Shown here piece after piece: positions 1 through 64,000 of a stretch of DNA of 64,000 nucleotides. A program made the position numbers and the translations under genes. The DNA lies in assembly GCA_023053545.1 (NCBI GenBank), contig JAKZAN010000064.1:62001-126000 (forward strand), read 5' to 3'. The notes beneath the pieces are model-generated. The model was not told the origin of the DNA. It ran no database searches and saw nothing but the letters and a program-made list of their open reading frames with translations. This DNA is from Lepidurus packardi (lineage: Eukaryota > Arthropoda > Branchiopoda > Notostraca > Triopsidae). Each line of letters starts with the position of its first letter. Positions within the stretch are counted from its first letter, which is position 1.

Positions 1-1649
1 AGCATTTTCACAACAGGAATGCCAGTCCATTTTGCCACCACTTCTGCAATGTCTTCTCGCGTAACTTCCTCTTTAATCAAAGAATGTTCGCTCTGATTTT
101 CCAAGAGCTGTTTCTGCAGCCCATCCAGGCGCTCTTGCGCTTCCTTAATTCGGCCATAGCGCAACTCGGCTACTTTGCCATAATTTCCTTCTCTTTCGGC
201 ACGTTCAGCTTCGACTTTGAAATCTTCAATCTCCAATTTAACAGCCTGAATATTATCAACCACTTCTTTCTCAGATTTCCACCGCGTATAAATTTCGTTG
301 CGCTCTTCCTTTAAATTGGCAAGATCTAAACCAAGTGCTTTTAATTTACTCTCGTCGTTTTCCCGTTTTATGGCTTCAATTTCGATTTCCAGCTGCATAA
401 TTTTTCGGTCTAGCACATCCAGCTCTTCGGGCTTCGAATTGATTTCCATTCGCAATTTAGAAGCCGCTTCGTCCATCAAGTCGATCGCCTTATCTGGCAA
501 AAATCTGGAAGTAATATAGCGTTGCGACATTTCGACCGCTGCAATAATCGCTTCGTCCTTGATTTGGACCTTGTGGTGTGCTTCATATTTTTCCTTAATA
601 CCGCGCAAAATGGAAATAGCGCTTTCCGCATCCGGTTCATCCACAACTACCTTCTGAAAACGACGTTCGAGCGCTTTGTCTTTTTCAAAATATTTTTGAT
701 ACTCATCTAAAGTGGTAGCGCCTATAGCACGCAACTCGCCCCTTGCAAGAGCTGGTTTCAGAATATTGGCTGCGTCCATCGCACCTTCTCCACCGCCTGC
801 GCCAACTAACGTGTGAATCTCATCAATAAACAATACGATATCGCCTTCAGCAGCTGTAACCTCCTTTACAACCGATTTGAGTCGTTCTTCAAACTCGCCT
901 TTGTATTTCGCGCCGGCAATTAACGCACCCATATCAAGCGAAAACACAATCTTATCTTTCAAGTTATCAGGCACATCACCATCGACAATGCGCCTAGCTA
1001 GTCCTTCTGCAATCGCAGTTTTACCAACACCGGGCTCTCCAACAAGCATTGGATTGTTTTTAGTTCGACGGGTCAGAATCTGAAGTACACGCCTAATTTC
1101 TTCGTCGCGGCCAATTACAGGATCTAGCTTACCCGTCCGAGCCAATTCATTCAAATTTCTTGAGTACTTATTGAGTGCGTTGTAATTCTCTTCGGCAGAT
1201 GCAGACGTAACGCGTTCGCCTTTTCGCAATTCCTCGATGGCAGCAACAAGGCCTTTTTCAGTAACACCTTGGTCTTTTAGGACTTGTGAAATCGTGCTTT
1301 TCGACTTGAAAATGGCCAATAGCAAATGTTCTACAGATACAAACTCGTCATTGTTATTCTTTGCTATGATTTCGGCTTCATTCAAAGTTTTGATTCCTTC
1401 ACGCGAGAATTGCATATCACCGCCAGATACTTTAGAAAAGCTGTTCATGGCGCTATCCACTAATTTTGAAAGCAGAACCACATTTACATTTAATTTCTTA
1501 AGCAGAAATGGCGTTACGTTTTCGTCGACTTCTGAAAGCGATTTAAACAAGTGCTCATTTTCGATTTGCTGATGTCCCATGCGCTGCGCGACAACCTGCG
1601 CGTTTTGCAGGACTTCTTGGGATTTTATGGTGAAATTATTGATGTTCAT
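1..1649 (-). CDS. clpB: ATP-dependent disaggregase ClpB (C-terminus beyond window edge)
   Basis: This is the Hsp100 chaperone that, with DnaK, pulls proteins out of aggregates in the cytoplasm. About 549 of the usual ~865 residues are inside the window. The protein opens with a Clp N-domain (about residues 1-140). The first AAA+ domain follows, with Walker A GEPGVGKT near residue 203 and Walker [13 protein letters not shown] near residue 270. The long charged coiled-coil middle domain starts near residue 410. The second AAA+ domain lies outside. The start ATG at 1649 gives the normal family N-terminus [12 protein letters not shown]. It is transcribed divergently from ytxJ. The frame is intact over the visible part. 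Confidence 0.97.
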
Positions 1650-1785
1650 TGTATATTTTGTTTAAGTTTAACTGATATTGGTTATTGTTTAATTACTTTT
1701 GAGTCTTGGTTTTCAAATTATATTCCATCTGAAAATAACCGACATAAAGTCAGTTTTTATGTCATAATGTCTTAAATTAATAAAC

Positions 1786-2181
1786 ATGAGCTTATTCAAT
1801 AAAATATTTGGAGATTCTAATTCTAAAGATACAACCCAATCGCGAATGGATTGGAAGCTATTAACGGAACTATCACAACTTGATACTATTGTAGCCGATT
1901 CCAATGAGACACCTGCAATTATTTTCAAACATTCAACACGTTGCAGCATTAGCCGAATGGCGCTTAAGCAATTCGAATCTCATTATGACCTAAAAGACAC
2001 GGAGGCAACGCCTTACTTTCTGGATTTACTTGAGCACCGCGATATTTCGAACGCGATCGCAGATCGTTTTGATGTAATGCACCAATCGCCTCAGTTGGTA
2101 TTAATTAAGAATGGCATTTGCATTTATACTGTTTCCCACAGCGACATTGATGCAGAAGATTTGCGAAAAAAACTAGATTAA
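1786..2181 (+). CDS. ytxJ: YtxJ-family bacillithiol-type redox protein
   Basis: This 131-residue thioredoxin-fold protein belongs to the YtxJ (DUF2847) family, placed in the bacillithiol system as a monothiol bacilliredoxin. The diagnostic stretch KHSTRCSISRMALKQF (about residues 46-61) holds a single Cys in a CSIS motif, so it should work by a monothiol mechanism on mixed disulfides. A cis-Pro-like SPQLVLIKNG segment follows near residue 104, and the length is normal for the family. It is a single gene read away from clpB. Family assignment is firm; the actual thiol cofactor in this organism is inferred from the family. Confidence 0.88.
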   Translation: MSLFNKIFGDSNSKDTTQSRMDWKLLTELSQLDTIVADSNETPAIIFKHSTRCSISRMALKQFESHYDLKDTEATPYFLDLLEHRDISNAIADRFDVMHQSPQLVLIKNGICIYTVSHSDIDAEDLRKKLD

Positions 2182-2227
2182 ACGATCATACTGCGCCAAT
2201 CAGGTTGTTTTTTTTGCCTTTTGAGCA

Positions 2228-3409
2228 TTAGCGCCTGAATCGATTCCTGGTGATGATGTTTTTAAGTTTCATTTTTAAATCTTCGCCGCAATCGTACACC
2301 AGCTGCTCATTTGAAGGAAAAGGAACTGGCTGTCTGGAAAATAGCGGCCAATAGCTTTCGTCGGCAGCACGCTTATCGCCACGAAATCGCGCATAAATAT
2401 TTTCGAATGTAAATTCGCTCGAGAGCGGAAAACTGTCTATGAGTTGGTTGTTTTTGAAATCGATATAATCAATTTTGGCTACTACTTGACTCGTTTTGAA
2501 TTGGCGGAATTCGAACACAGATGCTTTGACGGTTTTAAAATTATCAACCATAATGGGCTTTCCAACGCTATCATTCACAACATTTCCCCTAGCGTCTAAT
2601 AGTTTCTTTAGGCCATCCTTAATTTGCTTTTCAACTTCGAACTGTCGCTCGCTAACTTGTTCTGGGGAAATTTTAATATCTCTGAAATTTAAAATCAAGC
2701 CGTAATCATATACAATATCTTTCTGTTTGTTGCTATGATAAACCGTCCATTTGTCGTTTAGTCCGTATGTACTAATGTCTAATAAATCGTTTTGCAGCCT
2801 AACTGGAATGAGCAAATTTGTTTCGTTTTTAGCAAAAACACTCACAAAATCGGTTCCTTTATATTGCGCCTCACTTAGTAGTTTTTTCAGGTCTCTATAA
2901 CCAGGATTGATGCGATCCAAATAAACCAAATCATCATATATCTTTCTTGCCTCTAGTTTGTTAGCAGATTTTAGACCTTTATTTGAATTATCATACAAAA
3001 AACGAGAAAGTGCATTTTTACTGTTTATAATCTGATCCGAATAATCTTCGAAAGGAAAAAGTGCATTTCTATTTTCGCGGATCAAGCGCAGCGGCAACAA
3101 CGGACTTATGCGTTCTTGACGGCTGTTCATTTGCAGATACGTATTGTATATTTTATCCAGATTGACCGGGTTTGCATCTTTTGCCAATAAAGCAATTGTT
3201 TGCTGGTCGCGCTGCTTTGCTTTTGCGAAAGCTTCTTCCAAATAATATATATATTCTTGCTTGCCTTTTTTTTCTTTTTTTCCTCGAAGGCCTTGAACGG
3301 CGTAATCGATTGCCACATCGTAATTTCCAGAGGCAAGATTGTTGCGCGTTTCTTTGATTCCGCATGAAAACAATAGAAAGGACATTAGAAGCGATAGTAT
3401 CTTTTTCAT
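2228..3409 (-). CDS. Predicted lipoprotein, function unknown
   Basis: The 393-residue product begins with a lipoprotein signal peptide: Lys-Lys, a hydrophobic stretch and the lipobox LLFSC with Cys16 as lipidation site. It should be anchored in an outer or inner membrane leaflet. The first third (NLASGNYDVAIDYAVQGL and following helices) looks like TPR-type helical hairpins. The rest is a mixed alpha/beta domain rich in Lys and Asp with no motif I recognise. It lies downstream of fahA on the same strand, but an intrinsic terminator separates them, so it is probably its own unit. I have seen similar lipoproteins only as unnamed flavobacterial proteins. Confidence 0.8.
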   Translation of the reverse strand: MKKILSLLMSFLLFSCGIKETRNNLASGNYDVAIDYAVQGLRGKKEKKGKQEYIYYLEEAFAKAKQRDQQTIALLAKDANPVNLDKIYNTYLQMNSRQERISPLLPLRLIRENRNALFPFEDYSDQIINSKNALSRFLYDNSNKGLKSANKLEARKIYDDLVYLDRINPGYRDLKKLLSEAQYKGTDFVSVFAKNETNLLIPVRLQNDLLDISTYGLNDKWTVYHSNKQKDIVYDYGLILNFRDIKISPEQVSERQFEVEKQIKDGLKKLLDARGNVVNDSVGKPIMVDNFKTVKASVFEFRQFKTSQVVAKIDYIDFKNNQLIDSFPLSSEFTFENIYARFRGDKRAADESYWPLFSRQPVPFPSNEQLVYDCGEDLKMKLKNIITRNRFRR

Positions 3410-3462
3410 AAATTATGCATCAAACAATTACATTTTTTAAAAACTGAATTAGTCTAAACCAA

Positions 3463-3490
3463 AAAACTTCACCTGATGGTGAAGCTTTTA
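3463..3490 (-). terminator. Intrinsic terminator of fahA
   Basis: CTTCACC and GGTGAAG (3467-3473 and 3478-3484) form a 7-bp stem with a TGAT-type loop. On the minus strand the stem runs into a T-rich tract, just after the fahA stop codon. Confidence 0.75.
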
Positions 3491-3508
3491 TCACGTTTGA
3501 GATTATTT

Positions 3509-4792
3509 TTAGGGCCGGCTGTATGGCGGTAATAATTTATTGCACACCTCACCAAAGCCAATGCGTACATTCGCATTTTTGCAATATCCTGTCATCCGGA
3601 CACTATCGCCATCTTCAATAAATCGGCGCTCAGTACCATCATTCATTTTAATTGGATTCTTTCCGCCCCAGGTCAATTCGAGCATCGAACCAAAGCTGTC
3701 TTCTGTAGAACCCGAAATTGTTCCAGAACCCATCATATCGCCTGAATTTACTCGGCATCCATTTGAAGTATGGTGGGCAAGTTGCTGACTCATGCTCCAG
3801 TATAAATATTTAAAATTTGAGCGACTAACTAAAGTGGGACTCGCATTTTCTGGCTCGATTTCAACTTCTAAATTAATATCGAATGTATTTTTACCTTTTT
3901 GTTGCAGGTATGGAAGTGGCGAAGGGATTTGTTTTGGTCCTTTTGTCCTAAAAGGTTCTAGCGCATCCATTGTGACAATCCAAGGTGAAATTGATGTTGC
4001 AAAGTTCTTCGCTAGGAATGGTCCTAATGGCACATATTCCCATTTTTGAATATCCCGTGCGCTCCAGTCGTTCAGCAAAACCATTCCAAAAATATGCTCT
4101 TCTGCCTCGTGCACAGGAATATTTTCGCCCATAATGTTTGCATCGGTTGTAATAAAGGCCGTTTCCAATTCAAAATCAACCAAACGAGAGGGGCCAAAAA
4201 CTGGGGTTTTTTCGCCATTTGGCAAAGTCTGACCCATCGGACGATGCACTGCTATACCAGAAGGTACAATCGTGGAACTTCGCCCGTGATAACCTACAGG
4301 TATATGAAGCCAATTTGGTAACAAAGCATTTTCAGGATCCCTAAACATCTTACCAACATTCGTTGCATGCTCTTTACTGGAATAAAAATCCGTGTAGTCG
4401 CCAATCATTACAGGCAGTTGCATTTCTACATCTTCAATATTAAATATTACAATATCGCGATGTGACTTGTTATTTTGCAGTAAATTATTTTTCACATCAA
4501 AAATGTCTGCAATTCTATTTCGCACCAATCGCCAAGTTTTTTTTCCATCAGAAATAAAATCATTCAGCGTATCTTGCATGAACATATCGTCAGTCAGTTC
4601 GATGCCTTCAAAATAATTGAGTTGCTGCAATGCACCTAAATCAATGGCATAATCACCAATTCTTGTTCCGATTGTAATGACATCATCTTTGGTTAGAAAG
4701 ACACCAAACGGAATATTTTGTATCGGAAAATCGCTGTTTTTTGAAACATCTAACCACGATTTACGGTCTGTGTTATTTGCGGATATCGGCAT
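3509..4792 (-). CDS. fahA: Fumarylacetoacetase
   Basis: This enzyme hydrolyses fumarylacetoacetate to fumarate and acetoacetate, the last step of tyrosine/homogentisate breakdown. The 427-residue length is normal. An N-terminal FAH domain is followed by the catalytic domain. That domain carries [13 protein letters not shown] (near residue 163), the metal-binding acidic segment DFELETAF and [17 protein letters not shown]. The segment [13 protein letters not shown] lies near residue 350. It is divergent from glyA with about 110 bp between the starts. No other homogentisate-pathway gene is adjacent. The frame is clean. Confidence 0.96.
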
Positions 4793-4848
4793 TTATTTGA
4801 AGTGTTTTTTTGTTAAAATTGAGTTATCAAATATAAAATTAACAATCA

Positions 4849-4875
4849 TTGTAACAAACGTTTTTCGTATTTTTG
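4849..4875 (+). promoter_or_regulatory. Candidate glyA promoter, Bacteroidetes type
   Basis: A TTG (4849-4851) and TATTTTTG (4868-4875) fit the Bacteroidetes -33/-7 pattern TTG and TAnnTTTG with a 16-nt spacer. The glyA ATG is 26 nt downstream. The fit is by eye only. Confidence 0.55.
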
Positions 4876-4901
4876 ACAACATTTTAACGAAAACTTATCA
4901 A

Positions 4902-6176
4902 ATGCAACGCGACGAACAGATTTTTGACTTGATTCTTGAAGAACAAGATAGACAAATTCACGGTATAGAACTTATTGCTTCTGAGAACTTTGTAAGCGAT
5001 AGCGTACTAGAAGCAGCGGGTTCTGTACTAACAAATAAATACGCTGAGGGTTATCCTGGTAAACGCTATTATGGCGGTTGCGAAGTTGTGGATGTTGTGG
5101 AACAAATTGCAATAGACCGCGCAAAGGCACTTTTTGGCGCCGCATACGCAAACGTTCAGCCGCATTCTGGTTCTCAGGCAAATACAGCAGTTTTTTCAGC
5201 GATTTTAAAACCTGGCGACAAAATCCTAGGATTTGATTTGGCACATGGTGGGCATTTAACACACGGAAGTCCAGTAAATTTCTCTGGGAAATTATACACA
5301 CCATCTTTTTATGGTGTCGATCAAGAAACTGGCTTACTTAATTATGACAAAATTGAAGAAATAGCACTGCGTGAACAACCAAAATTAATTATTGCAGGTG
5401 CATCTGCCTATTCTCGTGATATGGATTTTGAAAGGTTTAGAGCTATAGCAGATAAAGTTGGCGCTTTATTACTTGCTGATATTTCTCATCCTGCAGGTCT
5501 GATTGCGAAAGGATTAATGAATGACCCTGTTCCACATTGCCATATTATTACAACAACAACGCACAAAACATTGCGCGGTCCAAGAGGTGGGATGATCTTA
5601 ATGGGCAAGGATTTTGAAAACCCTTGGGGACTTACAACACCAAAAGGAGAAATTAGAATGATGTCCTCACTGCTGGATTTGGCAGTATTTCCTGGAAATC
5701 AAGGCGGGCCTTTAATGCATATAATCGCCGCAAAAGCAGTTGCTTTTGGGGAAGCGCTTTCCGATGAATTTTTCACGTATGCTAGACAGCTACAAAAAAA
5801 TGCACAAGCAATGGCAGCTGCATTCACAAAACGTGGCTACAATCTAATTTCAGGCGGCACAGACAATCACATGATGCTGATTGACCTTAGAAATAAAAAC
5901 ATTACTGGGAAGGACGCAGAAAATGCCTTAGTGAAAGCCGAAATAACCGTAAACAAAAACATGGTTCCTTTTGATGATAAATCGCCTTTTGTAACATCGG
6001 GAATCCGCGTTGGAACGGCTGCAATCACAACCAGAGGATTGGTAGAATCTGACATGGATCAGATTGTAGAATTTATCGACCGGGTCATCCAAGACCATAC
6101 AAATGAAGATCTTTTAGAACAAATTGCAGACGAAGTGAACGAAATGATGAGCGAACGCGCTATTTTTGTTTTCTAA
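4902..6176 (+). CDS. glyA: Serine hydroxymethyltransferase
   Basis: GlyA interconverts serine and glycine with tetrahydrofolate and feeds the one-carbon pool. From ATG 4902 ([15 protein letters not shown]) the protein is 424 residues, the usual size. An upstream in-frame ATG at 4677 would add about 75 unrelated residues and run through the promoter, so it was rejected. Fold-type-I PLP motifs are present: the substrate/cofactor segment [13 protein letters not shown] near residue 20, HSGSQAN near residue 88 and the PLP-lysine motif [13 protein letters not shown] near residue 219. A strong terminator follows. It is probably monocistronic. Confidence 0.97.
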
Positions 6177-6197
6177 GATGTAATAAACACAAAACAA

Positions 6198-6230
6198 AAA
6201 CCTTCTGTGAAATACATAGAAGGTTTTTTT
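6198..6230 (+). terminator. Intrinsic terminator after glyA
   Basis: AAACCTTCT (6198-6206) pairs perfectly with AGAAGGTTT (6218-6226) and is followed by a T run, 21 nt after the glyA stop codon. Confidence 0.85.
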
Positions 6231-6243
6231 AAATAATAAAACT

Positions 6244-6837
6244 ATGTCGGTTTTAAGATTACAATTGCCAACAGATCCACGATGGGTTAATATCGTGGAA
6301 TCAAATATAGAAGAGGTATTAACAGATCACGCGTGGTGCGAGCAAAAAGCCGCTACAAACGCAATAACCATCATTACGATTAATTCAGAGTTTCCAGATT
6401 TGGTTACTGATATGTTGGCCTTGGCAAAAGAAGAAATTGAGCATTTCGAAATGGTGCATGAAATCATTAAAAAACGTGGACTCAAATTAGGCCGTGAGCG
6501 TAAAGACGATTATGTTGGTGAACTTGCCCAATACATGAAAAAAAGCAACACAGGAAGCCGGGTTTCGGGTCTTGTTGAGCGGTTGCTATTCTCAGCCATG
6601 ATCGAAGCAAGAAGTTGTGAACGTTTCAAGGTGCTATCAGAAAATATCGCCGATCCAGAATTGTCTGCATTCTACCGTGATTTGATGGAAAGCGAAGCAG
6701 GACATTACACAACATTTATCACATATGCCAGGAAATATGGTGTGGGTATTGATGTTGAAAAGCGCTGGAGAGAATGGTTGGAATTTGAAGCTGAAGTGAT
6801 TTCAAGATACGGAAAACGCGAAACTGTTCATGGATAA
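6244..6837 (+). CDS. miaE: tRNA-(ms2io6A)-hydroxylase MiaE-like
   Basis: MiaE is a ferritin-like di-iron monooxygenase that hydroxylates the isopentenyl group at A37 of tRNA, downstream of MiaA and MiaB. The 197-residue protein has the family opening LRLPTDPRW-like (here LRLQLPTDPRWVNIVESN). Carboxylate/histidine iron ligands are seen in KEEIEHFEMVHE (near residue 64) and in MESEAGHYTTF (near residue 147). It overlaps the next gene by 8 nt, indicating co-transcription. miaA itself is 10 kb away. The assignment is good; substrate specificity is inferred. Confidence 0.85.
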   Translation: MSVLRLQLPTDPRWVNIVESNIEEVLTDHAWCEQKAATNAITIITINSEFPDLVTDMLALAKEEIEHFEMVHEIIKKRGLKLGRERKDDYVGELAQYMKKSNTGSRVSGLVERLLFSAMIEARSCERFKVLSENIADPELSAFYRDLMESEAGHYTTFITYARKYGVGIDVEKRWREWLEFEAEVISRYGKRETVHG

Positions 6838-7333
6838 CGACATCATAATTATAGAAGCTACAACAGCCGATTTGCCAACAATTAGGGATATCGCTTACGA
6901 AACTTGGCCCAATACATATAAAGAGATTTTATCTGCGGCACAGTTGGCTTATATGTTGGATTTGTTTTATTCTGATTCAGGTTTACAAAGAAATTTAGCC
7001 GAAAATCATGTCTTTTTACTAGCAAAAAACAGCGACAGAACATTAGGTTTTGCATCGTTTGTGCACCAAGGCCAGGATGCACCAATAACCCGTATCCCGA
7101 AAATTTACATGCTGCCAGAAGCGCAAGGAAAGGGAGTTGGAAAACTTCTAATTCAGAAAATCGAAAAGCGCGCTTTAGTGGCTGGTTCCAATATACTTTC
7201 ATTAAATGTCAACCGATTTAATAGGGCGATCACTTTCTATGAAAAAATGGGATTCAGAATCGAAAAAGAAGAAGATATTGTTCTAGATCACGGCTATTTA
7301 ATGCAGGACTATGTGATGGTAAAAGCGATTTAA
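6830..7333 (+). CDS. GNAT-family N-acetyltransferase
   Basis: This 167-residue protein has the GCN5-related fold. The acetyl-CoA pyrophosphate-binding loop is PEAQGKGVGKLLIQKIE (near residue 97), and NRFNRAITFYEKMGFRIEKEE forms the C-terminal half typical of RimI/PaiA-type enzymes. The substrate is not predictable. Its start overlaps the miaE stop by 8 nt, so it is likely translated from the same mRNA. Its stop codon overlaps that of the convergent pentapeptide-repeat gene by a few bases. Confidence 0.88.
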   Translation: MDNDIIIIEATTADLPTIRDIAYETWPNTYKEILSAAQLAYMLDLFYSDSGLQRNLAENHVFLLAKNSDRTLGFASFVHQGQDAPITRIPKIYMLPEAQGKGVGKLLIQKIEKRALVAGSNILSLNVNRFNRAITFYEKMGFRIEKEEDIVLDHGYLMQDYVMVKAI

Positions 7334-7902
7334 TCTTCCACAACAATAAGGTGCTTTTCCAAAAGACCTTTCACCCCATTTAAAGAAAAAATTGCATCTC
7401 GAATTTTGTTTTTTGTCGGGTCGAAAGCATAATTAAAGCTTGTTTTGAAATCTGCCTGCACTAAAACGGTATTGGAAAATACGCTGCGATACAAATCGCA
7501 ATCATCTAAGAGCGCACCCGATAAATCTGCTTGCATAAAATCGACTGCAATCATGCTGCACCTAATGAAAGTGGCGCCTTTTAATTTTAGTGTATAAAAT
7601 TTACTAAAGTCAAGAATGGAGTTTATAAAATGAACTTCGAAAATCAACTTGTCGCACATCGAAAAATTAACTTCTGAAAGATTGCAGTTGGTGAAAGTTA
7701 CAGTCCGAAGTGCTGTATGATTGATTTTGCTTTGGTTGAAATTACATCCACTAAAAGTGCATTCAATAAAAACCATTCCTATAAAATTGCATTGGCTAAA
7801 ATCGCAATTCACAAATTCGCACGTTTCAAATTCCATCAACTGCAAATCTGCGTCGGTATACCGAATTTCTTTGAATGTATTTCTGTATACGTATTTGCTC
7901 AA
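7330..7902 (-). CDS. Pentapeptide-repeat protein
   Basis: The 190-residue protein is built almost entirely of A(D/N)LXX-type five-residue repeats, visible as runs such as CEFVNCDFSQCNFIGMVF and ADLSGALLDDCDLYRSVF. These should fold into a right-handed quadrilateral beta-helix. Size and the central break resemble the Qnr/McbG group of DNA-mimicking gyrase-protecting proteins, but many pentapeptide proteins have other roles, so resistance is not claimed. It is a single gene, convergent with the GNAT gene. Confidence 0.85.
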   Translation of the reverse strand: MSKYVYRNTFKEIRYTDADLQLMEFETCEFVNCDFSQCNFIGMVFIECTFSGCNFNQSKINHTALRTVTFTNCNLSEVNFSMCDKLIFEVHFINSILDFSKFYTLKLKGATFIRCSMIAVDFMQADLSGALLDDCDLYRSVFSNTVLVQADFKTSFNYAFDPTKNKIRDAIFSLNGVKGLLEKHLIVVED

Positions 7903-7973
7903 TTGATGGATTTATGGTAACGCGTGCAAAGAAACAAAATGAAATGCCATTTCTACAACCTAAAATGGTTTTA

Positions 7974-8020
7974 TTGCCTTTTAAAAAATTACGTAAATTT
8001 GTGACGGCTGTTGAACAGCC
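7974..8020 (+). promoter_or_regulatory. MFS transporter promoter with 5' mRNA hairpin
   Basis: TTG (7974-7976), a 17-nt spacer and TAAATTTG (7994-8001) match the Bacteroidetes consensus. Right after the expected start site the perfect hairpin GGCTGT-TGA-ACAGCC (8006-8020) would form at the very 5' end of the transcript. The ATG is 9 nt further on. Confidence 0.6.
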
Positions 8021-8029
8021 GATTATAAC

Positions 8030-9315
8030 ATGAAATCAAAAACAAACCCCCTCCCTACCAAAGGCTTCTTTGCTAAAAACCCATCATTAAAAATCAAGGA
8101 ATTCATCTCCTACTTGACCTTGCGTTTCGGAATTATTTTCGCCTTGAACATGCAGTCAACAATTATCTATTTTTGGATATACAGCCTAACAAACAATAAG
8201 CTCTCATTAGGATTAGTTGGTTTAGCAGAAGTAATTCCTGCCGTTGCATTTTCGTTTTTTTCAGGGCATGTTGTCGATCAAAATGAAAAAAGAAGTATGG
8301 TTTTGAAATGCACCTTAGGGTATGTTGTGCTTGCGGCTATTTTGTATTTCTTAGCAATTTCCGGCGATGGGGACTTCATCTCAGATTACCGCATAAAAAT
8401 CATCTACGGAATTGTTTTTTTAGGAGGCATGCTTCGCGCATTCTTTAGCCCTTCGATGTTTGCGCTATTTGGCATGATCGTGCCCCGCGAACATTATCCA
8501 AACGCCACGAGCTGGAGCAGCATGTCTTGGCAAGCAGGCGCTGTTTTAGGGCCGTTAGCCGCAGGTTTTTTTATTGCATGGACTGGAATCGCAAGCAGCT
8601 TAATGTTGATTGTTTTTTTGCAAATAATACTGCTCCTACCCTTATTCAAAATTGCCATTAAACCTATTTTAAAGAAAGTAAAAGAGCCAGTTTTGCAAAG
8701 TGTTACTGAAGGTTTGCGTTTCGTTTGGCAAACGCCAGTGTTACTTTCGGCGCTTTGTTTGGATATGTTTTCAGTATTATTTGGTGGTGCAATTGCACTT
8801 CTGCCGGTATACCAAAAGGAAATTTTACATGTAAATGAAATGGGGTTTGGCGTCCTGCGCGCTGCTCCAGGAATTGGGGCTATACTAACGTTGGGACTAT
8901 TGGCATTTTTTCCGCTCAAAGATCACCCAGGTAGAAAATTATTTTTCTGCGTAGGTTGTTTCGCCGTTTGCATCATCATTTTTGGCATCTCCACTAATTT
9001 CTACTTATCCTTTGCGATGCTGTTGTTAAGCGGCCTTTTTGACGCCGTAAGTGTTGTCATACGAAGTACCATTTTACAACTGGTTACGCCAGATGAAATG
9101 CGGGGTTTCGTGTTTCGGCCGTTAACACCATGTTTGTGAGTTCTTCTAACGAATTGGGCGATTTTGAAAGTGGTGTCATGGCGCATTACCTCGGAACTGT
9201 TCGCGCTGTGGTAACCGGCGGCTGCATTACATTAGGCGTTGTTTTTTACACGTTTTTTAGAGCGCCACAACTGAGAGAATTTACTTTTGAAGATAAAAGT
9301 CCGGAAACGAAATAA
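8030..9315 (+). CDS. MFS transporter, interrupted by a one-base shift
   Basis: This is a 12-helix major facilitator similar to the enterobactin-exporter/MFS_3 group. The first frame (8030-9139) carries most helices and ends in an abnormal tail after TPDEMRG. The remaining conserved segment (NTMFVSSSNELGDFESG and the last helix) continues in another frame from about 9117 to 9315. Adding one G to the GGGG run at 9102-9105 would restore continuity. The break is therefore either a sequence error or a recent mutation; I favour an error because similar homopolymer shifts recur in this window. The substrate is unknown. Confidence 0.82.
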
Positions 9316-9316
9316 A

Positions 9317-9556
9317 TTAAATTTTCATTTTAGATAAAGATCGAATATACAATTCCTCAACCTTAGCCCTTGCCCACGGCGTTTTTCGCAAGAAAGTTAA
9401 ACTTGATTTGATGCTCGGATTAACAGCGAAGCACTTAATTGGAACCAATTCTGCTAATGTATCAAAACCATAAAAAGCCTGCAAACTTTCGAGAATTTGC
9501 TGAAGCGTTTTGCCATGTAGTGGGTCTTTAGATTTTTCCATTATTTGTGCCGGCAT
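9317..9556 (-). CDS. VF530-family (DUF2132) DNA-binding-like protein
   Basis: This 79-residue protein belongs to the small VF530 family. The signature is DPLHGKTLQQILESLQAFYGFDTLAE, followed by CFAVNPSIKSSLTFLRKTPWARAKVEELY. A structure of the family showed a helical fold thought to bind DNA, but no cellular role is established. Translation could also start at the internal ATG at 9541, which gives the usual family N-terminus MEKSKDPLHGK. The gene is convergent with the MFS gene with one base between stops. Confidence 0.85.
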   Translation of the reverse strand: MPAQIMEKSKDPLHGKTLQQILESLQAFYGFDTLAELVPIKCFAVNPSIKSSLTFLRKTPWARAKVEELYIRSLSKMKI

Positions 9557-9670
9557 CTATTTTAGGTGTGCGGTTCAAATTTACGATATAATTTAATTAT
9601 TAATGACTCATAAAGCAAATACGCCTAATTTCAGCTGAATTTCTTCTATAAAAAGTCAAGAAAATGTTAC

Positions 9671-9678
9671 TACCTTTG
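9671..9678 (+). promoter_or_regulatory. -7 box of smpB promoter
   Basis: TACCTTTG fits TAnnTTTG and ends only 5 nt before the smpB ATG, so transcription would begin at or beside the start codon (leaderless mRNA). No good -33 TTG was found. Confidence 0.45.
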
Positions 9679-9683
9679 CAACC

Positions 9684-10142
9684 ATGCTCAAAACAATAAA
9701 CATACTCAATAAACGTGCAAAATTCGATTACGAGGTGATCGAATCATACACAGCGGGAATTGTTTTGGCAGGCACTGAAATCAAATCTATCCGCGCTGGA
9801 AAAGCGAATATTACTGAAAGTTTTTGTGAATTTAGTGGTTCAGAATTATTTGCCGTCAATACATACATTGAAGAATACGCCTTCGGAAACCAGTTCAATC
9901 ACAAAGCACGGAGTGAGCGGAAATTGTTGCTGAACAAGAAAGAACTCAAAGGCTTGCACCGAAATGTTGAGGCAAAAGGACTAACGATTGTGCCTTTGCG
10001 ACTATTTACAAATGAAAAAGGCCTTGCGAAACTTGAAATTGGGCTTTGCCGGGGTAAAAAAACATACGATAAACGCGAGTCTTTGAAGGAACAAGACACC
10101 AAACGCGATTTAGACCGAATTAAAAAAGAATACAAACGCTAA
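9684..10142 (+). CDS. smpB: SsrA-binding protein SmpB
   Basis: SmpB binds tmRNA and delivers it to stalled ribosomes for trans-translation. The 152-residue protein shows the OB-fold segments [36 protein letters not shown] and [20 protein letters not shown]. The basic tail [21 protein letters not shown] occupies the mRNA channel. The length is typical. It precedes a small XRE regulator on the same strand with 26 nt between them. The frame is intact. Confidence 0.97.
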
Positions 10143-10168
10143 TCCGTTTTTGACTATTTTTGTCAACG

Positions 10169-10537
10169 ATGCGACATTTACTAAAATCATCTCGGGAAAA
10201 GAAAGGTTTCACAATGCGTGAATTGTCGCGGCTTTCAAATATAGACGTTGCCTTACTCAGCAAGTTTGAAAGCGGGTCACGTACACCAACAAAATCGCAA
10301 ATCGGATTATTATCAAAGCTATTGGAAATAGATTTAGAGCAGTTGACCAAGCTTTGGCTCAAAGAAAAAATTCTGCAAACAGTATCCGGCGAACAGCATG
10401 CGCTTGCTGCTTTGGAAATGGTATTAGAGCAGTTACACCCAACGGTTGATGATTCGGAAAGAAACGAAAAGTTGGATCACGTCGCTAAAGAATTGGAAGC
10501 CTTGAAAGCTACTTTAGACGCTTTAAAATTGCGGTAA
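10169..10537 (+). CDS. XRE-family helix-turn-helix regulator
   Basis: The ATG at 10169 gives a 122-residue protein. A Cro/CI-type helix-turn-helix occupies about residues 1-60 (MRELSRLSNIDVALLSKFESGSR, where SRLSN..LLSKFE are the two DNA-binding helices). It is followed by a coiled-coil-like C-terminus (ERNEKLDHVAKELEALKATL). A TTG nine bases upstream could add three residues but lacks support. A TATTTTTG box ends 6 nt before the ATG, again suggesting a very short leader. The target is unknown. Confidence 0.82.
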   Translation: MRHLLKSSREKKGFTMRELSRLSNIDVALLSKFESGSRTPTKSQIGLLSKLLEIDLEQLTKLWLKEKILQTVSGEQHALAALEMVLEQLHPTVDDSERNEKLDHVAKELEALKATLDALKLR

Positions 10538-11179
10538 TTAATTCTTATTTTCCAGCAGCGGTACGAAACGAAAAGAACCAAATTCATGCTTTTCGAACTG
10601 CGTCTCATTCTTGCGAATCAGCATTGTCATGGTCTGAACTTCATCGCCAAGCGGAATAATCAACCGGCCGCCAATTTTGAGCTGTGCCATTAATGGTTTC
10701 GGGATTATTGGTGCTCCTGCTGTTACAATAATACTATCAAAAGGTGCGTGCTGCGGCAATCCTTTGTAACCATCGCCAAAAGACAAATGTTTCGGACGGA
10801 TGCTCAATTTTGGTAGCAACGCAGAAGTCTTCTTAAACAATTCAAGTTGGCGCTCAACGCTATACACTTTAGCGCCCATATGAAACAAGACTGCGGTTTG
10901 GTATCCCGACCCTGTACCAATTTCCAATATTTTATCATCTTTTTTTACCTCCAACAATTGGCTTTGGAACGCCACAGTATAAGGTTGCGAAATGGTCTGC
11001 CCTGCCCCAATTGGAAAAGGTTTGTCTTGGTAGGCAAAATCTTCAAAGCTAGAATTCAAAAACAAATGCCTCGGTACTTTTCTGATGGCTTCCAATACAT
11101 TTTGATCGGTAATGCCTTTTTCCTGTAAAAGCGTTACCAATTTGTTTCGAAGCCCTAGATGTTTACCCGTATCTTTCAA
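10538..11179 (-). CDS. pcm: Protein-L-isoaspartate O-methyltransferase
   Basis: Pcm methylates isoaspartyl residues in damaged proteins using S-adenosylmethionine. The motifs are AYQDKPFPIGAGQTISQPYTVA (substrate side), the SAM-binding loop LEIGTGSGYQTAVL and GRLIIPLGDE. I chose the TTG at 11179, which yields 213 residues beginning LKDTGKHLGLRN, the normal family size. An ATG at 11251 would add 24 hydrophobic residues covering an apparent -7 box (TATTTTTG), so it looks too far upstream. It is convergent with the XRE gene. Confidence 0.92.
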   Translation of the reverse strand: MKDTGKHLGLRNKLVTLLQEKGITDQNVLEAIRKVPRHLFLNSSFEDFAYQDKPFPIGAGQTISQPYTVAFQSQLLEVKKDDKILEIGTGSGYQTAVLFHMGAKVYSVERQLELFKKTSALLPKLSIRPKHLSFGDGYKGLPQHAPFDSIIVTAGAPIIPKPLMAQLKIGGRLIIPLGDEVQTMTMLIRKNETQFEKHEFGSFRFVPLLENKN

Positions 11180-11366
11180 AATTAGTTCTAAATTGAATTG
11201 CAAAAATAATAAACAATACCTTATAAAAGCTAGAAATTTGCAATGATTCATTCAGATATATTGTTCATTATTCATTGAAAATTATACCATCAAAATCAGC
11301 AAATTAATTGCCATTTCGCAATTATAGACGCTAATAAATTTATATTTTTGTTGAAAATACATTTAT

Positions 11367-12333
11367 ATGCTAAAAGTCGGGGTTTTAGGTGCTGGCCACT
11401 TGGGAAAAATTCATCTTCGTTTGCTGCAGCAGTCCGAAAAATACGAGCTGGTTGGATTTTACGATGAAAACCATGAAAACGCAGAAAAAATAGCAGCAGA
11501 ATTTGGCTATAAAAATTTCACTACAATCGCAAGCCTTTTACATGCCGTTGATGTTGTGGATATCGTTACGCCAACGCTTTCACATTATAAATGCGCAAAA
11601 GTTGCGATTAAATCTGGGAAGCACATTTTTATTGAAAAACCAATTTCAAATACGGTTGCCGAAGCGGAAGAAATAATCGCCCTTGCAAAAGAATTTAATG
11701 TCAAAGGTCAAGTCGGCCACGTTGAGCGCTTCAACCCTGCTTTCAAAGCAACGAAGCACATGATAGAGAATCCTATGTTTATTGAAACACACAGATTGGC
11801 TGAGTTTAATCCACGAGGCACGGATGTTCCTGTTGTTTTAGATTTAATGATTCACGATATCGATGCCATTTTAAGCGTTGTCAAATCGAAAGTGGTTAAG
11901 ATAAACGCAAGCGGTGTTTCTGTTATTTCTGATACGCCGGATATTGCAAATGCACGTTTGGAGTTCGAAAATGGCTGTGTTGCCAATTTAACGGCAAGTA
12001 GAATTTCCCTCAAAAACATGCGAAAATCAAGATTTTTTCAAAAGGATGCATACATTTCAGTTGACTTTCTAGAGAAAAAATGTGAAGTCGTAAAAATGAA
12101 AGACGCACCAGAGAATCCAGGTGATTTCGATATGATATTGCAAAATGCTGAAGGCGTTAAGAAACAAATTTACTTTGCAAATCCTGAAGTCGAAAACAAC
12201 AATGCCTATTTTAGACGAATTGGAAACTTTTGCAGATGCAATCCAAAACGACACAACACCAATTGTAACACTAGAACAAGGAACCGAGGCGCTTCGTGTT
12301 GCTTACCAAATTATTGACTGTTTCAAATCATAA
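11367..12333 (+). CDS. Gfo/Idh/MocA-family oxidoreductase, one-base shift near the end
   Basis: This is an NAD(P)-dependent dehydrogenase of the glucose-fructose oxidoreductase family. The Rossmann motif GAGHLGKIHLRLL is at residue 8, the catalytic-lysine motif FIEKPIS near residue 90 and the HDIDAI segment near residue 170. The frame runs well to about 12208, then the conserved C-terminus (LDELETFADAIQ.. to IIDCFKS) continues in another frame to 12333. Removing one T from the TTTT run at 12209-12212 joins them (NNNAYLDELE). Most likely a sequencing error. The substrate is unknown. It lies just upstream of the dehydrogenase at 12347. Confidence 0.85.
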
Positions 12334-12346
12334 ACCAAAACAAAAT

Positions 12347-13237
12347 ATGAAAATTATAGCTGTAATCGGGGCCGGAACAATGGGCAACGGAATCGCACAC
12401 ACATTCGCTCAAAGTGGATTTACTGTTAAACTTATCGATGTTTCTGAAAAATCGCTTGATAAAGGAATGGCTACAATAGCTGGCAATCTCGATCGAATGG
12501 TTTCCAAAGGCACAATTTCTGAAGATGACAAGCTAAAAACAATCAGCAACATTATCACCTATACGGACATCAAAGACGGCGTTGCTGGAGTTGATTTAGT
12601 AGTTGAAGCTGCAACAGAGAACACCATGCTTAAACTAAACATTTTCAAGCAGTTGAATGAATTTTGTGCACATGATACGATATTAGCAACCAACACTTCA
12701 TCAATATCAATCACACAAATTGGATCAGTGGTTTCACATCCTGAACGTGTCATTGGCATGCACTTCATGAACCCAGTGCCGATCATGAAATTAGTCGAAA
12801 TCATCCGCGGATACAGCACTTCTGACGAAGTAACCAACACAATCATGGACTTGTCTGTTGCTTTGGGTAAAGTACCAGTGGAAGTAAACGATTACCCTGG
12901 TTTCGTGGCGAACAGAATCCTAATGCCCATGATTAATGAATCAATTGAGACCTTATACAACGGCGTTGCGGGTGTTTATGAAATTGATACCGTAATGAAA
13001 TTGGGAATGGCACATCCAATGGGACCGCTCCAATTGGCTGATTTCATTGGGTTAGATGTTTGCCTTGCTATTTTAAACGTGATGCACGACGGATTCAAAA
13101 ACCCGAAATACGCACCTTGTCCGTTACTGGTAAACATGGTGATGGCTGGAAAACTTGGCGTTAAATCAGGCGAAGGATTCTACGATTATTCAGAAAGTAA
13201 AAAGGCAGAAAAAATCGCGAAAATGTTCGCGAAATAA
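12347..13237 (+). CDS. hbd: 3-hydroxyacyl-CoA (3-hydroxybutyryl-CoA) dehydrogenase
   Basis: The enzyme interconverts 3-hydroxyacyl-CoA and 3-ketoacyl-CoA with NAD in fatty-acid or butanoate metabolism. ATG 12347 gives 296 residues starting directly with the Rossmann motif AVIGAGTMGNGIAH. The catalytic histidine lies in GMHFMNPVPIMKLVEII (near residue 140). The C-terminal dimerisation domain includes DYPGFVANRILMPMINES and GVKSGEGFYDYS. Size matches single-domain enzymes rather than FadB fusions. Only 13 nt separate it from the oxidoreductase upstream. Confidence 0.93.
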   Translation: MKIIAVIGAGTMGNGIAHTFAQSGFTVKLIDVSEKSLDKGMATIAGNLDRMVSKGTISEDDKLKTISNIITYTDIKDGVAGVDLVVEAATENTMLKLNIFKQLNEFCAHDTILATNTSSISITQIGSVVSHPERVIGMHFMNPVPIMKLVEIIRGYSTSDEVTNTIMDLSVALGKVPVEVNDYPGFVANRILMPMINESIETLYNGVAGVYEIDTVMKLGMAHPMGPLQLADFIGLDVCLAILNVMHDGFKNPKYAPCPLLVNMVMAGKLGVKSGEGFYDYSESKKAEKIAKMFAK

Positions 13238-13254
13238 TATTTCAAAACGCTTAA

Positions 13255-14472
13255 ATGGCTAAAATTGTCCCTTTCAACGCGGTTCGACCCACTCGCGATA
13301 AAGTGAGTTTGGTAACTTCCCGTTCGTACGAAAATTATTCGGCGGCGGAATTGGCCTACCAACTCGACTTTAACCCGATGTCGTTTTTGCACGTTATGCA
13401 TCCGGCATACGCGAACCAACATGAAATGGAGCCTGAGCAGCGGTTTATGAAAGTTGCGCAGAAGTATGAAGAATTCAAAGAAAAATCCATTCTAAAATCG
13501 GACGAAAAACCCGCTTTTTTCATACACCAAATCACCACGAAACGCACCACATTCACGGGCATAATCGCTGGCACAAGTGTTTTGGATTATAAAAACGATA
13601 CGATCAAAAAACACGAACACACGATTCCGTATCGGGTCAATTTCTTTAAAGATTTCATGAAAGTGGGCGGTTTCAATACAGAACCTGTGCTAATGACTTA
13701 CCCCGAAAACCCAGTCATTCAAGATTGGATTAAAATACACACTTCGGAAAGAGCAGATTTTGAATTTTCAACTACGTCCATGCACATTCATTGCCTCTGG
13801 AAAATCGACGATGAAAAAGCAATCGCAGCAATGCAAGACGCATTCAAAAAGTCGGGCGCTTTGTATATAGCCGACGGTCACCACCGATCAGCTTCTGCAG
13901 AAAAACTGTTTGACGAAAATCCGACTGCCGAAAACGAAATTTTCATGAGTTATTTAATAGCCGAAAACAACGTTAAAATATACGAATTCAATCGATTGGT
14001 AAAAGATCTAAACCAACTTTCACCAACCGAATTCTTATCTAAAATTCAAGAAAAATTCGACGTTGAAGTAACCAGTCAATTGCTTTGTTTTCCAGAACAG
14101 CAACACGAATTCGGCATGTACCTCGACAACGAATTCTACTTGCTATCACTCAAGAAATCAAATCTGAAAGCAACTTCTGTCTTGGATACTTTGGACACGC
14201 AAATTTTGTATAACGAAGTACTGCAACCAATTTTGGGGATTTCAGACATTCAATACGACCAAAGACTGGAATATGTACCCGGGAAAACAAGTGTGGGCGA
14301 ATTGAAACAACGCGTCGATCAAGGCGAATTTGCCGTTGCATTCGTGCTGTTTCCTGTTTCAGTCGACCAAATCAAAGCGGTAGCGGACGCAAACCTGATT
14401 ATGCCGCCAAAAAGCACTTACATAGAACCAAAATTAAGAAGTGGTTTAATCATATACGAATTGAATTCATGA
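13255..14472 (+). CDS. DUF1015-family protein
   Basis: The 405-residue protein matches the DUF1015 family. It shows the N-terminal PFNAVRPTRDKVSLVTSRSYE block and the hallmark YIADGHHRSASAEKL near residue 205. A C-terminal block with PGKTSVGELKQ and MPPKSTYIEPKLRSGL is also present. No biochemical role is firmly known to me; the family is often found near PLP or serine/D-amino-acid genes. Its last codons overlap the start of the YggS-type gene by 4 nt, so the two are translationally coupled. Confidence 0.9.
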   Translation: MAKIVPFNAVRPTRDKVSLVTSRSYENYSAAELAYQLDFNPMSFLHVMHPAYANQHEMEPEQRFMKVAQKYEEFKEKSILKSDEKPAFFIHQITTKRTTFTGIIAGTSVLDYKNDTIKKHEHTIPYRVNFFKDFMKVGGFNTEPVLMTYPENPVIQDWIKIHTSERADFEFSTTSMHIHCLWKIDDEKAIAAMQDAFKKSGALYIADGHHRSASAEKLFDENPTAENEIFMSYLIAENNVKIYEFNRLVKDLNQLSPTEFLSKIQEKFDVEVTSQLLCFPEQQHEFGMYLDNEFYLLSLKKSNLKATSVLDTLDTQILYNEVLQPILGISDIQYDQRLEYVPGKTSVGELKQRVDQGEFAVAFVLFPVSVDQIKAVADANLIMPPKSTYIEPKLRSGLIIYELNS

Positions 14473-15119
14473 GCATCAAAGCCAATCTAGCACAAACCAT
14501 TCAAAACCTGCCGCAAAATGTCACGCTTGTCGCGGTTTCAAAAACAAAGCCTATCGCCGATTTAATGGAAGCATACGAAGCAGGCCAGCGCATTTTCGGG
14601 GAAAATAAAATTCAGGAAATGACCGATAAATTCGAGCAAATGCCCAAAGACATTCAGTGGCACATGATCGGGCACGTACAGAGCAACAAGGTCAAATTCA
14701 TGGCGCCGTACGTGGCTTTAATTCATGGCGTTGACAGCTTCAAACTCTTGCAAGAAATCAACAAACAAGCACAAAAGAACAACCGAATCATAGACGTTCT
14801 ACTCCAAATTCACATCGCCGAAGAAGAAACAAAATTTGGATTCGATGCCCAAGAAGTAACCGAATTGCTAAACTCAGCCGATTATAAAACACTGTATCAT
14901 ATTAAAGTAAAAGGTCTAATGGGGATGGCTACTTTCACTGATAATCAATTACAAATACGAAAAGAATTCACAAGCCTAAAGACATTATTTGACACTTTCA
15001 AAAACCAACATGGCTTCGAGATTTTGTCAATGGGTATGTCAGGCGATTACAAACTCGCTGTGGAATGTGGCAGCAACATGGTGCGCATCGGAAGTAGTAT
15101 TTTTGGATCACGAAATTAA
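14469..15119 (+). CDS. YggS-family pyridoxal phosphate homeostasis protein
   Basis: This 216-residue TIM-barrel protein binds PLP and helps keep free PLP and amino-acid pools balanced. The PLP-lysine lies in LVAVSKTKPIADLMEAYEAG (near residue 25). Further family signatures are FGENKIQEM, WHMIGHVQSNKVK and LSMGMSGDYKLAVECGSNMVRIGSSIFG. The gene starts inside the last codons of the DUF1015 gene (ATGA overlap) and ends a few bases before the nuclease gene, so three genes likely share one mRNA. Confidence 0.94.
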   Translation: MSIKANLAQTIQNLPQNVTLVAVSKTKPIADLMEAYEAGQRIFGENKIQEMTDKFEQMPKDIQWHMIGHVQSNKVKFMAPYVALIHGVDSFKLLQEINKQAQKNNRIIDVLLQIHIAEEETKFGFDAQEVTELLNSADYKTLYHIKVKGLMGMATFTDNQLQIRKEFTSLKTLFDTFKNQHGFEILSMGMSGDYKLAVECGSNMVRIGSSIFGSRN

Positions 15120-15126
15120 ATAATAG

Positions 15127-16488
15127 TTGTACGCAATACTTGACATAGAAACCACCGGAGGCCAATTCAACGAGGAAGGCATCACCGAAATCGCCATCTA
15201 TAAATTCGATGGTCATGAAATCGTGGACCAACTCATCAGCTTGGTGAATCCAGAAAAGCCGATTCAACCGTTTGTCGTGAAATTAACCGGCATCAACAAC
15301 GCAATGTTGCGAAGCGCTCCAAAATTCTATGAACTCGCCAAATCAATACTGGAAATTACACAAGATTGCATTTTAGTCGCCCACAACGCAACATTTGACT
15401 ACCGCATTCTGAGAACAGAATTCCGCCGATTGGGTTATGATTTTCAATCAAAAACACTTTGCACCGTCGAACTTGCACAACAATTAATACCAGAGCAACC
15501 ATCCTACAGCCTTGGCAAATTGGTACGCGCCCTAGGTATCCCAATGGCCGACAGACACCGCGCGTCTGGCGATGCACTCGCAACCGTAAAGCTTTTTCAG
15601 CTTCTGCTTGCTAAAGATTTGGAAAAAGTAATCGTCAAAGAACTCATCAAAACCGATATCGAAAAAGGCGTCGAACCCAAATTCGTCGACATGATTCACA
15701 ACGTCCCATCCAAAACGGGCATCTATTATGTCCACAAAGAAGATGGCACCATGATTTATATTGGCAGGAGCAAAAACATCAAAAAACACGTCAACCAACA
15801 TCTAATTGGCGATTCGAAAATATCAAAAAAGTTGCAAAGCGAAGTGTTCACCATCACTTACGAAGAAACCGGCAGCGAACTCATTTCCATTTTGAAAGAA
15901 ATTGAAGAGATTAAAATAAACCGACCGCCAAACAACAAAATTCCAAGGCGACCGCGCGAACACCGATGGGGCTTGTATGCAGACGAAAATCCAGCAGGCT
16001 ATTTGGGAATACGAATCGGACCCACCGATGCCACACGCCGCGAAATCACCTCGTTTGTGTCCGAGCAAGAAGGCCGCTTAACCTTGCAACGCATCACAGC
16101 CGACTTCGAATTATGCCCAAAAATCAACCAACTCGAAGAAACAGTTCCCTGCTCAAAAGTGGCTGCCCAAAAATGCAACGGCGCCTGTGTCAATAAAGAA
16201 GAAGTATCCGACTATAATGCACGCGTCGAGAAATTCATCGAACGCAATATTTTCTACGGGCGCAAAATAATGTTAGTCGACCGCGGGCGTTCCATTTCAG
16301 AGCGCAGCGCAATTTTGATCGAAGATGGCATCCTAAAAGGCTACGCATTCTACGACCTAAACCACCAAATCAGCAACATCTCCATCCTGCACAACATCCT
16401 GATCCCGCTGCAACACAGCCGCGAATCCATGAACGCAATCCGACTCTACGTTGCAAAAAACAAGGCACTTCGCGTCATTTCGATTTAA
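15127..16488 (+). CDS. DnaQ-type exonuclease fused to GIY-YIG (UvrC-like) domain
   Basis: Residues 1-165 form a DEDDh 3'-5' exonuclease like DNA polymerase III epsilon: ILDIETTGGQF (Exo I), LVAHNATFDYRIL (Exo II) and HRASGDALATVKL (Exo III with the catalytic His). Residues ~195-270 form a GIY-YIG nuclease domain (KTGIYYVHKEDGTMIYIGRSKNIKKH) as in UvrC N-termini. The C-terminal ~180 residues resemble the UvrC-like/Cho extension, including a Cys cluster (CPKINQLEETVPCSKVAAQKC). The likely role is DNA repair nuclease. Translation starts at TTG 15127, 7 nt after the previous gene; no better start exists. Confidence 0.88.
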   Translation: MYAILDIETTGGQFNEEGITEIAIYKFDGHEIVDQLISLVNPEKPIQPFVVKLTGINNAMLRSAPKFYELAKSILEITQDCILVAHNATFDYRILRTEFRRLGYDFQSKTLCTVELAQQLIPEQPSYSLGKLVRALGIPMADRHRASGDALATVKLFQLLLAKDLEKVIVKELIKTDIEKGVEPKFVDMIHNVPSKTGIYYVHKEDGTMIYIGRSKNIKKHVNQHLIGDSKISKKLQSEVFTITYEETGSELISILKEIEEIKINRPPNNKIPRRPREHRWGLYADENPAGYLGIRIGPTDATRREITSFVSEQEGRLTLQRITADFELCPKINQLEETVPCSKVAAQKCNGACVNKEEVSDYNARVEKFIERNIFYGRKIMLVDRGRSISERSAILIEDGILKGYAFYDLNHQISNISILHNILIPLQHSRESMNAIRLYVAKNKALRVISI

Positions 16489-16638
16489 GTTGTTTGGAGC
16501 TATTCGCGCTTTCGTTGCAACGCCTCGCACAAATTTTGTTTTTAAATTGTCACAAAACGAGCTCCTAAAGTCGCTGTTTTGCGCCATTAAAAACTTAAAT
16601 TTGCCGCTGCGGGGTTTCCACTCAATCACGGCTAGGCT

Positions 16639-17556
16639 ATGAAGAACCTAATTACAATTATCGGCCCAACAGCAATTGGCAAGACCAAACGAAGCATCGA
16701 ATTGGCCAATCATTTCAAATGCCCAATCATTTCTTGCGATTCCCGACAGTTTTTCAAAGAAATGTCAATCGGAACAGCTGCGCCAACAACAGAAGAACTT
16801 TCAGCTGCAACCCATTATTTCATACACAACAAATCGATTTTTGAGCCGTATACCGTTGGCGATTTCGAGAAAGAAGCCATCGCATTACTCGATGATTTGT
16901 TCTCAAAACACGATTACGTCGTGCTCGTTGGCGGTTCTGGATTATACGTGGATGCCATTTTGAAAGGATTTGACGAGTTTCCAGACGTTTCCGAAACCAT
17001 CCGGCAACAAGTCCGCGCCAACTACGAGTCAAACGGCATTGAATGGCTCATCCAAGCGTTGCGCACGCACGACCCAAAATACACCGACACCGTCGATCAG
17101 GGCAATCCACAGCGCATGATGCGCGCTTTAGAGGTTTGCCTGCAAAGCGGACTGCCCTACTCTTCTTTCTTGAACGTGAAAAAGAACAGCCGAAATTTCA
17201 ACCCAATTCTGATTGGCTTAGAAGCAGAAAGGCAAACAATATACGACCGCATCAACACCCGTGTCGACTTGATGATGGCAACCGGTCTACGCGCTGAAGC
17301 GCAATCGCTGCACGAACACCGCCATTTGAACGCCCTGCAAACTGTGGGTTACAAAGAGCTTTTTCAATTTTTGGATGGTGCAATTTCTTTGGAAGAAGCC
17401 ACAGCATTAATCAAGCAAAATACCCGCCGATTCGCCAAGCGGCAACTCACGTGGTTTAAAAACCATTACGAAGCAAAATGGTTTGATTATGAAAGCGACG
17501 TTACAGCAATGATTGAATTTGTGGAAGATTATACTGGTAAAGGCGAGGTTGGTTGA
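16639..17556 (+). CDS. miaA: tRNA dimethylallyltransferase MiaA
   Basis: MiaA transfers a dimethylallyl group to N6 of A37 in tRNAs reading UNN codons, giving the substrate that MiaB and MiaE modify later. The 305-residue protein has the P-loop GPTAIGKTKRSIELA, the DSRQFFKEMSIGTAAPT motif, GGSGLYVDAI near residue 97, and the C-terminal QTVGYKELFQFL and QNTRRFAKRQLTWFK blocks. The stop codon at 17554-17556 directly abuts the first repeat fragment of the cassette island, so the island border lies exactly at the end of this gene. Confidence 0.96.
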   Translation: MKNLITIIGPTAIGKTKRSIELANHFKCPIISCDSRQFFKEMSIGTAAPTTEELSAATHYFIHNKSIFEPYTVGDFEKEAIALLDDLFSKHDYVVLVGGSGLYVDAILKGFDEFPDVSETIRQQVRANYESNGIEWLIQALRTHDPKYTDTVDQGNPQRMMRALEVCLQSGLPYSSFLNVKKNSRNFNPILIGLEAERQTIYDRINTRVDLMMATGLRAEAQSLHEHRHLNALQTVGYKELFQFLDGAISLEEATALIKQNTRRFAKRQLTWFKNHYEAKWFDYESDVTAMIEFVEDYTGKGEVG

Positions 17557-17580
17557 AAGTCGGGAGACTTTGTGGAGCTA
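17557..17580. repeat. attC-type half-site fragment at island edge
   Basis: The 24 bases right after the miaA stop (AAGTCGGGAGACTTTGTGGAGCTA-like, here with TGTGGAGCTA at the end) repeat the arm-plus-core-distal part of site C (22405-22428) and a fragment at 25892-25916. It marks the downstream border of the island. Confidence 0.6.
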
Positions 17581-17582
17581 GC

Positions 17583-17761
17583 GGTCGGCCGAGTTTTGAA
17601 ACGCAGTTGTTTCTGAAAATTTCTTTGTATGGTTGTATAAACGGCGCATTTTAGCATTTTGGAGCAACCATCTTACTTCGAAATTTAGCGTTGCTTAGAA
17701 GCAGTTTATACGTGTCTCAAACTTTGTTTTTGACGGGAAAATGGGGTTTATTCACAGCCTG
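17583..17761 (+). mobile_element. Internally deleted relic of the IS at 19276-20985
   Basis: Bases 17583-17645 match transposase positions 19516-19578. Bases from about 17646 to 17761 match 20870-20985, including the whole right end and terminal repeat (ending CACAGCCTG). About 1.3 kb of the element between these parts is missing, and the left end is gone too. Several point differences show the relic is older than, or from a sister of, the intact copy. It cannot encode a protein. Confidence 0.85.
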
Positions 17762-17892
17762 ACGTTTTGCAGCTTGGCGATGTGGCGAAGTTCGGAACCG
17801 ATTGTTTTCTGTTCAAGATAAAATTTCTTGCGAAATGTAAACGTGAATTTACTGCAAAATTCGCAATCTTGCCAAACGCCTGTTGTGTGTAG
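17762..17892 (-). repeat. attC-like site A (after the HEPN cassette)
   Basis: This 131-bp imperfect palindrome starts 4 nt beyond the stop codon at 17897. Arm 17771-17789 and the reverse complement of 17860-17878 agree at 13 of 19 positions. The gene-proximal core reads (minus) TACACACAAC. The far end begins with ACGT, where the IS relic is joined. Confidence 0.7.
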
Positions 17893-17896
17893 TTTT

Positions 17897-18646
17897 TTAT
17901 TGGTATTTTTTGACAACATTTGTTACTAAATCTTGTATAAATCCGATTGCCTTATAATCTAAAATTTCTACAGTATTTGGGTGTGCACAAGAGTTTCGAA
18001 CACCCAATTTTTCATCTAATATTTTTCTGACATCATTAGTTGTTAATTTTGAAACTCGTAATAATTCAATGAAATCAGATTCTTTAATATTGCTAAAATC
18101 ATCTTTAATTGATATCGTTATCTTTTTGTATTTGCCGTGAGTCTGAATTGCCAAATTAAAAGCAGTCAGATTTTTAGGGATAAGTATGAATTCATAAATT
18201 ACATCCATTGCTAAAAGCCAGGTCATTACTATTGAAGCTCTAAATGCTTTTATTTCGAAGCAACTAATAGCTTCCTCAAGGTACCTTTTTTGTTCTGAAC
18301 CAGTAAGCTCAATAATTAAATCTCTTAATGTGTTTGAGACTTCACGTTTATGTTTTATTCCAAGATAAGTATCGTCTAATTCTTTTTTAGCAGTTCTATG
18401 AAATGATAGCCCTTCTTTAGTTTCTATCAAAATTTTAGGTTTTGATTTTTTTAAGCGTGAGATTTCTGATGAAATATTGGAAGGCTTTGTCAATGAATTT
18501 TTTTCAAATTCATTTGAAATATCATTAATTTTAAAAAATTGTCTGTTATTTTCTATGCAAAAAAAGAAAGCTATTAACTTGACTTGATCTTTTTTAGTTT
18601 GATTATCAAAATCACTTACTGTTTCTAGTAAATCGTGAACTGTCAT
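17897..18646 (-). CDS. Winged-helix plus HEPN-like protein (cassette gene)
   Basis: The 249-residue protein has no name I recognise. The N-terminal half looks like winged helices (FFKINDISNEFEKN, then SNISSEISRLKKSKPKILIE, then EGLSFHRTAKKELDD). The C-terminal half is helical, with a long amphipathic helix (LEEAISCFEIKAFRASIVMTWLLAMDVI) followed by R217-N-S-C-A-H222. That is the RX4H motif of HEPN RNases. By family analogy it could be an RNA-cleaving effector held in check by its partner. It follows its upstream neighbour by one base. It is AT-rich and lies within an attC-bounded cassette. The HEPN call rests on motif and helix pattern only. Confidence 0.62.
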   Translation of the reverse strand: MTVHDLLETVSDFDNQTKKDQVKLIAFFFCIENNRQFFKINDISNEFEKNSLTKPSNISSEISRLKKSKPKILIETKEGLSFHRTAKKELDDTYLGIKHKREVSNTLRDLIIELTGSEQKRYLEEAISCFEIKAFRASIVMTWLLAMDVIYEFILIPKNLTAFNLAIQTHGKYKKITISIKDDFSNIKESDFIELLRVSKLTTNDVRKILDEKLGVRNSCAHPNTVEILDYKAIGFIQDLVTNVVKKYQ

Positions 18647-18647
18647 A

Positions 18648-19244
18648 TTAAGAATTAGTAGCGATTTCGTGTTCTATATAGTTTTCTCCAGCTACAGTAA
18701 CTTTTAGATTTTCTGTAATTGCGGTGTCGACCCAACCTTTTCTGTTTTTAGTGTCAAGTAAGCTTTGGTAAATGTTTGGAACTTTTTGTGATACGTGTTT
18801 GTAACAAGTATAAATATGATTTATTCCAATGTTCTCTTCTCCAATTACTCTTTCAAGATAATAAAGGATTACAATATTTTTTTCGAAATTATTTTTGGCT
18901 TGATATCTAGCATAGAAATCCTTAAGACTCTCTTTTCCGTTTGAAACTAAATTCAAGCTTGTAACTAGGCTATATGATTTACTAGAACCACCTGAATTTT
19001 TTGGTTTTGTTGAAGTCGGTTTTTTATTCGTTATTTTGGACTTACTTTCTTCTACAATTATATCAGGCGCTTCAAGCGAAGCTAAAGTCGGATGCTTTGT
19101 ATTATTTGATTCGAAAGCATTGCTTGTCGGCACCAAACTGTATCTATCGAGCAAATACTTGAAAACTCTTAATTTAGATTCATCATGTAAATCTTTCATA
19201 AGTTCGTGGCATTTGAAAATTGCTTCTAATTCTTTATCTATCAT
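18648..19244 (-). CDS. Partner of HEPN-like protein, winged-helix domain (cassette gene)
   Basis: The 198-residue protein has an N-terminal helical segment (about 1-40). A low-complexity Ser/Thr/Lys linker follows (about residues 50-95). The compact C-terminal domain begins NGKESLKDFYARYQAKNNFEKNIV and ends in KVTVAGENYIEHEIATNS. The latter resembles a small winged-helix module seen in many Bacteroidetes accessory genes. It is the first gene of a two-gene cassette, its start lying about 25 nt from the cassette core. It could be a sensor, antitoxin or DNA-binding partner for the next gene. No function is established. Confidence 0.6.
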   Translation of the reverse strand: MIDKELEAIFKCHELMKDLHDESKLRVFKYLLDRYSLVPTSNAFESNNTKHPTLASLEAPDIIVEESKSKITNKKPTSTKPKNSGGSSKSYSLVTSLNLVSNGKESLKDFYARYQAKNNFEKNIVILYYLERVIGEENIGINHIYTCYKHVSQKVPNIYQSLLDTKNRKGWVDTAITENLKVTVAGENYIEHEIATNS

Positions 19245-19275
19245 GTTTTCGTTTTTTTAAAATTACACACAACGT

Positions 19276-20985
19276 CAGACTGTGAAAAAACCTTCCACCG
19301 TCCTCAAACAAATATAGCAAAAAACTTGTACGAAATACCTGAACTAACTATATTTATAAATGCAATACATCCCAGGGATTTCCCGCAATCAGTTTAATTT
19401 GAGCAGTCTGGAAGATACCATTTCTGCTGACAATCCAGTGCGTTTTATTGACGCATTTGTTAATAGTATAGATTTAGAAAAGCTCGGGTTTGCGGTAAAG
19501 GTGCTGAAAACTGAAGGTCGGCCGAGTTTTGAAACGCATTTGTTTCTAAAGATCTATTTGTATGGGTATATAAACGGCATCAGAAGTTCCAGACGATTGG
19601 AGAAGGAGTGCCAACGCAATTTGGAAATGCAGTGGTTGGTGGAAGCACGCCGGCCGAACTATCACTCAATAGCTGATTTTAGGAAGGACAACCCAAAAGC
19701 GCTGCGGCAGCTCTTCAAATTGTTTGTGTCGTTTCTGAAAGATGCAAACCTAATTGGTGGCGAAACCATCGCGATTGACGGCACAAAATCCCGAGCGCAC
19801 AATGGGAAAAAGTCCAACTTCAACCAAAAGAAAATCGACAAACACTTGGCCTATATCGAAGCAAAAACGCAGGAATATCTAGCGGCATTGGACCAAAACG
19901 ACAGCCAAGAAAAATCAACGGCTGTTACAAACATCCAACAAAAACTCGAGCGTTTAAAGCACAACAAGATCAACTATGAACTGCTTGAAACGCAGTTAAA
20001 AGCCAGCGGCGAACCTCAAATCAGCACCACAGATTCAGATGCCAGAGCGCTATTGGTTCAAGGGCAAGTGGTCGAGATAGCCTACAATATTCAGGCTGCG
20101 GTGGATGACAGGCACAACCTGGTTGTGGCCACGCATACCATCAATCGGAACGATAGAAACGCACTTTCGGCCATTGCCATCGAAGCCAAGGAAAACTTGG
20201 AAGTAGAGACTTTTACGGCCTTGGTTGACAAAGGCTACCACAACGGACGCGAACTCGACACCTGCAAAAACCACGACATCACTACGATTGTTGCGGTTCC
20301 CGATCAAGGCAAGAGCAACGAAAACGGTACGCAACCTGAGTATTTTGTATCGAAATTTACCTACAACAAAGAGTCGAATACCTACACCTGTCCGCAAGGA
20401 CAAACCCTGAGCACGACGGGGCGTTGGCACAAGAAAACCGGCCGAACCGAGGAAAGTGGCTATCAGTTCCAAAAGTACCGCACGCCAGCCTGCAAAACCT
20501 GTCCTGTGAAGGATTTATGCACCAGTAGAAAGGGCGGAAGGGAACTGGATCGCAGCCAATATGCCGAGGCAGTAGAAGAGAACCTCGAGCGCTACCGAGC
20601 CAACGGCCAACAGTATCGAAAGCGGCAGGAAATCAACGAACACATTTTTGGCACGATTAAGCGAAAATGGGGCTACAATTACACGGATTTAACAGGATTG
20701 GAGAAAGTAAACGGCGAACACAGCTTGATTATGTTGGTTTACAACCTCACACGCAGCATCAATATCCTCGGCGTGCCCGATTTACTGCTGAAACTCAAGA
20801 CCTGGAACTCGCCTTACAAGAGAAGGGTCTTGTTTTTGATAAAAACGACTTGTTTAAAGTTGTTTTTAGCTCATTTCGCATTTTGGAAAAACCAACTTAC
20901 TTCAAAATTTAGCATTGCTTAGAAGCAGTTTATGCGTGTCTCACACTTTGTTTTTGAAGGAAAAATGGGGTTTATTCACAGCCTG
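19276..20985 (+). mobile_element. IS1182-family insertion sequence, complete
   Basis: The element is 1710 bp. The left end CAGACTGTGAAAAAACC (19276-19292) and the reverse complement of the right end CAGGCTGTGAATAAACC (20969-20985) agree at 15 of 17 bases. ACGT is duplicated on both sides (19272-19275 and 20986-20989) as the target repeat. One transposase gene fills it. Removing the element would join the cassette start (minus GTTGTGTGTAATTTT) to attC-like site B. Confidence 0.9.
19360..20922 (+). CDS. IS1182-family DDE transposase
   Basis: The 520-residue transposase has the DUF772 N-terminus (MQYIPGISRNQFNLSSLED, then LKIYLYGYINGIRSSRRLEKEC). The catalytic DDE triad is visible at about D140 (IAIDGTKSRAHNG), D290 (LVDKGYHNGREL) and E427 (INEHIFGTIKRKWGY). 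A Cys cluster (CPQGQTL and CKTCPVKDLCTS) lies in the insertion domain. The frame is intact, so the element may be active. Expression probably starts from a TTG/TATATTTA-like promoter around 19327-19357 inside the left end. Confidence 0.93.
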   Translation: MQYIPGISRNQFNLSSLEDTISADNPVRFIDAFVNSIDLEKLGFAVKVLKTEGRPSFETHLFLKIYLYGYINGIRSSRRLEKECQRNLEMQWLVEARRPNYHSIADFRKDNPKALRQLFKLFVSFLKDANLIGGETIAIDGTKSRAHNGKKSNFNQKKIDKHLAYIEAKTQEYLAALDQNDSQEKSTAVTNIQQKLERLKHNKINYELLETQLKASGEPQISTTDSDARALLVQGQVVEIAYNIQAAVDDRHNLVVATHTINRNDRNALSAIAIEAKENLEVETFTALVDKGYHNGRELDTCKNHDITTIVAVPDQGKSNENGTQPEYFVSKFTYNKESNTYTCPQGQTLSTTGRWHKKTGRTEESGYQFQKYRTPACKTCPVKDLCTSRKGGRELDRSQYAEAVEENLERYRANGQQYRKRQEINEHIFGTIKRKWGYNYTDLTGLEKVNGEHSLIMLVYNLTRSINILGVPDLLLKLKTWNSPYKRRVLFLIKTTCLKLFLAHFAFWKNQLTSKFSIA

Positions 20986-21120
20986 ACGTTATGCCGCTTG
21001 GCGATGTGGCGGATTAAGGACGCCTAAATTTTCGGTTAAACACTAACTTTGCAAGTACAAAACCAACTTTAAATTAAGCCTAAACCCGCCATATTGCCAA
21101 ACGGCGGTTAGCAGATGTTG
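20986..21120 (-). repeat. attC-like site B (after the lipoprotein cassette)
   Basis: Arm 20996-21012 (GCTTGGCGATGTGGCGG) and the reverse complement of 21086-21102 agree at 14 of 17 bases, all differences being transitions. The gene-proximal core reads (minus) ATCTGCTAAC, 14 nt after the stop codon. The middle shares GGCTTAA and AAGTTGGTTTT with sites D and E. The IS interrupts the far core at ACGT. Confidence 0.75.
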
Positions 21121-21126
21121 TAATTG

Positions 21127-21618
21127 TTATTTGTTCGTTTTCGTTACTTCGTCATATTTCAATTCCACTTTTCTGTCGCCGTCAAATTCCACAATTACCA
21201 AGTTAGAATTTACTCCAATAATTTTTCCGTCTGTTAGTTTTCCTTTTCTTTTGAAAACTACGCTATCTCCAACATTCAAAGTTATTTTTGCGTTTGCCTC
21301 TGTTGATACATTTATTAGCGTGTTTTGTGTTCCCCAAACATCGCCAATAATTTTTACTTTTTTCCCGTTATCTTTTACATAAACTTTTACATTTCGCAAA
21401 AATTCGCCTTCGTATTTTTTGGTCAAATTATCAACTGCTTGTTCCATTGCGTCTGCATCAGCTTCGGCAACCGCTTCTACTTCACGAGTTAATAAAGTAT
21501 ATTTTTTACTATCATCAACATTTCTGTTTCCGATTGTTGTTAAATCTCCAATTCTGTTCCAACTTCCGCAACTTGCTAAAGTCAAAGTTAATCCTAAAAG
21601 TATAAGGCTATTTTTCAT
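21127..21618 (-). CDS. Small lipoprotein (cassette gene)
   Basis: The 163-residue product has a lipoprotein signal with lipobox TLASC (Cys17). Next comes a helical segment rich in Glu/Asp/Ala (EVEAVAEADADAMEQAVDNL). The C-terminal beta-rich part (VGDSVVFKRKGKLTDGKIIGVNSNLVIVEFDGDRKVEL) looks like a small SH3-like barrel. No known family was recognised. It is the second gene of a two-lipoprotein cassette, 9 nt after its partner, and its stop codon lies 14 nt from the attC-like core. Confidence 0.75.
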   Translation of the reverse strand: MKNSLILLGLTLTLASCGSWNRIGDLTTIGNRNVDDSKKYTLLTREVEAVAEADADAMEQAVDNLTKKYEGEFLRNVKVYVKDNGKKVKIIGDVWGTQNTLINVSTEANAKITLNVGDSVVFKRKGKLTDGKIIGVNSNLVIVEFDGDRKVELKYDEVTKTNK

Positions 21619-21627
21619 TTTTATATT

Positions 21628-22062
21628 TTAATTGTTTACTAAAAGAGTGGTGGTTAAATTCGTTCCTTTTACGAAGTCGTTATTATAACGTGAAAACGTG
21701 GTTTTCAAAGTGTAGTTTGTTCCAGATTGTGTAAATACCTCAAAATAATATCTTTTTGGTGTTGCAGTCGTTACTAAAGTATTCAAATTGAAATTCACTA
21801 AACCATTTGCGTCACTTGTTTCTTGTTTAATAATTATCGGTAAAGGTGCGGTTGGCGAGAAAGGTGTTTCAAACATCATTACAATGTAATTCGGTTTTAC
21901 AACTCCTGTTGGCGTTGCAACTGTGAATTTTGCCCAAGTATTAATTGTTGTTCCACCACTTGTATTTGTGTCTGTAGTGCTTGAACTGTCATCTTTTGAA
22001 CAAGAAATTGTAAAAATTGAAACTAATGCTAAAATTGTTGCTTTGAAAAAATTTGGTTTCAT
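21628..22062 (-). CDS. Small lipoprotein with beta-sandwich-like domain (cassette gene)
   Basis: The 144-residue product has a lipoprotein signal (lipobox FTISC, Cys21). A Ser/Thr/Asp-rich linker typical of exported Bacteroidetes lipoproteins follows, then a ~100-residue beta-rich domain (PNYIVMMFETPFSPTAPLPIIIKQ, ANGLVNFNLN, YYFEVFTQSG). This resembles a carboxypeptidase-regulatory-like or Ig-like fold, but no family was identified. It leads a two-gene cassette; a promoter-bearing repeat lies 165 nt upstream. Confidence 0.72.
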   Translation of the reverse strand: MKPNFFKATILALVSIFTISCSKDDSSSTTDTNTSGGTTINTWAKFTVATPTGVVKPNYIVMMFETPFSPTAPLPIIIKQETSDANGLVNFNLNTLVTTATPKRYYFEVFTQSGTNYTLKTTFSRYNNDFVKGTNLTTTLLVNN

Positions 22063-22226
22063 TAAAATAAATTATTTTTTTGCTTACTTTATTTTATGCT
22101 TTTTTGGTTTAAAAAGTCATTTTTGGCTTTCGGTTGTTCAGCTAATTTCCCGCCGTTAAAAAATATTTTTTAGTTTTATAATTTTGTTGATGTTCCTTGT
22201 TTCTACTCGGTTGCTCAACAATATCT

Positions 22227-22363
22227 GCTAACTTATATATACACGAAACAAACTCTCGCCTATCACTCCAACTACAGGCAGATATGCGAAGGTCTGCAAT
22301 GCGGAATTATTATCCGCTCGTGCTTCTAATTCAAATATAGATAAATATTCTTACAAAAACCAA
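22227..22363 (-). repeat. Promoter-bearing repeat R1 upstream of lipoprotein cassette
   Basis: On the minus strand it contains -7 box TATATTTG (22339-22332) with a TTG 21 nt upstream. It ends in the cassette-start core GTTAGC (22232-22227). It shares with R3 the stretches AGGCGAGAGTTTGTT and GTATATATAAGTTAGC, and with R2 TTGGAGTGATA. The rest of 22063-22226 shows no gene; it holds an AT-rich leader with the near-palindrome AAAAATATTTTTT. Confidence 0.65.
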
Positions 22364-22390
22364 GCTGCTTTTAATTGCTTTTGATTTTGG

Positions 22391-22531
22391 ATGTATTTTT
22401 CTGCAAAGTCGGGAGACTGGCGGAGCTGCAATTTCCAGCACTAATTTCATAAAACGTGCAAGCTTGAATTTAGCACTTCACCGTCAGAAAAGCAAGAAAG
22501 ACCAATTTTGCAAAACAGCGATTAGCAGAAG
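22391..22531 (-). repeat. attC-like site C (after the hydrolase cassette)
   Basis: Arm 22399-22412 (TTCTGCAAAGTCGG) and the reverse complement of 22502-22515 agree at 11 of 14 bases, differences all transitions. The core near the gene reads (minus) TTCTGCTAAT, 8 nt past the stop codon at 22535. Confidence 0.68.
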
Positions 22532-22534
22532 CTT

Positions 22535-23935
22535 CTATTTTGTTTGTTGTTTGATCCACTTTGCAATTTCTTCTAATGCCGTTGGTGAAAAAGTTTGTTC
22601 TATTGTTTTATATTCGTCTGGGGAGCCTGTTTTGCATTCTTGAAACAAGTGATTTAGATTCGGGAATTCTATCGTGGTTACCTTTTTATTGCCTCCTTTT
22701 CTCAATGCTTGCTTTATTGCTTCTAAATTTTCTTTTGATGGTACTTGCAAATCTTTGGCTCCGCTAATTGCTAGAACTGGACATTTTACTTTTTCCAATG
22801 CAAATGCTGGATTATACTTTATAAAATATTGCATCCAAGGATTTGCAATTTGTTCCACTTGTACTTTCACAAAATCTTCTAGGCTCATTCCTTCTGGTAT
22901 TTCAGTATTTGGATTGTCTTTTAGTGCTTGCTTAATAAAGTCTGTCAAGTCATTATTCAGTTTTTCCAGATTAGTTGATTTGTTCACAATGTCAAATACT
23001 TTTCTATTCTCCAATTTGCTTTTTTGCAAATCTTCATCGCTAGCTCCTGATGCTTTACCAATTAACTGCTGTTGTAATAAAAGTATCTGGTCGCCTTTTA
23101 TCCCCGTTCCAGCCAACAATACTATAAATGCCACATCTTTTGATTTACTGGCAACCATTGGTGCAATTAGTCCACCTTCACTGTGTCCGATTAATCCAAT
23201 TTTCTTTTTGTTTATTTCTTTTCTCGTTTGCAAGTATAAAATTGCGCTTTCTACATCAGTCGTAAAATCGGCAGAAGTCGCAGTTTTAAAATCTCCTGTT
23301 GATGATGCCGTTCCCCTATCGTCGTAACGCAAAACTCCAATGCCATTTTTTGTTAAAAAATCTGATAAAACAAGGAAAGGTTTGTGCCCTACTAATTCTT
23401 CGTCTCTATTTTGTGGTCCACTGCCACTAATTAAAATTACCACAGGAAAAACGCCAACTTTGGTTGGTAACGTCAATGTTCCTGCTAAATTTATTCCTGC
23501 CTTTTTATTTTCGAAAATTATATCTTCAGAATAATAAGGATATGGCTTTATTGGTTCTTGTGGTCTAATAAGCTTTTCTTTTTCGATTTTCTCTTTAGAT
23601 AAGTTCATTGGAAAAGATAGTCCACCTTGCTTAAACGTCCCAACTATAACCTGGTCTTGTCCCAAGGTTCCTTCATATTCAATTTTCGCACTGGCAATCG
23701 TGATTTTCAAGATAGAATTTCCAAAACTTGTAGTTGTTGTGGGAATTCCTTTTGCTCCTTGGTCTGGACTATCCATTGTTGAACTTAAACCATTGTCAGT
23801 TTTTGTGATATTAAATACAAGTCTTAATTGTATTCCTTGTACTTTTAATGCACCATTCCATTGTCCTGTAACGTCTTGTGCTGATGCCGAAACTGAAGTT
23901 AAAAGTGCAATCAGTAAAACCGAAAATATTCTCAT
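22535..23935 (-). CDS. Secreted alpha/beta hydrolase (cassette gene)
   Basis: The 466-residue protein has a cleavable signal peptide (cut after about VSASA-QDV). An N-terminal beta domain of ~120 residues precedes an alpha/beta-hydrolase domain of the S33/BAAT type. The nucleophile elbow is GLIGHSEGGLIAP (Ser near residue 251). The oxyanion region is VVILISGSGPQNRDEE; the acid lies in AISGAKDLQVPS and the catalytic His in FPNLNHLFQECK. It should act as a periplasmic esterase or peptidase. Such hydrolases also occur in chromosomes outside cassettes. It is bounded by R2 and site C. Confidence 0.85.
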   Translation of the reverse strand: MRIFSVLLIALLTSVSASAQDVTGQWNGALKVQGIQLRLVFNITKTDNGLSSTMDSPDQGAKGIPTTTTSFGNSILKITIASAKIEYEGTLGQDQVIVGTFKQGGLSFPMNLSKEKIEKEKLIRPQEPIKPYPYYSEDIIFENKKAGINLAGTLTLPTKVGVFPVVILISGSGPQNRDEELVGHKPFLVLSDFLTKNGIGVLRYDDRGTASSTGDFKTATSADFTTDVESAILYLQTRKEINKKKIGLIGHSEGGLIAPMVASKSKDVAFIVLLAGTGIKGDQILLLQQQLIGKASGASDEDLQKSKLENRKVFDIVNKSTNLEKLNNDLTDFIKQALKDNPNTEIPEGMSLEDFVKVQVEQIANPWMQYFIKYNPAFALEKVKCPVLAISGAKDLQVPSKENLEAIKQALRKGGNKKVTTIEFPNLNHLFQECKTGSPDEYKTIEQTFSPTALEEIAKWIKQQTK

Positions 23936-23992
23936 ATCAATTTTGTTGTATTAATTTGTTGTTTTTGTTTAGTGCGTCTCCGTAAAATTTTT

Positions 23993-24105
23993 GTTAACTC
24001 ATTCCTACACGAAACACATTTGTTATCACTCCAATTATAGGCGAATATGCGAAGGTTTAGCATACGCAATTATCTACTTATACTTTCAATTCAAATATAA
24101 GTAAA
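23993..24105 (-). repeat. Promoter-bearing repeat R2 upstream of hydrolase cassette
   Basis: On the minus strand TATATTTG (24099-24092) gives the -7 box. Shared words with R1 include CCTTCGCATAT, TTGGAGTGATA and GTTTCGTGTA. It ends in GTTAAC (23998-23993), the apparent cassette-start core, 58 nt before the hydrolase ATG. Confidence 0.6.
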
Positions 24106-24140
24106 TTTATGCAGCGCACTAAAGTATCATTTTATGTTGC

Positions 24141-24281
24141 CTACGTTTGAGGCTTTGTTTTCAGAAAAGTCGGACGATTAAAGAGGCCTAAACTTCTTTT
24201 TAAACACTGACTTTTCAAGTAGAAAACCAACTAAAATTAAGCCGAAAACCCGACATTTCTGCAGACCGCTGTTGTAACTAG
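24141..24281 (-). repeat. attC-like site D (after the small membrane-protein cassette)
   Basis: Arm 24162-24173 (CAGAAAAGTCGG) and the reverse complement of 24250-24261 agree at 11 of 12 bases. The gene-proximal core reads (minus) TACTAGTTACAAC, starting just after the stop codon at 24284. The middle shares GGCTTAATTT and AGTTGGTTTT with site B. Confidence 0.72.
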
Positions 24282-24283
24282 TA

Positions 24284-24724
24284 TTAAAAAAAGAAGTTAT
24301 CTAATTCCGTTTTTAGTTTTCGATTTTCCTTTTTCGCTTTTTGATCTAGAAAGTAGCCAATTCCAGCTCCTATTAAAAGACCAGCTAATGCTGATAACAT
24401 ACCAAAAAATACTGAAGCTAAAGCGCCAATCGTCATTCCGATGTATAAGTTATAATTTGGAATAATAATTGAAAATTCTAATTTCAAAAAATTCAAAAAA
24501 TTACTTAATTCCTTTTTTACATTGACATTTTCCTTCTCGATTTCGAAGTTTTTAAAAATCACATTTAGTTCTGAATTTATCCTTTGAATTTGCGATTCAT
24601 TAAAGTTCTTGTGCTTTATTTCTTCTAAAACCCGTACGAATTTTTCAGAATTATTTTTGTTCTTACTGTTTTCAGTTTTTGCTCTGAAATCATTTAAAAA
24701 ATCGATTACTTGTGATATTTCCAT
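24284..24724 (-). CDS. Small protein with C-terminal membrane hairpin (cassette gene)
   Basis: The 146-residue protein has a charged, probably helical N-terminal 80 residues. Two closely spaced, Gly/Ala-rich hydrophobic segments follow (YIGMTIGALASVFFGML and SALAGLLIGAGIGYFLD), then a basic tail. The hairpin suggests insertion in the inner membrane with both ends in the cytoplasm. No family was recognised. The start codon lies about 18 nt from the cassette core and the stop codon touches site D, so the gene almost fills its cassette. Confidence 0.68.
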   Translation of the reverse strand: MEISQVIDFLNDFRAKTENSKNKNNSEKFVRVLEEIKHKNFNESQIQRINSELNVIFKNFEIEKENVNVKKELSNFLNFLKLEFSIIIPNYNLYIGMTIGALASVFFGMLSALAGLLIGAGIGYFLDQKAKKENRKLKTELDNFFF

Positions 24725-24740
24725 TTTTTCAAAATATTAG

Positions 24741-24878
24741 TTACTACGTTTTGGCGCTGGACGAGGTTTGGGATTAAAGATGCGTGTTTTTTCGGTAAGC
24801 ACAAATTTTCCGACTACAAAACCGACTTTCCTTTAAGCCAATTACGCAAATCGCTTGTAGTGGCTGTTAGCTGTTCGG
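24741..24878 (-). repeat. attC-like site E
   Basis: The minus-strand core AGCTAAC contains the stop codon (TAA, 24869-24867) of the preceding gene. The middle shares GGCTTAA, AAGTCGGTTTTGTA and ACCGAAAA with sites B and D. The outer arms pair less well than in the other sites. The far end is ACGTAGTAACTAATA, the start of the next cassette. Confidence 0.65.
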
Positions 24879-25685
24879 TTGTTTAAGTTCTGGAAATAAA
24901 TTTATCACTATTTCTACAAATTCTCTATTTTGTATCGGTTTATTAGTTTCAAATTCCGTTAGCTTCTTTTTAAAAGTGCCTTTTCGCGAATCTAATTCCA
25001 TTATTTGTCTAGTTCGTTCATAATGTTCCATTGCTTTTAAAATAATTTCACCACTTTCTCTATAAAACTGAATTGCATTATTGATCACACCAAGTAAATT
25101 AGGAAAGTTAAAACTTATTGGCTTATTCATTTTTAAAGAAAGTATCACGAAAAGTTCACGACTTTTTTGATTAGCTAAAGCAAATTTTTCTTTACTATTT
25201 AATATAACTGCAAATCTCAAAAGTGACCAGCGTTCTAATTGACTTTGGGATTGAATTTTTTTATAAAGCTCTGCTACAAATATTTCATCCTCCTTTTTTA
25301 TAGAATAGTTTCGTTCAAATAATTGGTTTATGGAATAGATTAAAAAACTACTTTTCTCAAAAAAATAATTTTCGGCTAACAACATAAAAACAGTTTTTCC
25401 TGCTTCATCAGTACAATTTACTTCTAAATTAATATTTGTTGATCTTAAAAGGAAATATGAAAATTTATCTTTTTCTCTATTTTTTAAAATCCCGCATAAA
25501 ATATATTTAGGGTCAATTCCAATTATTTTATAGAAGTCTAAACTGTCATTTAAGTATTTAGTTTCCTCTATATTTAATTTGTCAACTATTCCTTGACCGG
25601 CAAAATATTCTGCGGAACAATCTAAATAGTATTTTTCAAGTTCGATGATAAAATTATCAATACCTTGTTTTTTCCAGTAATCCAT
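24867..25685 (-). CDS. Uncharacterised protein (cassette gene)
   Basis: The 272-residue protein is soluble, helical and rich in Glu, Lys, Phe and Asn, without signal peptide or transmembrane segment. The middle (DEAGKTVFMLLAENYFFEKSSFLIYSINQLFE) looks like helical-repeat or ankyrin-like packing, but no repeat is regular enough to name. No known family was recognised. It is the first cassette of the island in the direction of transcription. Its promoter probably lies in R3 (66-140 nt upstream), and its stop codon overlaps the attC-like core. Confidence 0.7.
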   Translation of the reverse strand: MDYWKKQGIDNFIIELEKYYLDCSAEYFAGQGIVDKLNIEETKYLNDSLDFYKIIGIDPKYILCGILKNREKDKFSYFLLRSTNINLEVNCTDEAGKTVFMLLAENYFFEKSSFLIYSINQLFERNYSIKKEDEIFVAELYKKIQSQSQLERWSLLRFAVILNSKEKFALANQKSRELFVILSLKMNKPISFNFPNLLGVINNAIQFYRESGEIILKAMEHYERTRQIMELDSRKGTFKKKLTEFETNKPIQNREFVEIVINLFPELKQPNS

Positions 25686-25750
25686 TTTTGGCGAGTATTA
25701 GGTTAATTTTGGCTTTTTTCTTTTTCGTTCTGTCACTTGGTTTACTGACG

Positions 25751-25845
25751 GCTAACTTATATATACACGTAACAAACTCTCGCCTATCACAACTGCTAGA
25801 GTCTGCTTTTACTTCTAATTCAAATATAGATAAATATTCTTACAA
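25751..25845 (-). repeat. Promoter-bearing repeat R3 at the head of the island
   Basis: It nearly repeats R1: TTTTTGTAAGAATATTTATC and TATATTTG (25828-25821) for the promoter, then AGGCGAGAGTTTGTT and GTATATATAAGTTAGC ending at 25751. It lacks the ~40-bp CCTTCGCATAT section of R1 and R2. Confidence 0.62.
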
Positions 25846-25891
25846 AAAGAAAGCGTGTTTTTATATTATCTGTGGTTGGACTTAGTTCCTC

Positions 25892-25916
25892 AAAATCGGG
25901 AGACTTTGCGGAGCTG
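25892..25916. repeat. attC-type half-site fragment at the other island edge
   Basis: CAAAATCGGGAGACTTTGCGGAGCT matches the right part of site C (22404-22427) and the fragment after miaA (17557-17580). No complementary left arm is present, so it looks like a truncated site that borders the core chromosome. Confidence 0.55.
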
Positions 25917-25944
25917 GTTCTGTTGCGCTCAATGTTTGACGTAT

Positions 25945-26025
25945 TTAGCCCGGATGGAAGCGGCATCCTTTGTTGCGTAGTTTACGAAGCGACAAAGATA
26001 TAGCGGACAGCCGGAAATAGCTCCC
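25945..26025 (+). ncRNA. Flavo-1-like RNA motif, copy 1
   Basis: The segment TAGCCCGGATGGAAGCGGCA, then TCC, a variable hairpin (CTTTGT ... ACAAAG) and AGATATAGCGGACAGCCGG matches a conserved flavobacterial pattern. I recall it as the Flavo-1 RNA motif. Function is unknown. It lies between the island edge and the rprY terminator. The rest of 25686-26056 holds R3, the half-site and that terminator. Confidence 0.6.
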
Positions 26026-26033
26026 ATAAAAAA

Positions 26034-26053
26034 ACCCGGCATTTACCGGGTTC
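26034..26053 (-). terminator. Terminator of rprXY operon (also 3' of Flavo-1 copy 1)
   Basis: AACCCGG and CCGGGTT pair around a short loop. On the minus strand the stem is followed by seven T residues, just past the rprY stop codon. Confidence 0.82.
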
Positions 26054-26056
26054 TAA

Positions 26057-26779
26057 TTAAGCTTGTTTGGGCTCTTTATTTTTAACTACCAATCGGAAGC
26101 CTTCGCCGTGGATGTTTAGAATTTCGACGTCTTCGTCTGGTTTCAAATACTTTCGCAATTTGGCGATGTAGACGTCCATACTTCTAGAGGTGAAGTAGTT
26201 GTCGTCTCTCCAGATTTTAGTTAATGCCATTTCGCGTGGCATTAGGTCGTTTTCAAAAATGGTTAGCATTTTTAATAATTCATTTTCTTTTGGCGACAGT
26301 TTTATTGGTTCTTCATTATCGAATGTTAGAAATCTCAGTTTTGAATTGAGGTGAAACCTTCCGATTTGAAATTCGAAACGAACGTGGTCGTTTTTTGTAT
26401 CGGCAGATTTTCGCTGAATAATGGCTTTGATTTTCATCAATAAAACTTCTGAATCGAATGGTTTATTGAGGTAATCGTCAGCGCCAACTTTGTATCCTTT
26501 TAACACGTCTTCTTTCATAGACTTTGCTGTTAGAAATATAATTGGCACGTCTTTGTTCTTCTCACGAATTTCCTTTGCGAGGGTGTATCCGTCTTTATAT
26601 GGCATCATTACATCCAAAATGCAAAGATCGTATGTGTCCTTTTTGAACTTTTCGAAACCTTCCATACCGTTCTTCGCCAATGTCACATCAAAATCATTTA
26701 GCATTAGGTAATCCTTAAGGATTGCGCCAAAGTTCTGATCATCTTCTACTAGAAGTATTTTCTTATTTTCAGTTTCCAT
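26057..26779 (-). CDS. rprY: OmpR-family response regulator (RprY-like)
   Basis: The 240-residue cytoplasmic transcription factor has an N-terminal receiver domain. The acidic pocket is EDDQ, the phospho-acceptor Asp lies in LCILDVMMPYKDG (near residue 55), and the conserved Thr and Lys are in FLTAKS and DDYLNKPFD. A winged-helix DNA-binding domain is C-terminal (SPKENELLKMLTIFEND and SRSMDVYIAKLRKYL). It sits directly downstream of its histidine kinase with 4 nt between, forming the RprX/RprY pair known from Bacteroides. Targets are unknown here. Confidence 0.93.
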   Translation of the reverse strand: METENKKILLVEDDQNFGAILKDYLMLNDFDVTLAKNGMEGFEKFKKDTYDLCILDVMMPYKDGYTLAKEIREKNKDVPIIFLTAKSMKEDVLKGYKVGADDYLNKPFDSEVLLMKIKAIIQRKSADTKNDHVRFEFQIGRFHLNSKLRFLTFDNEEPIKLSPKENELLKMLTIFENDLMPREMALTKIWRDDNYFTSRSMDVYIAKLRKYLKPDEDVEILNIHGEGFRLVVKNKEPKQA

Positions 26780-26783
26780 AGTA

Positions 26784-28364
26784 TTAATTTATTAGAGGTA
26801 TTTTTATGATAAATATGCTGCCTTTGCCTTTTTCGCTTTCCACGAAAATTTGGCCATTATGATCTTCTACAATTCTTTTAACGTAGGCCAGACCCAGTCC
26901 GTGGCCTTTCACATTGTGAAGATCGCCTGTGTGTTCGCGATAGAATTTCTCAAAAATTCTTTTCTGTGCGACCTTGCTCATTCCTGCGCCTTGGTCTTTT
27001 ATTTTGATTAGGACAAAGTCCTTTATGTTCTCCGTATATATGTCGATTCTTGGCGTGTTTGGAGAATATTTTATGGCATTATCCAGTATATTCACCAAAA
27101 CGTTTGTGAAATGAACATCGTTTAATAATACGGTTGTTCTATTTGCTTTATAGTGCGTATCGATGGTTCCGCCTCGGTCTTCAATAATCAAATTGATGTG
27201 CTCAATGGCTTCGTCTATTGTTTCATGAATGTCATGCGAATCTTTTGATATTTCAAGTTCTTTTTTCTCAAGCTTCGAGATTCTGAGCACGTTTTCTACT
27301 TGCGCGTGCATTCTCTTGTTCTCGTCCCGAATCATTTGAAGATAGCGCTGGGTTTTTTCGAGATCGCCCACAATTTTAGGGTTTCTGATGGCGTCTAACG
27401 CTAAGTTTATAGTGGCTATTGGTGTCTTAAATTCATGTGTCATGTTGTTGATGAAATCTGTTTTGATTTCTGAAATCTGACGTTGTTTAATCAGCTGATT
27501 CAACGCACTTGAATAGGCAATAATAATAATCAATGTAAACACGATTGATAAGACTGTGATGCCAACTAACTCCGAAAACAGGAAACGCTTTTTTTGTGGA
27601 AATGTGACTAAGAGCTGGTATTTGCTATTGCCTTCATTGTCATTAAAGACTGGCACTGCATATGTTGCTTCTTTATCAAAAACAAAATTTTCAGAGTGAA
27701 TCTTGGTGCCTAGTCCGTTGCTGTATATTGCAAATTCGAATGGTGTTTTCACTTCGTATTCGGCCAATTCCTGCACCAACAGTTTTTTTAGACGGTCGTT
27801 TGTAATACGATCCTGCAGTGGCATTGCTGCTACTACGTCGCGAAATGAGATTTCGAATTGGGCATTTTTGAGGATGTCCACATCTCCGGTGCGTTCTGTG
27901 CGACTGTTGGGCGCTAAGATTTCACGAATTTGCGATTTGTCGATATCGTTGTTGTAGATTTCTGTGACCCTTTTGCTGGTGAAACCTTTTGCTTTAAAGC
28001 TGTCTGTTTTTTTGTCAAAGAACGAAGATGGCAATTTGTAATCTTCAGCAATAATACTGTTTGAATATATAATTGTTTCATTAGTAGCAACATTGCGCTG
28101 CGACAAACGAAATTCTAACAGATCGTTTTGTTTTGAAAGACCGCCAAGCGAATCTTTCGATTTCTCATAGCGATTTAGCAAGGTGTAAATTTCTTGGTTC
28201 TTTAATTTCTCAGCAACATTTCCAATAACTTGTGTTACATGATACCGAAACTGTTCTTCATTGTTATTGAAAGAGGAGTTGAACCAATATACTTGCACGA
28301 GAATAATTCCTATAAGGGACAAACTCATCAATAAAACCAACAATCTGAAAAATAACCTATTCAT
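26784..28364 (-). CDS. rprX: Sensor histidine kinase (RprX-like)
   Basis: The 526-residue inner-membrane kinase has TM1 at about 8-28 (LLVLLMSLSLIGIILVQVYW), a ~220-residue periplasmic sensor region, and TM2 near 260-280 (LVGITVLSIVFTLIIIIAYS). The HisKA H-box follows (MTHEFKTPIATINLALDAI). The ATPase domain has the N-box VNILDNAIKYS, the G1 box DQGAGM and the G2 box GHGLGLAYVKRIVE. It phosphorylates the adjacent RprY. The signal is unknown. The pair is probably one operon. Confidence 0.93.
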   Translation of the reverse strand: MNRLFFRLLVLLMSLSLIGIILVQVYWFNSSFNNNEEQFRYHVTQVIGNVAEKLKNQEIYTLLNRYEKSKDSLGGLSKQNDLLEFRLSQRNVATNETIIYSNSIIAEDYKLPSSFFDKKTDSFKAKGFTSKRVTEIYNNDIDKSQIREILAPNSRTERTGDVDILKNAQFEISFRDVVAAMPLQDRITNDRLKKLLVQELAEYEVKTPFEFAIYSNGLGTKIHSENFVFDKEATYAVPVFNDNEGNSKYQLLVTFPQKKRFLFSELVGITVLSIVFTLIIIIAYSSALNQLIKQRQISEIKTDFINNMTHEFKTPIATINLALDAIRNPKIVGDLEKTQRYLQMIRDENKRMHAQVENVLRISKLEKKELEISKDSHDIHETIDEAIEHINLIIEDRGGTIDTHYKANRTTVLLNDVHFTNVLVNILDNAIKYSPNTPRIDIYTENIKDFVLIKIKDQGAGMSKVAQKRIFEKFYREHTGDLHNVKGHGLGLAYVKRIVEDHNGQIFVESEKGKGSIFIIKIPLIN

Positions 28365-28435
28365 CTAGACAAAATTAGGATTTTAACATTTGAATTATTA
28401 ATATATTAACCAAAGATTAACAGCGGTCAGAAAAA

Positions 28436-29020
28436 CTACAATATATTTATTTTTTTAAGAATTTCGGTAAGCTTCAGCAGCGTTTGGCTCCAATTGGTGT
28501 TTTCCAATACGTAATGCGACATCGCGTTTCTTTGACTATCAGTCCATTGCGCATCGATACGCTTCATAATTTCAGCTGGAGTACTGCCATCCCGACTCAC
28601 AATCCGGGCAATTCGCACGTCTAGCGGTGCTGTAATGTTGATGATTATATCGCAGGTTTTATAGCTGCCACTTTCAAACAATATGGCTGCTTCCTTAACA
28701 ACGAACGGTGCAGTATTGTGCTTGGATTTCCAGTTTTCGAAATGGCGTTGCACTTCTGGATGTATGATTTGATTTAATTGCTGCAACTTTTGTTTGTCAC
28801 TAAAAACAACTCCTGCAAGTTTTGCGCGGTTTACTTTTTCGTTTTCGATGACCTCTGCACCAAATGCTTCTTTAATTTGTTTAATTATTGGTTCAGAATC
28901 GAGCATTTTTTTTGCTTCGTTATCAGCAATATATACGGGGATGCCAATCGATTTTAAGTAGGTTGCTACTTTCGATTTTCCACTACCGATACCGCCAGTT
29001 AAACCAATAACTTTTGTCAT
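28436..29020 (-). CDS. coaE: Dephospho-CoA kinase
   Basis: CoaE phosphorylates the 3'-OH of dephospho-CoA, the last step of coenzyme A synthesis. The 194-residue P-loop kinase opens with VIGLTGGIGSGKSKVATYL (Walker A). It contains the adenylate-kinase-like CoA-binding region IHPEVQRHFENW and the segment VVKEAAILFESG. The length is normal. It follows the glycosyltransferase gene on the same strand with 6 nt between. Another CoA pathway gene, coaBC, lies 8 kb away. Confidence 0.95.
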   Translation of the reverse strand: MTKVIGLTGGIGSGKSKVATYLKSIGIPVYIADNEAKKMLDSEPIIKQIKEAFGAEVIENEKVNRAKLAGVVFSDKQKLQQLNQIIHPEVQRHFENWKSKHNTAPFVVKEAAILFESGSYKTCDIIINITAPLDVRIARIVSRDGSTPAEIMKRIDAQWTDSQRNAMSHYVLENTNWSQTLLKLTEILKKINIL

Positions 29021-29026
29021 ACTTCT

Positions 29027-30019
29027 TTAGAAAAACAATTCAGGAAAGACGGATTTTGGATCTTTATTGAGTATAATTACGAATAGAAACGATTTCATAA
29101 ATCCGTTGCCATAGTTATAAAATTGTGTCCATAAAGCGACTATTGCTAAATAACCAATTTTTACGCTTTTGTTTTGAATTGTTGCTATTGTAAATATAAG
29201 AAATGAATAGATAAAATATAGCTTTAGTAGAAAATCGACAGTGAAAATGAGTAGTATTAGTGATAGATAGAAGCCTAGGATAAAAATAGCTGGAAACCAG
29301 TACGTCACTTTTGCAAATTCTGGATAACGCTTGTTCAAAATAGGTCTGGCTTTCCCGAACTTGTTAACTTGAATTGCAAATTTATCCAAATCTATTCGGC
29401 GTTTATGCCAAACGTATGCGTGCGAAAAAAGCCTTGTTTTGAATCCGATTTGCCACAAACGAATCGACAAATCAGGATCTTCGCCTGGATGAATATTTCC
29501 AAAGCCTCCCGATTTCTCGAAGGCTTCTTTGGACAATCCCATATTGAAACTGCGTGGTTGGAATTTTTCGATACGCTCCGACCCGCCTCTCACGCCGCCT
29601 GTTGTTAAAAATGAAGTCATTACAAAATTGATCGCCTTTTGCGTTGGCGAAAATGATGGCAGCGCGGCATCTGGCCCGCCAAAACAGTCAACATAATCGA
29701 CGTTCAATTCTCGTTCAACTTCTTCAAGATATGCTTTTGGGATTAGGCAATCCGAATCAAATAATATAAAATAATCACCCGCCGCTTTTGACATTCCAAA
29801 ATTTCGAGAATCACCTGGGCCTGAATTTGGCTTCGAGAAATACTTGATATCCAACAAATTTTGAAAACTTCGAACTATCAATTCCGATGACTGTGTGGAA
29901 CCATCTTCTACGATAATAATTTCGAACGGCTCCTTATAAGTTGATTTAGACAAACTGTCGAGCAACTCCTGAATTTCATCAGGCCGGTTGTAGACAGGGA
30001 TTATAATGGAAAAAAACAT
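29027..30019 (-). CDS. Family 2 glycosyltransferase, membrane-associated
   Basis: The 330-residue protein has a GT-A fold: IIIPVYNRPDEIQELLDSL at the N-terminus, the nucleotide-binding IIIVEDGS, a DXD-like motif in FILFDSDCLIP (near residue 98) and GEDPDLSIRLW near residue 194. Two to three hydrophobic helices at the C-terminus (WFPAIFILGFYLSLILLIFT and following) should hold it at the inner membrane. It probably transfers a sugar during polysaccharide or glycolipid synthesis. The acceptor is unknown. It precedes coaE in an apparent operon. Confidence 0.9.
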   Translation of the reverse strand: MFFSIIIPVYNRPDEIQELLDSLSKSTYKEPFEIIIVEDGSTQSSELIVRSFQNLLDIKYFSKPNSGPGDSRNFGMSKAAGDYFILFDSDCLIPKAYLEEVERELNVDYVDCFGGPDAALPSFSPTQKAINFVMTSFLTTGGVRGGSERIEKFQPRSFNMGLSKEAFEKSGGFGNIHPGEDPDLSIRLWQIGFKTRLFSHAYVWHKRRIDLDKFAIQVNKFGKARPILNKRYPEFAKVTYWFPAIFILGFYLSLILLIFTVDFLLKLYFIYSFLIFTIATIQNKSVKIGYLAIVALWTQFYNYGNGFMKSFLFVIILNKDPKSVFPELFF

Positions 30020-30084
30020 ATCAGAAATTTTAACAAATATAGTTTTAAAACTTTTGTCAAACGGAATTAGATGGCCAAAAAAAA

Positions 30085-30104
30085 AACCACTCCGAAGAGT
30101 GGTT
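30085..30104 (-). terminator. Terminator of the T9SS protein gene
   Basis: AACCACTC-CGAA-GAGTGGTT is a perfect 8-bp hairpin. On the minus strand it is followed by a long T run (30084-30075), 16 nt past the stop codon at 30120. Confidence 0.88.
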
Positions 30105-30119
30105 CAAGAAAGGTTACTT

Positions 30120-32633
30120 TTATTCTTTAATAATTTTGATTGTTTTGTATTCTTCGCCTGATCGCACTTTAACAAGATACGTTCCCCTCTTCAACTCCGA
30201 AAAATCGAGACTACCGTGGGTACCATTGACTTGCTGTTTGAAAACCATTTGTCCTAATAAGTTGAAAACCGCAACATCATCGATGGTTTGGTCGAAACTG
30301 ATGTTTAATGTGTTTTTGACGGGATTGGGATAGGCTATAAATTTCTGAGCTGTGAATGAAGCATTTGAAAGCGACGCATCATAAGCGGAAATTCTAAAAG
30401 TTCCCGAGGCATTTCCGTAACCCCAAGCTCTGATGTAAATTAATTGACCTGGCGTTAATTGCGTCAATTGTAGCAATGAATACAAACCGCTTTGGTCATC
30501 GTCGTTACAGCTTATTGGTGTAAGGTCGGCGCAAGCGCCTGTATAAGCTTGAATTACGGTATCGGTGACGCTTCCAGGCCCCGCCGTTTCAATAGTAATC
30601 GATCCAGACGCAGGCACGACAGCTGAATACCAAACATCTTTATTCGAACTTGAAGTCGCGCACGTCGCAGCGGTGCTTCCACTACTAAAAGTTGCAGCTA
30701 AGTTCGATGCTGACAAGGCGTAGTCTTCAAATATGCCTCCAGGGGTTAGTGCGATCGCACCTGAACATTCATCATTAGCAGGTGCAGGTGGTGCGTTTAC
30801 AGTCAGAATTCCACTAACATACTGCGTTCCATTCCAGAAGTTTCCATTGTCGCTTGCGTCGATTCCTCCGTACACATAAGCACCAGAATTTAGTCGAAAC
30901 CTTGTCGCATAGTAGTAGGTTCCAGGGGTTAGTGTTCCACCAATTTGAGCAGAATATTCGTCGTTATTGCCAATCATTGATGTGTTATGTACTGCTGGTA
31001 TCCACGCACCTGTCGCCCATGTAGCAGGGTCGGTATTGGCTGTACTAACGCCAATCCATGCCTGCAGTCCAGCCGCTTGTCCTGACAATCCGGGTTCAAC
31101 ATTAGTTAATCCAGCTTCGTACACTTGTCCGTAAACAGTCGCTGTTTGTCCTTGTGTTACCGCCGCAGTTCGCGGCCATTGGATATTTGCATAATCAGGT
31201 AAGTCAGTTGAAAGTACGCCACATTTAATTGCTCGGGTTCTAGTCAGAGCTTGCGCAGCACATTGATTGTTTAAATGGCTGAAGAACCTAACTTGACCTG
31301 TGATTGTAGATACCCATGTTAGCGGTGTTGGTCCAGAAGTATAAGGCACTGATCCACCTGCGTTCGAGATTGTAATGAAATCGGCCGTGCCGCTTGAGAA
31401 TATATACGTTTGTCCATCCACAACATTTATTAGTGAATACTCACCAGCGTAACCAGAAGATGTCACTATATTGTTTGTCACTCCGTCACATGTGGTTGGC
31501 GTGTAACCTGCTGGACCACTTGGCCATTGACCTTCAGGCGCATTTAAGCAGTAACCTGGAGCTGCCATTGTTGTGAAATTCCACACCGCACATCCTATAG
31601 CACTGCCCGCTGCATTTTTTGCTACGGCTTTCCAAAATATTTGGGTATTGTAGTTGTTAATTACCAGATCGACATAGTTATTTGGAAAATTACCAACCAA
31701 ATTGGTTACTGTTGTGGCAGAATTACCAGAGAATATGTCGTAAGATGTTGGTGTATCGCCATTTGTTGAAACATCCCAAGAAAAACTCACAGTCCCAACA
31801 GCGACATCAGTCTCCGCGTCTGCCGGCGATGGATTTGAAGTACAACCTGGCAAGCAAGCAATTTGAATTTGTGGCGGACTCGCAATATTGCATAGCGAAT
31901 TGACATTGTGCGCTGCCGTGATGATTACTGACGTTCCGTTGGCGTACGGACCGAACGTAAACGTTCCAGCAGCAGTAGCGACCTGAGCTGCGTCACCTTG
32001 GTTTGAGGTTAAATTTAAAGATGCTGCTGAACCTAAATTTACAACATTTGCCGTGACATTAAATGTTGTTGTTGGACAGTTCGAAACCACCGCAAAAGAT
32101 ATTGTAGGTGGCGCACAGCTTGCGGTTGCAACAGTAAGAGTATAGTCTTCTGCTTCTCCGTAACCTGTCGTGTTACAAGCCGTAGGATATTCGTAATATC
32201 TCTTTACAACACGGAATCTGGTGCTGCCAGCTAAAGCCGTTACTGGCACGACGATATTTCCAGTTACCACAATAGCGTCCGTTCCAGTAGAATTGCTTAT
32301 AGTTCCAATGTTGTAAGTTTCGTCGGTTCCGAAAGTACCGTCGTGATTCCAATCTGCGAAAGCTGTAACATAGGTGGTGAAATTGCCATCTGTGTTGCCC
32401 TTAACTGTGATAGGATACGAAATTCCAGTAAGCACATTTCCCGAAATAGCAGTAAAATCTTGATGACGCGGACCGCCCGTTGCCGCGGGCGACGTATTGT
32501 TGATGCCCGCAAATTGCACAAAGGTAATGGGCTCGGCGCCGCTTGAAAATTCCACAGCACAATATGGTGACGGGAACTGCGCAAAGATACTGGTTGAGAA
32601 CACCAGGATTAACAATAATGTAATTTTTTTCAT
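30120..32633 (-). CDS. Secreted surface protein with T9SS type A sorting domain
   Basis: The 837-residue protein has a signal peptide (cut after about IFAQ). A GEVED domain follows (TYVTAFADWNHDGTFG to GYGEAEDYTLTV, about 70-165), then fibronectin-III/Ig-like modules and a CUB/pre-peptidase-like segment (ANDECSGAIALTPGG). The C-terminal sorting domain is KFIAYPNPVKNTLNISF to GTYLVKV..YKTIKIIKE. It should cross the outer membrane through type IX secretion and be released or anchored. No catalytic domain is seen, so adhesion is plausible. The amino-acid make-up (Thr, Ser, Ala, Gly) fits a surface protein. Confidence 0.88.
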   Translation of the reverse strand: MKKITLLLILVFSTSIFAQFPSPYCAVEFSSGAEPITFVQFAGINNTSPAATGGPRHQDFTAISGNVLTGISYPITVKGNTDGNFTTYVTAFADWNHDGTFGTDETYNIGTISNSTGTDAIVVTGNIVVPVTALAGSTRFRVVKRYYEYPTACNTTGYGEAEDYTLTVATASCAPPTISFAVVSNCPTTTFNVTANVVNLGSAASLNLTSNQGDAAQVATAAGTFTFGPYANGTSVIITAAHNVNSLCNIASPPQIQIACLPGCTSNPSPADAETDVAVGTVSFSWDVSTNGDTPTSYDIFSGNSATTVTNLVGNFPNNYVDLVINNYNTQIFWKAVAKNAAGSAIGCAVWNFTTMAAPGYCLNAPEGQWPSGPAGYTPTTCDGVTNNIVTSSGYAGEYSLINVVDGQTYIFSSGTADFITISNAGGSVPYTSGPTPLTWVSTITGQVRFFSHLNNQCAAQALTRTRAIKCGVLSTDLPDYANIQWPRTAAVTQGQTATVYGQVYEAGLTNVEPGLSGQAAGLQAWIGVSTANTDPATWATGAWIPAVHNTSMIGNNDEYSAQIGGTLTPGTYYYATRFRLNSGAYVYGGIDASDNGNFWNGTQYVSGILTVNAPPAPANDECSGAIALTPGGIFEDYALSASNLAATFSSGSTAATCATSSSNKDVWYSAVVPASGSITIETAGPGSVTDTVIQAYTGACADLTPISCNDDDQSGLYSLLQLTQLTPGQLIYIRAWGYGNASGTFRISAYDASLSNASFTAQKFIAYPNPVKNTLNISFDQTIDDVAVFNLLGQMVFKQQVNGTHGSLDFSELKRGTYLVKVRSGEEYKTIKIIKE

Positions 32634-32747
32634 GTTTATATGGTTTTAGTACTCTAAAGATATACTTAAAATTCATACAAACACTATAAAGACATAAGAA
32701 TTTTCCGTATAAAAACACGGAAAACTTTTATCCAATCGCAAATACGA

Positions 32748-33938
32748 CTATTTTATACTAGGAATACCTACCATTTCATCGGAATCGTTAAGATAATCAA
32801 CCCCAGGCACTTCAAAACCAAACAAACTGTAAAAATCTTTTCTATAACCCTCAAGATCTCCAAGTTCTAATAGATTTTCGGTTGTGGCTTCTTGCCACAG
32901 TGCTGCAACTTGTTCTTGAACTTTATCATTCATTTCCCAATCATCAACTCTGATGCGGCCTTTCTCGTCTGTCGGAACGTCGCCGCTGGTATATAGTCTG
33001 TCAGCAAACAATCTTTGCATTTGTTCGATGCAACCTTCATGAGTTCCTTCTTTCTTCATTATTTTATACAGTAAAGAAATATACAGTGGGATTACAGGAA
33101 TTGCAGAACTCGCTTGCGTTACTAGCGCCTTGTTGACAGAAACGTATGCTTTTCCGCTGATCTCTTTTAATGAATCAGTAATTTCGAATGCAGTTGCCTC
33201 CAAATGATCTTTTGCAGCACCAATTGTTCCTTTTCTATAAACTGGCTCCGTAACTGATGGGCCAATATAAGAATAAGCTACTGTAACGGCATTAGGCGCT
33301 AATAAATTTGCATTTTTTAGTGCCTCGATCCACATGGACCAATCTTCGCCACCCATAACAGCGATTGTATTTTCGATGTCGTTATCTTTACTTGGTTCTA
33401 TTGAAACTTCAGTAACTTTTCCGCTGTGAAAATCGACTGTTTTATTTGTATATACTTGTCCTATTGGCTTCAAAACTGACCGATATGTAACGCCATCACG
33501 AGGATTTGTGCGCACCGGCGACGCCAAGCTATAGACCACTAAATCCACTTGTCCTAAATCTGCAGCAATAAGATCAATTGTTTGCTGTTTAATTTCGTCT
33601 GAAAATGCATCGCCATTAATACTTTTTGCATAAAGTCCTGCGGCAGCTGCTTCATTCTCGAACGCAGCAGAGTTATACCATCCTGGTGAAGCCGTTTTTC
33701 CTTCAACTGGCGGCTTTTCAAAGAAAACGCCAATTGTTGATGCTCCTGATCCAAATGCTGCTGTGATCCTAGAAGCTAACCCAAATCCTGTTGAAGCGCC
33801 AATAACAAGAACTTTTTTAGCGCCGTCGATTGCGCCTTTTTCTTTTACATATTCAATTTGGTTTTTCACGTTCTGAGCAGCTCCAGCTGGGTGGGCAGTC
33901 AAACAAATAAATCCACGCATTCTTGGCTCGATGATCAT
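32748..33938 (-). CDS. fabV: Enoyl-[ACP] reductase FabV (trans-2-enoyl-CoA reductase)
   Basis: FabV reduces the enoyl double bond with NADH in fatty-acid elongation and is insensitive to triclosan. The 396-residue SDR-type protein starts with MIIEPRMRGFICLTAHPAGA. The dinucleotide-binding VLVIGASTGFGLASRI lies near residue 43, the segment YSLASPVRTNPRDG near residue 135, and the catalytic Y-X8-K is in YSYIGPSVTEPVYRKGTIGAAK near residue 225. Lengths and order match the family. It lies downstream of recN on the same strand. Confidence 0.95.
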   Translation of the reverse strand: MIIEPRMRGFICLTAHPAGAAQNVKNQIEYVKEKGAIDGAKKVLVIGASTGFGLASRITAAFGSGASTIGVFFEKPPVEGKTASPGWYNSAAFENEAAAAGLYAKSINGDAFSDEIKQQTIDLIAADLGQVDLVVYSLASPVRTNPRDGVTYRSVLKPIGQVYTNKTVDFHSGKVTEVSIEPSKDNDIENTIAVMGGEDWSMWIEALKNANLLAPNAVTVAYSYIGPSVTEPVYRKGTIGAAKDHLEATAFEITDSLKEISGKAYVSVNKALVTQASSAIPVIPLYISLLYKIMKKEGTHEGCIEQMQRLFADRLYTSGDVPTDEKGRIRVDDWEMNDKVQEQVAALWQEATTENLLELGDLEGYRKDFYSLFGFEVPGVDYLNDSDEMVGIPSIK

Positions 33939-34002
33939 AAATGGTATAGTTTAGGTTTGTAATATTAATGTGTGTTTTAGGCGACAAATATAGGCCGAAT
34001 TT

Positions 34003-35655
34003 TTATTTGAGCAAGGCTTTAGCATGATTAATAGCCGATTCTGAAACTGCAGAACCTGATAACATTTGCGCTATTTCTGCAATTCGCTCTTCATTAGACA
34101 GCAGTTTCAATTCAGATTGCGTTTGCCCATTTAAAGTATGCTTGAACACTTTAAAGTGCGTATGGCCTTTCGCTGCAATTTGTGGCAAGTGCGTAATTGC
34201 GAAAACTTGCATATTTGCACTCATTTTCTTCATGATATCGCCCATTTTATCGGCAATTTCGCCAGAAACACCAGTGTCTATTTCATCAAAAATAATCACC
34301 GGCAGTTTAGAATAATGTGCCAATATCGATTTTACAGCTAGCATAATCCGCGATAATTCACCGCCAGAGGCCACTTTCTTGAGCAAGCCAAAATCGGCTC
34401 CTTTATTGGCTGAAAATAGAAACTCGATGCCATCAGTACCGTTGTCGTAAAAATTAGGTGTTGATTTGATATCCACTTTAAATTGCACATCTTTCATACC
34501 CAGCAACTGTAAAATTTCAGTCATTTGCTTCGTTAACATCGGAACAGCTTCTGCCCTTTTGCTGTGAATTGAACTCGCAATTTGACCAAGTTGAATCAAA
34601 GAAATTTCCAATTGATTTTCGACTGCGGTAATCTCGTCTTCTAATGTTGAAAATGAAAGTGCCTTCTGGTCGAGCGCCTCGCGAATTGTGATTAGCTCGT
34701 CAACGGTCGAAACCTGGTGTTTTTTCTGAAGCGTATAAATAATTTGCAGTTTTTGAGACACGATTTCCAATTGTGCGGGGTCACCTGCGAGTCTGTCTGA
34801 CAACAAATTCAATTCAGATACTATATCAGAAAGTTCAATCACAACACTTTCAGTTCGTCCTGAGAGCGCCAAATATTCGTCTGAATAGGCTCCCAATTTC
34901 TGTAAAACAGATTTAAATTCTTTTGCGTTTTTCAATATACCAAACTGATCATCATCAGAAAGTGCGATTGCCTTGTCAAAATGCTCTCGAATGGATTCGA
35001 CATTGCTTAATTGCTTATAATGTGCCTCGAGTTCGTCTTGCTCGCCTGCTCGTAAATTTGCGGATAGCAGCTCCTCTAAAAGATACGTGTTATAGTCTTG
35101 CTCCTTGATTGCATTTGCTAAATTTGCTTTTAGCTGTTGCTGTCTCGCTTTATCTTTTTTATACAGTTTTAAAAAATGGCCGTATTCATCCAATACCTCC
35201 TTATTGCCAGCGATGGCGTCAATAATTCGGAATTGAAATTGTTCTTCAGATAATTCTCGAGTTTCATGCTGCGAATGAATATCTATCAAAAAAACGCTTA
35301 ATTCCTGAAGTAGTTGGAGATTTACAGGACTATCGTTAACAAATGCACGCGACTTTCCTGTAGGTAAAATTTCCCTTCGTATGATGGTTTGGTGATCGTA
35401 ATCCAAGTCATGTTCTTCGAAAAACGAACCTAAACCGTAGGCTGCAATATCAAAACTGACTTCAATAACGCATTTTTGATCCTTGTTTTTTAGGGAAGAA
35501 AGATCTGCACGTTTGCCCAAAGCCAATCCTAAAGCACCTAGCAAAATAGACTTCCCCGCACCAGTTTCTCCTGTAATAATCGAAAAACCTGATGAAAAAT
35601 CGATCGAAAGCTTTTCAATTAAAGCAAAATTCTCAATGGATAATGACGTTAGCAT
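34003..35655 (-). CDS. recN: DNA repair protein RecN
   Basis: RecN is an SMC-like ATPase that acts early in double-strand break repair. The 550-residue protein begins with MLTSLSIENFALIEKLSIDF and the Walker A loop ITGETGAGKSILLGALGLALGKR. A long coiled coil spans about 150-390. The ABC signature lies in KKVASGGELSRIMLAVKSIL and Walker B in PVIIFDEIDTGVSGEIADKMG, followed by the H-loop ITHLPQIAAKG. It is read with the DUF4835 gene and coaBC, with 24 nt between recN and DUF4835. Confidence 0.96.
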   Translation of the reverse strand: MLTSLSIENFALIEKLSIDFSSGFSIITGETGAGKSILLGALGLALGKRADLSSLKNKDQKCVIEVSFDIAAYGLGSFFEEHDLDYDHQTIIRREILPTGKSRAFVNDSPVNLQLLQELSVFLIDIHSQHETRELSEEQFQFRIIDAIAGNKEVLDEYGHFLKLYKKDKARQQQLKANLANAIKEQDYNTYLLEELLSANLRAGEQDELEAHYKQLSNVESIREHFDKAIALSDDDQFGILKNAKEFKSVLQKLGAYSDEYLALSGRTESVVIELSDIVSELNLLSDRLAGDPAQLEIVSQKLQIIYTLQKKHQVSTVDELITIREALDQKALSFSTLEDEITAVENQLEISLIQLGQIASSIHSKRAEAVPMLTKQMTEILQLLGMKDVQFKVDIKSTPNFYDNGTDGIEFLFSANKGADFGLLKKVASGGELSRIMLAVKSILAHYSKLPVIIFDEIDTGVSGEIADKMGDIMKKMSANMQVFAITHLPQIAAKGHTHFKVFKHTLNGQTQSELKLLSNEERIAEIAQMLSGSAVSESAINHAKALLK

Positions 35656-35679
35656 AATGGCTGATCTATTAACGAGCGG

Positions 35680-36564
35680 TTAAAATTTAATTTGGGCCCA
35701 TTTACTATTGTTTAAAGGCGAAAGCCTGCCAAGATTGTCCACAAGTGTTGCAATTGGAACACTTGGTCCTCCGGTGAAAACCGATACAATCTCATCTGAC
35801 TTGGCATCAAAAAACACGCGCATTAAAAATGAGTTAGGCCGAACGCTGTGCACTTGTTTCAGGACTTCTAATGAAGTGGTAATGTTCTGCTTGGCTATTT
35901 TTAAGTCTTTAGCCATGTTGTCCATGCCATCGAAATGATATTGATACATTGCTTGTCTGAAACCATTAAACGTAGGTGACAACATATCATTAATCAAGAA
36001 AAATCTAGTTTGATTTCCGTCAGCTTGTGACCATCCTTTGTAGCCGCCCTGCAGCGCAACATTTGCAATTTCCCTAGCGGTTTCTAAATAATTTTGACCG
36101 CCCATTGGTGCATAAGTGTCGCCATCCATCCCTAAAATAACATAGCTATAGAACGAAACAACAGAAACCAGATTTGAATCAAAAGAAGTTGGATTGTATC
36201 TAAGATTTTCAAAATCAATATAACGGAAACTAAAATCCTTATCATTGAAATTTAAAACTGGAGATGAAAACGTCGAATTGTGAACCGGCCTTGCAGACTG
36301 AACCTGAATGGTAGCAGAATACTGGTCAGAATTTACAGTACTAAGCGTAATATACATCGAACAATTAATCCGCTCGTGTTGTGCGACCGTTTGACCAGTC
36401 CAGTCTGTTTTATTGACGAACTCAGTTACGGACTGTTGTAAGTTTTTAAAGGTTTGCACGTTGCCATTTGTAATTCCAGCATAATTTACGGTCACCGTAC
36501 AATTTAATTGCTGCGCGTTGCAAAAACCATAGCAAAATAAAAGGGCAAAGACATATTTACTCAT
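35680..36564 (-). CDS. DUF4835-family exported protein
   Basis: ATG 36564 gives 294 residues with a clear signal peptide (MSKYVFALLFCYGFCNA, then QQLNCTVTVN). A longer in-frame start at 36681 would lie deep inside coaBC and hide the signal, so it was rejected. The protein matches DUF4835, a family almost confined to Bacteroidetes and often placed between coaBC and recN as here. Markers are NRTDWTGQ-like (here NKTDWTGQTVAQHERINC) and YSYVILGMDGDTYAPMGGQNY. Its role is unknown. Its start overlaps coaBC by 8 nt. Confidence 0.88.
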   Translation of the reverse strand: MSKYVFALLFCYGFCNAQQLNCTVTVNYAGITNGNVQTFKNLQQSVTEFVNKTDWTGQTVAQHERINCSMYITLSTVNSDQYSATIQVQSARPVHNSTFSSPVLNFNDKDFSFRYIDFENLRYNPTSFDSNLVSVVSFYSYVILGMDGDTYAPMGGQNYLETAREIANVALQGGYKGWSQADGNQTRFFLINDMLSPTFNGFRQAMYQYHFDGMDNMAKDLKIAKQNITTSLEVLKQVHSVRPNSFLMRVFFDAKSDEIVSVFTGGPSVPIATLVDNLGRLSPLNNSKWAQIKF

Positions 36565-37762
36565 AATGTGCAATAACTTTATTGATGATATCAACGGCGA
36601 CATCGGATTTACTTTTAAGGGGCATGCCCTCAATTCTGAAATTTTTATCGATGAACGTAATTTTATTGGTGGGCGTTCCAAACCCTGCTCCTTCGTCCTG
36701 CAACGAATTTAAAACAATCAAATCTAGGTTTTTTTTCCGGATTTTTTCTTTCGCATTTTCAATTTCATTCTCTGTTTCGAGCGCAAAACCGATCACAAAC
36801 TGATTTTGTTTTTTGCTGCTCAATGTTCCCAAAACGTCGATGGTTCGCTCCATTTCAATTGCAAATGAGTCCGCGAGCTTTTTGATTTTATGACCTGCTA
36901 TAATTTTCGGACGGTAATCTGCGACTGCCGCTGCTGCAATAAAAACATCAGATTCAGCAAAATATTGCGCACAAGCATCGTACATCTCTTGCGCAGAAAT
37001 TACTTTAATTAGTTTTATCGCTTTACTACAAGACAAATGCGTTGGTCCGGATACAAGCGTAACTTGAGCACCTAATCTTGAGGCCTGCGCTGCGATTTCA
37101 TAGCCCATCAATCCACTAGAATTGTTGCCAATAAAGCGAACGGGGTCAACTAATTCGTGTGTGGGACCTGCCGTAACTAAAAAACGTTTACCTTTTAATG
37201 GTAGTTTGCTTTGAAGATCATTTTCAATAAAAGCTACGATATTTTCTGGTTCTGCCATTCGGCCCAGACCGGAAAGACCGCTCGCCAATGGTCCGTCTTC
37301 TGCAGGAATCATTACATTTCCGAACGATTCCAATTTAGTGAAGTTTTCTTTTGTACTTGGGTGTATGTACATATCCAAATCCATTGCTGGCGCAAAATAA
37401 ACTGGACACTTTGCTGATAAATACACTGCAATCAATAAGTTGTCACAATTTCCTTGTGCCATTTTAGACAGTGTGTTTGCAGTGGCAGGCGCTATAAGCA
37501 TAAAATCGGCCCAAAGACCGATTTCAACGTGATTATTCCACGCTGCATTTTCATCTTCTTCATTATAAAAAGTAGAAAACACAGCATTATTCGAAAGAGT
37601 AGACAAGGTTAGTGGCGTGATAAAATCCTTAGCATTAGGCGTCATTACAACGCGAACATCTGCACCCGATTTTACCAGGAGTCTAACTAAGGAAGCCGTT
37701 TTGTATGCCGCAATTCCACCGGAAATACCCAGAACAATTTTCTTCCCTTGTAAAACTGACAT
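36557..37762 (-). CDS. coaBC: CoaBC: phosphopantothenoylcysteine decarboxylase/synthetase
   Basis: This bifunctional enzyme couples cysteine to 4'-phosphopantothenate (CoaB) and decarboxylates it (CoaC) on the way to coenzyme A. From ATG 37762 it has 401 residues. The FMN-dependent CoaC half carries KIVLGISGGIAAYKTASLVRLL and the PAMDLDMY motif near residue 135. The CoaB half carries FLVTAGPTHELVDPVRFIGN near residue 189 and AAAVADYRPK. An ATG at 37807 would add 15 residues inside the rpoZ stop region. The order rpoZ-coaBC is typical. Confidence 0.96.
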   Translation of the reverse strand: MSVLQGKKIVLGISGGIAAYKTASLVRLLVKSGADVRVVMTPNAKDFITPLTLSTLSNNAVFSTFYNEEDENAAWNNHVEIGLWADFMLIAPATANTLSKMAQGNCDNLLIAVYLSAKCPVYFAPAMDLDMYIHPSTKENFTKLESFGNVMIPAEDGPLASGLSGLGRMAEPENIVAFIENDLQSKLPLKGKRFLVTAGPTHELVDPVRFIGNNSSGLMGYEIAAQASRLGAQVTLVSGPTHLSCSKAIKLIKVISAQEMYDACAQYFAESDVFIAAAAVADYRPKIIAGHKIKKLADSFAIEMERTIDVLGTLSSKKQNQFVIGFALETENEIENAKEKIRKKNLDLIVLNSLQDEGAGFGTPTNKITFIDKNFRIEGMPLKSKSDVAVDIINKVIAHYE

Positions 37763-37772
37763 TTTTGTCTTT

Positions 37773-38090
37773 TTATTGGTTTCCGTCTCTGTGGTAGATT
37801 TGATCATCTAACCATTCTTGAACTGCTAAAGCATGTGGCTTAGGCAATTTTTCATAGAATTTCGAAACTTCAATTTGCTCCTTATTTTCGAAGATTTCTT
37901 CTAGACTGTCATTATATGTAGCAAATTCTTCCAATTTCTCTGTCAATTCCTTTTTAATTTCAGAATTGATTTGATTTGCTCTTTTAGCCATAATGGTGAT
38001 TGCCTCATACACATTACCTGTTGGTGCCTCGATTACATTTTTATTGTATGTAATTGTGTTTACAGGCGCATTCGTCTTCTTTAAATCCAT
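37773..38090 (-). CDS. rpoZ: RNA polymerase omega-like subunit (RpoZ, Bacteroidetes type)
   Basis: The 105-residue acidic protein matches the Bacteroidetes form of the omega subunit. The conserved helical segment TGNVYEAITIMAKRANQINSE corresponds to the RPO-omega core, followed by a Glu-rich tail ending FYEKLPKPHALAVQEWLDDQI. Omega helps assemble RNA polymerase. The gene lies between bamD and coaBC with very short gaps, an arrangement I know from Flavobacterium. Identity rests on this context plus the core helix. Confidence 0.85.
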   Translation of the reverse strand: MDLKKTNAPVNTITYNKNVIEAPTGNVYEAITIMAKRANQINSEIKKELTEKLEEFATYNDSLEEIFENKEQIEVSKFYEKLPKPHALAVQEWLDDQIYHRDGNQ

Positions 38091-38097
38091 TACTTTA

Positions 38098-38892
38098 TTA
38101 TTTAGAAAATTGTTTTAAATCTTTTTCAATTGCTGCTAGCATTACATCTGCTTCAGCTTTGTATTTTGTGTTTGCATTAAATTTCATTAAACCGCCATAA
38201 GCTACTTTCGCATTTTGCAAACGCTCTTCCATTTTTGACAGAATGCTGTATTTAGCCAACATATAAGCAGAATCCAATTTCACGAATAATGCCTCTTCTT
38301 TATAGGGTGTTCCTGGGTAATCAGCAACAAAATTATCCAATGCAACCAATGCTGATTTATAATCCCCGATTGTATGATATTGTCTTGCAACTTCAAATAC
38401 TTTTTTTTCGATCTTCTCGCGAAGTTCTTTTACAATAGCATTTGCCTGCGGCATGTATTGCGACTCAGGATAATTGTCTATAAAACTTTGAAACCGGTCG
38501 ATTGCTTTATAGGTATAATCTTGATCTTTACTGTAAACAGGCGATTTTTTCGAATAACTTAAAGCACCCAAATAAGCGGCTTCTTCTGCTTTTTCGCTTC
38601 GCTGAAAACCATTTGTGAAGCTTTCAAATTGATAAGCAGCCAATACGTACTGTTTCGTTTTATAATACGATTGTGCGAACATATAATACATCTGTTCGGA
38701 ATTTGGCTTGCCACGGTAAGAAGTCGAAATAGCTTCAAATAGCCTTATTGCCTTATTGTATTTCCCGCGTTCGTACATTTTAGCTGCCTCGGCATATTTC
38801 ACTTCGGGATCTTCTGATTTTAATGCTTTTTGGTACGAACTACACGATCCAAAAAAAGCACAAAGAAGCAATAATGCAAATATTTTTTTCAT
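38098..38892 (-). CDS. bamD: Outer-membrane assembly lipoprotein BamD
   Basis: BamD is the essential lipoprotein of the BAM complex that inserts beta-barrel proteins in the outer membrane. The 264-residue protein has lipobox FGSC (Cys17). It then shows five tetratricopeptide repeats, visible as KYAEAAKMYERGKYNKAIRL, QMYYMFAQSYYKTKQYVLAA, EEAAYLGALSYSKKSP and the later GDYKSALVALDNFVADYPGTP. It is upstream of rpoZ on the same strand, in the conserved dapA-bamD-rpoZ-coaBC order. Confidence 0.95.
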   Translation of the reverse strand: MKKIFALLLLCAFFGSCSSYQKALKSEDPEVKYAEAAKMYERGKYNKAIRLFEAISTSYRGKPNSEQMYYMFAQSYYKTKQYVLAAYQFESFTNGFQRSEKAEEAAYLGALSYSKKSPVYSKDQDYTYKAIDRFQSFIDNYPESQYMPQANAIVKELREKIEKKVFEVARQYHTIGDYKSALVALDNFVADYPGTPYKEEALFVKLDSAYMLAKYSILSKMEERLQNAKVAYGGLMKFNANTKYKAEADVMLAAIEKDLKQFSK

Positions 38893-39005
38893 TTTAATTT
38901 CTTTTCATGCTTTATCGATGCTAATCAATAAAGCAACTGCAAATTTAGTTATTAATTAGATACGGCAAAATAAATTTTTACCTACTTTTTTTTAGGAACC
39001 GATCG

Positions 39006-39887
39006 CTATTTATTAAGCACTTCGGTAAATTTTTTGAGTCGATTTGACAATGATTCATCAACGTTTACTAGCGGCAATCTAACCGTGTTTTCGGACAAAC
39101 CCAAAGCAGCAAAAACTTCTTTAATCCCAGCCGGATTACCTTGCTCAAAAATCATATCGATAGCATCTGCAATTTGATAGTGCAATTGATAAGCTTCGTC
39201 TACTTTTCTTTCTAACCCTAAACGAACCATCTGCGAAAATTCCTTAGGAAATCCTTCGCCTATTACTGAAATCACGCCAGATCCACCCGCCAATACCATT
39301 GGAAGTGTGATCATATCATCGCCTGAAATCACGTGAAAACCTGCTGGTTTTTGCTGCAACAGCTTCATTGCTTGAACAATATCGCCGGCAGCTTCTTTTA
39401 TAGCGACTATATTTTCAAAATCCGTGGCCAGCCTGATAACCGTTGCTGGCGCCATGTTGCTGCCTGTTCTTCCTGGTACGTTATACAACACAATAGGAAG
39501 CGGTGAAGCACTTGCAACCGCCTTGAAATGTTGGTAGATGCCTTCCTGCGTAGGTTTATTGTAATATGGTGAAACTGAAAGTATTGCCACAAAAGCAGAT
39601 AAATCACGAGACTTTAATTCTACAACAACTTCCGCAGTATTATTTCCTCCCACACCCAAAACCAATGGCAATCTGCCGGCATTGGCTTGTATAATTGTCT
39701 GAATTACCAATTCTTTTTCGTCCTTAGTCAAGGTAGCAGACTCTGCTGTTGTGCCCAATACAACTAAATAATCGATTCCGCCGTCAATCTGATATTGCAC
39801 GATTCTTTTTAAAGCTTCTGTATCAACAGAAAAATCTTTTGCAAATGGCGTTACCAATGCGACACCTGTACCAATTAATGATTGCAT
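39006..39887 (-). CDS. dapA: 4-hydroxy-tetrahydrodipicolinate synthase
   Basis: DapA condenses pyruvate with aspartate semialdehyde at the start of lysine and diaminopimelate synthesis. The 293-residue TIM barrel has the substrate motif [16 protein letters not shown] (near residue 43), the Tyr of the proton relay in [30 protein letters not shown], and the Schiff-base lysine in [11 protein letters not shown] (near residue 162). The short gap to the DUF6913 gene (1 nt) suggests co-transcription. Confidence 0.96.
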
Positions 39888-39888
39888 A

Positions 39889-40407
39889 TTATAGTTTGTT
39901 TAAAATTCGTAAGTATTTAAATAATTCGTCCGCGAAGATATGATGATTTTCAGAAACTGTATCAATCATAAAGTGATTCAATCGTTTGTCTACTGATGAA
40001 AACCCAACTTTAAATTTCGATTTGGATAGATGTGAAACCAATAACAATACGGCTTTTTCAATGTCATAATAGTTGATTAGTAAATCAAATTCAATTCCGA
40101 CAAATTCAATTATTTCCTTCTTCTTAATTGTAGCATTCCAAGAGAAATCTTTATCTGTAAAAAATGGACAATCAATTTTTTCATGTTTTTTGATTTTGCG
40201 CTGATACAGCAAAACATGAATATTTTCTGGTTTAATGCCTTCAAGAATGAGTCTATTAACCAGATCTTCACGCTTTTCGGCATGAGATTCATCTAATAAA
40301 ATACCCACAGTATTGATGATTTTTGTGGAAGGAACAGAATCTGCCGCACTCAAATGCTTTTTAACCAATCTTTTTGTGGTGAAATCCTTCAGGAAATTTA
40401 AAAACAT
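39889..40407 (-). CDS. DUF6913-like protein
   Basis: The 172-residue cytoplasmic protein starts with a basic helix ([17 protein letters not shown]). It continues with an alternating alpha/beta pattern ([52 protein letters not shown]). This reminds me of the DUF6913 family seen next to dapA in Flavobacteria. No motif suggests an enzyme. It is the first gene of an operon with dapA. Confidence 0.75.
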
Positions 40408-40455
40408 ATTACTTTTACTTGGATAACAAAATTACTTAAATAAGCAGCATTTCTG

Positions 40456-41232
40456 GTGGTAAATCTAAAAAAGTATAACAATCGTTTAGTACAATTTGTT
40501 TTAATCTTAACATTTGCTACTATTTCTGGTTGCAGTAACAAATATAATATTAGCCGAATTGAAGGTAAACAGATCGTCGTAAGCAGCGCGATTCAATCAA
40601 ATTTGGCTATGGAACATGAAATATTGCCTTATAGAAACGCAATAGAAAAGGACTTAAGTACTGTGCTAACTATTACTCCTGAAACAATGGATAAAATGTA
40701 TGGCAAATGGCAAACTACCATTGGAAATTATATGGCAGATGCGGTGCTAAAACGCGGCAATTTAGTTTTCCAGAAAAGGCAAAACCATGCAATAGATGTA
40801 GCCCTGCTTAATTTTGGTGGTATACGATCGATAATTGCGAAAGGAAATGTTACTGCAAGGACCGCTTTCGAAATAATGCCGTTTGAAAACAGCCTTGTTG
40901 TTGCCGAACTAAAAGGATCTGATTTAATTGAGATCGCAAAATATATTATTGCAGAAAAAAAAGCGCATCCCATTGCCGGCATGCGATTTACGATTGGCAA
41001 AGATGGCAACCCAAAAGAAATTAGAATTGGCAATAAAGCCCTTGATTTATCACAGATATACTATGTTGTGACATCTGACTATTTATTTAATGGTGGCGAT
41101 AACATGACCTTTTTCAAAAACAACTCTGGCTTTGTCGATCTAGATTATAAAATAAGAAATGTACTGATCGATAGTTTCAAAGAATCTGCTGTTATCACGA
41201 TACCAAACGACATTAGAATTGAAGTTGAATAA
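40456..41232 (+). CDS. 5'-nucleotidase C-terminal-domain lipoprotein
   Basis: The 258-residue protein has a lipoprotein signal (TISGC, Cys26) and then only the substrate-binding C-terminal domain of UshA-type 5'-nucleotidases. The markers are GNYMADAVL (near residue 92), the LNFGGIRSIIAKGNVTARTAFEIMPFENSLVV block, and the later YYVVTSDYLFNGGDNMTFF. It should pair with the catalytic domain encoded by the next gene. It starts at GTG 40456. The gene overlaps no other and is followed within one base by the metallophosphatase gene. Confidence 0.86.
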   Translation: MVNLKKYNNRLVQFVLILTFATISGCSNKYNISRIEGKQIVVSSAIQSNLAMEHEILPYRNAIEKDLSTVLTITPETMDKMYGKWQTTIGNYMADAVLKRGNLVFQKRQNHAIDVALLNFGGIRSIIAKGNVTARTAFEIMPFENSLVVAELKGSDLIEIAKYIIAEKKAHPIAGMRFTIGKDGNPKEIRIGNKALDLSQIYYVVTSDYLFNGGDNMTFFKNNSGFVDLDYKIRNVLIDSFKESAVITIPNDIRIEVE

Positions 41233-41233
41233 T

Positions 41234-42148
41234 ATGAAAAGAAGAGATTTTATACAAAAAACTGCGGCTACAACAGCATTTGTGGCTGGCGGACTGAGCT
41301 TGTCCAGTTTCAATTCAGTTGTTGTTGCGAAGAAATTAACCATTTTGCATACCAACGATGTGCACAGCTACATTGATCCTTTTCCAGCAGATCATCCAAA
41401 AAATCCAAACCGTGGCGGCGCCGCGCGAAGAGCGACTTTGATTGAACAGATTCGTCAAGAAAACGGCAACGTCTTATTGCTAGACGCAGGCGACATTTTT
41501 CAAGGCACGCCATACTTTAACTATTACGGTGGCGCATTAGAATTGAAGCTGATGAGTATGATGCAATATGATTTAGCCACCTTAGGGAATCACGATTTCG
41601 ACAACGGCATTGATGGTTTTTATGCCCAGCTACCCAACGCAAATTTCGAATTTGTTTCGGCGAATTATGATTTTTCGAAAACGATTCTAGATGGAATTGT
41701 CAAGCCATACAAAATCTTTATCAAAGACGGTATTAAAGTTGGTGTTTTTGGCTTAGGGGTTGAATTAGCAGGCTTAGTGGATCAAAAATTATCAAAAGAA
41801 ACCAAGTATAATGACCCTATCGATGTCACGAAAGATATTGTCAATAAGCTCAAAAAGGTTGAGAAATGCGACTTAATCATTTGCCTTTCGCATTTGGGTT
41901 ATCAATATAAAAACGACGAAAACAAAATTTCCGATCTAAAACTGGCTAAAGAAACCCAAGACATTGATCTAATTATTGGGGGTCATACCCACACATTTTT
42001 GGATAAACCAACAGTTGAAACCAATGCGGTTGGACAACCAGTGCTCATTAACCAAACAGGTTGCTATGGACTAAATTTAGGTAGAATAGATTTTTATTTT
42101 GAAAAAGGCAAAGCATTAAATGCAGCTGGCCGCGTAATTACTATCTAA
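41234..42148 (+). CDS. 5'-nucleotidase catalytic (metallophosphatase) protein, Tat-exported
   Basis: ATG 41234 gives 304 residues beginning with a twin-arginine signal (KRRDFIQKTAATTAFVAGG). The calcineurin-like phosphoesterase domain follows with all metal motifs: LTILHTNDVHSYIDP, LLDAGDIFQGTPYF, LATLGNHDFDNGID and DLIIGGHTHTFLDKP. It matches the N-terminal half of UshA-type nucleotidases; the C-terminal half is the upstream gene. It presumably hydrolyses nucleotides in the periplasm. The frame is clean. Confidence 0.9.
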   Translation: MKRRDFIQKTAATTAFVAGGLSLSSFNSVVVAKKLTILHTNDVHSYIDPFPADHPKNPNRGGAARRATLIEQIRQENGNVLLLDAGDIFQGTPYFNYYGGALELKLMSMMQYDLATLGNHDFDNGIDGFYAQLPNANFEFVSANYDFSKTILDGIVKPYKIFIKDGIKVGVFGLGVELAGLVDQKLSKETKYNDPIDVTKDIVNKLKKVEKCDLIICLSHLGYQYKNDENKISDLKLAKETQDIDLIIGGHTHTFLDKPTVETNAVGQPVLINQTGCYGLNLGRIDFYFEKGKALNAAGRVITI

Positions 42149-42151
42149 TTT

Positions 42152-44157
<2,006 letters not shown>

Positions 44158-44206
44158 TAGAATAAAGGATAAAATTTACAGATTATGTTCAATTAGAGAC
44201 CTATGA

Positions 44207-44695
44207 TCAAAATATAGTTAAGATTTTTACAATTGTATCAATTTGCTGGTATAACTGGCCATCGCTCAAGAAAGCACCTTGCTTGATCAAGTCGAATAAA
44301 TCTTGGTTACGATCGTTTGAAAATGGTTTAGAACCAATTTTCATTTCGACATTATCCGTGAACATATTATCGCTAAGCCATTGCAAACCGTCTTTTGTTA
44401 GCAAATCAACGTTTGTATCAATTGCTTTCAGCACGATTGAATGGATTGTTTTCTGGTGTAGCGTGAAACAAGAAAACATAATTTTTTGAAAAATGTTCCA
44501 AATATGCTGCTTTTGACAAAACACCTTCCCAGATTAAATCCGAAAAAAACGTCCAGTTCTTGCTCTGCAACGTCAGGGTTTATTGGTTTTTATGTCATCC
44601 CACTCTGCTTTATCAATCGACTGTGAAGCAAGGAAATTTATAAATTCTTGGTGTAATGCTTCGAATTGTTCTTTCGTTAATCGGGTATATTTCAT
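44207..44695 (-). CDS. DUF6495-like protein, broken by two one-base shifts
   Basis: The start MKYTRLTKEQFEALHQEFINFLA (ATG 44695) and the conserved end SIVLKAIDTNVDLLTKDGLQWLSDNMF to GQLYQQIDTIVKIL are those of a DUF6495-type flavobacterial protein of about 160 residues. They lie in different frames. A middle part (DVAEQELDVFSDLIWEGVLSKA) sits in a third. An extra base in GGG 44576-44578 and a missing one in TTTT 44449-44452 explain this. No function is known. It lies between the bL9 operon terminator and ligA. Confidence 0.78.
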
Positions 44696-44777
44696 GCACA
44701 AATAATTTGCTTGCGAAGGTCGGGATTCCTTTTCTGCAATCAAAAAAAACTTTGCAGTTGCAATCAATTTTAGACAA

Positions 44778-44806
44778 AAAAAAATCCCGGAAGAACCGGG
44801 ATTTTC
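44778..44806 (-). terminator. Terminator of rpsF-rpsR-rplI operon
   Basis: ATCCCGG and CCGGGAT pair around AAGAA. On the minus strand a run of nine T follows, 15-40 nt past the rplI stop codon. Confidence 0.86.
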
Positions 44807-44822
44807 ATTTGCAAAATATTGC

Positions 44823-45263
44823 TTATTTTTCTGCTACGATTTCGTAAGGAAGATCGACAATTACGTCACGGTGCAAACGAACTGAAGCGTTGTATTTGCC
44901 AGTACGTTTTACGATACCGCTTGTGATGAATTTTCTTTCGATAGCTTGACCTTGCTTCTCTAAAGCTTCAGCGATATCAATATTGGTTACAGAACCAAAT
45001 AATTTTTCGCCACCCGCTTTTGCAATGATTTTAATTTCAAGTGCTTTAAGTGTTTCTGCTACTTTCTTAGCATCATCAACAACTTTAGCTTCTTTGTGTG
45101 CTTTTTGCTTTAAGTTTTCAGCTAAAATTTTCTTAGCTGAAGGTGTTGCCATTAAAGCAAACCCTTGCGGGATTAAAAAGTTACGACCGTAACCTGCTTT
45201 CACAGTAACTACATCGTCTTTAAATCCTAAATCCTGTACGTCTTTCTTTAAAATAATTTCCAT
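44823..45263 (-). CDS. rplI: 50S ribosomal protein bL9
   Basis: bL9 binds 23S rRNA at the base of the L1 stalk. The 146-residue protein shows the N-terminal RNA-binding domain (MEIILKKDVQDLGFKDDVVTVKAGYGRNFLIPQGFA). A long connecting helix (KKILAENLKQKAHKEAKVVDDAKK) and the C-terminal domain (FGSVTNIDIAEAL) follow. It closes the rpsF-rpsR-rplI operon and is followed by a terminator. The frame is intact, unlike its two operon partners. Confidence 0.97.
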   Translation of the reverse strand: MEIILKKDVQDLGFKDDVVTVKAGYGRNFLIPQGFALMATPSAKKILAENLKQKAHKEAKVVDDAKKVAETLKALEIKIIAKAGGEKLFGSVTNIDIAEALEKQGQAIERKFITSGIVKRTGKYNASVRLHRDVIVDLPYEIVAEK

Positions 45264-45279
45264 GATAGTTGCTTCTTTA

Positions 45280-45578
45280 TTATTTTAGTAAATCAGCCAC
45301 ATATGGCATTAATGCTAAATGTCTTGCACGTTTAAACGGCAACTGACACTTTTCTTTGGAATTTCAATGAAGTTCCTGTCAAACGGACGTGGAAGAATTT
45401 TTCCTTGTTCGTTCACAAACTTTAAAAGGAAATCTGCATCTTTATAGTCGATATATTTAATACCAGACTTTTTGAAACGACAGTATTTCTTTTGTTTGTT
45501 TGTTTCTATATTTAAAGGTGTAAGATATCTGATATCTCCATCTTTCTTCCCAGAAGCTGATTGTTGTAGTGTCGCCAT
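45280..45578 (-). CDS. rpsR: 30S ribosomal protein bS18, broken by two one-base shifts
   Basis: bS18 binds bS6 on the small-subunit platform. The N-terminal half ([26 protein letters not shown]) is normal. The frame is then wrong from about 45386. The expected rRNA-binding end ([20 protein letters not shown], then [13 protein letters not shown]) is found in the neighbouring frames and stops at 45280. An extra base in GG 45385-45386 and one in AAA 45334-45336 explain it and restore 98 residues, the normal size. As bS18 is essential this is almost surely a sequence error. Confidence 0.93.
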
Positions 45579-45583
45579 GATAA

Positions 45584-45926
45584 TTAAGCTTTAGCAGTTT
45601 TTTAGTTTTTCTCTTCTTCTTTCAGCCCAAGAAATAGCATGTTTATCAAGACTTACAGTCAAGAAACGCATAATTCTTTCATCTCTACGGAATTCCGTTT
45701 CGAAGGCGATAAGAACTTCTCCAGATACTTTGTACTCAAACAAGTGGTAGAAGCCACTTTTTTTGTTTTGGATTTCGTAAGCCATCTTTTTTAGACCCCA
45801 ATCCTCTTTAGCGACCATTTCTGCTCCTCTGGATGTAAGAAAATCTTCGAATTTGCTTACTGTTTCCTTTACCTGAACTTCAGATAAAACGGGATTTAGA
45901 ATGAAAACAGTTTCATAATGATTCAT
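45584..45926 (-). CDS. rpsF: 30S ribosomal protein bS6, one-base shift at the end
   Basis: bS6 pairs with bS18 on the 30S platform. The protein starts [21 protein letters not shown] and contains the expected [23 protein letters not shown]. As written it ends at 45591 with EKLKNC. Removing one base from the T6 run at 45601-45606 (A6 on the minus strand) yields the usual ending EKLKTAKA with a stop at 45584 and the typical length of 113. It leads the operon with rpsR and rplI. Confidence 0.94.
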
Positions 45927-45957
45927 AAATGTTTTATTTAAATTATTAAAATGTCCG

Positions 45958-45987
45958 CAAAAGTAATCATATTATTTAAGTCTACAA
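45958..45987 (-). promoter_or_regulatory. Promoter of rpsF-rpsR-rplI operon
   Basis: On the minus strand TTG (45987-45985), a 19-nt spacer and TACTTTTG (45965-45958) match the Bacteroidetes consensus, 32 nt upstream of the rpsF ATG. A second TATATTTG box lies at 46004-45997. Confidence 0.6.
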
Positions 45988-46096
45988 GTTTTTATTCAAA
46001 TATAATCTGCAGCGCACAACAAACGGACTCAAAAATTAGGCAGATAAAACATATTTTTTTATATTTGTTCTTATCATCCCCACTAATATTAACGCT

Positions 46097-46792
46097 ATGA
46101 AACTAAATTGTGTTGTTGTTGACGACAGTTCGATTCAACGAATGATTATTACGAAATTAGTATATAATCATCCAAACTTAAATTTAGTTGGTGATTTTTC
46201 GAATGCAATTGAAACCAGAAATTGTATGTCTGTTCATGCTGTTGATTTAATTTTTCTAGATATTGAAATGCCTGTTATCAGTGGTTTTGATTTCTTAGAT
46301 GGATTGAAAGTGAAACCTCAAATTATATTCATTACTTCTAAAGCAGAGTATGCGCTCAAAGCCTTTGATTATGACGCGACAGATTACTTGCAAAAACCGA
46401 TTGCGCTCGAACGCTTCAATGCTTCGGTTAGACGCGCAATCGAATTTCATTCCCTTAAACGGGAACTTCACGAAGAGGAAGGTGATCATATATTCATAAA
46501 AAGCAACCTTAAAAAAGCTAAAAGTTTATACCAATAAGATTAAATGGATTGAAGCCTTTGGCGATTACGTAAAAGTTGTAACTGAGGACGATAGCAATTT
46601 GGTGTTGTCAACTATGAAATCTTTTGAGAAAGATTTGCCGAGTGAAAAGTTTATTCGAGTTCACAAATCATACATTATTAATATCGATAAGGTTGAACGA
46701 TTCAATAGTAAATTTGCAGAAATTGGGCAGACTAAAATCCCATTAAGTCGCAATAAAAAAGAAGATCTCGTCCGTGCTTTGTCTCTAGATTA
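46097..46792 (+). CDS. LytTR-family response regulator, one-base shift
   Basis: The N-terminal receiver domain (residues 1-125) is complete: DDSSIQRM, the phospho-acceptor Asp in AVDLIFLDIEMPVISG and the Lys in DYLQKPIALERF. The C-terminal LytTR DNA-binding domain (IKWIEAFGDYVKVVTED, then FIRVHKSYIINIDKVERF and KIPLSRNKKEDL) continues in another frame. One extra A in the AAAA run at 46520-46523 accounts for the break. Such AgrA/LytR-type regulators usually work with a histidine kinase of the LytS type; none is adjacent. Confidence 0.9.
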
Positions 46793-49240
46793 ATAGACAT
46801 CTACATTTACTGAAGTTTTAATTGAACGATATTGCGCAACTGCTTCAAAGCTGCCCAAAGCCTTTGTTATAAGTGATTTTGTATTTGCCAAATGGCTTTC
46901 GGGTGGAAGTTTAATCATAATTGTTCTGATGTATTCATTTCTAATTTTCCCAATAGTTGGTTCTTCAGGCCCTAAAATCGGAACAGATAAATTATTAATT
47001 AGAACCCCATAAAGCCATTTTGCACCCGCATCGAGTTTTTCGTAGTCGCGGTGTTTTAGTGTTAGCCTTATTAATTTAAAAAAAGGTGGGTATTTGTATA
47101 TTTTGCGTTCGTAGAGCTGCTCTTGATACATCTCGCTAAAATCATTTTTAACGACTTGCTGAATGGTGTTGTGCATCGGATTATAAGTCTGAATAATAAC
47201 TTTGCCGCGCTTGGCAGCACGTCCTGCCCTGCCCGCAACTTGAACCATCATTTGGAAACTACGTTCGAAAGCGCGAAAATCAGGATGATAAAGCATATTG
47301 TCGGCATTCATAATACCAACCAAGCTGACGTTATCAAAATCCAATCCTTTGGCCAACATTTGCGTACCAACCAAGATATCCACTTCCCTATTCTTAAAGC
47401 TATCAATAACTTTTTCGAAGCCAAACTTGCCCCGCGTTGTGTCTTGATCCATTCTTCCGATGCGGTATTCTGGAAATAATTCTGCTAATTCCAACTGAAC
47501 CTGCTCCGTCCCAAAACCTTTAGTGGTAAGGTCTACACTGGAACAAGTATGGCATCTAGTTGGTTTTGCCATTGCATATCCGCAATAATGGCAGCGAAGT
47601 TGGTTTTTGAATTTATGAAAAGTTAAACTGACATCACATTGCTTGCATTGGGGCACGTGGCCACATGTGATGCATTCCATTACTGGGGAATAACCGCGCC
47701 TGTTCTGAAATAATATCACCTGTTCACCATTGCTAACTGCTTCTGCGATTGCCTCTGATAGTGTACTGCTGAAATGTCCAGACATCTTTTTTCTGAAATA
47801 GCTGTCTTTCAGATCAACAAGTTCGATTTCTGGCATTAGCACTTTTCCAAAACGCTCGCTGAGGGTTGTAATTCCGTACTTCCCAATTTCTGTATTATAG
47901 AAAGTCTCTATAGCTGGCGTTGCTGAACCCAGTAGGACTTTTGCATTGAATAACTTAGCCAAGACAATTGCACAATCTCTTGCATGATAGCGCGGTGCAG
48001 GATCTTGTTGCTTAAACATTTGCTCATGCTCTTCATCAACAATAATAAGCCCAAGGTTTGCAAAGGGTAAAAAAAGTGCTGAACGAGCGCCTATAATAAT
48101 TTGTGCTTTCTCGGAATTTGCCAATGTTTCATTCCACACTTCGACCCGTTCGTTGTTGCTGTACTTTGAATGAAAAACTGCGACCTTGTTTCCAAAATAT
48201 TTTGTAATTCTGGTCACCAATTGGGTTGTTAAAGCGATTTCTGGCAGTAAATATAAAATTTGCTTGCCTTCTTGCAAGAAGGTCTCAATTGTATTGATAT
48301 AAATCTCTGTTTTACCACTTGATGTAACGCCATGAAGCAGATTAACGTCATGCTTTTCAAAATTGTGCAAAATAGACTCAAAAGCAGCCATTTGCGCGGA
48401 AGACAATTTGGGCTGTGCCTGATCCGTATCTTTAAACACAACGCGATCTTGCTGCAAGCTGTACAATTCAAACACGCCTTTATCTGCTAACGCGTTGATT
48501 GTAGCATTTGACCCGCCAGCTGCTGCTGCTAATTCTTTGACGGACATTGGAACCTTCCTGCCAGCGTCCAATTTGAAATAATTCATGACAACTTCGCGTT
48601 GCTTCCCAGCATTTTTGAGTTGCTCTAATAAAGTACTTAAACCATTTTGATTGGTATACGTTTCCGATAAACGCACATACTTTACGAGTTTGGGTTTGTA
48701 TGTTTCATTTAGCTCTTCCTGAAGTACGATGACACCCGTTTCGATTAGTGATTTAATGATTGGCAAAACGTTTTTCCGATTTAGAATGCGTTCCACTTCT
48801 AAGATTTTGAGTGCGCTTTGTTGTTGAAGCGCCTGGCATACTAGAAATTGATCGTCTGAAAGGCTATCCAACTCTATATTTGAATCCTGCCGCATGGTTA
48901 CGAGCGTTTCACTTTCCAATAAAAATGCTGACGGAAGTGCGCTTCTATATACATCGCCGATAGAACACATATAATATGATGCTATCCAGTTCCAAAGTTT
49001 AATTTGCTCTGGCGTAACAATTGGCTTGTCGTCTAAAATTTGGTCGATTTCTTTGGCTTCGTATAAATCAGGTGCGTTTTGATGCACTTGAATTGCAAGG
49101 GCTGTATATATTTTATGCTTACCAAAAGGAACGGACAGCCGCATTCCCGGTTTTATATAATGAAATTCGGCTTCAGAAATGCTGTATGTGAAGGTCTTTG
49201 CTAATGACAGTGGAAGTAGAACTTCTGCAAAATATGGCAT
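46790..49240 (-). CDS. priA: Primosomal replication protein N' (PriA helicase)
   Basis: PriA rebuilds replication forks after collapse by loading the replicative helicase. The 816-residue protein has the 3'BD start (MPYFAEVLLPLSLAKTFTYS) and Walker A in NLLHGVTSSGKTEIYINTI (near residue 305). The DEEH box lies in LGLIIVDEEHEQMFKQQDPAPRYHARD and the zinc cluster in CITCGHVPQCKQCDVSL..CHYCGYAMAKPTRCHTCSS (near residue 535). The helicase C-terminal motifs MDQDTTRGK and GTQMLAKGLDF are also present. It is convergent with the LytTR gene with a 3-nt overlap. Confidence 0.97.
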   Translation of the reverse strand: MPYFAEVLLPLSLAKTFTYSISEAEFHYIKPGMRLSVPFGKHKIYTALAIQVHQNAPDLYEAKEIDQILDDKPIVTPEQIKLWNWIASYYMCSIGDVYRSALPSAFLLESETLVTMRQDSNIELDSLSDDQFLVCQALQQQSALKILEVERILNRKNVLPIIKSLIETGVIVLQEELNETYKPKLVKYVRLSETYTNQNGLSTLLEQLKNAGKQREVVMNYFKLDAGRKVPMSVKELAAAAGGSNATINALADKGVFELYSLQQDRVVFKDTDQAQPKLSSAQMAAFESILHNFEKHDVNLLHGVTSSGKTEIYINTIETFLQEGKQILYLLPEIALTTQLVTRITKYFGNKVAVFHSKYSNNERVEVWNETLANSEKAQIIIGARSALFLPFANLGLIIVDEEHEQMFKQQDPAPRYHARDCAIVLAKLFNAKVLLGSATPAIETFYNTEIGKYGITTLSERFGKVLMPEIELVDLKDSYFRKKMSGHFSSTLSEAIAEAVSNGEQVILFQNRRGYSPVMECITCGHVPQCKQCDVSLTFHKFKNQLRCHYCGYAMAKPTRCHTCSSVDLTTKGFGTEQVQLELAELFPEYRIGRMDQDTTRGKFGFEKVIDSFKNREVDILVGTQMLAKGLDFDNVSLVGIMNADNMLYHPDFRAFERSFQMMVQVAGRAGRAAKRGKVIIQTYNPMHNTIQQVVKNDFSEMYQEQLYERKIYKYPPFFKLIRLTLKHRDYEKLDAGAKWLYGVLINNLSVPILGPEEPTIGKIRNEYIRTIMIKLPPESHLANTKSLITKALGSFEAVAQYRSIKTSVNVDVY

Positions 49241-49245
49241 TTAAG

Positions 49246-49671
49246 CTAGGATTTAGTTGTAATTCGGTGCCAATATTGCGTTCGTCCAAATAGCGAAATG
49301 CCAATGTAGCCGCGCACTTTCAGTGTGTCTGCCGACTCAAGGCTAATCGTGCAACGGTATAGCTTTCCTTCTTTTGGGTCCAAAATTTGTCCGTTCGTAT
49401 ATTCCGAACCTTCTTTCGACAGTCCTTTGATGATGACCAGTCCTATAATGGGTTTGTTTTTATCAGTGCCAGTACAATTTTCGCATGTTTTATGCTTCGC
49501 TGCAGGGTCGAAAACATCTAAAACCCTACCGTAAATTTTACCTTCCAATTCATAAATCTCGACAACCGACTTGGCTTTACCTGTCTGATCATCAATTGTT
49601 TTCCACTTTCCAACAACGTTTTGAGCTTGCGCAGAGGCTATACAAAGCAATAAAAATAAAATTTTTTTCAT
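49246..49671 (-). CDS. DUF2147-family exported protein
   Basis: The 141-residue product has a signal peptide (MKKILFLLLCIASAQA, cut before QNVVGKW). The DUF2147 core contains GKWKTIDDQTGKAKSVVEIYELEGKIYGRV, a CXXC pair in KTCENCTG, IKGLSKEG..YTNGQILDPKEGKLYRC and WHRI at the end. It is predicted to be periplasmic, with a lipocalin-like beta-barrel. Function unknown. The gene precedes priA by only 5 nt and may share its mRNA. Confidence 0.9.
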   Translation of the reverse strand: MKKILFLLLCIASAQAQNVVGKWKTIDDQTGKAKSVVEIYELEGKIYGRVLDVFDPAAKHKTCENCTGTDKNKPIIGLVIIKGLSKEGSEYTNGQILDPKEGKLYRCTISLESADTLKVRGYIGISLFGRTQYWHRITTKS

Positions 49672-49698
49672 GTTAGGGAATTTATGTACAAGATAAAT

Positions 49699-50625
49699 TT
49701 AATCGAACAATTTTTTGAACTTTAACCTATTGATCACTTCGTTTAATTCGAAACCCAATAATAAAATCATGCAGTTGATCCAAATGTAGAACATTAGAAT
49801 TAGAAGCGTTCCAATTGACCCGTATAGTTCATTGTATTTTGAAAATCGAACCACCCAGATTCCAAAGCCATATGAAGACAAAATGATGAGTACGGTGCTA
49901 AAAACAGATCCAATGGAAATAAATGCTCTTTTTCCTGTTCGTTTTGTTCCGTATTTAAGCAGAAATGAAGTTGATAATAAAATCATTAATATTACAAATG
50001 CATAACGACTCATTTCGATTAATGGAATTTTATCGCCGATTATTCTTTGGAGTGAATCGCTTTGCAAAAAAACTTCAACAACAACAATGGTCGCAACTGT
50101 TAATAGCAAAAGAGCCGACATCAAAATAGACATCAAAACTGCAATTAAGTACTGTCTAAAAAAGCCTCGTTTAATGATAACGTGATGCGAAGTTTCGAAT
50201 CCTCCAAAAATTGAATTTATGCCATTTGCCATCAAAAAAATTGACAGAATAAATCCCGACGAAAGCAAGCTACTTTGGCTATTATTCAAGATATCGTGCA
50301 GTATAGCGGCAATTGCTCCAAATGTATTTGGCGGTACGCTTTCTTCAACAAAATGCATAAAATCATTCTGGAAACCTTCAATTGGGATGAATGGAATGAG
50401 GTTTAAAATAAACAAAGCAAACGGAAATAACGCCATAAAAAAACTAAAGGCAATTGCTCCAGCGCGGTACGAAAGAGCACCTTCTGCAATACCCAAAATA
50501 TACATTTCGAGCAATTCATAGAAAGAAAGTCCTTGCAACCACGGCAATTTTACGGCCTTTAATCCACGCACGATATTTTTTAAAATCGGAATTTTTTCGA
50601 TTCTTGCTTCGATTTCTTGCGACAT
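49699..50625 (-). CDS. YihY/BrkB-family inner-membrane protein
   Basis: The 308-residue integral membrane protein matches the YihY/virulence factor BrkB family (once misnamed RNase BN). About six transmembrane helices are visible, such as GAIAFSFFMALFPFALFILN, LIAVLMSILMSALLLLTVAT, YAFVILMILLSTSF and GTLLILMFYIWINCMILLLG. The core motif LSYRAGAIAFSFFMALFP is typical. It is possibly a transporter, unproven. It starts 1 nt after nadC ends and is probably co-transcribed. Confidence 0.9.
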   Translation of the reverse strand: MSQEIEARIEKIPILKNIVRGLKAVKLPWLQGLSFYELLEMYILGIAEGALSYRAGAIAFSFFMALFPFALFILNLIPFIPIEGFQNDFMHFVEESVPPNTFGAIAAILHDILNNSQSSLLSSGFILSIFLMANGINSIFGGFETSHHVIIKRGFFRQYLIAVLMSILMSALLLLTVATIVVVEVFLQSDSLQRIIGDKIPLIEMSRYAFVILMILLSTSFLLKYGTKRTGKRAFISIGSVFSTVLIILSSYGFGIWVVRFSKYNELYGSIGTLLILMFYIWINCMILLLGFELNEVINRLKFKKLFD

Positions 50626-50626
50626 T

Positions 50627-51484
50627 TTATAGGGCTTTTAGACTTAAATCCATATTATAAATCGAATGGGTTAGTGCGCCAGAAGAAATATAATTGACGC
50701 CACAGGCAGCATATTCTCGAATGGTTTGCTCATTAATATTACCCGATGATTCCGTTAGGCACTGATTTCCGATCAAATCCACCGCTTTTCGAGTATCGGA
50801 AAAATTGAAATTGTCCAATAAAATTCTGTAGACACCGCCTGCCTTCAAAATCTCTTCGACCTCACTAAGATTCCGTGCTTCAACGATTATTTTTAAATCC
50901 AATTGGTTCTCAGCGATATAATTTTTGGTCTTTGCTATTGCATTGGCAATTCCTCCTGCAAAATCATTATGATTGTCTTTCAACATAATCATATCATAGA
51001 GCGCAAATCGGTGGTTTTCGCCACCGCCAATTGTAACTGCCCATTTTTCTGCAGCTCGAAATCCTGGAGTTGTTTTTCGAGTATCTAAAATTTTAGTATT
51101 GGTTCCTGCCAAGATACTAACGTATTGTTTTGTTTTTGTGGCAATTGCCGACATTCTTTGCATGGAATTTAAAACAAGACGTTCGGCCTTTACGATTGAT
51201 TGTGAACGGCCTTTGACATGAAAAACAACATCGCCATATTTCACAGGACTTCCGTCTTCTATAAAGGATTCTATCTCTAAATCAGCGTCGACATATTCGA
51301 AAATCATTTTCGCGAATGCAACACCGGCAATTACGCCATTGTCTTTGACCAGCAATTTAGCACTGCCAATAGAATCAGGTGGAATGCAAGCAAGAGAACT
51401 GTGATCGCCAGATCCAACGTCTTCGCGGACACCATTTTGTATGATTAAATCTAACTCCTGCTTAAATTTTTCTGGACTAATCAT
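50627..51484 (-). CDS. nadC: Nicotinate-nucleotide pyrophosphorylase (carboxylating)
   Basis: NadC makes nicotinate mononucleotide from quinolinate and PRPP in NAD synthesis. The 285-residue type-II phosphoribosyltransferase shows EDVGSGDHSSLACIP, LVLNSMQRMSAIATKTKQYV, the phosphate-binding ILDTRKTTPGFRAAEKWAV (near residue 136) and GGGENHRFALYDMIMLKDNH. The end VNYISSGALTHSIYNMDLSL is also characteristic. No nadA or nadB is nearby. It leads a two-gene unit with the YihY-like gene. Confidence 0.95.
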   Translation of the reverse strand: MISPEKFKQELDLIIQNGVREDVGSGDHSSLACIPPDSIGSAKLLVKDNGVIAGVAFAKMIFEYVDADLEIESFIEDGSPVKYGDVVFHVKGRSQSIVKAERLVLNSMQRMSAIATKTKQYVSILAGTNTKILDTRKTTPGFRAAEKWAVTIGGGENHRFALYDMIMLKDNHNDFAGGIANAIAKTKNYIAENQLDLKIIVEARNLSEVEEILKAGGVYRILLDNFNFSDTRKAVDLIGNQCLTESSGNINEQTIREYAACGVNYISSGALTHSIYNMDLSLKAL

Positions 51485-51773
51485 AAAACATAATTTGATT
51501 GGCTAAAATAATACATTTAAGCAAAAAAAACGGTAAAAAGTAGGGCATTAAATATCAGCAAACTTTGATAGCCTACAAATCAGACTACTTGCCATCAGCA
51601 TTGCAAAAAAAACATAAATTTGCATTTCGAATGAGTACAAATCGCAGCCTCATGCTTGAAAATGCAAAACTGCGAAAAAAGCGTTTTTGAATACCTATGG
51701 CATATCTCGCGAAGAAGGTGTCTTGGTATTTTTGATTAAACCCATTTTAAAATCTGATTTTAAATTAACCCTG

Positions 51774-52247
51774 ATGAATATACGCTTAATTGCCATTGGA
51801 AAAACGGACGATAAATCGCTGCAAAATCTAGTTGCTGATTATACAAAACGATTGTCGTTTTATGTGAAATTTGAAATGGAAGTTATTCCAGACATAAAAA
51901 ACGCTAAAAATCTTTCAGAATCCCAGCAAAAAGAAAAAGAAGGCGACATTATTTTATCTAAAATTGCTGCGACAGACTTTCTAGTTTTGCTGGATGAAAA
52001 CGGAAAGCAATTCACAAGCACTTCATTTTCAGATGAGCTGCAAAAAAAAATGAACAGTGGCATTAAAAACTTGGTTTTTGTTATTGGCGGGCCTTATGGC
52101 TTTTCGGATGCTGTTTATCAAAAATCTCAGGCTAAAATTTCATTATCGCAAATGACCTTTTCCCACCAGATGATCCGATTGTTTTTTATTGAGCAGCTCT
52201 ATCGCGGCTTCACAATTCTACGAAACGAGCCTTATCACCATCGCTAA
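51774..52247 (+). CDS. rlmH: 23S rRNA (pseudouridine1915-N3)-methyltransferase RlmH
   Basis: RlmH methylates pseudouridine 1915 in helix 69 of 23S rRNA. ATG 51774 gives 157 residues, exactly the family size, starting MNIRLIAIGKTDDKSLQNLV. A start at 51687 would add 29 unrelated residues. The SPOUT knot is visible in FLVLLDENGKQFTS, LVFVIGGPYGFSDAVY and the C-terminal LSQMTFSHQMIRLFFIEQLYRGFTI..PYHHR. It is convergent with folP with a 4-nt overlap. Confidence 0.96.
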   Translation: MNIRLIAIGKTDDKSLQNLVADYTKRLSFYVKFEMEVIPDIKNAKNLSESQQKEKEGDIILSKIAATDFLVLLDENGKQFTSTSFSDELQKKMNSGIKNLVFVIGGPYGFSDAVYQKSQAKISLSQMTFSHQMIRLFFIEQLYRGFTILRNEPYHHR

Positions 52248-53074
52248 ACATTTCCATTCAAGGCTTTAAACAATTCAACACATTCAACCGCTTCTTTAAC
52301 GTCGTGAACGCGCAAAATATTTGCACCTTTGCTCAGCGCAATCATATGCAGGGCTGTACTCCCATTGAGCGCGTTTGCAGCATCAGTTTTCAGCGTTTTA
52401 TAAATCATCGATTTTCGGGATAAGCCGGCAACTATTGGCAATTGAAGTAGCATTAGCGAATCAAAATCACGAAGTAGATCGAAATTTTGCGCGGTTGTTT
52501 TAGAAAATCCGAAACCAGGATCAATCAACAAATCATTAATTCCTAAACCCTTTGCTTTCGATACTTTAATAGAAAAGTACCCAATCAGCTCGATCAATAG
52601 GTTTTGATAAATTACAGACTCATGTAGATTTTTATCGGAACCGTTCATGTGCATCATGATATAAGGCACTTTTAATGCTGCAATCGTTTCAAACATTTTG
52701 TTATCCAGTGCCCCAGCAGAAATATCGTTAATAAGTGCTGCTCCTGCTTCAATAGCCGCTTTTGCAACTTGACTCCGAAAGGTATCCACAGAGATGATTG
52801 CATCAGGAAATTCTTTGACAATAGCTTCCAAATTGGGCAACAACCGATTGAGTTCTTCGGCTTCCGAAACAAATTCGGCACCTGGCCTACTCGAATACGC
52901 GCCAATATCTAGAAAGTCACAACCACCTTCAAGTAAAGTCTGTGCTCTCTCGACTACTTTCGCTGCATTTGTATACTTGCCACCATCATAAAACGAATCG
53001 GGTGTCGCGTTAATAATTCCCATAATGCGGGGCTGATCAAAATTGACAAGTTTTCCTTTACAGTTTATAGTCAT
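52244..53074 (-). CDS. folP: Dihydropteroate synthase
   Basis: FolP joins p-aminobenzoate to the pterin pyrophosphate in folate synthesis and is the sulfonamide target. The 276-residue TIM barrel has MGIINATPDSFYDGGKY (residue 18), the segment CDFLDIGAYSSRPGAE, ISVDTFRSQVAKAAIEAGAALIND, and LLIDPGFGFSKTTAQNF near residue 185. GLSRKSMIYK near residue 220 completes the set of family motifs. It is divergent from the DUF1599 gene and overlaps the end of rlmH. Confidence 0.96.
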   Translation of the reverse strand: MTINCKGKLVNFDQPRIMGIINATPDSFYDGGKYTNAAKVVERAQTLLEGGCDFLDIGAYSSRPGAEFVSEAEELNRLLPNLEAIVKEFPDAIISVDTFRSQVAKAAIEAGAALINDISAGALDNKMFETIAALKVPYIMMHMNGSDKNLHESVIYQNLLIELIGYFSIKVSKAKGLGINDLLIDPGFGFSKTTAQNFDLLRDFDSLMLLQLPIVAGLSRKSMIYKTLKTDAANALNGSTALHMIALSKGANILRVHDVKEAVECVELFKALNGNV

Positions 53075-53165
53075 CTTCCAGATTTTTTTAGGTTGTACAG
53101 ATGTGGTAACAAATCAAAAATTATTGCTACTTTTGAAAAAATTTGTTCCAAATATACAGTAAAAA

Positions 53166-53705
53166 ATGAATAATACTTCCCTTGAATATGATGGTATAAT
53201 TACTACTTGCAGAACACTTTTTATAAACAAAATGTCCGACTACGGAAGTGCTTGGCGCATATTAAGATTGCCGTCACTAACGGATCAAATTTTCATCAAA
53301 GCACAGAGGATTAGGAGCTTGCAGGAAAATGAAATTCGCAAAATTGACGAGGATGAAACAGGCGAATTTATCGGCATCATCAATTATTCGATTATGGCGC
53401 TAATCCAATTGGATCTGGGCATAGCGGAGCAACCCGACCTAGATTTAGAGCGTGCCATTGCCTTGTATGACAAAAAAATAGACTTGACAAAGAGCCTGAT
53501 GATGGCAAAGAACCACGATTATGGTGAGGCTTGGCGAGAAATGCGGGTGAGCTCTTTAACAGATTTGATTCTGCAAAAATTGCTACGTGTTAAACAAATT
53601 GAAGATAATCAGGGAAAAACGACTGTCTCTGAAGGGATTGATGCAAACTATCAAGACATGATTAATTACGCGGTTTTTGCATTAATTTTAATGAGCTATA
53701 AATAA
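53166..53705 (+). CDS. DUF1599-domain protein
   Basis: The 179-residue protein contains two related halves. The first has DYGSAWRILRLPSLTDQIFIKAQRIRSL, the second DYGEAWREMRVSSLTDLILQKLLRVKQI, as in the duplicated DUF1599 family. This is a helical fold that resembles nucleotide-pyrophosphohydrolase-like proteins; activity is not established. It leads a run of plus-strand genes (BT_3928-like, thioredoxin-like, tpiA, prmA, clpS) with short gaps and may open the operon. A TACTTTTG box (53128-53135) lies upstream. Confidence 0.9.
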   Translation: MNNTSLEYDGIITTCRTLFINKMSDYGSAWRILRLPSLTDQIFIKAQRIRSLQENEIRKIDEDETGEFIGIINYSIMALIQLDLGIAEQPDLDLERAIALYDKKIDLTKSLMMAKNHDYGEAWREMRVSSLTDLILQKLLRVKQIEDNQGKTTVSEGIDANYQDMINYAVFALILMSYK

Positions 53706-53710
53706 GTAAG

Positions 53711-54811
53711 ATGAAAAGAACAATTACGCACTTCGCAAGAATTTTTACTGGGCTACTATTTATTATTTCAGGATTAATCAAACTGAATGATCCTGTTGGT
53801 TTTTCGTATAAACTAGCAGAATATTTCAGCGAATCGGTTTTGCACCTTCCCTTTCTTGTGCCATATGCATTGGCAATTGCGGTGGGTATTGTTATTTTTG
53901 AAGCTGTTTTAGGACTCGCTTTGTTGCTGGGTTATAAAACAAAATTTACCGTTTGGAGCTTGCTGTTGATGATTTTGTTTTTTACGTTTTTGACCTTCTA
54001 TTCAGCTTATTTCAATAAAGTAACGGATTGCGGTTGTTTTGGCGATGCTTTGAAACTTACACCTTGGCAATCATTTATTAAGGATGTTGTATTATTGGTC
54101 TTAATCTTGGTATTATTCTTCAATCAAAAATTCATAAAGCCATTATTTAACCATAAGGTTGGCAATACCATTATGGGAATGGGCCTTCTTGGCTGTATTT
54201 TGATGGCCTACTGGGTCCTAAACCATTTGCCTGTAGTTGATTTCCGAGCATACAAAGTAGGAAACAACATCCAGACTGGCATGAGCGTGCCTGAAGACGC
54301 ACCAAAATCTGTTGTGGAAATGACCTTTATATACAAAGTTAATGGGCAACTAAAGGAATTTAAAGAAGCAGAATTGATGAATATTCCTGAGGGAGCAGAA
54401 TTTGTAGATCGAAAAGACGTTATAATTACGCAAGGATTCATGCCACCCATTCATGATTTTACGATGGAATTGGACGGTTCTGATTATAAAGACGAGTTAC
54501 TAAACGAACCAAAATTGATTGTGTTTGTTACTTATGACTTGTCGAAGGCCAATAAAGACGGACTCGCAAAACTAGAAGCAATTAATCAGAAAGCAGTCAA
54601 AGCCGGCTATAAAGTAATTGCCATGACAGCCTCACAAAGCGATTTAATTTCCGATGTAAAAAAAGAATTCGGACTTTCCTTCGATTTTTATTTCTGTGAT
54701 GCAACGACCTTAAAGACGATTGAACGCGCAAATCCAAGTATTGTTATTTTAAGAGCTGGAACAATAGTGCAAAAGTTGCACTATAATGATGCAGACAAAA
54801 TCGAATTGTAG
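53711..54811 (+). CDS. BT_3928-like membrane protein (DoxX/MauE-type)
   Basis: The 366-residue protein has an N-terminal DoxX/MauE-type membrane domain of four to five helices (FTGLLFIISGLIKLNDPVGF, VPYALAIAVGIVIFEAVLGL, LLLMILFFTFLTFYSAYF). The Cys pair in VTDCGCFGDAL is the MauE redox signature. The C-terminal ~180 residues look thioredoxin-like (EPKLIVFVTYDLSKANKDGL and following) but lack a CXXC there. It is likely tied to disulfide handling with the next gene. The name follows the Bacteroides family BT_3928. Confidence 0.85.
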   Translation: MKRTITHFARIFTGLLFIISGLIKLNDPVGFSYKLAEYFSESVLHLPFLVPYALAIAVGIVIFEAVLGLALLLGYKTKFTVWSLLLMILFFTFLTFYSAYFNKVTDCGCFGDALKLTPWQSFIKDVVLLVLILVLFFNQKFIKPLFNHKVGNTIMGMGLLGCILMAYWVLNHLPVVDFRAYKVGNNIQTGMSVPEDAPKSVVEMTFIYKVNGQLKEFKEAELMNIPEGAEFVDRKDVIITQGFMPPIHDFTMELDGSDYKDELLNEPKLIVFVTYDLSKANKDGLAKLEAINQKAVKAGYKVIAMTASQSDLISDVKKEFGLSFDFYFCDATTLKTIERANPSIVILRAGTIVQKLHYNDADKIEL

Positions 54812-54838
54812 TTTATAACAACACAATAAATTTTCCCC

Positions 54839-55333
54839 ATGAAAAAAATATTTTCATTTTTATTATTTCTTACGATTTTATCCTGTACAAGCAATCAGGA
54901 GACATTCTCTGGCGAATCATTAAAATTACAAATCCAATCTGAAGAAGGCGCAAACGTTGCTTTTGAAGATGTTTTGAAAGCTGCAAAAGGCAAAACAACC
55001 GTAATTGAACTTTGGGCTTCTTGGTGCGGCGACTGCGTGAAAGCAATTCCAGCCTACCAAAAGATACAAACCGAGCACCCAAATGTAAATTATATCTATA
55101 TTTCGATGGACAGAAATGAGCAAAATTGGAAGTCGGCAATTGAGAAATACCAATTAAGTGGCGAGCATTACTGGGCAGTTGAAGGCATGAATGGTAAATT
55201 TGCAAAATCGATTGACACGGATTGGATTCCGGGCTATATCGTGCTTAATAAAAACGGCGCAGTCGAATTGTATCGAGGCACGGAAAAAGATTTTGAAAAA
55301 ATTAGAATATTACTAAATAAATTAGATTTATAA
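54839..55333 (+). CDS. TlpA-like thioredoxin lipoprotein
   Basis: The 164-residue product has a lipoprotein signal (TILSC, Cys16). A TlpA/ResA-type thioredoxin domain follows: TTVIELWASWCGDCVKAIPAYQ holds the WCXXC active site (WCGDC), and WIPGYIVLNKNGAVELYRG carries the cis-Pro. It should act as a periplasmic thiol reductant. Its last base overlaps the tpiA start codon, so the two are translationally coupled. The BT_3928-like gene upstream may supply electrons; this link is inferred. Confidence 0.9.
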   Translation: MKKIFSFLLFLTILSCTSNQETFSGESLKLQIQSEEGANVAFEDVLKAAKGKTTVIELWASWCGDCVKAIPAYQKIQTEHPNVNYIYISMDRNEQNWKSAIEKYQLSGEHYWAVEGMNGKFAKSIDTDWIPGYIVLNKNGAVELYRGTEKDFEKIRILLNKLDL

Positions 55334-56085
55334 TGAGAACAAGAATTGTTGCTGGCAACTGGAAAATGCATAAAAATGCAGAAGAAACAGAAGATTTGTT
55401 GAATGAATTGATCGAACAAATTCCAACCGAAACCAAAACTCGGGTAATTGTAGCACCAACCTTTGTTAACCTATCCTCCGCTGTACAACATTTGGAATTT
55501 ACCAATATTGAAGTAGCAGCACAAAATATGCATCAGGCAAAAAGCGGTGCCTATACGGGCGAAATTTCAGGCGAGATGCTCACCAGCATTGGCGTTAACA
55601 CTGTTATTTTAGGACACTCAGAACGCCGGGCATATTTCAATGAAACCGACGCTATTATTGCTTATAAAGTAGATGCGGCACTAGAATTGGGTATGGAAGT
55701 AATTTTTTGCTTTGGTGAAGAACTAGCAGACAGACAATCTGAAAAGCATTTCAATATCGTTGAAAACCAGTTGCATGATGGCCTATTTCATTTGAAGGAA
55801 AATGATTGGGAACGCATTATTTTAGCATATGAACCAGTATGGGCAATTGGAACCGGAGAAACAGCAACTGCGGATCAGGCCCAAGAAATGCATGCTTTTG
55901 TGCGGGAAACGGTTCGCAAAAAATTTGGCAGTGGTGTGGCCGAGAAAGTATCCATTTTGTATGGCGGTAGCGTGAAACCTTCGAATGCGAAAGAAATTTT
56001 CTCGAAAGAAGATGTTGATGGTGGTCTAATTGGCGGAGCAGCATTAGTAGCGGCTGACTTTGCAGCGATAGTTTCTGCTATTTAA
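55333..56085 (+). CDS. tpiA: Triosephosphate isomerase
   Basis: TpiA interconverts dihydroxyacetone phosphate and glyceraldehyde 3-phosphate in glycolysis. The 250-residue TIM barrel has the substrate-contact lysine in VAGNWKMHKNAEE (residue 11). The electrophilic His lies in VILGHSERRAYF (near residue 93) and the catalytic Glu in ILAYEPVWAIGTGETAT (near residue 166). The phosphate loop is ILYGGSVKPSNAKEI. It starts within the stop codon of the preceding gene and precedes prmA by 14 nt. Confidence 0.97.
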   Translation: MRTRIVAGNWKMHKNAEETEDLLNELIEQIPTETKTRVIVAPTFVNLSSAVQHLEFTNIEVAAQNMHQAKSGAYTGEISGEMLTSIGVNTVILGHSERRAYFNETDAIIAYKVDAALELGMEVIFCFGEELADRQSEKHFNIVENQLHDGLFHLKENDWERIILAYEPVWAIGTGETATADQAQEMHAFVRETVRKKFGSGVAEKVSILYGGSVKPSNAKEIFSKEDVDGGLIGGAALVAADFAAIVSAI

Positions 56086-56099
56086 TTCAGAAAAAAAAT

Positions 56100-56933
56100 A
56101 TGTCAAATATATACCTTGGATATCATTTTACGGTCGAACCAAAAGAATTGGGCTGCGAAATTTTAGTAGCAGAATTAGGCGAAAAACCTTTTGAAAGCTT
56201 TGTAGAAAGTGATTTCGGAATCGTCGCGTACATTCAAAAAGATCTTTGGACAGAAGATGTTTTGGAAGATATTTTTATACTGAACTCGCCACAATTTACG
56301 ATCACTTACCGCATTGAAGAAATTGCACAAGTGAACTGGAACGAGGAATGGGAAAAGAATTTTGAACCAATTGACGTTGATGGGGAATGCCATGTGCGTG
56401 CGCCTTTTCATGCAAAAACCAGTGCGAAATATGACATTGTGATTGAGCCAAAAATGAGTTTTGGGACTGGTCATCATGAAACAACACACATGATGATCCA
56501 GCATTTGCTAAAAACAGAATTGGCCGGTAAAAAAACACTGGATATGGGTTGCGGAACAGCAATTTTGGCAATTCTAGCTGAAATGCGCGGCGCTCAGCCC
56601 ATCGATGCAATCGATATTGACAACTGGTGCTACCTCAATTCAATTGAGAATTGCGAACGCAATAATTGCAGCCATATTGCTGTTTATGAAGGAGATGCTT
56701 CTTTATTGCACGGCAAACAATATGACGTGATCATTGCCAATATCAACAGAAATATCCTCTTGAACGACATGCAACAGTACGTGAACTGTTTAAATGAAGA
56801 TGGAATACTTTTTCTGAGCGGTTTCTATGACGATGATATTCCTGTAATAGATGAATGTTGCACCAAAAATGGATTATCGCTGGAAGCAACATTGCAGCGC
56901 AATAAATGGGTTTCTTTAAAATATAAAAAATAA
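56100..56933 (+). CDS. prmA: Ribosomal protein L11 methyltransferase PrmA
   Basis: PrmA trimethylates several amino groups of ribosomal protein uL11 using S-adenosylmethionine. The 277-residue protein has a small N-terminal substrate-recognition domain (about 1-90) and a Rossmann-like methyltransferase domain. The latter has MSFGTGHHETTHMMIQHLL, the SAM loop LDMGCGTAILAILAEMRGA (near residue 145) and the catalytic YDVIIANINRNILL. It sits between tpiA and clpS on the same strand. Confidence 0.95.
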   Translation: MSNIYLGYHFTVEPKELGCEILVAELGEKPFESFVESDFGIVAYIQKDLWTEDVLEDIFILNSPQFTITYRIEEIAQVNWNEEWEKNFEPIDVDGECHVRAPFHAKTSAKYDIVIEPKMSFGTGHHETTHMMIQHLLKTELAGKKTLDMGCGTAILAILAEMRGAQPIDAIDIDNWCYLNSIENCERNNCSHIAVYEGDASLLHGKQYDVIIANINRNILLNDMQQYVNCLNEDGILFLSGFYDDDIPVIDECCTKNGLSLEATLQRNKWVSLKYKK

Positions 56934-56957
56934 ATGTTTACCTAAAAGATTGACAGA

Positions 56958-57233
56958 ATGAGCGTTAAAGAAAAAGTAAGGGAAAGTAGGTCACTTGCTA
57001 CACAAACAGGAAATCTTAACGAAATCGTGATTTATAATGATGATGTAAACACTTTTGACCACGTTATTGAAACCTTGGTTCGCGTCTGTGATCACGACCC
57101 TATACAAGCAGAACAATGTGCCTTAATTATTCACTATGTAGGCAAATGTGCGGTCAAAACAGGCTCCTATAAAGAACTAGAGCCTCAATGCACAATGTTA
57201 TTAGAAGCAGGTCTCAGTGCTGAGATTGTTTAA
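56958..57233 (+). CDS. clpS: ClpS adaptor protein
   Basis: ClpS delivers N-degron substrates to the ClpA/ClpC-ClpP protease. The 91-residue protein has the conserved substrate-binding block VIYNDDVNTFDHVIETL (Asp-Asp pair near residue 30), then the helices CDHDPIQAEQCALIIHYVGKCAVKTG and LEAGLSAEIV. Length and layout are standard. It ends a run of plus-strand genes and is followed at once by an intrinsic terminator. Confidence 0.94.
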   Translation: MSVKEKVRESRSLATQTGNLNEIVIYNDDVNTFDHVIETLVRVCDHDPIQAEQCALIIHYVGKCAVKTGSYKELEPQCTMLLEAGLSAEIV

Positions 57234-57239
57234 AAAAAA

Positions 57240-57276
57240 AAGCCCCAAGGTGTTCGAGACGCTTTGGGGCTTTTTG
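57240..57276 (+). terminator. Bidirectional terminator after clpS
   Basis: AGCCCCAA (57241-57248) pairs with TTGGGGCT (57264-57271), with an A run before and a T run after. It serves clpS and the convergent lipoprotein gene ending at 57290. Confidence 0.9.
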
Positions 57277-57289
57277 ATCAAAATGGCTT

Positions 57290-57742
57290 TTACTGATTTG
57301 GTACTCTATTAAAAACTTGCGTAACTACTAACGTAGAACCCCCAGTTGTAACCGTTGATCGGTAGCGTAATTCAGATCCAGTTAGCGACACAATTTCATA
57401 ATTTTCTGTTCCAATAGTCAAATTATTGCCACTTTTTGCCCATGTGCCCGTTTCAGCATCTTCCGTACATACATTTGAAGCATTGTGGTAGAAGATAACT
57501 TCTCTGAGAACACCGGCGGTTGCAAACTCCTGAAAATCCTTGTCGCAACCTTGTTCGTCACCAGCATAATCAATCGAGGAAGGCTCCCCGTTGTTTAATA
57601 CCGTAATCGTTTTTGCATAATTCCATTTTCCAAGAATATTTCCATCAGTTCTTGGACCATCGTTGTCGTCATCTGTGCTGCAAGAAACCAGCGCAAAACT
57701 GCCCACTAAAAATAAGGCTACAAAATTTTTCATCATCTTCAT
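57290..57742 (-). CDS. Lipocalin-like lipoprotein
   Basis: The 150-residue product has a lipoprotein signal with lipobox ALVSC (Cys21) and an Asp-rich spacer (STDDDNDGPR) typical of Bacteroidetes export to the outer membrane. The following ~110 residues (ILGKWNYAKTITVLNNGEPS, then EFATAGVLREVIFYHN, TGTWAKSGNNLTIG and ELRYRSTV) match the lipocalin-like/DUF5004 beta-barrel pattern. The two Cys in the middle (GCDKDF and SNVCTEDA) may pair. Ligand unknown. It is a single gene. Confidence 0.82.
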   Translation of the reverse strand: MKMMKNFVALFLVGSFALVSCSTDDDNDGPRTDGNILGKWNYAKTITVLNNGEPSSIDYAGDEQGCDKDFQEFATAGVLREVIFYHNASNVCTEDAETGTWAKSGNNLTIGTENYEIVSLTGSELRYRSTVTTGGSTLVVTQVFNRVPNQ

Positions 57743-57839
57743 TTTTCAATTGTTTATTGCGTTTCAAACAATGTAGGGAAAAACAAGATGTGCGCACTTT
57801 AGTGGACCTGAAAATTATGAATATTTTAAACTTTTTGGC

Positions 57840-58253
57840 TTAATGTGGCAAATAGGGTTTTAAGACCCCGTAGATGAATGTTCCGATAAGTGCACCTATT
57901 AAAACAAAAATTACAGGCAGAAAACCAGCACCAATTAAAATGAAAATAGGGCCCGGACAAGCACCCGCTAACGCCCAACCCAATCCGAAGGTGATACCAC
58001 CAATCCAGTATCGAACAGAACCTTTTTCCTTATCTGCAATTGCGATTGGTTGGCCTTCGATATCTTTAATTTTCAAGCGCTTAATGAGCTGAATACCTAC
58101 TAATCCTGTCGCAATTGCTGTCATAATAATCCCATACATATGAAATGACTGAAAATGAAACATTTCGTAAATTCGATACCATGAAACCGCTTCCGATTTT
58201 GTGAGCACGACCCCAAAAAGGAAACCGATCAATAAAAATTTTATAGTCTTCAT
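57840..58253 (-). CDS. YeeE/YedE-type transporter, second half (DUF6691)
   Basis: The start at 58253 (MKTIKFLLIGFLFGVVLT) gives 137 residues with four transmembrane helices. An upstream ATG at 58382 lies inside the preceding gene and adds unrelated sequence. The motif GLGWALAGACPGPIF (near residue 96) holds the conserved Cys that hands on thiosulfate-type sulfur in YeeE/TsuA channels. It forms a pair with the next gene upstream, each supplying half of the fused transporter found in other bacteria. Confidence 0.88.
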   Translation of the reverse strand: MKTIKFLLIGFLFGVVLTKSEAVSWYRIYEMFHFQSFHMYGIIMTAIATGLVGIQLIKRLKIKDIEGQPIAIADKEKGSVRYWIGGITFGLGWALAGACPGPIFILIGAGFLPVIFVLIGALIGTFIYGVLKPYLPH

Positions 58254-58258
58254 AAATA

Positions 58259-58813
58259 TTAAAAAATTAATGGTAAAATGAAATGGGCCATAACCAAGCC
58301 TCCAATAAAAAACCCTATTACGGCTTTCAGTGACGGAATCTGCAAATTGCTCAAGCCAGAAATCGCATGTCCAGAAGTGCAACCGCCGGCATATCTGCTG
58401 CCAAAACCAATTAGAACGCCACCCATGATTAGAATAAAAATCATCTTTGGATATTGCAATGCTTCATTTCCAAATAATATTTCAGGCAATAATCTTCCTT
58501 GGGGCGCATCAATTCCTAACTCATACAATTGCGCAATCGTTTTGGGATTCAGATCCACGTTTGAAGGATTTGATAAATAATAAACCGCAACAAAACCCCC
58601 AATCATTGCACCCGCAACAACCGCAAAATTCCATTTCTGGGCGCGCCAATCAAACTCAAAAAAAGGCACAAACTTCCCCGCTCCCGCCATACTGCACATG
58701 GACCGCAAATTAGTCGACATTCCAAATACTTTTCCGAAGTAAATTAAACCCAACATTACTAAACCAATAATAAAACCTGAAATGTACCAAGGCCAAGTTT
58801 GTGTGATATCCAT
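58259..58813 (-). CDS. YeeE/YedE-type sulfur transporter, first half
   Basis: The 184-residue inner-membrane protein has about five helices. Its pore motif GFGSRYAGGCTSGHAISGLSNLQIPSL (near residue 140) contains the conserved Cys of the YeeE/YedE family. A further Cys lies in NLRSMCSMAG. It is five bases upstream of the DUF6691 gene. The pair likely imports thiosulfate or another sulfur compound. No sulfurtransferase (TusA) or rhodanese gene is beside it. Confidence 0.9.
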   Translation of the reverse strand: MDITQTWPWYISGFIIGLVMLGLIYFGKVFGMSTNLRSMCSMAGAGKFVPFFEFDWRAQKWNFAVVAGAMIGGFVAVYYLSNPSNVDLNPKTIAQLYELGIDAPQGRLLPEILFGNEALQYPKMIFILIMGGVLIGFGSRYAGGCTSGHAISGLSNLQIPSLKAVIGFFIGGLVMAHFILPLIF

Positions 58814-58916
58814 AAATTATAATTTTATCAAAAATAAGAAATGCAATTTTAGTAAAGGATAATGCAGAGTAAAAATAAACTTATACATTTGAAAAAAATA
58901 GCACAAATAGCAGCAC

Positions 58917-59402
58917 ATGAAGAAGTATAAAATCGAGTTCAAATGGGCCATCATCTACACAATAGCCTCCATCCTATGGACAACCGGCGAGAAACTAGTT
59001 GGTCTTCACGACGTTAAAATTGAACTCCAACCGTTGTATACCAATCTTTTTGCCCTTATTGCAATCCCAATATACTATTTTGCCATACGCGATAAAAAGC
59101 AACATTATTTCAATGGAAACATCAGTTGGACACAAGGATTTCTAGCAGGAACCATAATGGCGCTGTTTGTTGCGGTAATGAGTCCAGTTGCGACCTCGTT
59201 TCTATACACAATCGTGAGTCCACACTACTTCGATAACACAATACAATATGCAGTGCTGCAAAAAATTTATTCAAAAGAAAGCGCCGCGGCCTATTTTAAT
59301 ATGAATAGTTATATCTTTAATGTTGCAACTTCTGGCATTTCAGCTGGAGTTGTGCTATCGTCCGTTATTGCCTTAATACTTCAAACAAAGCAAAAAAAAT
59401 AA
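58917..59402 (+). CDS. DUF4199-family membrane protein
   Basis: The 161-residue protein has four hydrophobic helices (EFKWAIIYTIASILWTTGEKL, LYTNLFALIAIPIYYFAIR, WTQGFLAGTIMALFVAVMSP and VATSGISAGVVLSSVIALIL). The short charged loops are arranged as in DUF4199 proteins of Bacteroidetes. No function is known. It is followed two bases later by a small lipoprotein gene, which suggests an operon. It is divergent from the sulfur-transporter pair. Confidence 0.83.
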   Translation: MKKYKIEFKWAIIYTIASILWTTGEKLVGLHDVKIELQPLYTNLFALIAIPIYYFAIRDKKQHYFNGNISWTQGFLAGTIMALFVAVMSPVATSFLYTIVSPHYFDNTIQYAVLQKIYSKESAAAYFNMNSYIFNVATSGISAGVVLSSVIALILQTKQKK

Positions 59403-59403
59403 T

Positions 59404-59856
59404 ATGAAAAACATTTTCTACTGCTTGCTTCTGGGTTTCGCACTAAACTCGTGCGTGAGCACAAAATTTGCTGTCAAAAATATCGACGACAATGCGCCAG
59501 AGCCAAAATTACTGAAGGGTAACGCGTTTGAAATTAAAGAAGTAAGCTCAAACAAAAAATATGGATACGACAAGAGCTATCCCATCAACGTTTTCTATAA
59601 ACATACCGAAAAAGAAGACGTCAACGCTGTTCGCTACTTGAACGCATTGGCGGGACCAAATGGCGAAAAAATATTTTTTAAAAAAATAGAAAGCTGCTGC
59701 CCGTTTTCCACTAAAAGAGCAACCATAGGCGCAGGTTTTTTAGATATCTACGAAATAACTTGGGTTGGGCAAAAAAAGCCCCTTAAGCTATACCTTAATA
59801 TTTACGAAAAGAGCACCTTGATGGCACCATTAGGCCTCACCATCAAGAAATCATAA
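59404..59856 (+). CDS. Small lipoprotein, function unknown
   Basis: The 150-residue product has a lipoprotein signal with lipobox ALNSC (Cys17). The rest is a beta-rich domain. Its most notable feature is KIESCCPFSTKRATIGAGFLDIYEITW with a Cys-Cys pair; the end is KPLKLYLNIYEKSTLMAPLGLTIKKS. I have seen similar unnamed lipoproteins in Flavobacteria but cannot name a family. It probably shares an mRNA with the DUF4199 gene. Confidence 0.75.
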   Translation: MKNIFYCLLLGFALNSCVSTKFAVKNIDDNAPEPKLLKGNAFEIKEVSSNKKYGYDKSYPINVFYKHTEKEDVNAVRYLNALAGPNGEKIFFKKIESCCPFSTKRATIGAGFLDIYEITWVGQKKPLKLYLNIYEKSTLMAPLGLTIKKS

Positions 59857-59880
59857 ACAACACCGCTATTATATCATAGC

Positions 59881-59909
59881 TTGAAATTAACGCACAAAAC
59901 GTATCTTTG
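59881..59909 (+). promoter_or_regulatory. kdsA promoter, Bacteroidetes consensus
   Basis: TTG (59881-59883), an 18-nt spacer and TATCTTTG (59902-59909) fit the consensus very well. The ATG of kdsA follows 17 nt later. Confidence 0.7.
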
Positions 59910-59926
59910 CAAATCAAAATTAAATT

Positions 59927-60746
59927 ATGGACATCAAAAACATACCCATTAATTAAGCATACAGACAGCGGAAATTTCTTTCTCTTGGCAGGTCCATGTG
60001 CAATTGAAGGCGAAGAAATGGCAATGCGAATTGCAGAGCGTTTGGTTACAATCACAAATGATTTGAAAATTCCGTTTGTTTTTAAAGGTTCATTCAAAAA
60101 AGCAAATCGTTCAAGAATCGATAGCTTCAGCGGAATTGGCGACGAAACAGCACTGCGAATACTCAGAAAAGTAAACGAAACCTTCCAAGTCCCTACCGTA
60201 ACAGACATACACACAAACGAAGATGCTGCAATGGCAGCAGAATATGTGGATATCTTGCAAATTCCAGCTTTCCTTGTGCGCCAAACCGACCTCGTGGTTG
60301 CTGCAGCAAACACCGGGAAAACAGTAAATCTCAAAAAAGGACAGTTCATGAGTCCAGAAAGCATGAAACATGCGGTGCAAAAAGTATTGGATTGCAACAA
60401 CCAAAACGTAATGGCGACTGATCGTGGAACCATGTTTGGATACCAAGACATGATCGTAGATTATCGCGGCATCCCAACCATGCAGCAGTTTGCAACAACC
60501 GTTCTAGACGTGACGCATTCCCTTCAGCAACCCAACCAAACTGCGGGCGTAACCGGCGGCAGACCAGATATGATCGAAACCGTAGCCAAAGCAGGTATTG
60601 CAGTTGGCGTCGACGGCATATTCATCGAAACCCATTTTGATCCAGCGAACGCGAAAAGTGACGGCGCAAACATGCTGCATTTGAACTACTTCGAAGATCT
60701 GATGAAAAAATTAGTAGCCATCAGGCAAACCATCAACCAGTTCTAA
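59927..60746 (+). CDS. kdsA: 3-deoxy-8-phosphooctulonate (KDO-8-P) synthase, one-base shift near start
   Basis: KdsA joins phosphoenolpyruvate and arabinose 5-phosphate to make the KDO precursor of lipopolysaccharide. The reading frame opens at ATG 59927 (MDIKNIP) and is upset by an extra base in CCC 59945-59947. The rest is intact: NFFLLAGPCAIEGEEMAMRIAE, PFVFKGSFKKANRSRIDSFSG, TDIHTNEDAAMAAEYVDILQIPAFL, and the end GIFIETHFDPANAKSDGANML. The total would be about 272 residues, the normal size. Without the correction translation would stop after nine codons. Confidence 0.93.
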
Positions 60747-60752
60747 AAACAC

Positions 60753-60784
60753 AAAGCCGCAATCTAAATTGTGGCTTTTTTTTA
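60753..60784 (+). terminator. kdsA terminator, shared with Flavo-1 copy 2
   Basis: AAAGCCGCAAT (60753-60763) pairs with ATTGTGGCTTT (60768-60778) with one mismatch, followed by a T run. It follows the kdsA stop codon and lies 37 nt 3' of the minus-strand RNA motif. Confidence 0.8.
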
Positions 60785-60820
60785 GGTTTTAGGAGCACAT
60801 CATTTGTCTTCCCCAGAAAA

Positions 60821-60883
60821 TCCCTCCCGCTGTTCGCTATAGTCCTCGCTACGCTGCGGGCTACCGCTGCCATCGGGGCTAGG
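60821..60883 (-). ncRNA. Flavo-1-like RNA motif, copy 2
   Basis: On the minus strand: TAGCCCCGATGGCAGCGGTA, GCCC, a short hairpin region, then GACTATAGCGAACAGCGGGA. It lines up with copy 1 over both conserved blocks. The rest of 60885-61011 shows no gene. Confidence 0.58.
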
Positions 60884-61011
60884 TTTCAAAATTGTGTTTC
60901 CAAACATCTGCCGCTGGGCATACATTTTCGCAAGAAGTTGTTGGCTAGCAGCTTTTTACCGCTAATTCTGCTTAAAAATCTTCATCTGAAATTGAGATTG
61001 AGCGCGGATTT

Positions 61012-61920
61012 TTAGTTCAACTTCCGATATTCCACAGGCGTCTTTCCCGTCTTTTGCTTAAAAAGCCTATTAAAATACTGTGGGTATTCGAACCCCAAAT
61101 CGTTTGCGATTTCGTTTACGTTTTTATCTGAATTCATCAGCGAGTTTTTCGCTTCTTCAATGAGGTAAAAGTGTATGTGTTCTTGCGCATTTTTACCTGT
61201 TTCTTTCTTCAAGACATCGCTCAAGTAACTGGCCGATAAATTTACTTTTTCACCTAAATACTTCACCGTTGGCAGGCCATAATCGCGTATGGTTCGATCT
61301 GCAAAATATTGTTGTAAGATATTTTCGACCTGTCCAATTACTGATTTGTTCGTCTGACTTCTGGTAATCATTTGTCTGCCGTAAAACCGAGAACAATAGT
61401 TCAACAATAATTCTACTGTAGAAACGATTATGTGCTGGCTATGCACATCTATATTTTCCTGAAGTTCGGACTGAATTTTCTGAACGCACTCAAATAAGGT
61501 GTTTTTTTCTTTATCAGAAAGATGCAGCGCTTCGGTGACTTCATAGCTAAAAAAACTAAAATCTTTCATCTTACTGTTTAACGAAGTCGCTCTAATTAGG
61601 TCCGGGTGAAAAAACAAGCCCCATCCCATTTTATCTGCTCTTTCTTCCGCGTCATTTTCGATTTCTATACTTTGGTTAGGCGCAATACAGATTAGGTTTC
61701 CATCTTGAAAATCAATGGCTTTCCTGCCGTATTTAAGCGTGTTTTTGCAATAATTTTTGAACATTATCGAGTAGAAATCGGTTGTAATCTTAGAATCCTG
61801 TTCTACCTGCTCTGTAACACTGCTGAAATCAAGAACCGTAATTAGCGGATGGTGGTTATTGCCCAAATTGAACAACTTGTGGAGGTCGTTAATACTGTGA
61901 AGGTGTATCTGTTCTTTCAT
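61012..61920 (-). CDS. AraC-family transcriptional regulator
   Basis: The start at 61920 (MKEQIHLHSINDLHKLF) gives 302 residues. A longer ATG at 62022 adds an unrelated basic stretch. The N-terminal ~190 residues form a cupin-type sensing domain (LITVLDFSSVTEQVEQD, ICIAPNQSIEIENDAE, GWGLFFHPDLIRATSL). The C-terminal AraC domain carries two helix-turn-helix units, TVKYLGEKVNLSASYLSDVLKKETGKNAQEH and NEIANDLGFEYPQYFNRLFKQKTG. It is divergent from nothing on the left but faces the SDR gene on the same strand. It may control that enzyme (inferred). Confidence 0.92.
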   Translation of the reverse strand: MKEQIHLHSINDLHKLFNLGNNHHPLITVLDFSSVTEQVEQDSKITTDFYSIMFKNYCKNTLKYGRKAIDFQDGNLICIAPNQSIEIENDAEERADKMGWGLFFHPDLIRATSLNSKMKDFSFFSYEVTEALHLSDKEKNTLFECVQKIQSELQENIDVHSQHIIVSTVELLLNYCSRFYGRQMITRSQTNKSVIGQVENILQQYFADRTIRDYGLPTVKYLGEKVNLSASYLSDVLKKETGKNAQEHIHFYLIEEAKNSLMNSDKNVNEIANDLGFEYPQYFNRLFKQKTGKTPVEYRKLN

Positions 61921-62269
61921 AACTGATTGCCGAATTTTTAAATAATCTATATAAATATGCGCGACGTTTCGCAAAAAAAATCCAAAATCAAAACTGCGGC
62001 CGCGTGCACGAAAAGTTCCCAATCAATTCCAGCCCCAAAATGCATCAAGCATCGCAGTGCACAATTAAGCAATATCAATCAAAAATAAGATAATTTCGAT
62101 AGCGTAAACCACTAATTGCGCACCGAAATTTCCATTCGGCTAATTTCGATTTTTTCTGCGTTTTGGGGCTCAAAATTAATTAAATTTTCGGGCCTCTTGT
62201 TTCCCTTCCGCAGCTATGGCCGCAATAGCATAGCCTTCTAAAAGCTATTGCCTGAATGCATGGCGAATA
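61921..62269. other. Intergenic region between AraC regulator and SDR gene
   Basis: These 349 bases hold no gene I can support. They include an AT-rich upstream region of the AraC gene and short self-complementary words such as GCTATGGCCGCAATAGCATAGC (62212-62233). The SDR gene ends at the far side without an obvious terminator. Confidence 0.5.
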
Positions 62270-63085
62270 TTACAACCCGAACTGCGCTTTGATACTACCC
62301 ATGAAACTTTGATCGTCAAATTGCAAGCGATTTTCAAGCAACATCTCGGCATCTTCTCCGGCTGTATAGCGCATTTGGTTCTTTCCGTCTGTCGCAGCTT
62401 CTAAAATTACTGCGGCTACCAAGCTTGCTGCCGAAGCACGCTCACTCATTACCGGCATTGCCGCGATGAATGAACCCACTATGTTTTGGTATTCAACCAT
62501 TTGATCATCGTGAGCAAAGTCGAATGACCGACCTGCAAAATCTGTAGCGATCAAGCCTGGTTCGATGATTTTTACTTGCACACCAAATTGCTCCAGTTCA
62601 AAGCTGAGTGACTCGGAAATGCCTTCGACCGCAAATTTAGTCCCATGGTATAAAGCACCTAAAGGAAAAGTCATCTTACCCCCAACCGATGAAATGTTGA
62701 TTATGATTCCGTTTCTATTCTGTCTAAAATGTGGCAAGACTGCCTTTGTAACGTCCAGTAGCCCAATTACATTCGTGTTAAACTGCCGTACTATTTTTTC
62801 GCGGTCGAAGGCTTCCAACGGTCCGTAGGCGCCGTAGCCTGCGTTGTTGAGCAGAACATCTACCCGTCCAAATTTTTTCACACCTTCGTGAAGTGCGTCC
62901 TGAATCGTATCCAAGTCTAAAACATCCAGTTTCGTAACTAAAACGTTTGCCAATTCCTTTAATTCTGTTTCAGCGTCTGGATTTCGCATTGTTGCGATTA
63001 CGTTCCAACCTTCAGATTGAAATAATTTTGCCGTTTCTTTTCCGATGCCGCTGCTGGCGCCTGTAATTAAAATTGTTTTGTTCAT
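62270..63085 (-). CDS. Short-chain dehydrogenase/reductase
   Basis: ATG 63085 gives 271 residues beginning MNKTILITGASSGIGKETA. The classical SDR motifs are TGASSGIG (residue 8), LLNNAGYGAYG (near residue 80), the catalytic Ser in NISSVGG and the YHGTK motif (Tyr and Lys near residue 150). A start at 63145 adds a stretch without family resemblance. The substrate is unknown. SDR plus AraC regulator pairs are common, so it may be regulated by its neighbour. Confidence 0.92.
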   Translation of the reverse strand: MNKTILITGASSGIGKETAKLFQSEGWNVIATMRNPDAETELKELANVLVTKLDVLDLDTIQDALHEGVKKFGRVDVLLNNAGYGAYGPLEAFDREKIVRQFNTNVIGLLDVTKAVLPHFRQNRNGIIINISSVGGKMTFPLGALYHGTKFAVEGISESLSFELEQFGVQVKIIEPGLIATDFAGRSFDFAHDDQMVEYQNIVGSFIAAMPVMSERASAASLVAAVILEAATDGKNQMRYTAGEDAEMLLENRLQFDDQSFMGSIKAQFGL

Positions 63086-63273
63086 TTTGTGGTTTTCTTT
63101 TGTGAGCTGCAAAGTTGCGCCAGTGCTGCAGCTTTCAAATAACACAAATTCAGGTTGTTTCTATTCTTTTTGCTGATGGTGTGCGCATCTCGTTAATCTT
63201 ATCACAACTTAAATTGGTACGGTTATTGGATAGTGTACATTAGTTTCGAAATAAAACTTAAAACACACGAATT

Positions 63274-63675
63274 ATGAAAAAGGTAGTATTATCGCTTTTG
63301 GCCGTACTAGGATTTACGGCGATTGCACAAGCTCAGATTAAAGTTAAGCAACCTGCAACAACAACTACGGTTGAAACATCGGCGCCTTCTACTAAAGTCG
63401 ACTTCGAAAAAAAACAGGTTATTAAGACCGGCGGTGAAGTAACCACAACCACGCGCACAACCACGTCGCCTGGAACGGTTATTATTGAGCCAAGAAGAAC
63501 GGTTATATCTACTTCAGAAAAAAGGTATTATAAGAAAAAACTAATCGAAGTTCGCGAACGGACACGACAACAGAACGAAGTCGAAACACCACAACCACAT
63601 TGGTCACGACAAAAGAAAGAAATAAAAAAAAGGGTTTGCAGTGAATGCAGACCCTTTTTTATTGCTTGTCATTAA
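63274..63675 (+). CDS. Exported Thr-rich small protein, 3' end doubtful
   Basis: The first ~95 residues are convincing: a signal peptide (MKKVVLSLLAVLGFTAIAQA, then QIKVK), followed by a Thr/Val-rich region (EVTTTTRTTTSPGTVIIEP) and a basic end. The last part of the frame (from about 63560) becomes Arg/Gln-rich and runs through the terminator hairpin at 63629-63660, which a true gene end would not do. In another frame a stop codon occurs at about 63623, just before the hairpin, so a base error near 63560 is likely. Function unknown. Confidence 0.62.
   Translation: MKKVVLSLLAVLGFTAIAQAQIKVKQPATTTTVETSAPSTKVDFEKKQVIKTGGEVTTTTRTTTSPGTVIIEPRRTVISTSEKRYYKKKLIEVRERTRQQNEVETPQPHWSRQKKEIKKRVCSECRPFFIACH
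63629..63660 (+). terminator. Terminator of the Thr-rich protein gene
   Basis: AAAGGGTTTGCA and TGCAGACCCTTT pair around GTGAA with one mismatch and are followed by a T run. Confidence 0.82.
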
Positions 63676-63704
63676 TATGGAATGCCGATTGCTATTTCAG
63701 GGCG

Positions 63705-63785
63705 CGTTAGGGATTGACGCGGAAATCCTTTTTGTAGCGCAGCGGAAAAAAGATTGCAGCAAAAGCCCGCCCGAAGGGAACGCCC
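63705..63785 (+). ncRNA. Flavo-1-like RNA motif, copy 3
   Basis: The segment GTTAGGGATTGACGCGGAAA, TCCTTTTT, a variable loop, then AAAGATTGCAGCAAAAGCCC and GCCCGAAGGGAACGCCC is the second common flavobacterial form of this motif. The blocks GCGG.A.TCCTTT and AGAT..AGC align with copy 1. Confidence 0.55.
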
Positions 63786-63793
63786 AAAAACCA

Positions 63794-63828
63794 AAAAGGA
63801 TCTACAACTGCAGATCCTTTTTTTTGTG
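63794..63828. terminator. Bidirectional terminator beside Flavo-1 copy 3
   Basis: AAAAGGATCT and AGATCCTTTT (63794-63803 and 63813-63822) pair perfectly, with T runs on both strands. It also ends the minus-strand sugar transporter gene. Confidence 0.82.
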
Positions 63829-63838
63829 ATAAAATATA

Positions 63839-64000
63839 TTAATGACCGCCTGTTGCGACAACTGCATCGACGTCGATGTTTTGCTTTTTTAGAATTGACT
63901 TTACGGCTATTGCGAAGAAACACAAGTAGGCAAAGCAGATTACGGGAATGATATACGAGTTGTGAATGCCCAAGATATCTGATAGTTTTCCTTGCAGCGG
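63839..64000 (-). CDS. Sugar MFS transporter (FucP/GluP-like), C-terminal end only
   Basis: Reading leftwards from the window edge, 53 residues remain before the stop codon at 63839: a [20 protein letters not shown] segment, a last transmembrane helix ([15 protein letters not shown]) and a short hydrophilic tail ending ATGGH. This matches the C-terminus of FucP-type sugar:proton symporters common in Flavobacteria. The bulk of the gene lies outside the window, so the sugar cannot be stated. Confidence 0.7.

Follow-up and report, generated by a model that had tools for sequence, protein, structure and literature searches.

What kind of DNA separates miaA from rprY in the window (the whole stretch of 64,000 nucleotides analysed here), and by which system could it have been assembled? 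In 18 of the 30 Flavobacterium miaA loci that we compared, rprY lies 81-1331 nt from miaA (the remaining 12 have no rprY inside the ~1.5 kb examined), versus 8.5 kb in the window, where the interval holds, as the preliminary description had stated, seven ORFs on the minus strand. These seven genes are absent from all 30 Flavobacterium miaA stretches, and the comparison indicates that the region is not vertical DNA of fixed gene order. The region is a partly decayed cassette array without integrase, broken by an insertion sequence, and the initial reading of an integrase-less, integron-like array was thus correct in kind. The window contig is part of a 108.6-Mb, 344-contig assembly, and the flavobacterium is therefore probably associated with a larger organism. 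Two modules combining a putative promoter with an attI-like site, previously overlooked, end with ATATATAAGTTAGC at 25756 and 22232. The features are given below in the direction of the array; R1 denotes a covariance model built from 42 sites, four of which are window sites, so that its matches to the latter are partly circular.

25757..25887, minus: promoter and attI-like module 1, ending in TATATATAA/GTTAGC, with no adjoining integrase; repeat with 22313-22398; attI likeness judged by eye
24866..25756, minus: cassette W1, gene 24867-25685 (DUF7829, Pfam); start core GTTAGCCGT, end core (reverse complement) GTTAGCTGT, 5/6 by eye
24746..24874, minus: att site E, R1 78.9 bits; folding no better than shuffles
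24271..24747, minus: cassette W2, gene 24284-24724; ends GTAGTAACTAATATT and GTTGTAACTAGTATT, 12/14; start core degenerate (GTA)
24146..24279, minus: att site D, R1 61.5 bits; folding no better than shuffles
22535..24110, minus: promoter-bearing unit W3, alpha/beta hydrolase gene 22535-23935 (Pfam); core pair not convincing
22402..22529, minus: site C, a remnant; R1 14.3 bits, E 0.35
22233..22398, minus: promoter and attI-like module 2, ending in TATATATAA/GTTAGC
21107..22232, minus: cassette W4, two small genes 21127-21618 and 21628-22062; ends GTTAGCAGATATTG and GTTAGCAGATGTTG by eye
20982..21115, minus: att site B, R1 122.6 bits; insertion sequence splitting its right core
19276..20985, plus: insertion sequence with a 520-aa DDE transposase (19360-20922; Pfam PF13751/PF05598/PF01609), flanked on both sides by the 4-bp ACGT, in the right core of site B
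17882..19273, minus: cassette W5, genes 18648-19244 and 17897-18646; ends GTTGTGTGTAATTTT and GTTGTGTGTAGTTTT by eye, the start core being read across the insertion sequence
17758..17890, minus: att site A, R1 81.8 bits; insertion sequence remnant cutting its right core
17583..17761, plus: second copy of the insertion sequence, a remnant, at the right core of site A

Both insertion sequences had been overlooked before, and one family of such elements targets palindromes in the window bacterium.

Five palindromic sites had been proposed, of which R1 accepts A, B, D and E (61.5-122.6 bits, all on the minus strand) and leaves C as a remnant. The pairing claimed within sites A to D fares unevenly when single-stranded DNA folding is compared with shuffled sequences: it is clear for site B (z -2.25) and weak for site A (z -0.77, with 40 of 200 shuffles equally good), while sites C, D and E fold no better than shuffles, D and E thus being paired only as members of the family and C being degenerate. 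In the family as a whole it is the structure and not the sequence that is conserved, as in attC sites, since the arms covary across the 42 rows: double changes occur in 18 of 18 pairs, 194 double-change cells are counted against 61.9 +- 5.7 after shuffling (0 of 500 shuffles reach it), and the arms are paired at 86.9% versus 33-46% when slid, values to be read with the caveat that 31 of the 42 rows were picked by a scanner requiring arm complementarity. Against one dinucleotide shuffle, this arm scanner gave 34 real and 0 shuffled matches at a score of at least 26, and 72 versus 38 at a score of at least 20; a broader scan (85-190 nt; 31 real versus 4-5 shuffled matches) was superseded by a 116-130-nt scan and then by R1. 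All 146 matches of at least 35 bits lie on one strand per stretch, in the 21 stretches with strong matches, an orientation deduced from site strands, gene orientation being tabulated in the window only. R1 sites recur in many genomes, and most of the genes adjoining them are dissimilar from one another; this is the outcome that the preliminary description had named as support. An Rfam search of window positions 15000-28000 found only Flavo-1 RNAs near the array and no att family.

Cassettes of integrons are recognised by an inverse core complementary to their own start core, the core consensus being RYYYAAC/GTTRRRY. The decisive finding is that the same relation holds here: of 158 gene units, 120 have ends that are complementary at all 6 variable core bases (permutation reaches at most 11 over all units and 40 within loci), but the flanks on either side of a site are complementary in only 5 of 194. 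These complementary cores at the two ends of a gene are the core/inverse-core rule of integrons. Core position 11 departs from complementarity in a regular manner, for in the 128 units whose GTT cores match it is A at all 128 starts and matches the end in 1. The unit counts leave out L020 and L038 (duplicates of L118/L119 and L127) and all matches below 35 bits; a smaller, earlier cassette test gave 109 of 143 without the sites of L019, L026, L043 and one of L125, which the 158-unit test includes.

No tyrosine recombinase had been seen in the window, in agreement with our search, in which all nine matches fall on other contigs. The same bacterium has another array on contig C55, located behind the gene of a 358-aa tyrosine recombinase, and related recombinase genes also head arrays in relatives, in the order recombinase, attI-like site ending in AGTTR, and codirectional cassettes with folded sites of ~121 nt between them. 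The integrase that was to be sought in the rest of the genome is thus present insofar as a recombinase heads the C55 array, but it is not IntI by the usual definition: integrons are defined by IntI with its IntI-specific additional domain (PMC9668308, in the part available), and the ~40-aa insert is absent from the C55 recombinase and five relatives in an alignment that includes IntI1 and two IntI homologues. The model TIGR02249 matches the C55 protein in two pieces around a gap, with 191 bits (cut-off 265), and the best NCBIfam score is that of XerA (NF040815), 213 bits (cut-off 220). The protein also carries an extra N-terminal domain and, as in IntI, a C-terminal SPxD tail. In a phylogenetic tree the IntI proteins form one group (100/100) and the 53 rows from recombinase loci need 2 changes; the tree was rejected as proof of one recombinase group apart from IntI, since its IntI sampling is narrow (IntI1 plus seven relatives at 75-84% identity) and its three Xer rows are long branches.

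The recombinase genes are linked to the cassettes through the adjoining attI-like site, placed next to the recombinase as in integrons. Of 59 recombinase loci, 53 have the attI motif after the stop of the recombinase gene (shuffled mean 9.8, maximum 15). Among 25 different loci, the core of this motif is identical to the first cassette's end core in 22, namely 13 of 15 in a first set (permuted maximum 6) and 9 of 10 new ones in a second set that also repeats two loci; these counts leave out six of 31 loci as short, partial or distant (L031, L036, L039, L041, L043 and L044). The mismatched loci are L142 (1/6), L129 (0/6) and L048 (5/6), and no core was found for the recombinase of L132 by the pattern used. 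As a sequence motif only, TAnnTTTG/TTTA/TTAG occurs in the first 70 nt of 35 of the 59 loci (shuffled mean 9.9, maximum 16).

Of the 296 Bacteroidota genomes sampled, 151 contain R1 sites; these are present in 31 of 32 genomes with a recombinase at E<=1e-80 versus 120 of the 264 others. They are also found in 36 of 117 genomes of Cloacimonadota, a phylum chosen as negative control and thus not a clean one, to which Ca. Tenebribacter (G022) belongs by NCBI. All-against-all BLAST of 125 cassettes retrieved a single pair of at least 150 nt common to different genomes, with 73% identity, and recent whole-cassette transfer is therefore not shown in this set. The first-cassette starts of L025 and L037 (232 of 253 positions identical from the attI core) were rejected as transfer evidence because the end of their similarity coincides with no site.

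Resistance genes bear on the same question. In the blaVEB-3 record the gene lies behind a truncated copy of the C55-type recombinase and attI, and its cassette starts at the same base as that of blaVEB-1 in a class 1 integron: upstream of the core the two records share one identical base, and in the next 938 they have 2 differences. The attC of VEB-1 matches R1 with E 2.5e-12. This crossover base would represent natural evidence for site-specific recombination at attC. In the case of tet(X3), the start core and end core differ and a full site after the gene is absent; a truncated 'xerD' precedes this gene.

These data have to be weighed against other explanations. It is hardly credible that the palindromes are terminators or non-mobile, MITE-like repeats gathering between genes, as their position after stop codons, their dispersal and their targeting by one insertion sequence family might suggest, for matched ends would then be expected around the repeat rather than at the ends of genes, and the arrays are same-strand and downstream of a recombinase. 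That the sites are ordinary canonical attC, and the arrays standard integrons with an overlooked IntI, is very unlikely, even if the core/inverse-core logic is identical, the VEB-1 site was evidently used by IntI1 and the first PDB match by E-value of the predicted recombinase model is the integron integrase 2a3v (with a TM of 0.42). Besides the missing insert and the sub-threshold TIGR02249 score, R1 finds no match up to E 10 in R388, which carries canonical attCs, the site length is nearly constant (120-124 nt in 135 of 167), and IntegronFinder 2.0 is described, in the accessible part of its report, as giving one complete integron in Bacteroidetes (Salinibacter), only In0 being known earlier (PMC9024848). 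The attC sites of the preliminary description stand as integron-type sites that are probably not canonical attC.

It is likewise very unlikely that host XerC/XerD or another recombinase moves the cassettes and that the neighbouring tyrosine recombinase is a passenger. Consistent with this possibility, sites are present in 66 of 199 sampled genomes without recombinase match at E<=1e-40, and integration in Riemerella anatipestifer ATCC 11845 took place at a position around which the authors of a 2026 paper detected no mobile elements within 100 kb (PMC13148043). The attI motif after the recombinase stop, its match with the first cassette and the strong association of recombinase and sites among genomes argue against it.

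We thus favour, with a probability of roughly 0.88, a Bacteroidota cassette system of integron type having a recombinase without the IntI-specific insert, of which the window would be a partly decayed, integrase-less array. The comparative evidence pointing to this system comprises its anatomy, the covariation, the gene-bounded cores, the match of attI and first cassette, the recombinase association and the identical VEB crossover base. An independent experiment also speaks for it: the available text of the 2026 paper reports that aph(3')-IVb integrates in R. anatipestifer with 27 bp of 5' and 140 bp of attC-like 3' sequence, independently of homology (PMC13148043). In the proposed mechanism, the recombinase gene would lie upstream of, and codirectional with, the array, and a cassette would be joined just after it at the attI-like site ATATAAACAA/GTTR, downstream of the TAnnTTTG-type promoter. 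A cassette would consist of a gene between a start core of ~15 nt (GTTRNNNNNNA) and a nearly complementary end core, followed by the ~121-nt site whose arms would fold in single-stranded DNA; in the circular form the core halves would meet, completing the outer stem, and the exchange point would be AAC/GTT. We infer that the C55-type recombinase performs the reaction on a single-stranded substrate, that strand polarity is probably read from, and set by, conserved mispairs (A at core position 11 and A.C in the inner arm), and that the attI promoter drives cassette expression. In the literature covered, preprints and most subscription journals lying outside its scope, we found neither a recombination assay of a C55-type recombinase nor a description of the Bacteroidota system.

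An integron-like system appears to be widespread in Bacteroidota, and some resistance genes known from hospitals appear to bear its marks. Because the IntI-specific domain serves to define integrons in surveys and the taxon-specific attC models comprise 11 taxa without Bacteroidetes, according to the available portions of these studies (PMC9668308, PMC8352920), the system would tend to escape them. There is perhaps an even chance that it constitutes a second cassette platform, shared by about half of Bacteroidota species and by one or more further phyla (Cloacimonadota), that its recombinase acts on folded single-stranded sites while lacking the IntI domain regarded as necessary for this, that it is either older than the IntI insert or parallel to it, and that it was the origin of cassettes such as blaVEB later found in class 1 integrons. 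If working as proposed, it would be a cassette-capturing platform in about half of a major gut, soil and water phylum, would account for the homology-free uptake of resistance genes in Riemerella, for the truncated 'xerD' before tet(X3) and for the source of blaVEB cassettes, and would make it possible to test by what means a tyrosine recombinase that lacks the IntI insert recognises a folded strand of DNA.

Among known systems, aph(3')-IVb, lnu(H) and blaRATA of Riemerella are alike by published description, each being a gene with an attC-like tail of ~140 bp that integrates without homology, and the accessible part of that paper names no recombinase and reports that the authors found no integron (PMC13148043). 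The window resembles CALINs (at least two attC and no integrase nearby) in having four R1 sites, if these count as attC, and no TIGR02249 match on contig C53; its sites form their own family, unlike canonical attC, and promoter/attI modules lie within the array. The resemblance to XerA and XerC/XerD resides in the NCBIfam score, from which the extra N-terminal domain, the IntI-like tail and the position before cassette arrays set the recombinase apart. With class 1 and chromosomal integrons the Bacteroidota system shares a recombinase, attI, a putative promoter, codirectional cassettes, folded sites, the core/inverse-core rule and the AAC/GTT junction, and it differs from them in a recombinase that lacks the insert and is codirectional with the cassettes, in cores of ~15 nt, in sites of ~121 nt with their own sequence family, and in an attI that looks palindromic by eye. 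The orientation of the recombinase with its cassettes has a parallel in the chromosomal integron of Treponema, whose intI, a true IntI, is likewise oriented with the cassettes.

A DNA search with site B, one of five palindromic sites (A to E) placed in the window by a preliminary description, found relatives on two other contigs of the same assembly, C55 and C44. Upstream of the C55 array and in the same direction lies the gene of a 358-aa tyrosine recombinase (C55:67254-68330), which the integron-integrase model matches in two pieces flanking a gap. The first cassette behind it starts with GTTAGCTGTAATGC and ends with GCACTACAGCTAAC, inverse complements but for one mismatch, and these ends were the first sign of the integron core/inverse-core rule. 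Sites of at least 35 bits (194 from 36 strand-oriented sources, with duplicates L020 and L038 left out) form 158 neighbouring pairs delimiting units. Start and end cores of a unit agree throughout the six variable positions in 120 cases, and in 132 if one disagreement is allowed; full agreement was reached at best 11 times with cores permuted across all units and 40 times within loci, in 2000 trials. The two flanks of a single site agree in just 5 of 194. Since unit ends agree and site flanks do not, it is the genes, not the palindromes, that form the bounded units. Agreement at five or more positions is found in 81/87 units shorter than 1 kb and in 11/21 from 3 kb, a weakening expected if long units hide missed sites. 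Of the 128 units whose GTT cores are good, every one has A at position 11 of its start core, and the end core matches this base in one. The start core GTTATGCCTCACCCT is common to cassettes of three genomes (loci L119, L121 and L137), so that some core types are shared among cassettes otherwise unlike.

The sites themselves follow a pattern of AAC, arms and GTT. A scanner for this pattern found, at scores of at least 29, 30 sites downstream versus 1 upstream on the recombinase strand, and 5 and 3, respectively, on the other. In an alignment of 42 sites, 31 of them picked by the scanner at a score of at least 26, all 18 arm pairs are changed on both sides (194 such cells vs. 62 shuffled), and an A.C mispair recurs at one arm position in 40 sites (108/142 in a larger set). 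The distance from AAC to the crossover G is 121 nt in 69 of the 167 sites with both cores, and 120-124 nt in 135.

Relatives of the recombinase are encoded at 31 loci in Bacteroidota, Ignavibacteria and Ca. Tenebribacter, and in most of two sets of 30 loci the stop codon is followed by an imperfect palindrome and then by ..TATAAACAAGTTR or similar, an attI-like arrangement. Counts were made on 59 loci (57 different sequences), namely 25 of the 31, L016, L088-L117 and the plasmid loci L140-L142; L031, L036, L039, L041, L043 and L044 were dropped. A loose core pattern about 65-155 nt past the stop is present in 57 (dinucleotide shuffles: mean 23, maximum 30), the motif with AGTTR in 53 (mean 9.8, maximum 15) and TATA..AGTTR in 50 (five shuffles gave 0-1). 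For loci with an identified first site, six variable bases of the attI core were compared with those of the end core of the first cassette; the two are equal in 13/15 loci (permuted mean 1.06, maximum 6) and in 9/10 further loci (two repeats uncounted), in total 22/25. L142 and L129 fail in this comparison and L048 reaches five of six bases; L132 has no attI core by the pattern used. On the Chryseobacterium plasmid L142, three cores (attI after 9071, sites at 11143 and 13529) read GTTGGGAAAAATCG without match to their cassette ends, a variant.

Against NCBIfam, the C55 recombinase scores 213 of 220 bits with the XerA-type model, 191 of 265 with integron integrase and 184 of 329.6 with XerD, and its top PDB matches by sequence are archaeal Xer, XerA and IntI4. 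Its predicted model (mean pLDDT 78.6, pTM 0.50) retrieves by E-value the integron integrase 2a3v first and XerA second, at low TM values of 0.42-0.44. An alignment of this protein and five relatives to R388 IntI1 plus two IntI homologues shows in all six the catalytic motifs as well as a C-terminal SPxD, and in none the insert of about 40 residues typical of IntI. The protein has at least 8000 homologues at E<=1e-30, some carrying the NCBI name 'site-specific tyrosine recombinase/integron integrase'. Sites matched by R1, the covariance model built from the 42 aligned sites, occur in 28/31 genomes with a recombinase gene, at a maximum of 62 per genome, and in 151 of 296 genomes sampled evenly from Bacteroidota; 32 of the 296 encode the recombinase at E<=1e-80, 31 of them together with sites. 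Weaker R1 matches were obtained in 36/117 genomes of Cloacimonadota, the phylum of Ca. Tenebribacter.

The seven minus-strand genes announced between miaA and rprY are indeed present in the window, Pfam identifying the products of just two (an alpha/beta hydrolase and a DUF7829 protein). Of the five proposed sites, R1 matches A, B, D and E, four on which it was partly trained, and C was not accepted; the claimed within-site pairing holds for B, which folds clearly better than shuffles, and not clearly for the others. Because B only, among sites folded alone, clearly beats shuffles, the window array is in decay. Core pairs are still recognisable in its units W1, W2, W4 and W5 (W2 by script, the other three by eye) and not in W3, and two promoter/attI-like modules lie inside the array without recombinase. 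Vertical inheritance, the alternative raised in the preliminary description, was checked in 30 Flavobacterium miaA loci: 18 have rprY 81-1331 nt away without the window genes, so that the array is an insertion relative to them. The assembly comprises 108.6 Mb in 344 contigs, so its flavobacterial contigs probably come from a bacterial associate. A Flavo-1 RNA (Rfam RF01705; 25943-26021, +, 72.1 bits) adjoins rprY, and a second, weak match precedes miaA (16498-16637, -, 24.6 bits, under the gathering score). A short palindromic repeat, AAAGTCGGGAGACTTT with GCGGAGCT, stands at both borders of the region and at the promoter modules, and also in L015 (1240-1300). The following elements, the first two overlooked previously, were located in the window:

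19276-20985, +, insertion sequence (IS) with DDE transposase inside site B, ACGT on both sides
17583-17761, remnant of another copy of that IS, at site A
17557-17577, short palindromic repeat
22399-22418, short palindromic repeat
24160-24179, short palindromic repeat
25886-25905, short palindromic repeat

The end sequence of this IS family (DDE, DUF772 type), which we take to be IS1182-like, has 12 matches in the assembly; all eight matches examined, including those of the window, L015 and L017, adjoin R1 sites at the recombination-core ACGT. The family thus looks like an att-site-targeting IS, resembling in this the IS1111-attC elements.

Some known resistance genes bear traces of the same system. 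Among the 40 matches listed in a plasmid tblastn search over at most 5000 records, two Chryseobacterium plasmids carry full recombinases, one with a four-site array. A truncated recombinase lies directly upstream of blaVEB-3 in two records examined, both Klebsiella, and the blaVEB-3 start, GTTAGCGGTAATTT, immediately follows an attI-like stretch. The same start core is found in blaVEB-1 (class 1 integron) and blaVEB-18 (behind aac(6')-IIa), and upstream of it VEB-3 and VEB-1 records have one base in common. The VEB-1 end core, AAACTACCGCTAAC, has the position-11 mismatch of the cassette units, and the VEB-1 attC is matched by R1 (E 2.5e-12), the training sites of which come from Bacteroidota and Ignavibacteria; R388, scanned with R1, gave no match, and in the blaVEB-3 records the site is gone. 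The case of tet(X3) is less clear than that of blaVEB. A truncated recombinase is directly upstream in two records examined (pHH1107 and A. baylyi), the start core does not equal the end core, and behind the gene there is just half a site. On plasmids L138 (4840) and L139, tet(X3) lies behind the truncated recombinase and the core GTTATGTGCC; in L138 it is followed by a left half-site with a different core. The order xerD-tet(X3)-res-orf1-ISVsa3 has been published (PMC7494873), and in Chryseobacterium XerD recombinases have been reported close to resistance genes (PMC11194056); the relevant passages of these papers do not term the arrangement an integron. Independently, natural transformation of Riemerella anatipestifer (Weeksellaceae) is described to integrate aph(3')-IVb, together with 27 bp of 5' and 140 bp of 3' flank, in a homology-free manner; according to the authors, the 140-bp stretch folds as attC does, lnu(H) and blaRATA behave likewise, and the mechanism is incompletely understood (PMC13148043).

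From its anatomy, we conclude with high confidence that this cassette system functions like an integron. It may also be a separate or older platform. Under the strict definition it falls short of an integron in lacking the IntI domain, and we therefore class it as a variant of the integron kind.
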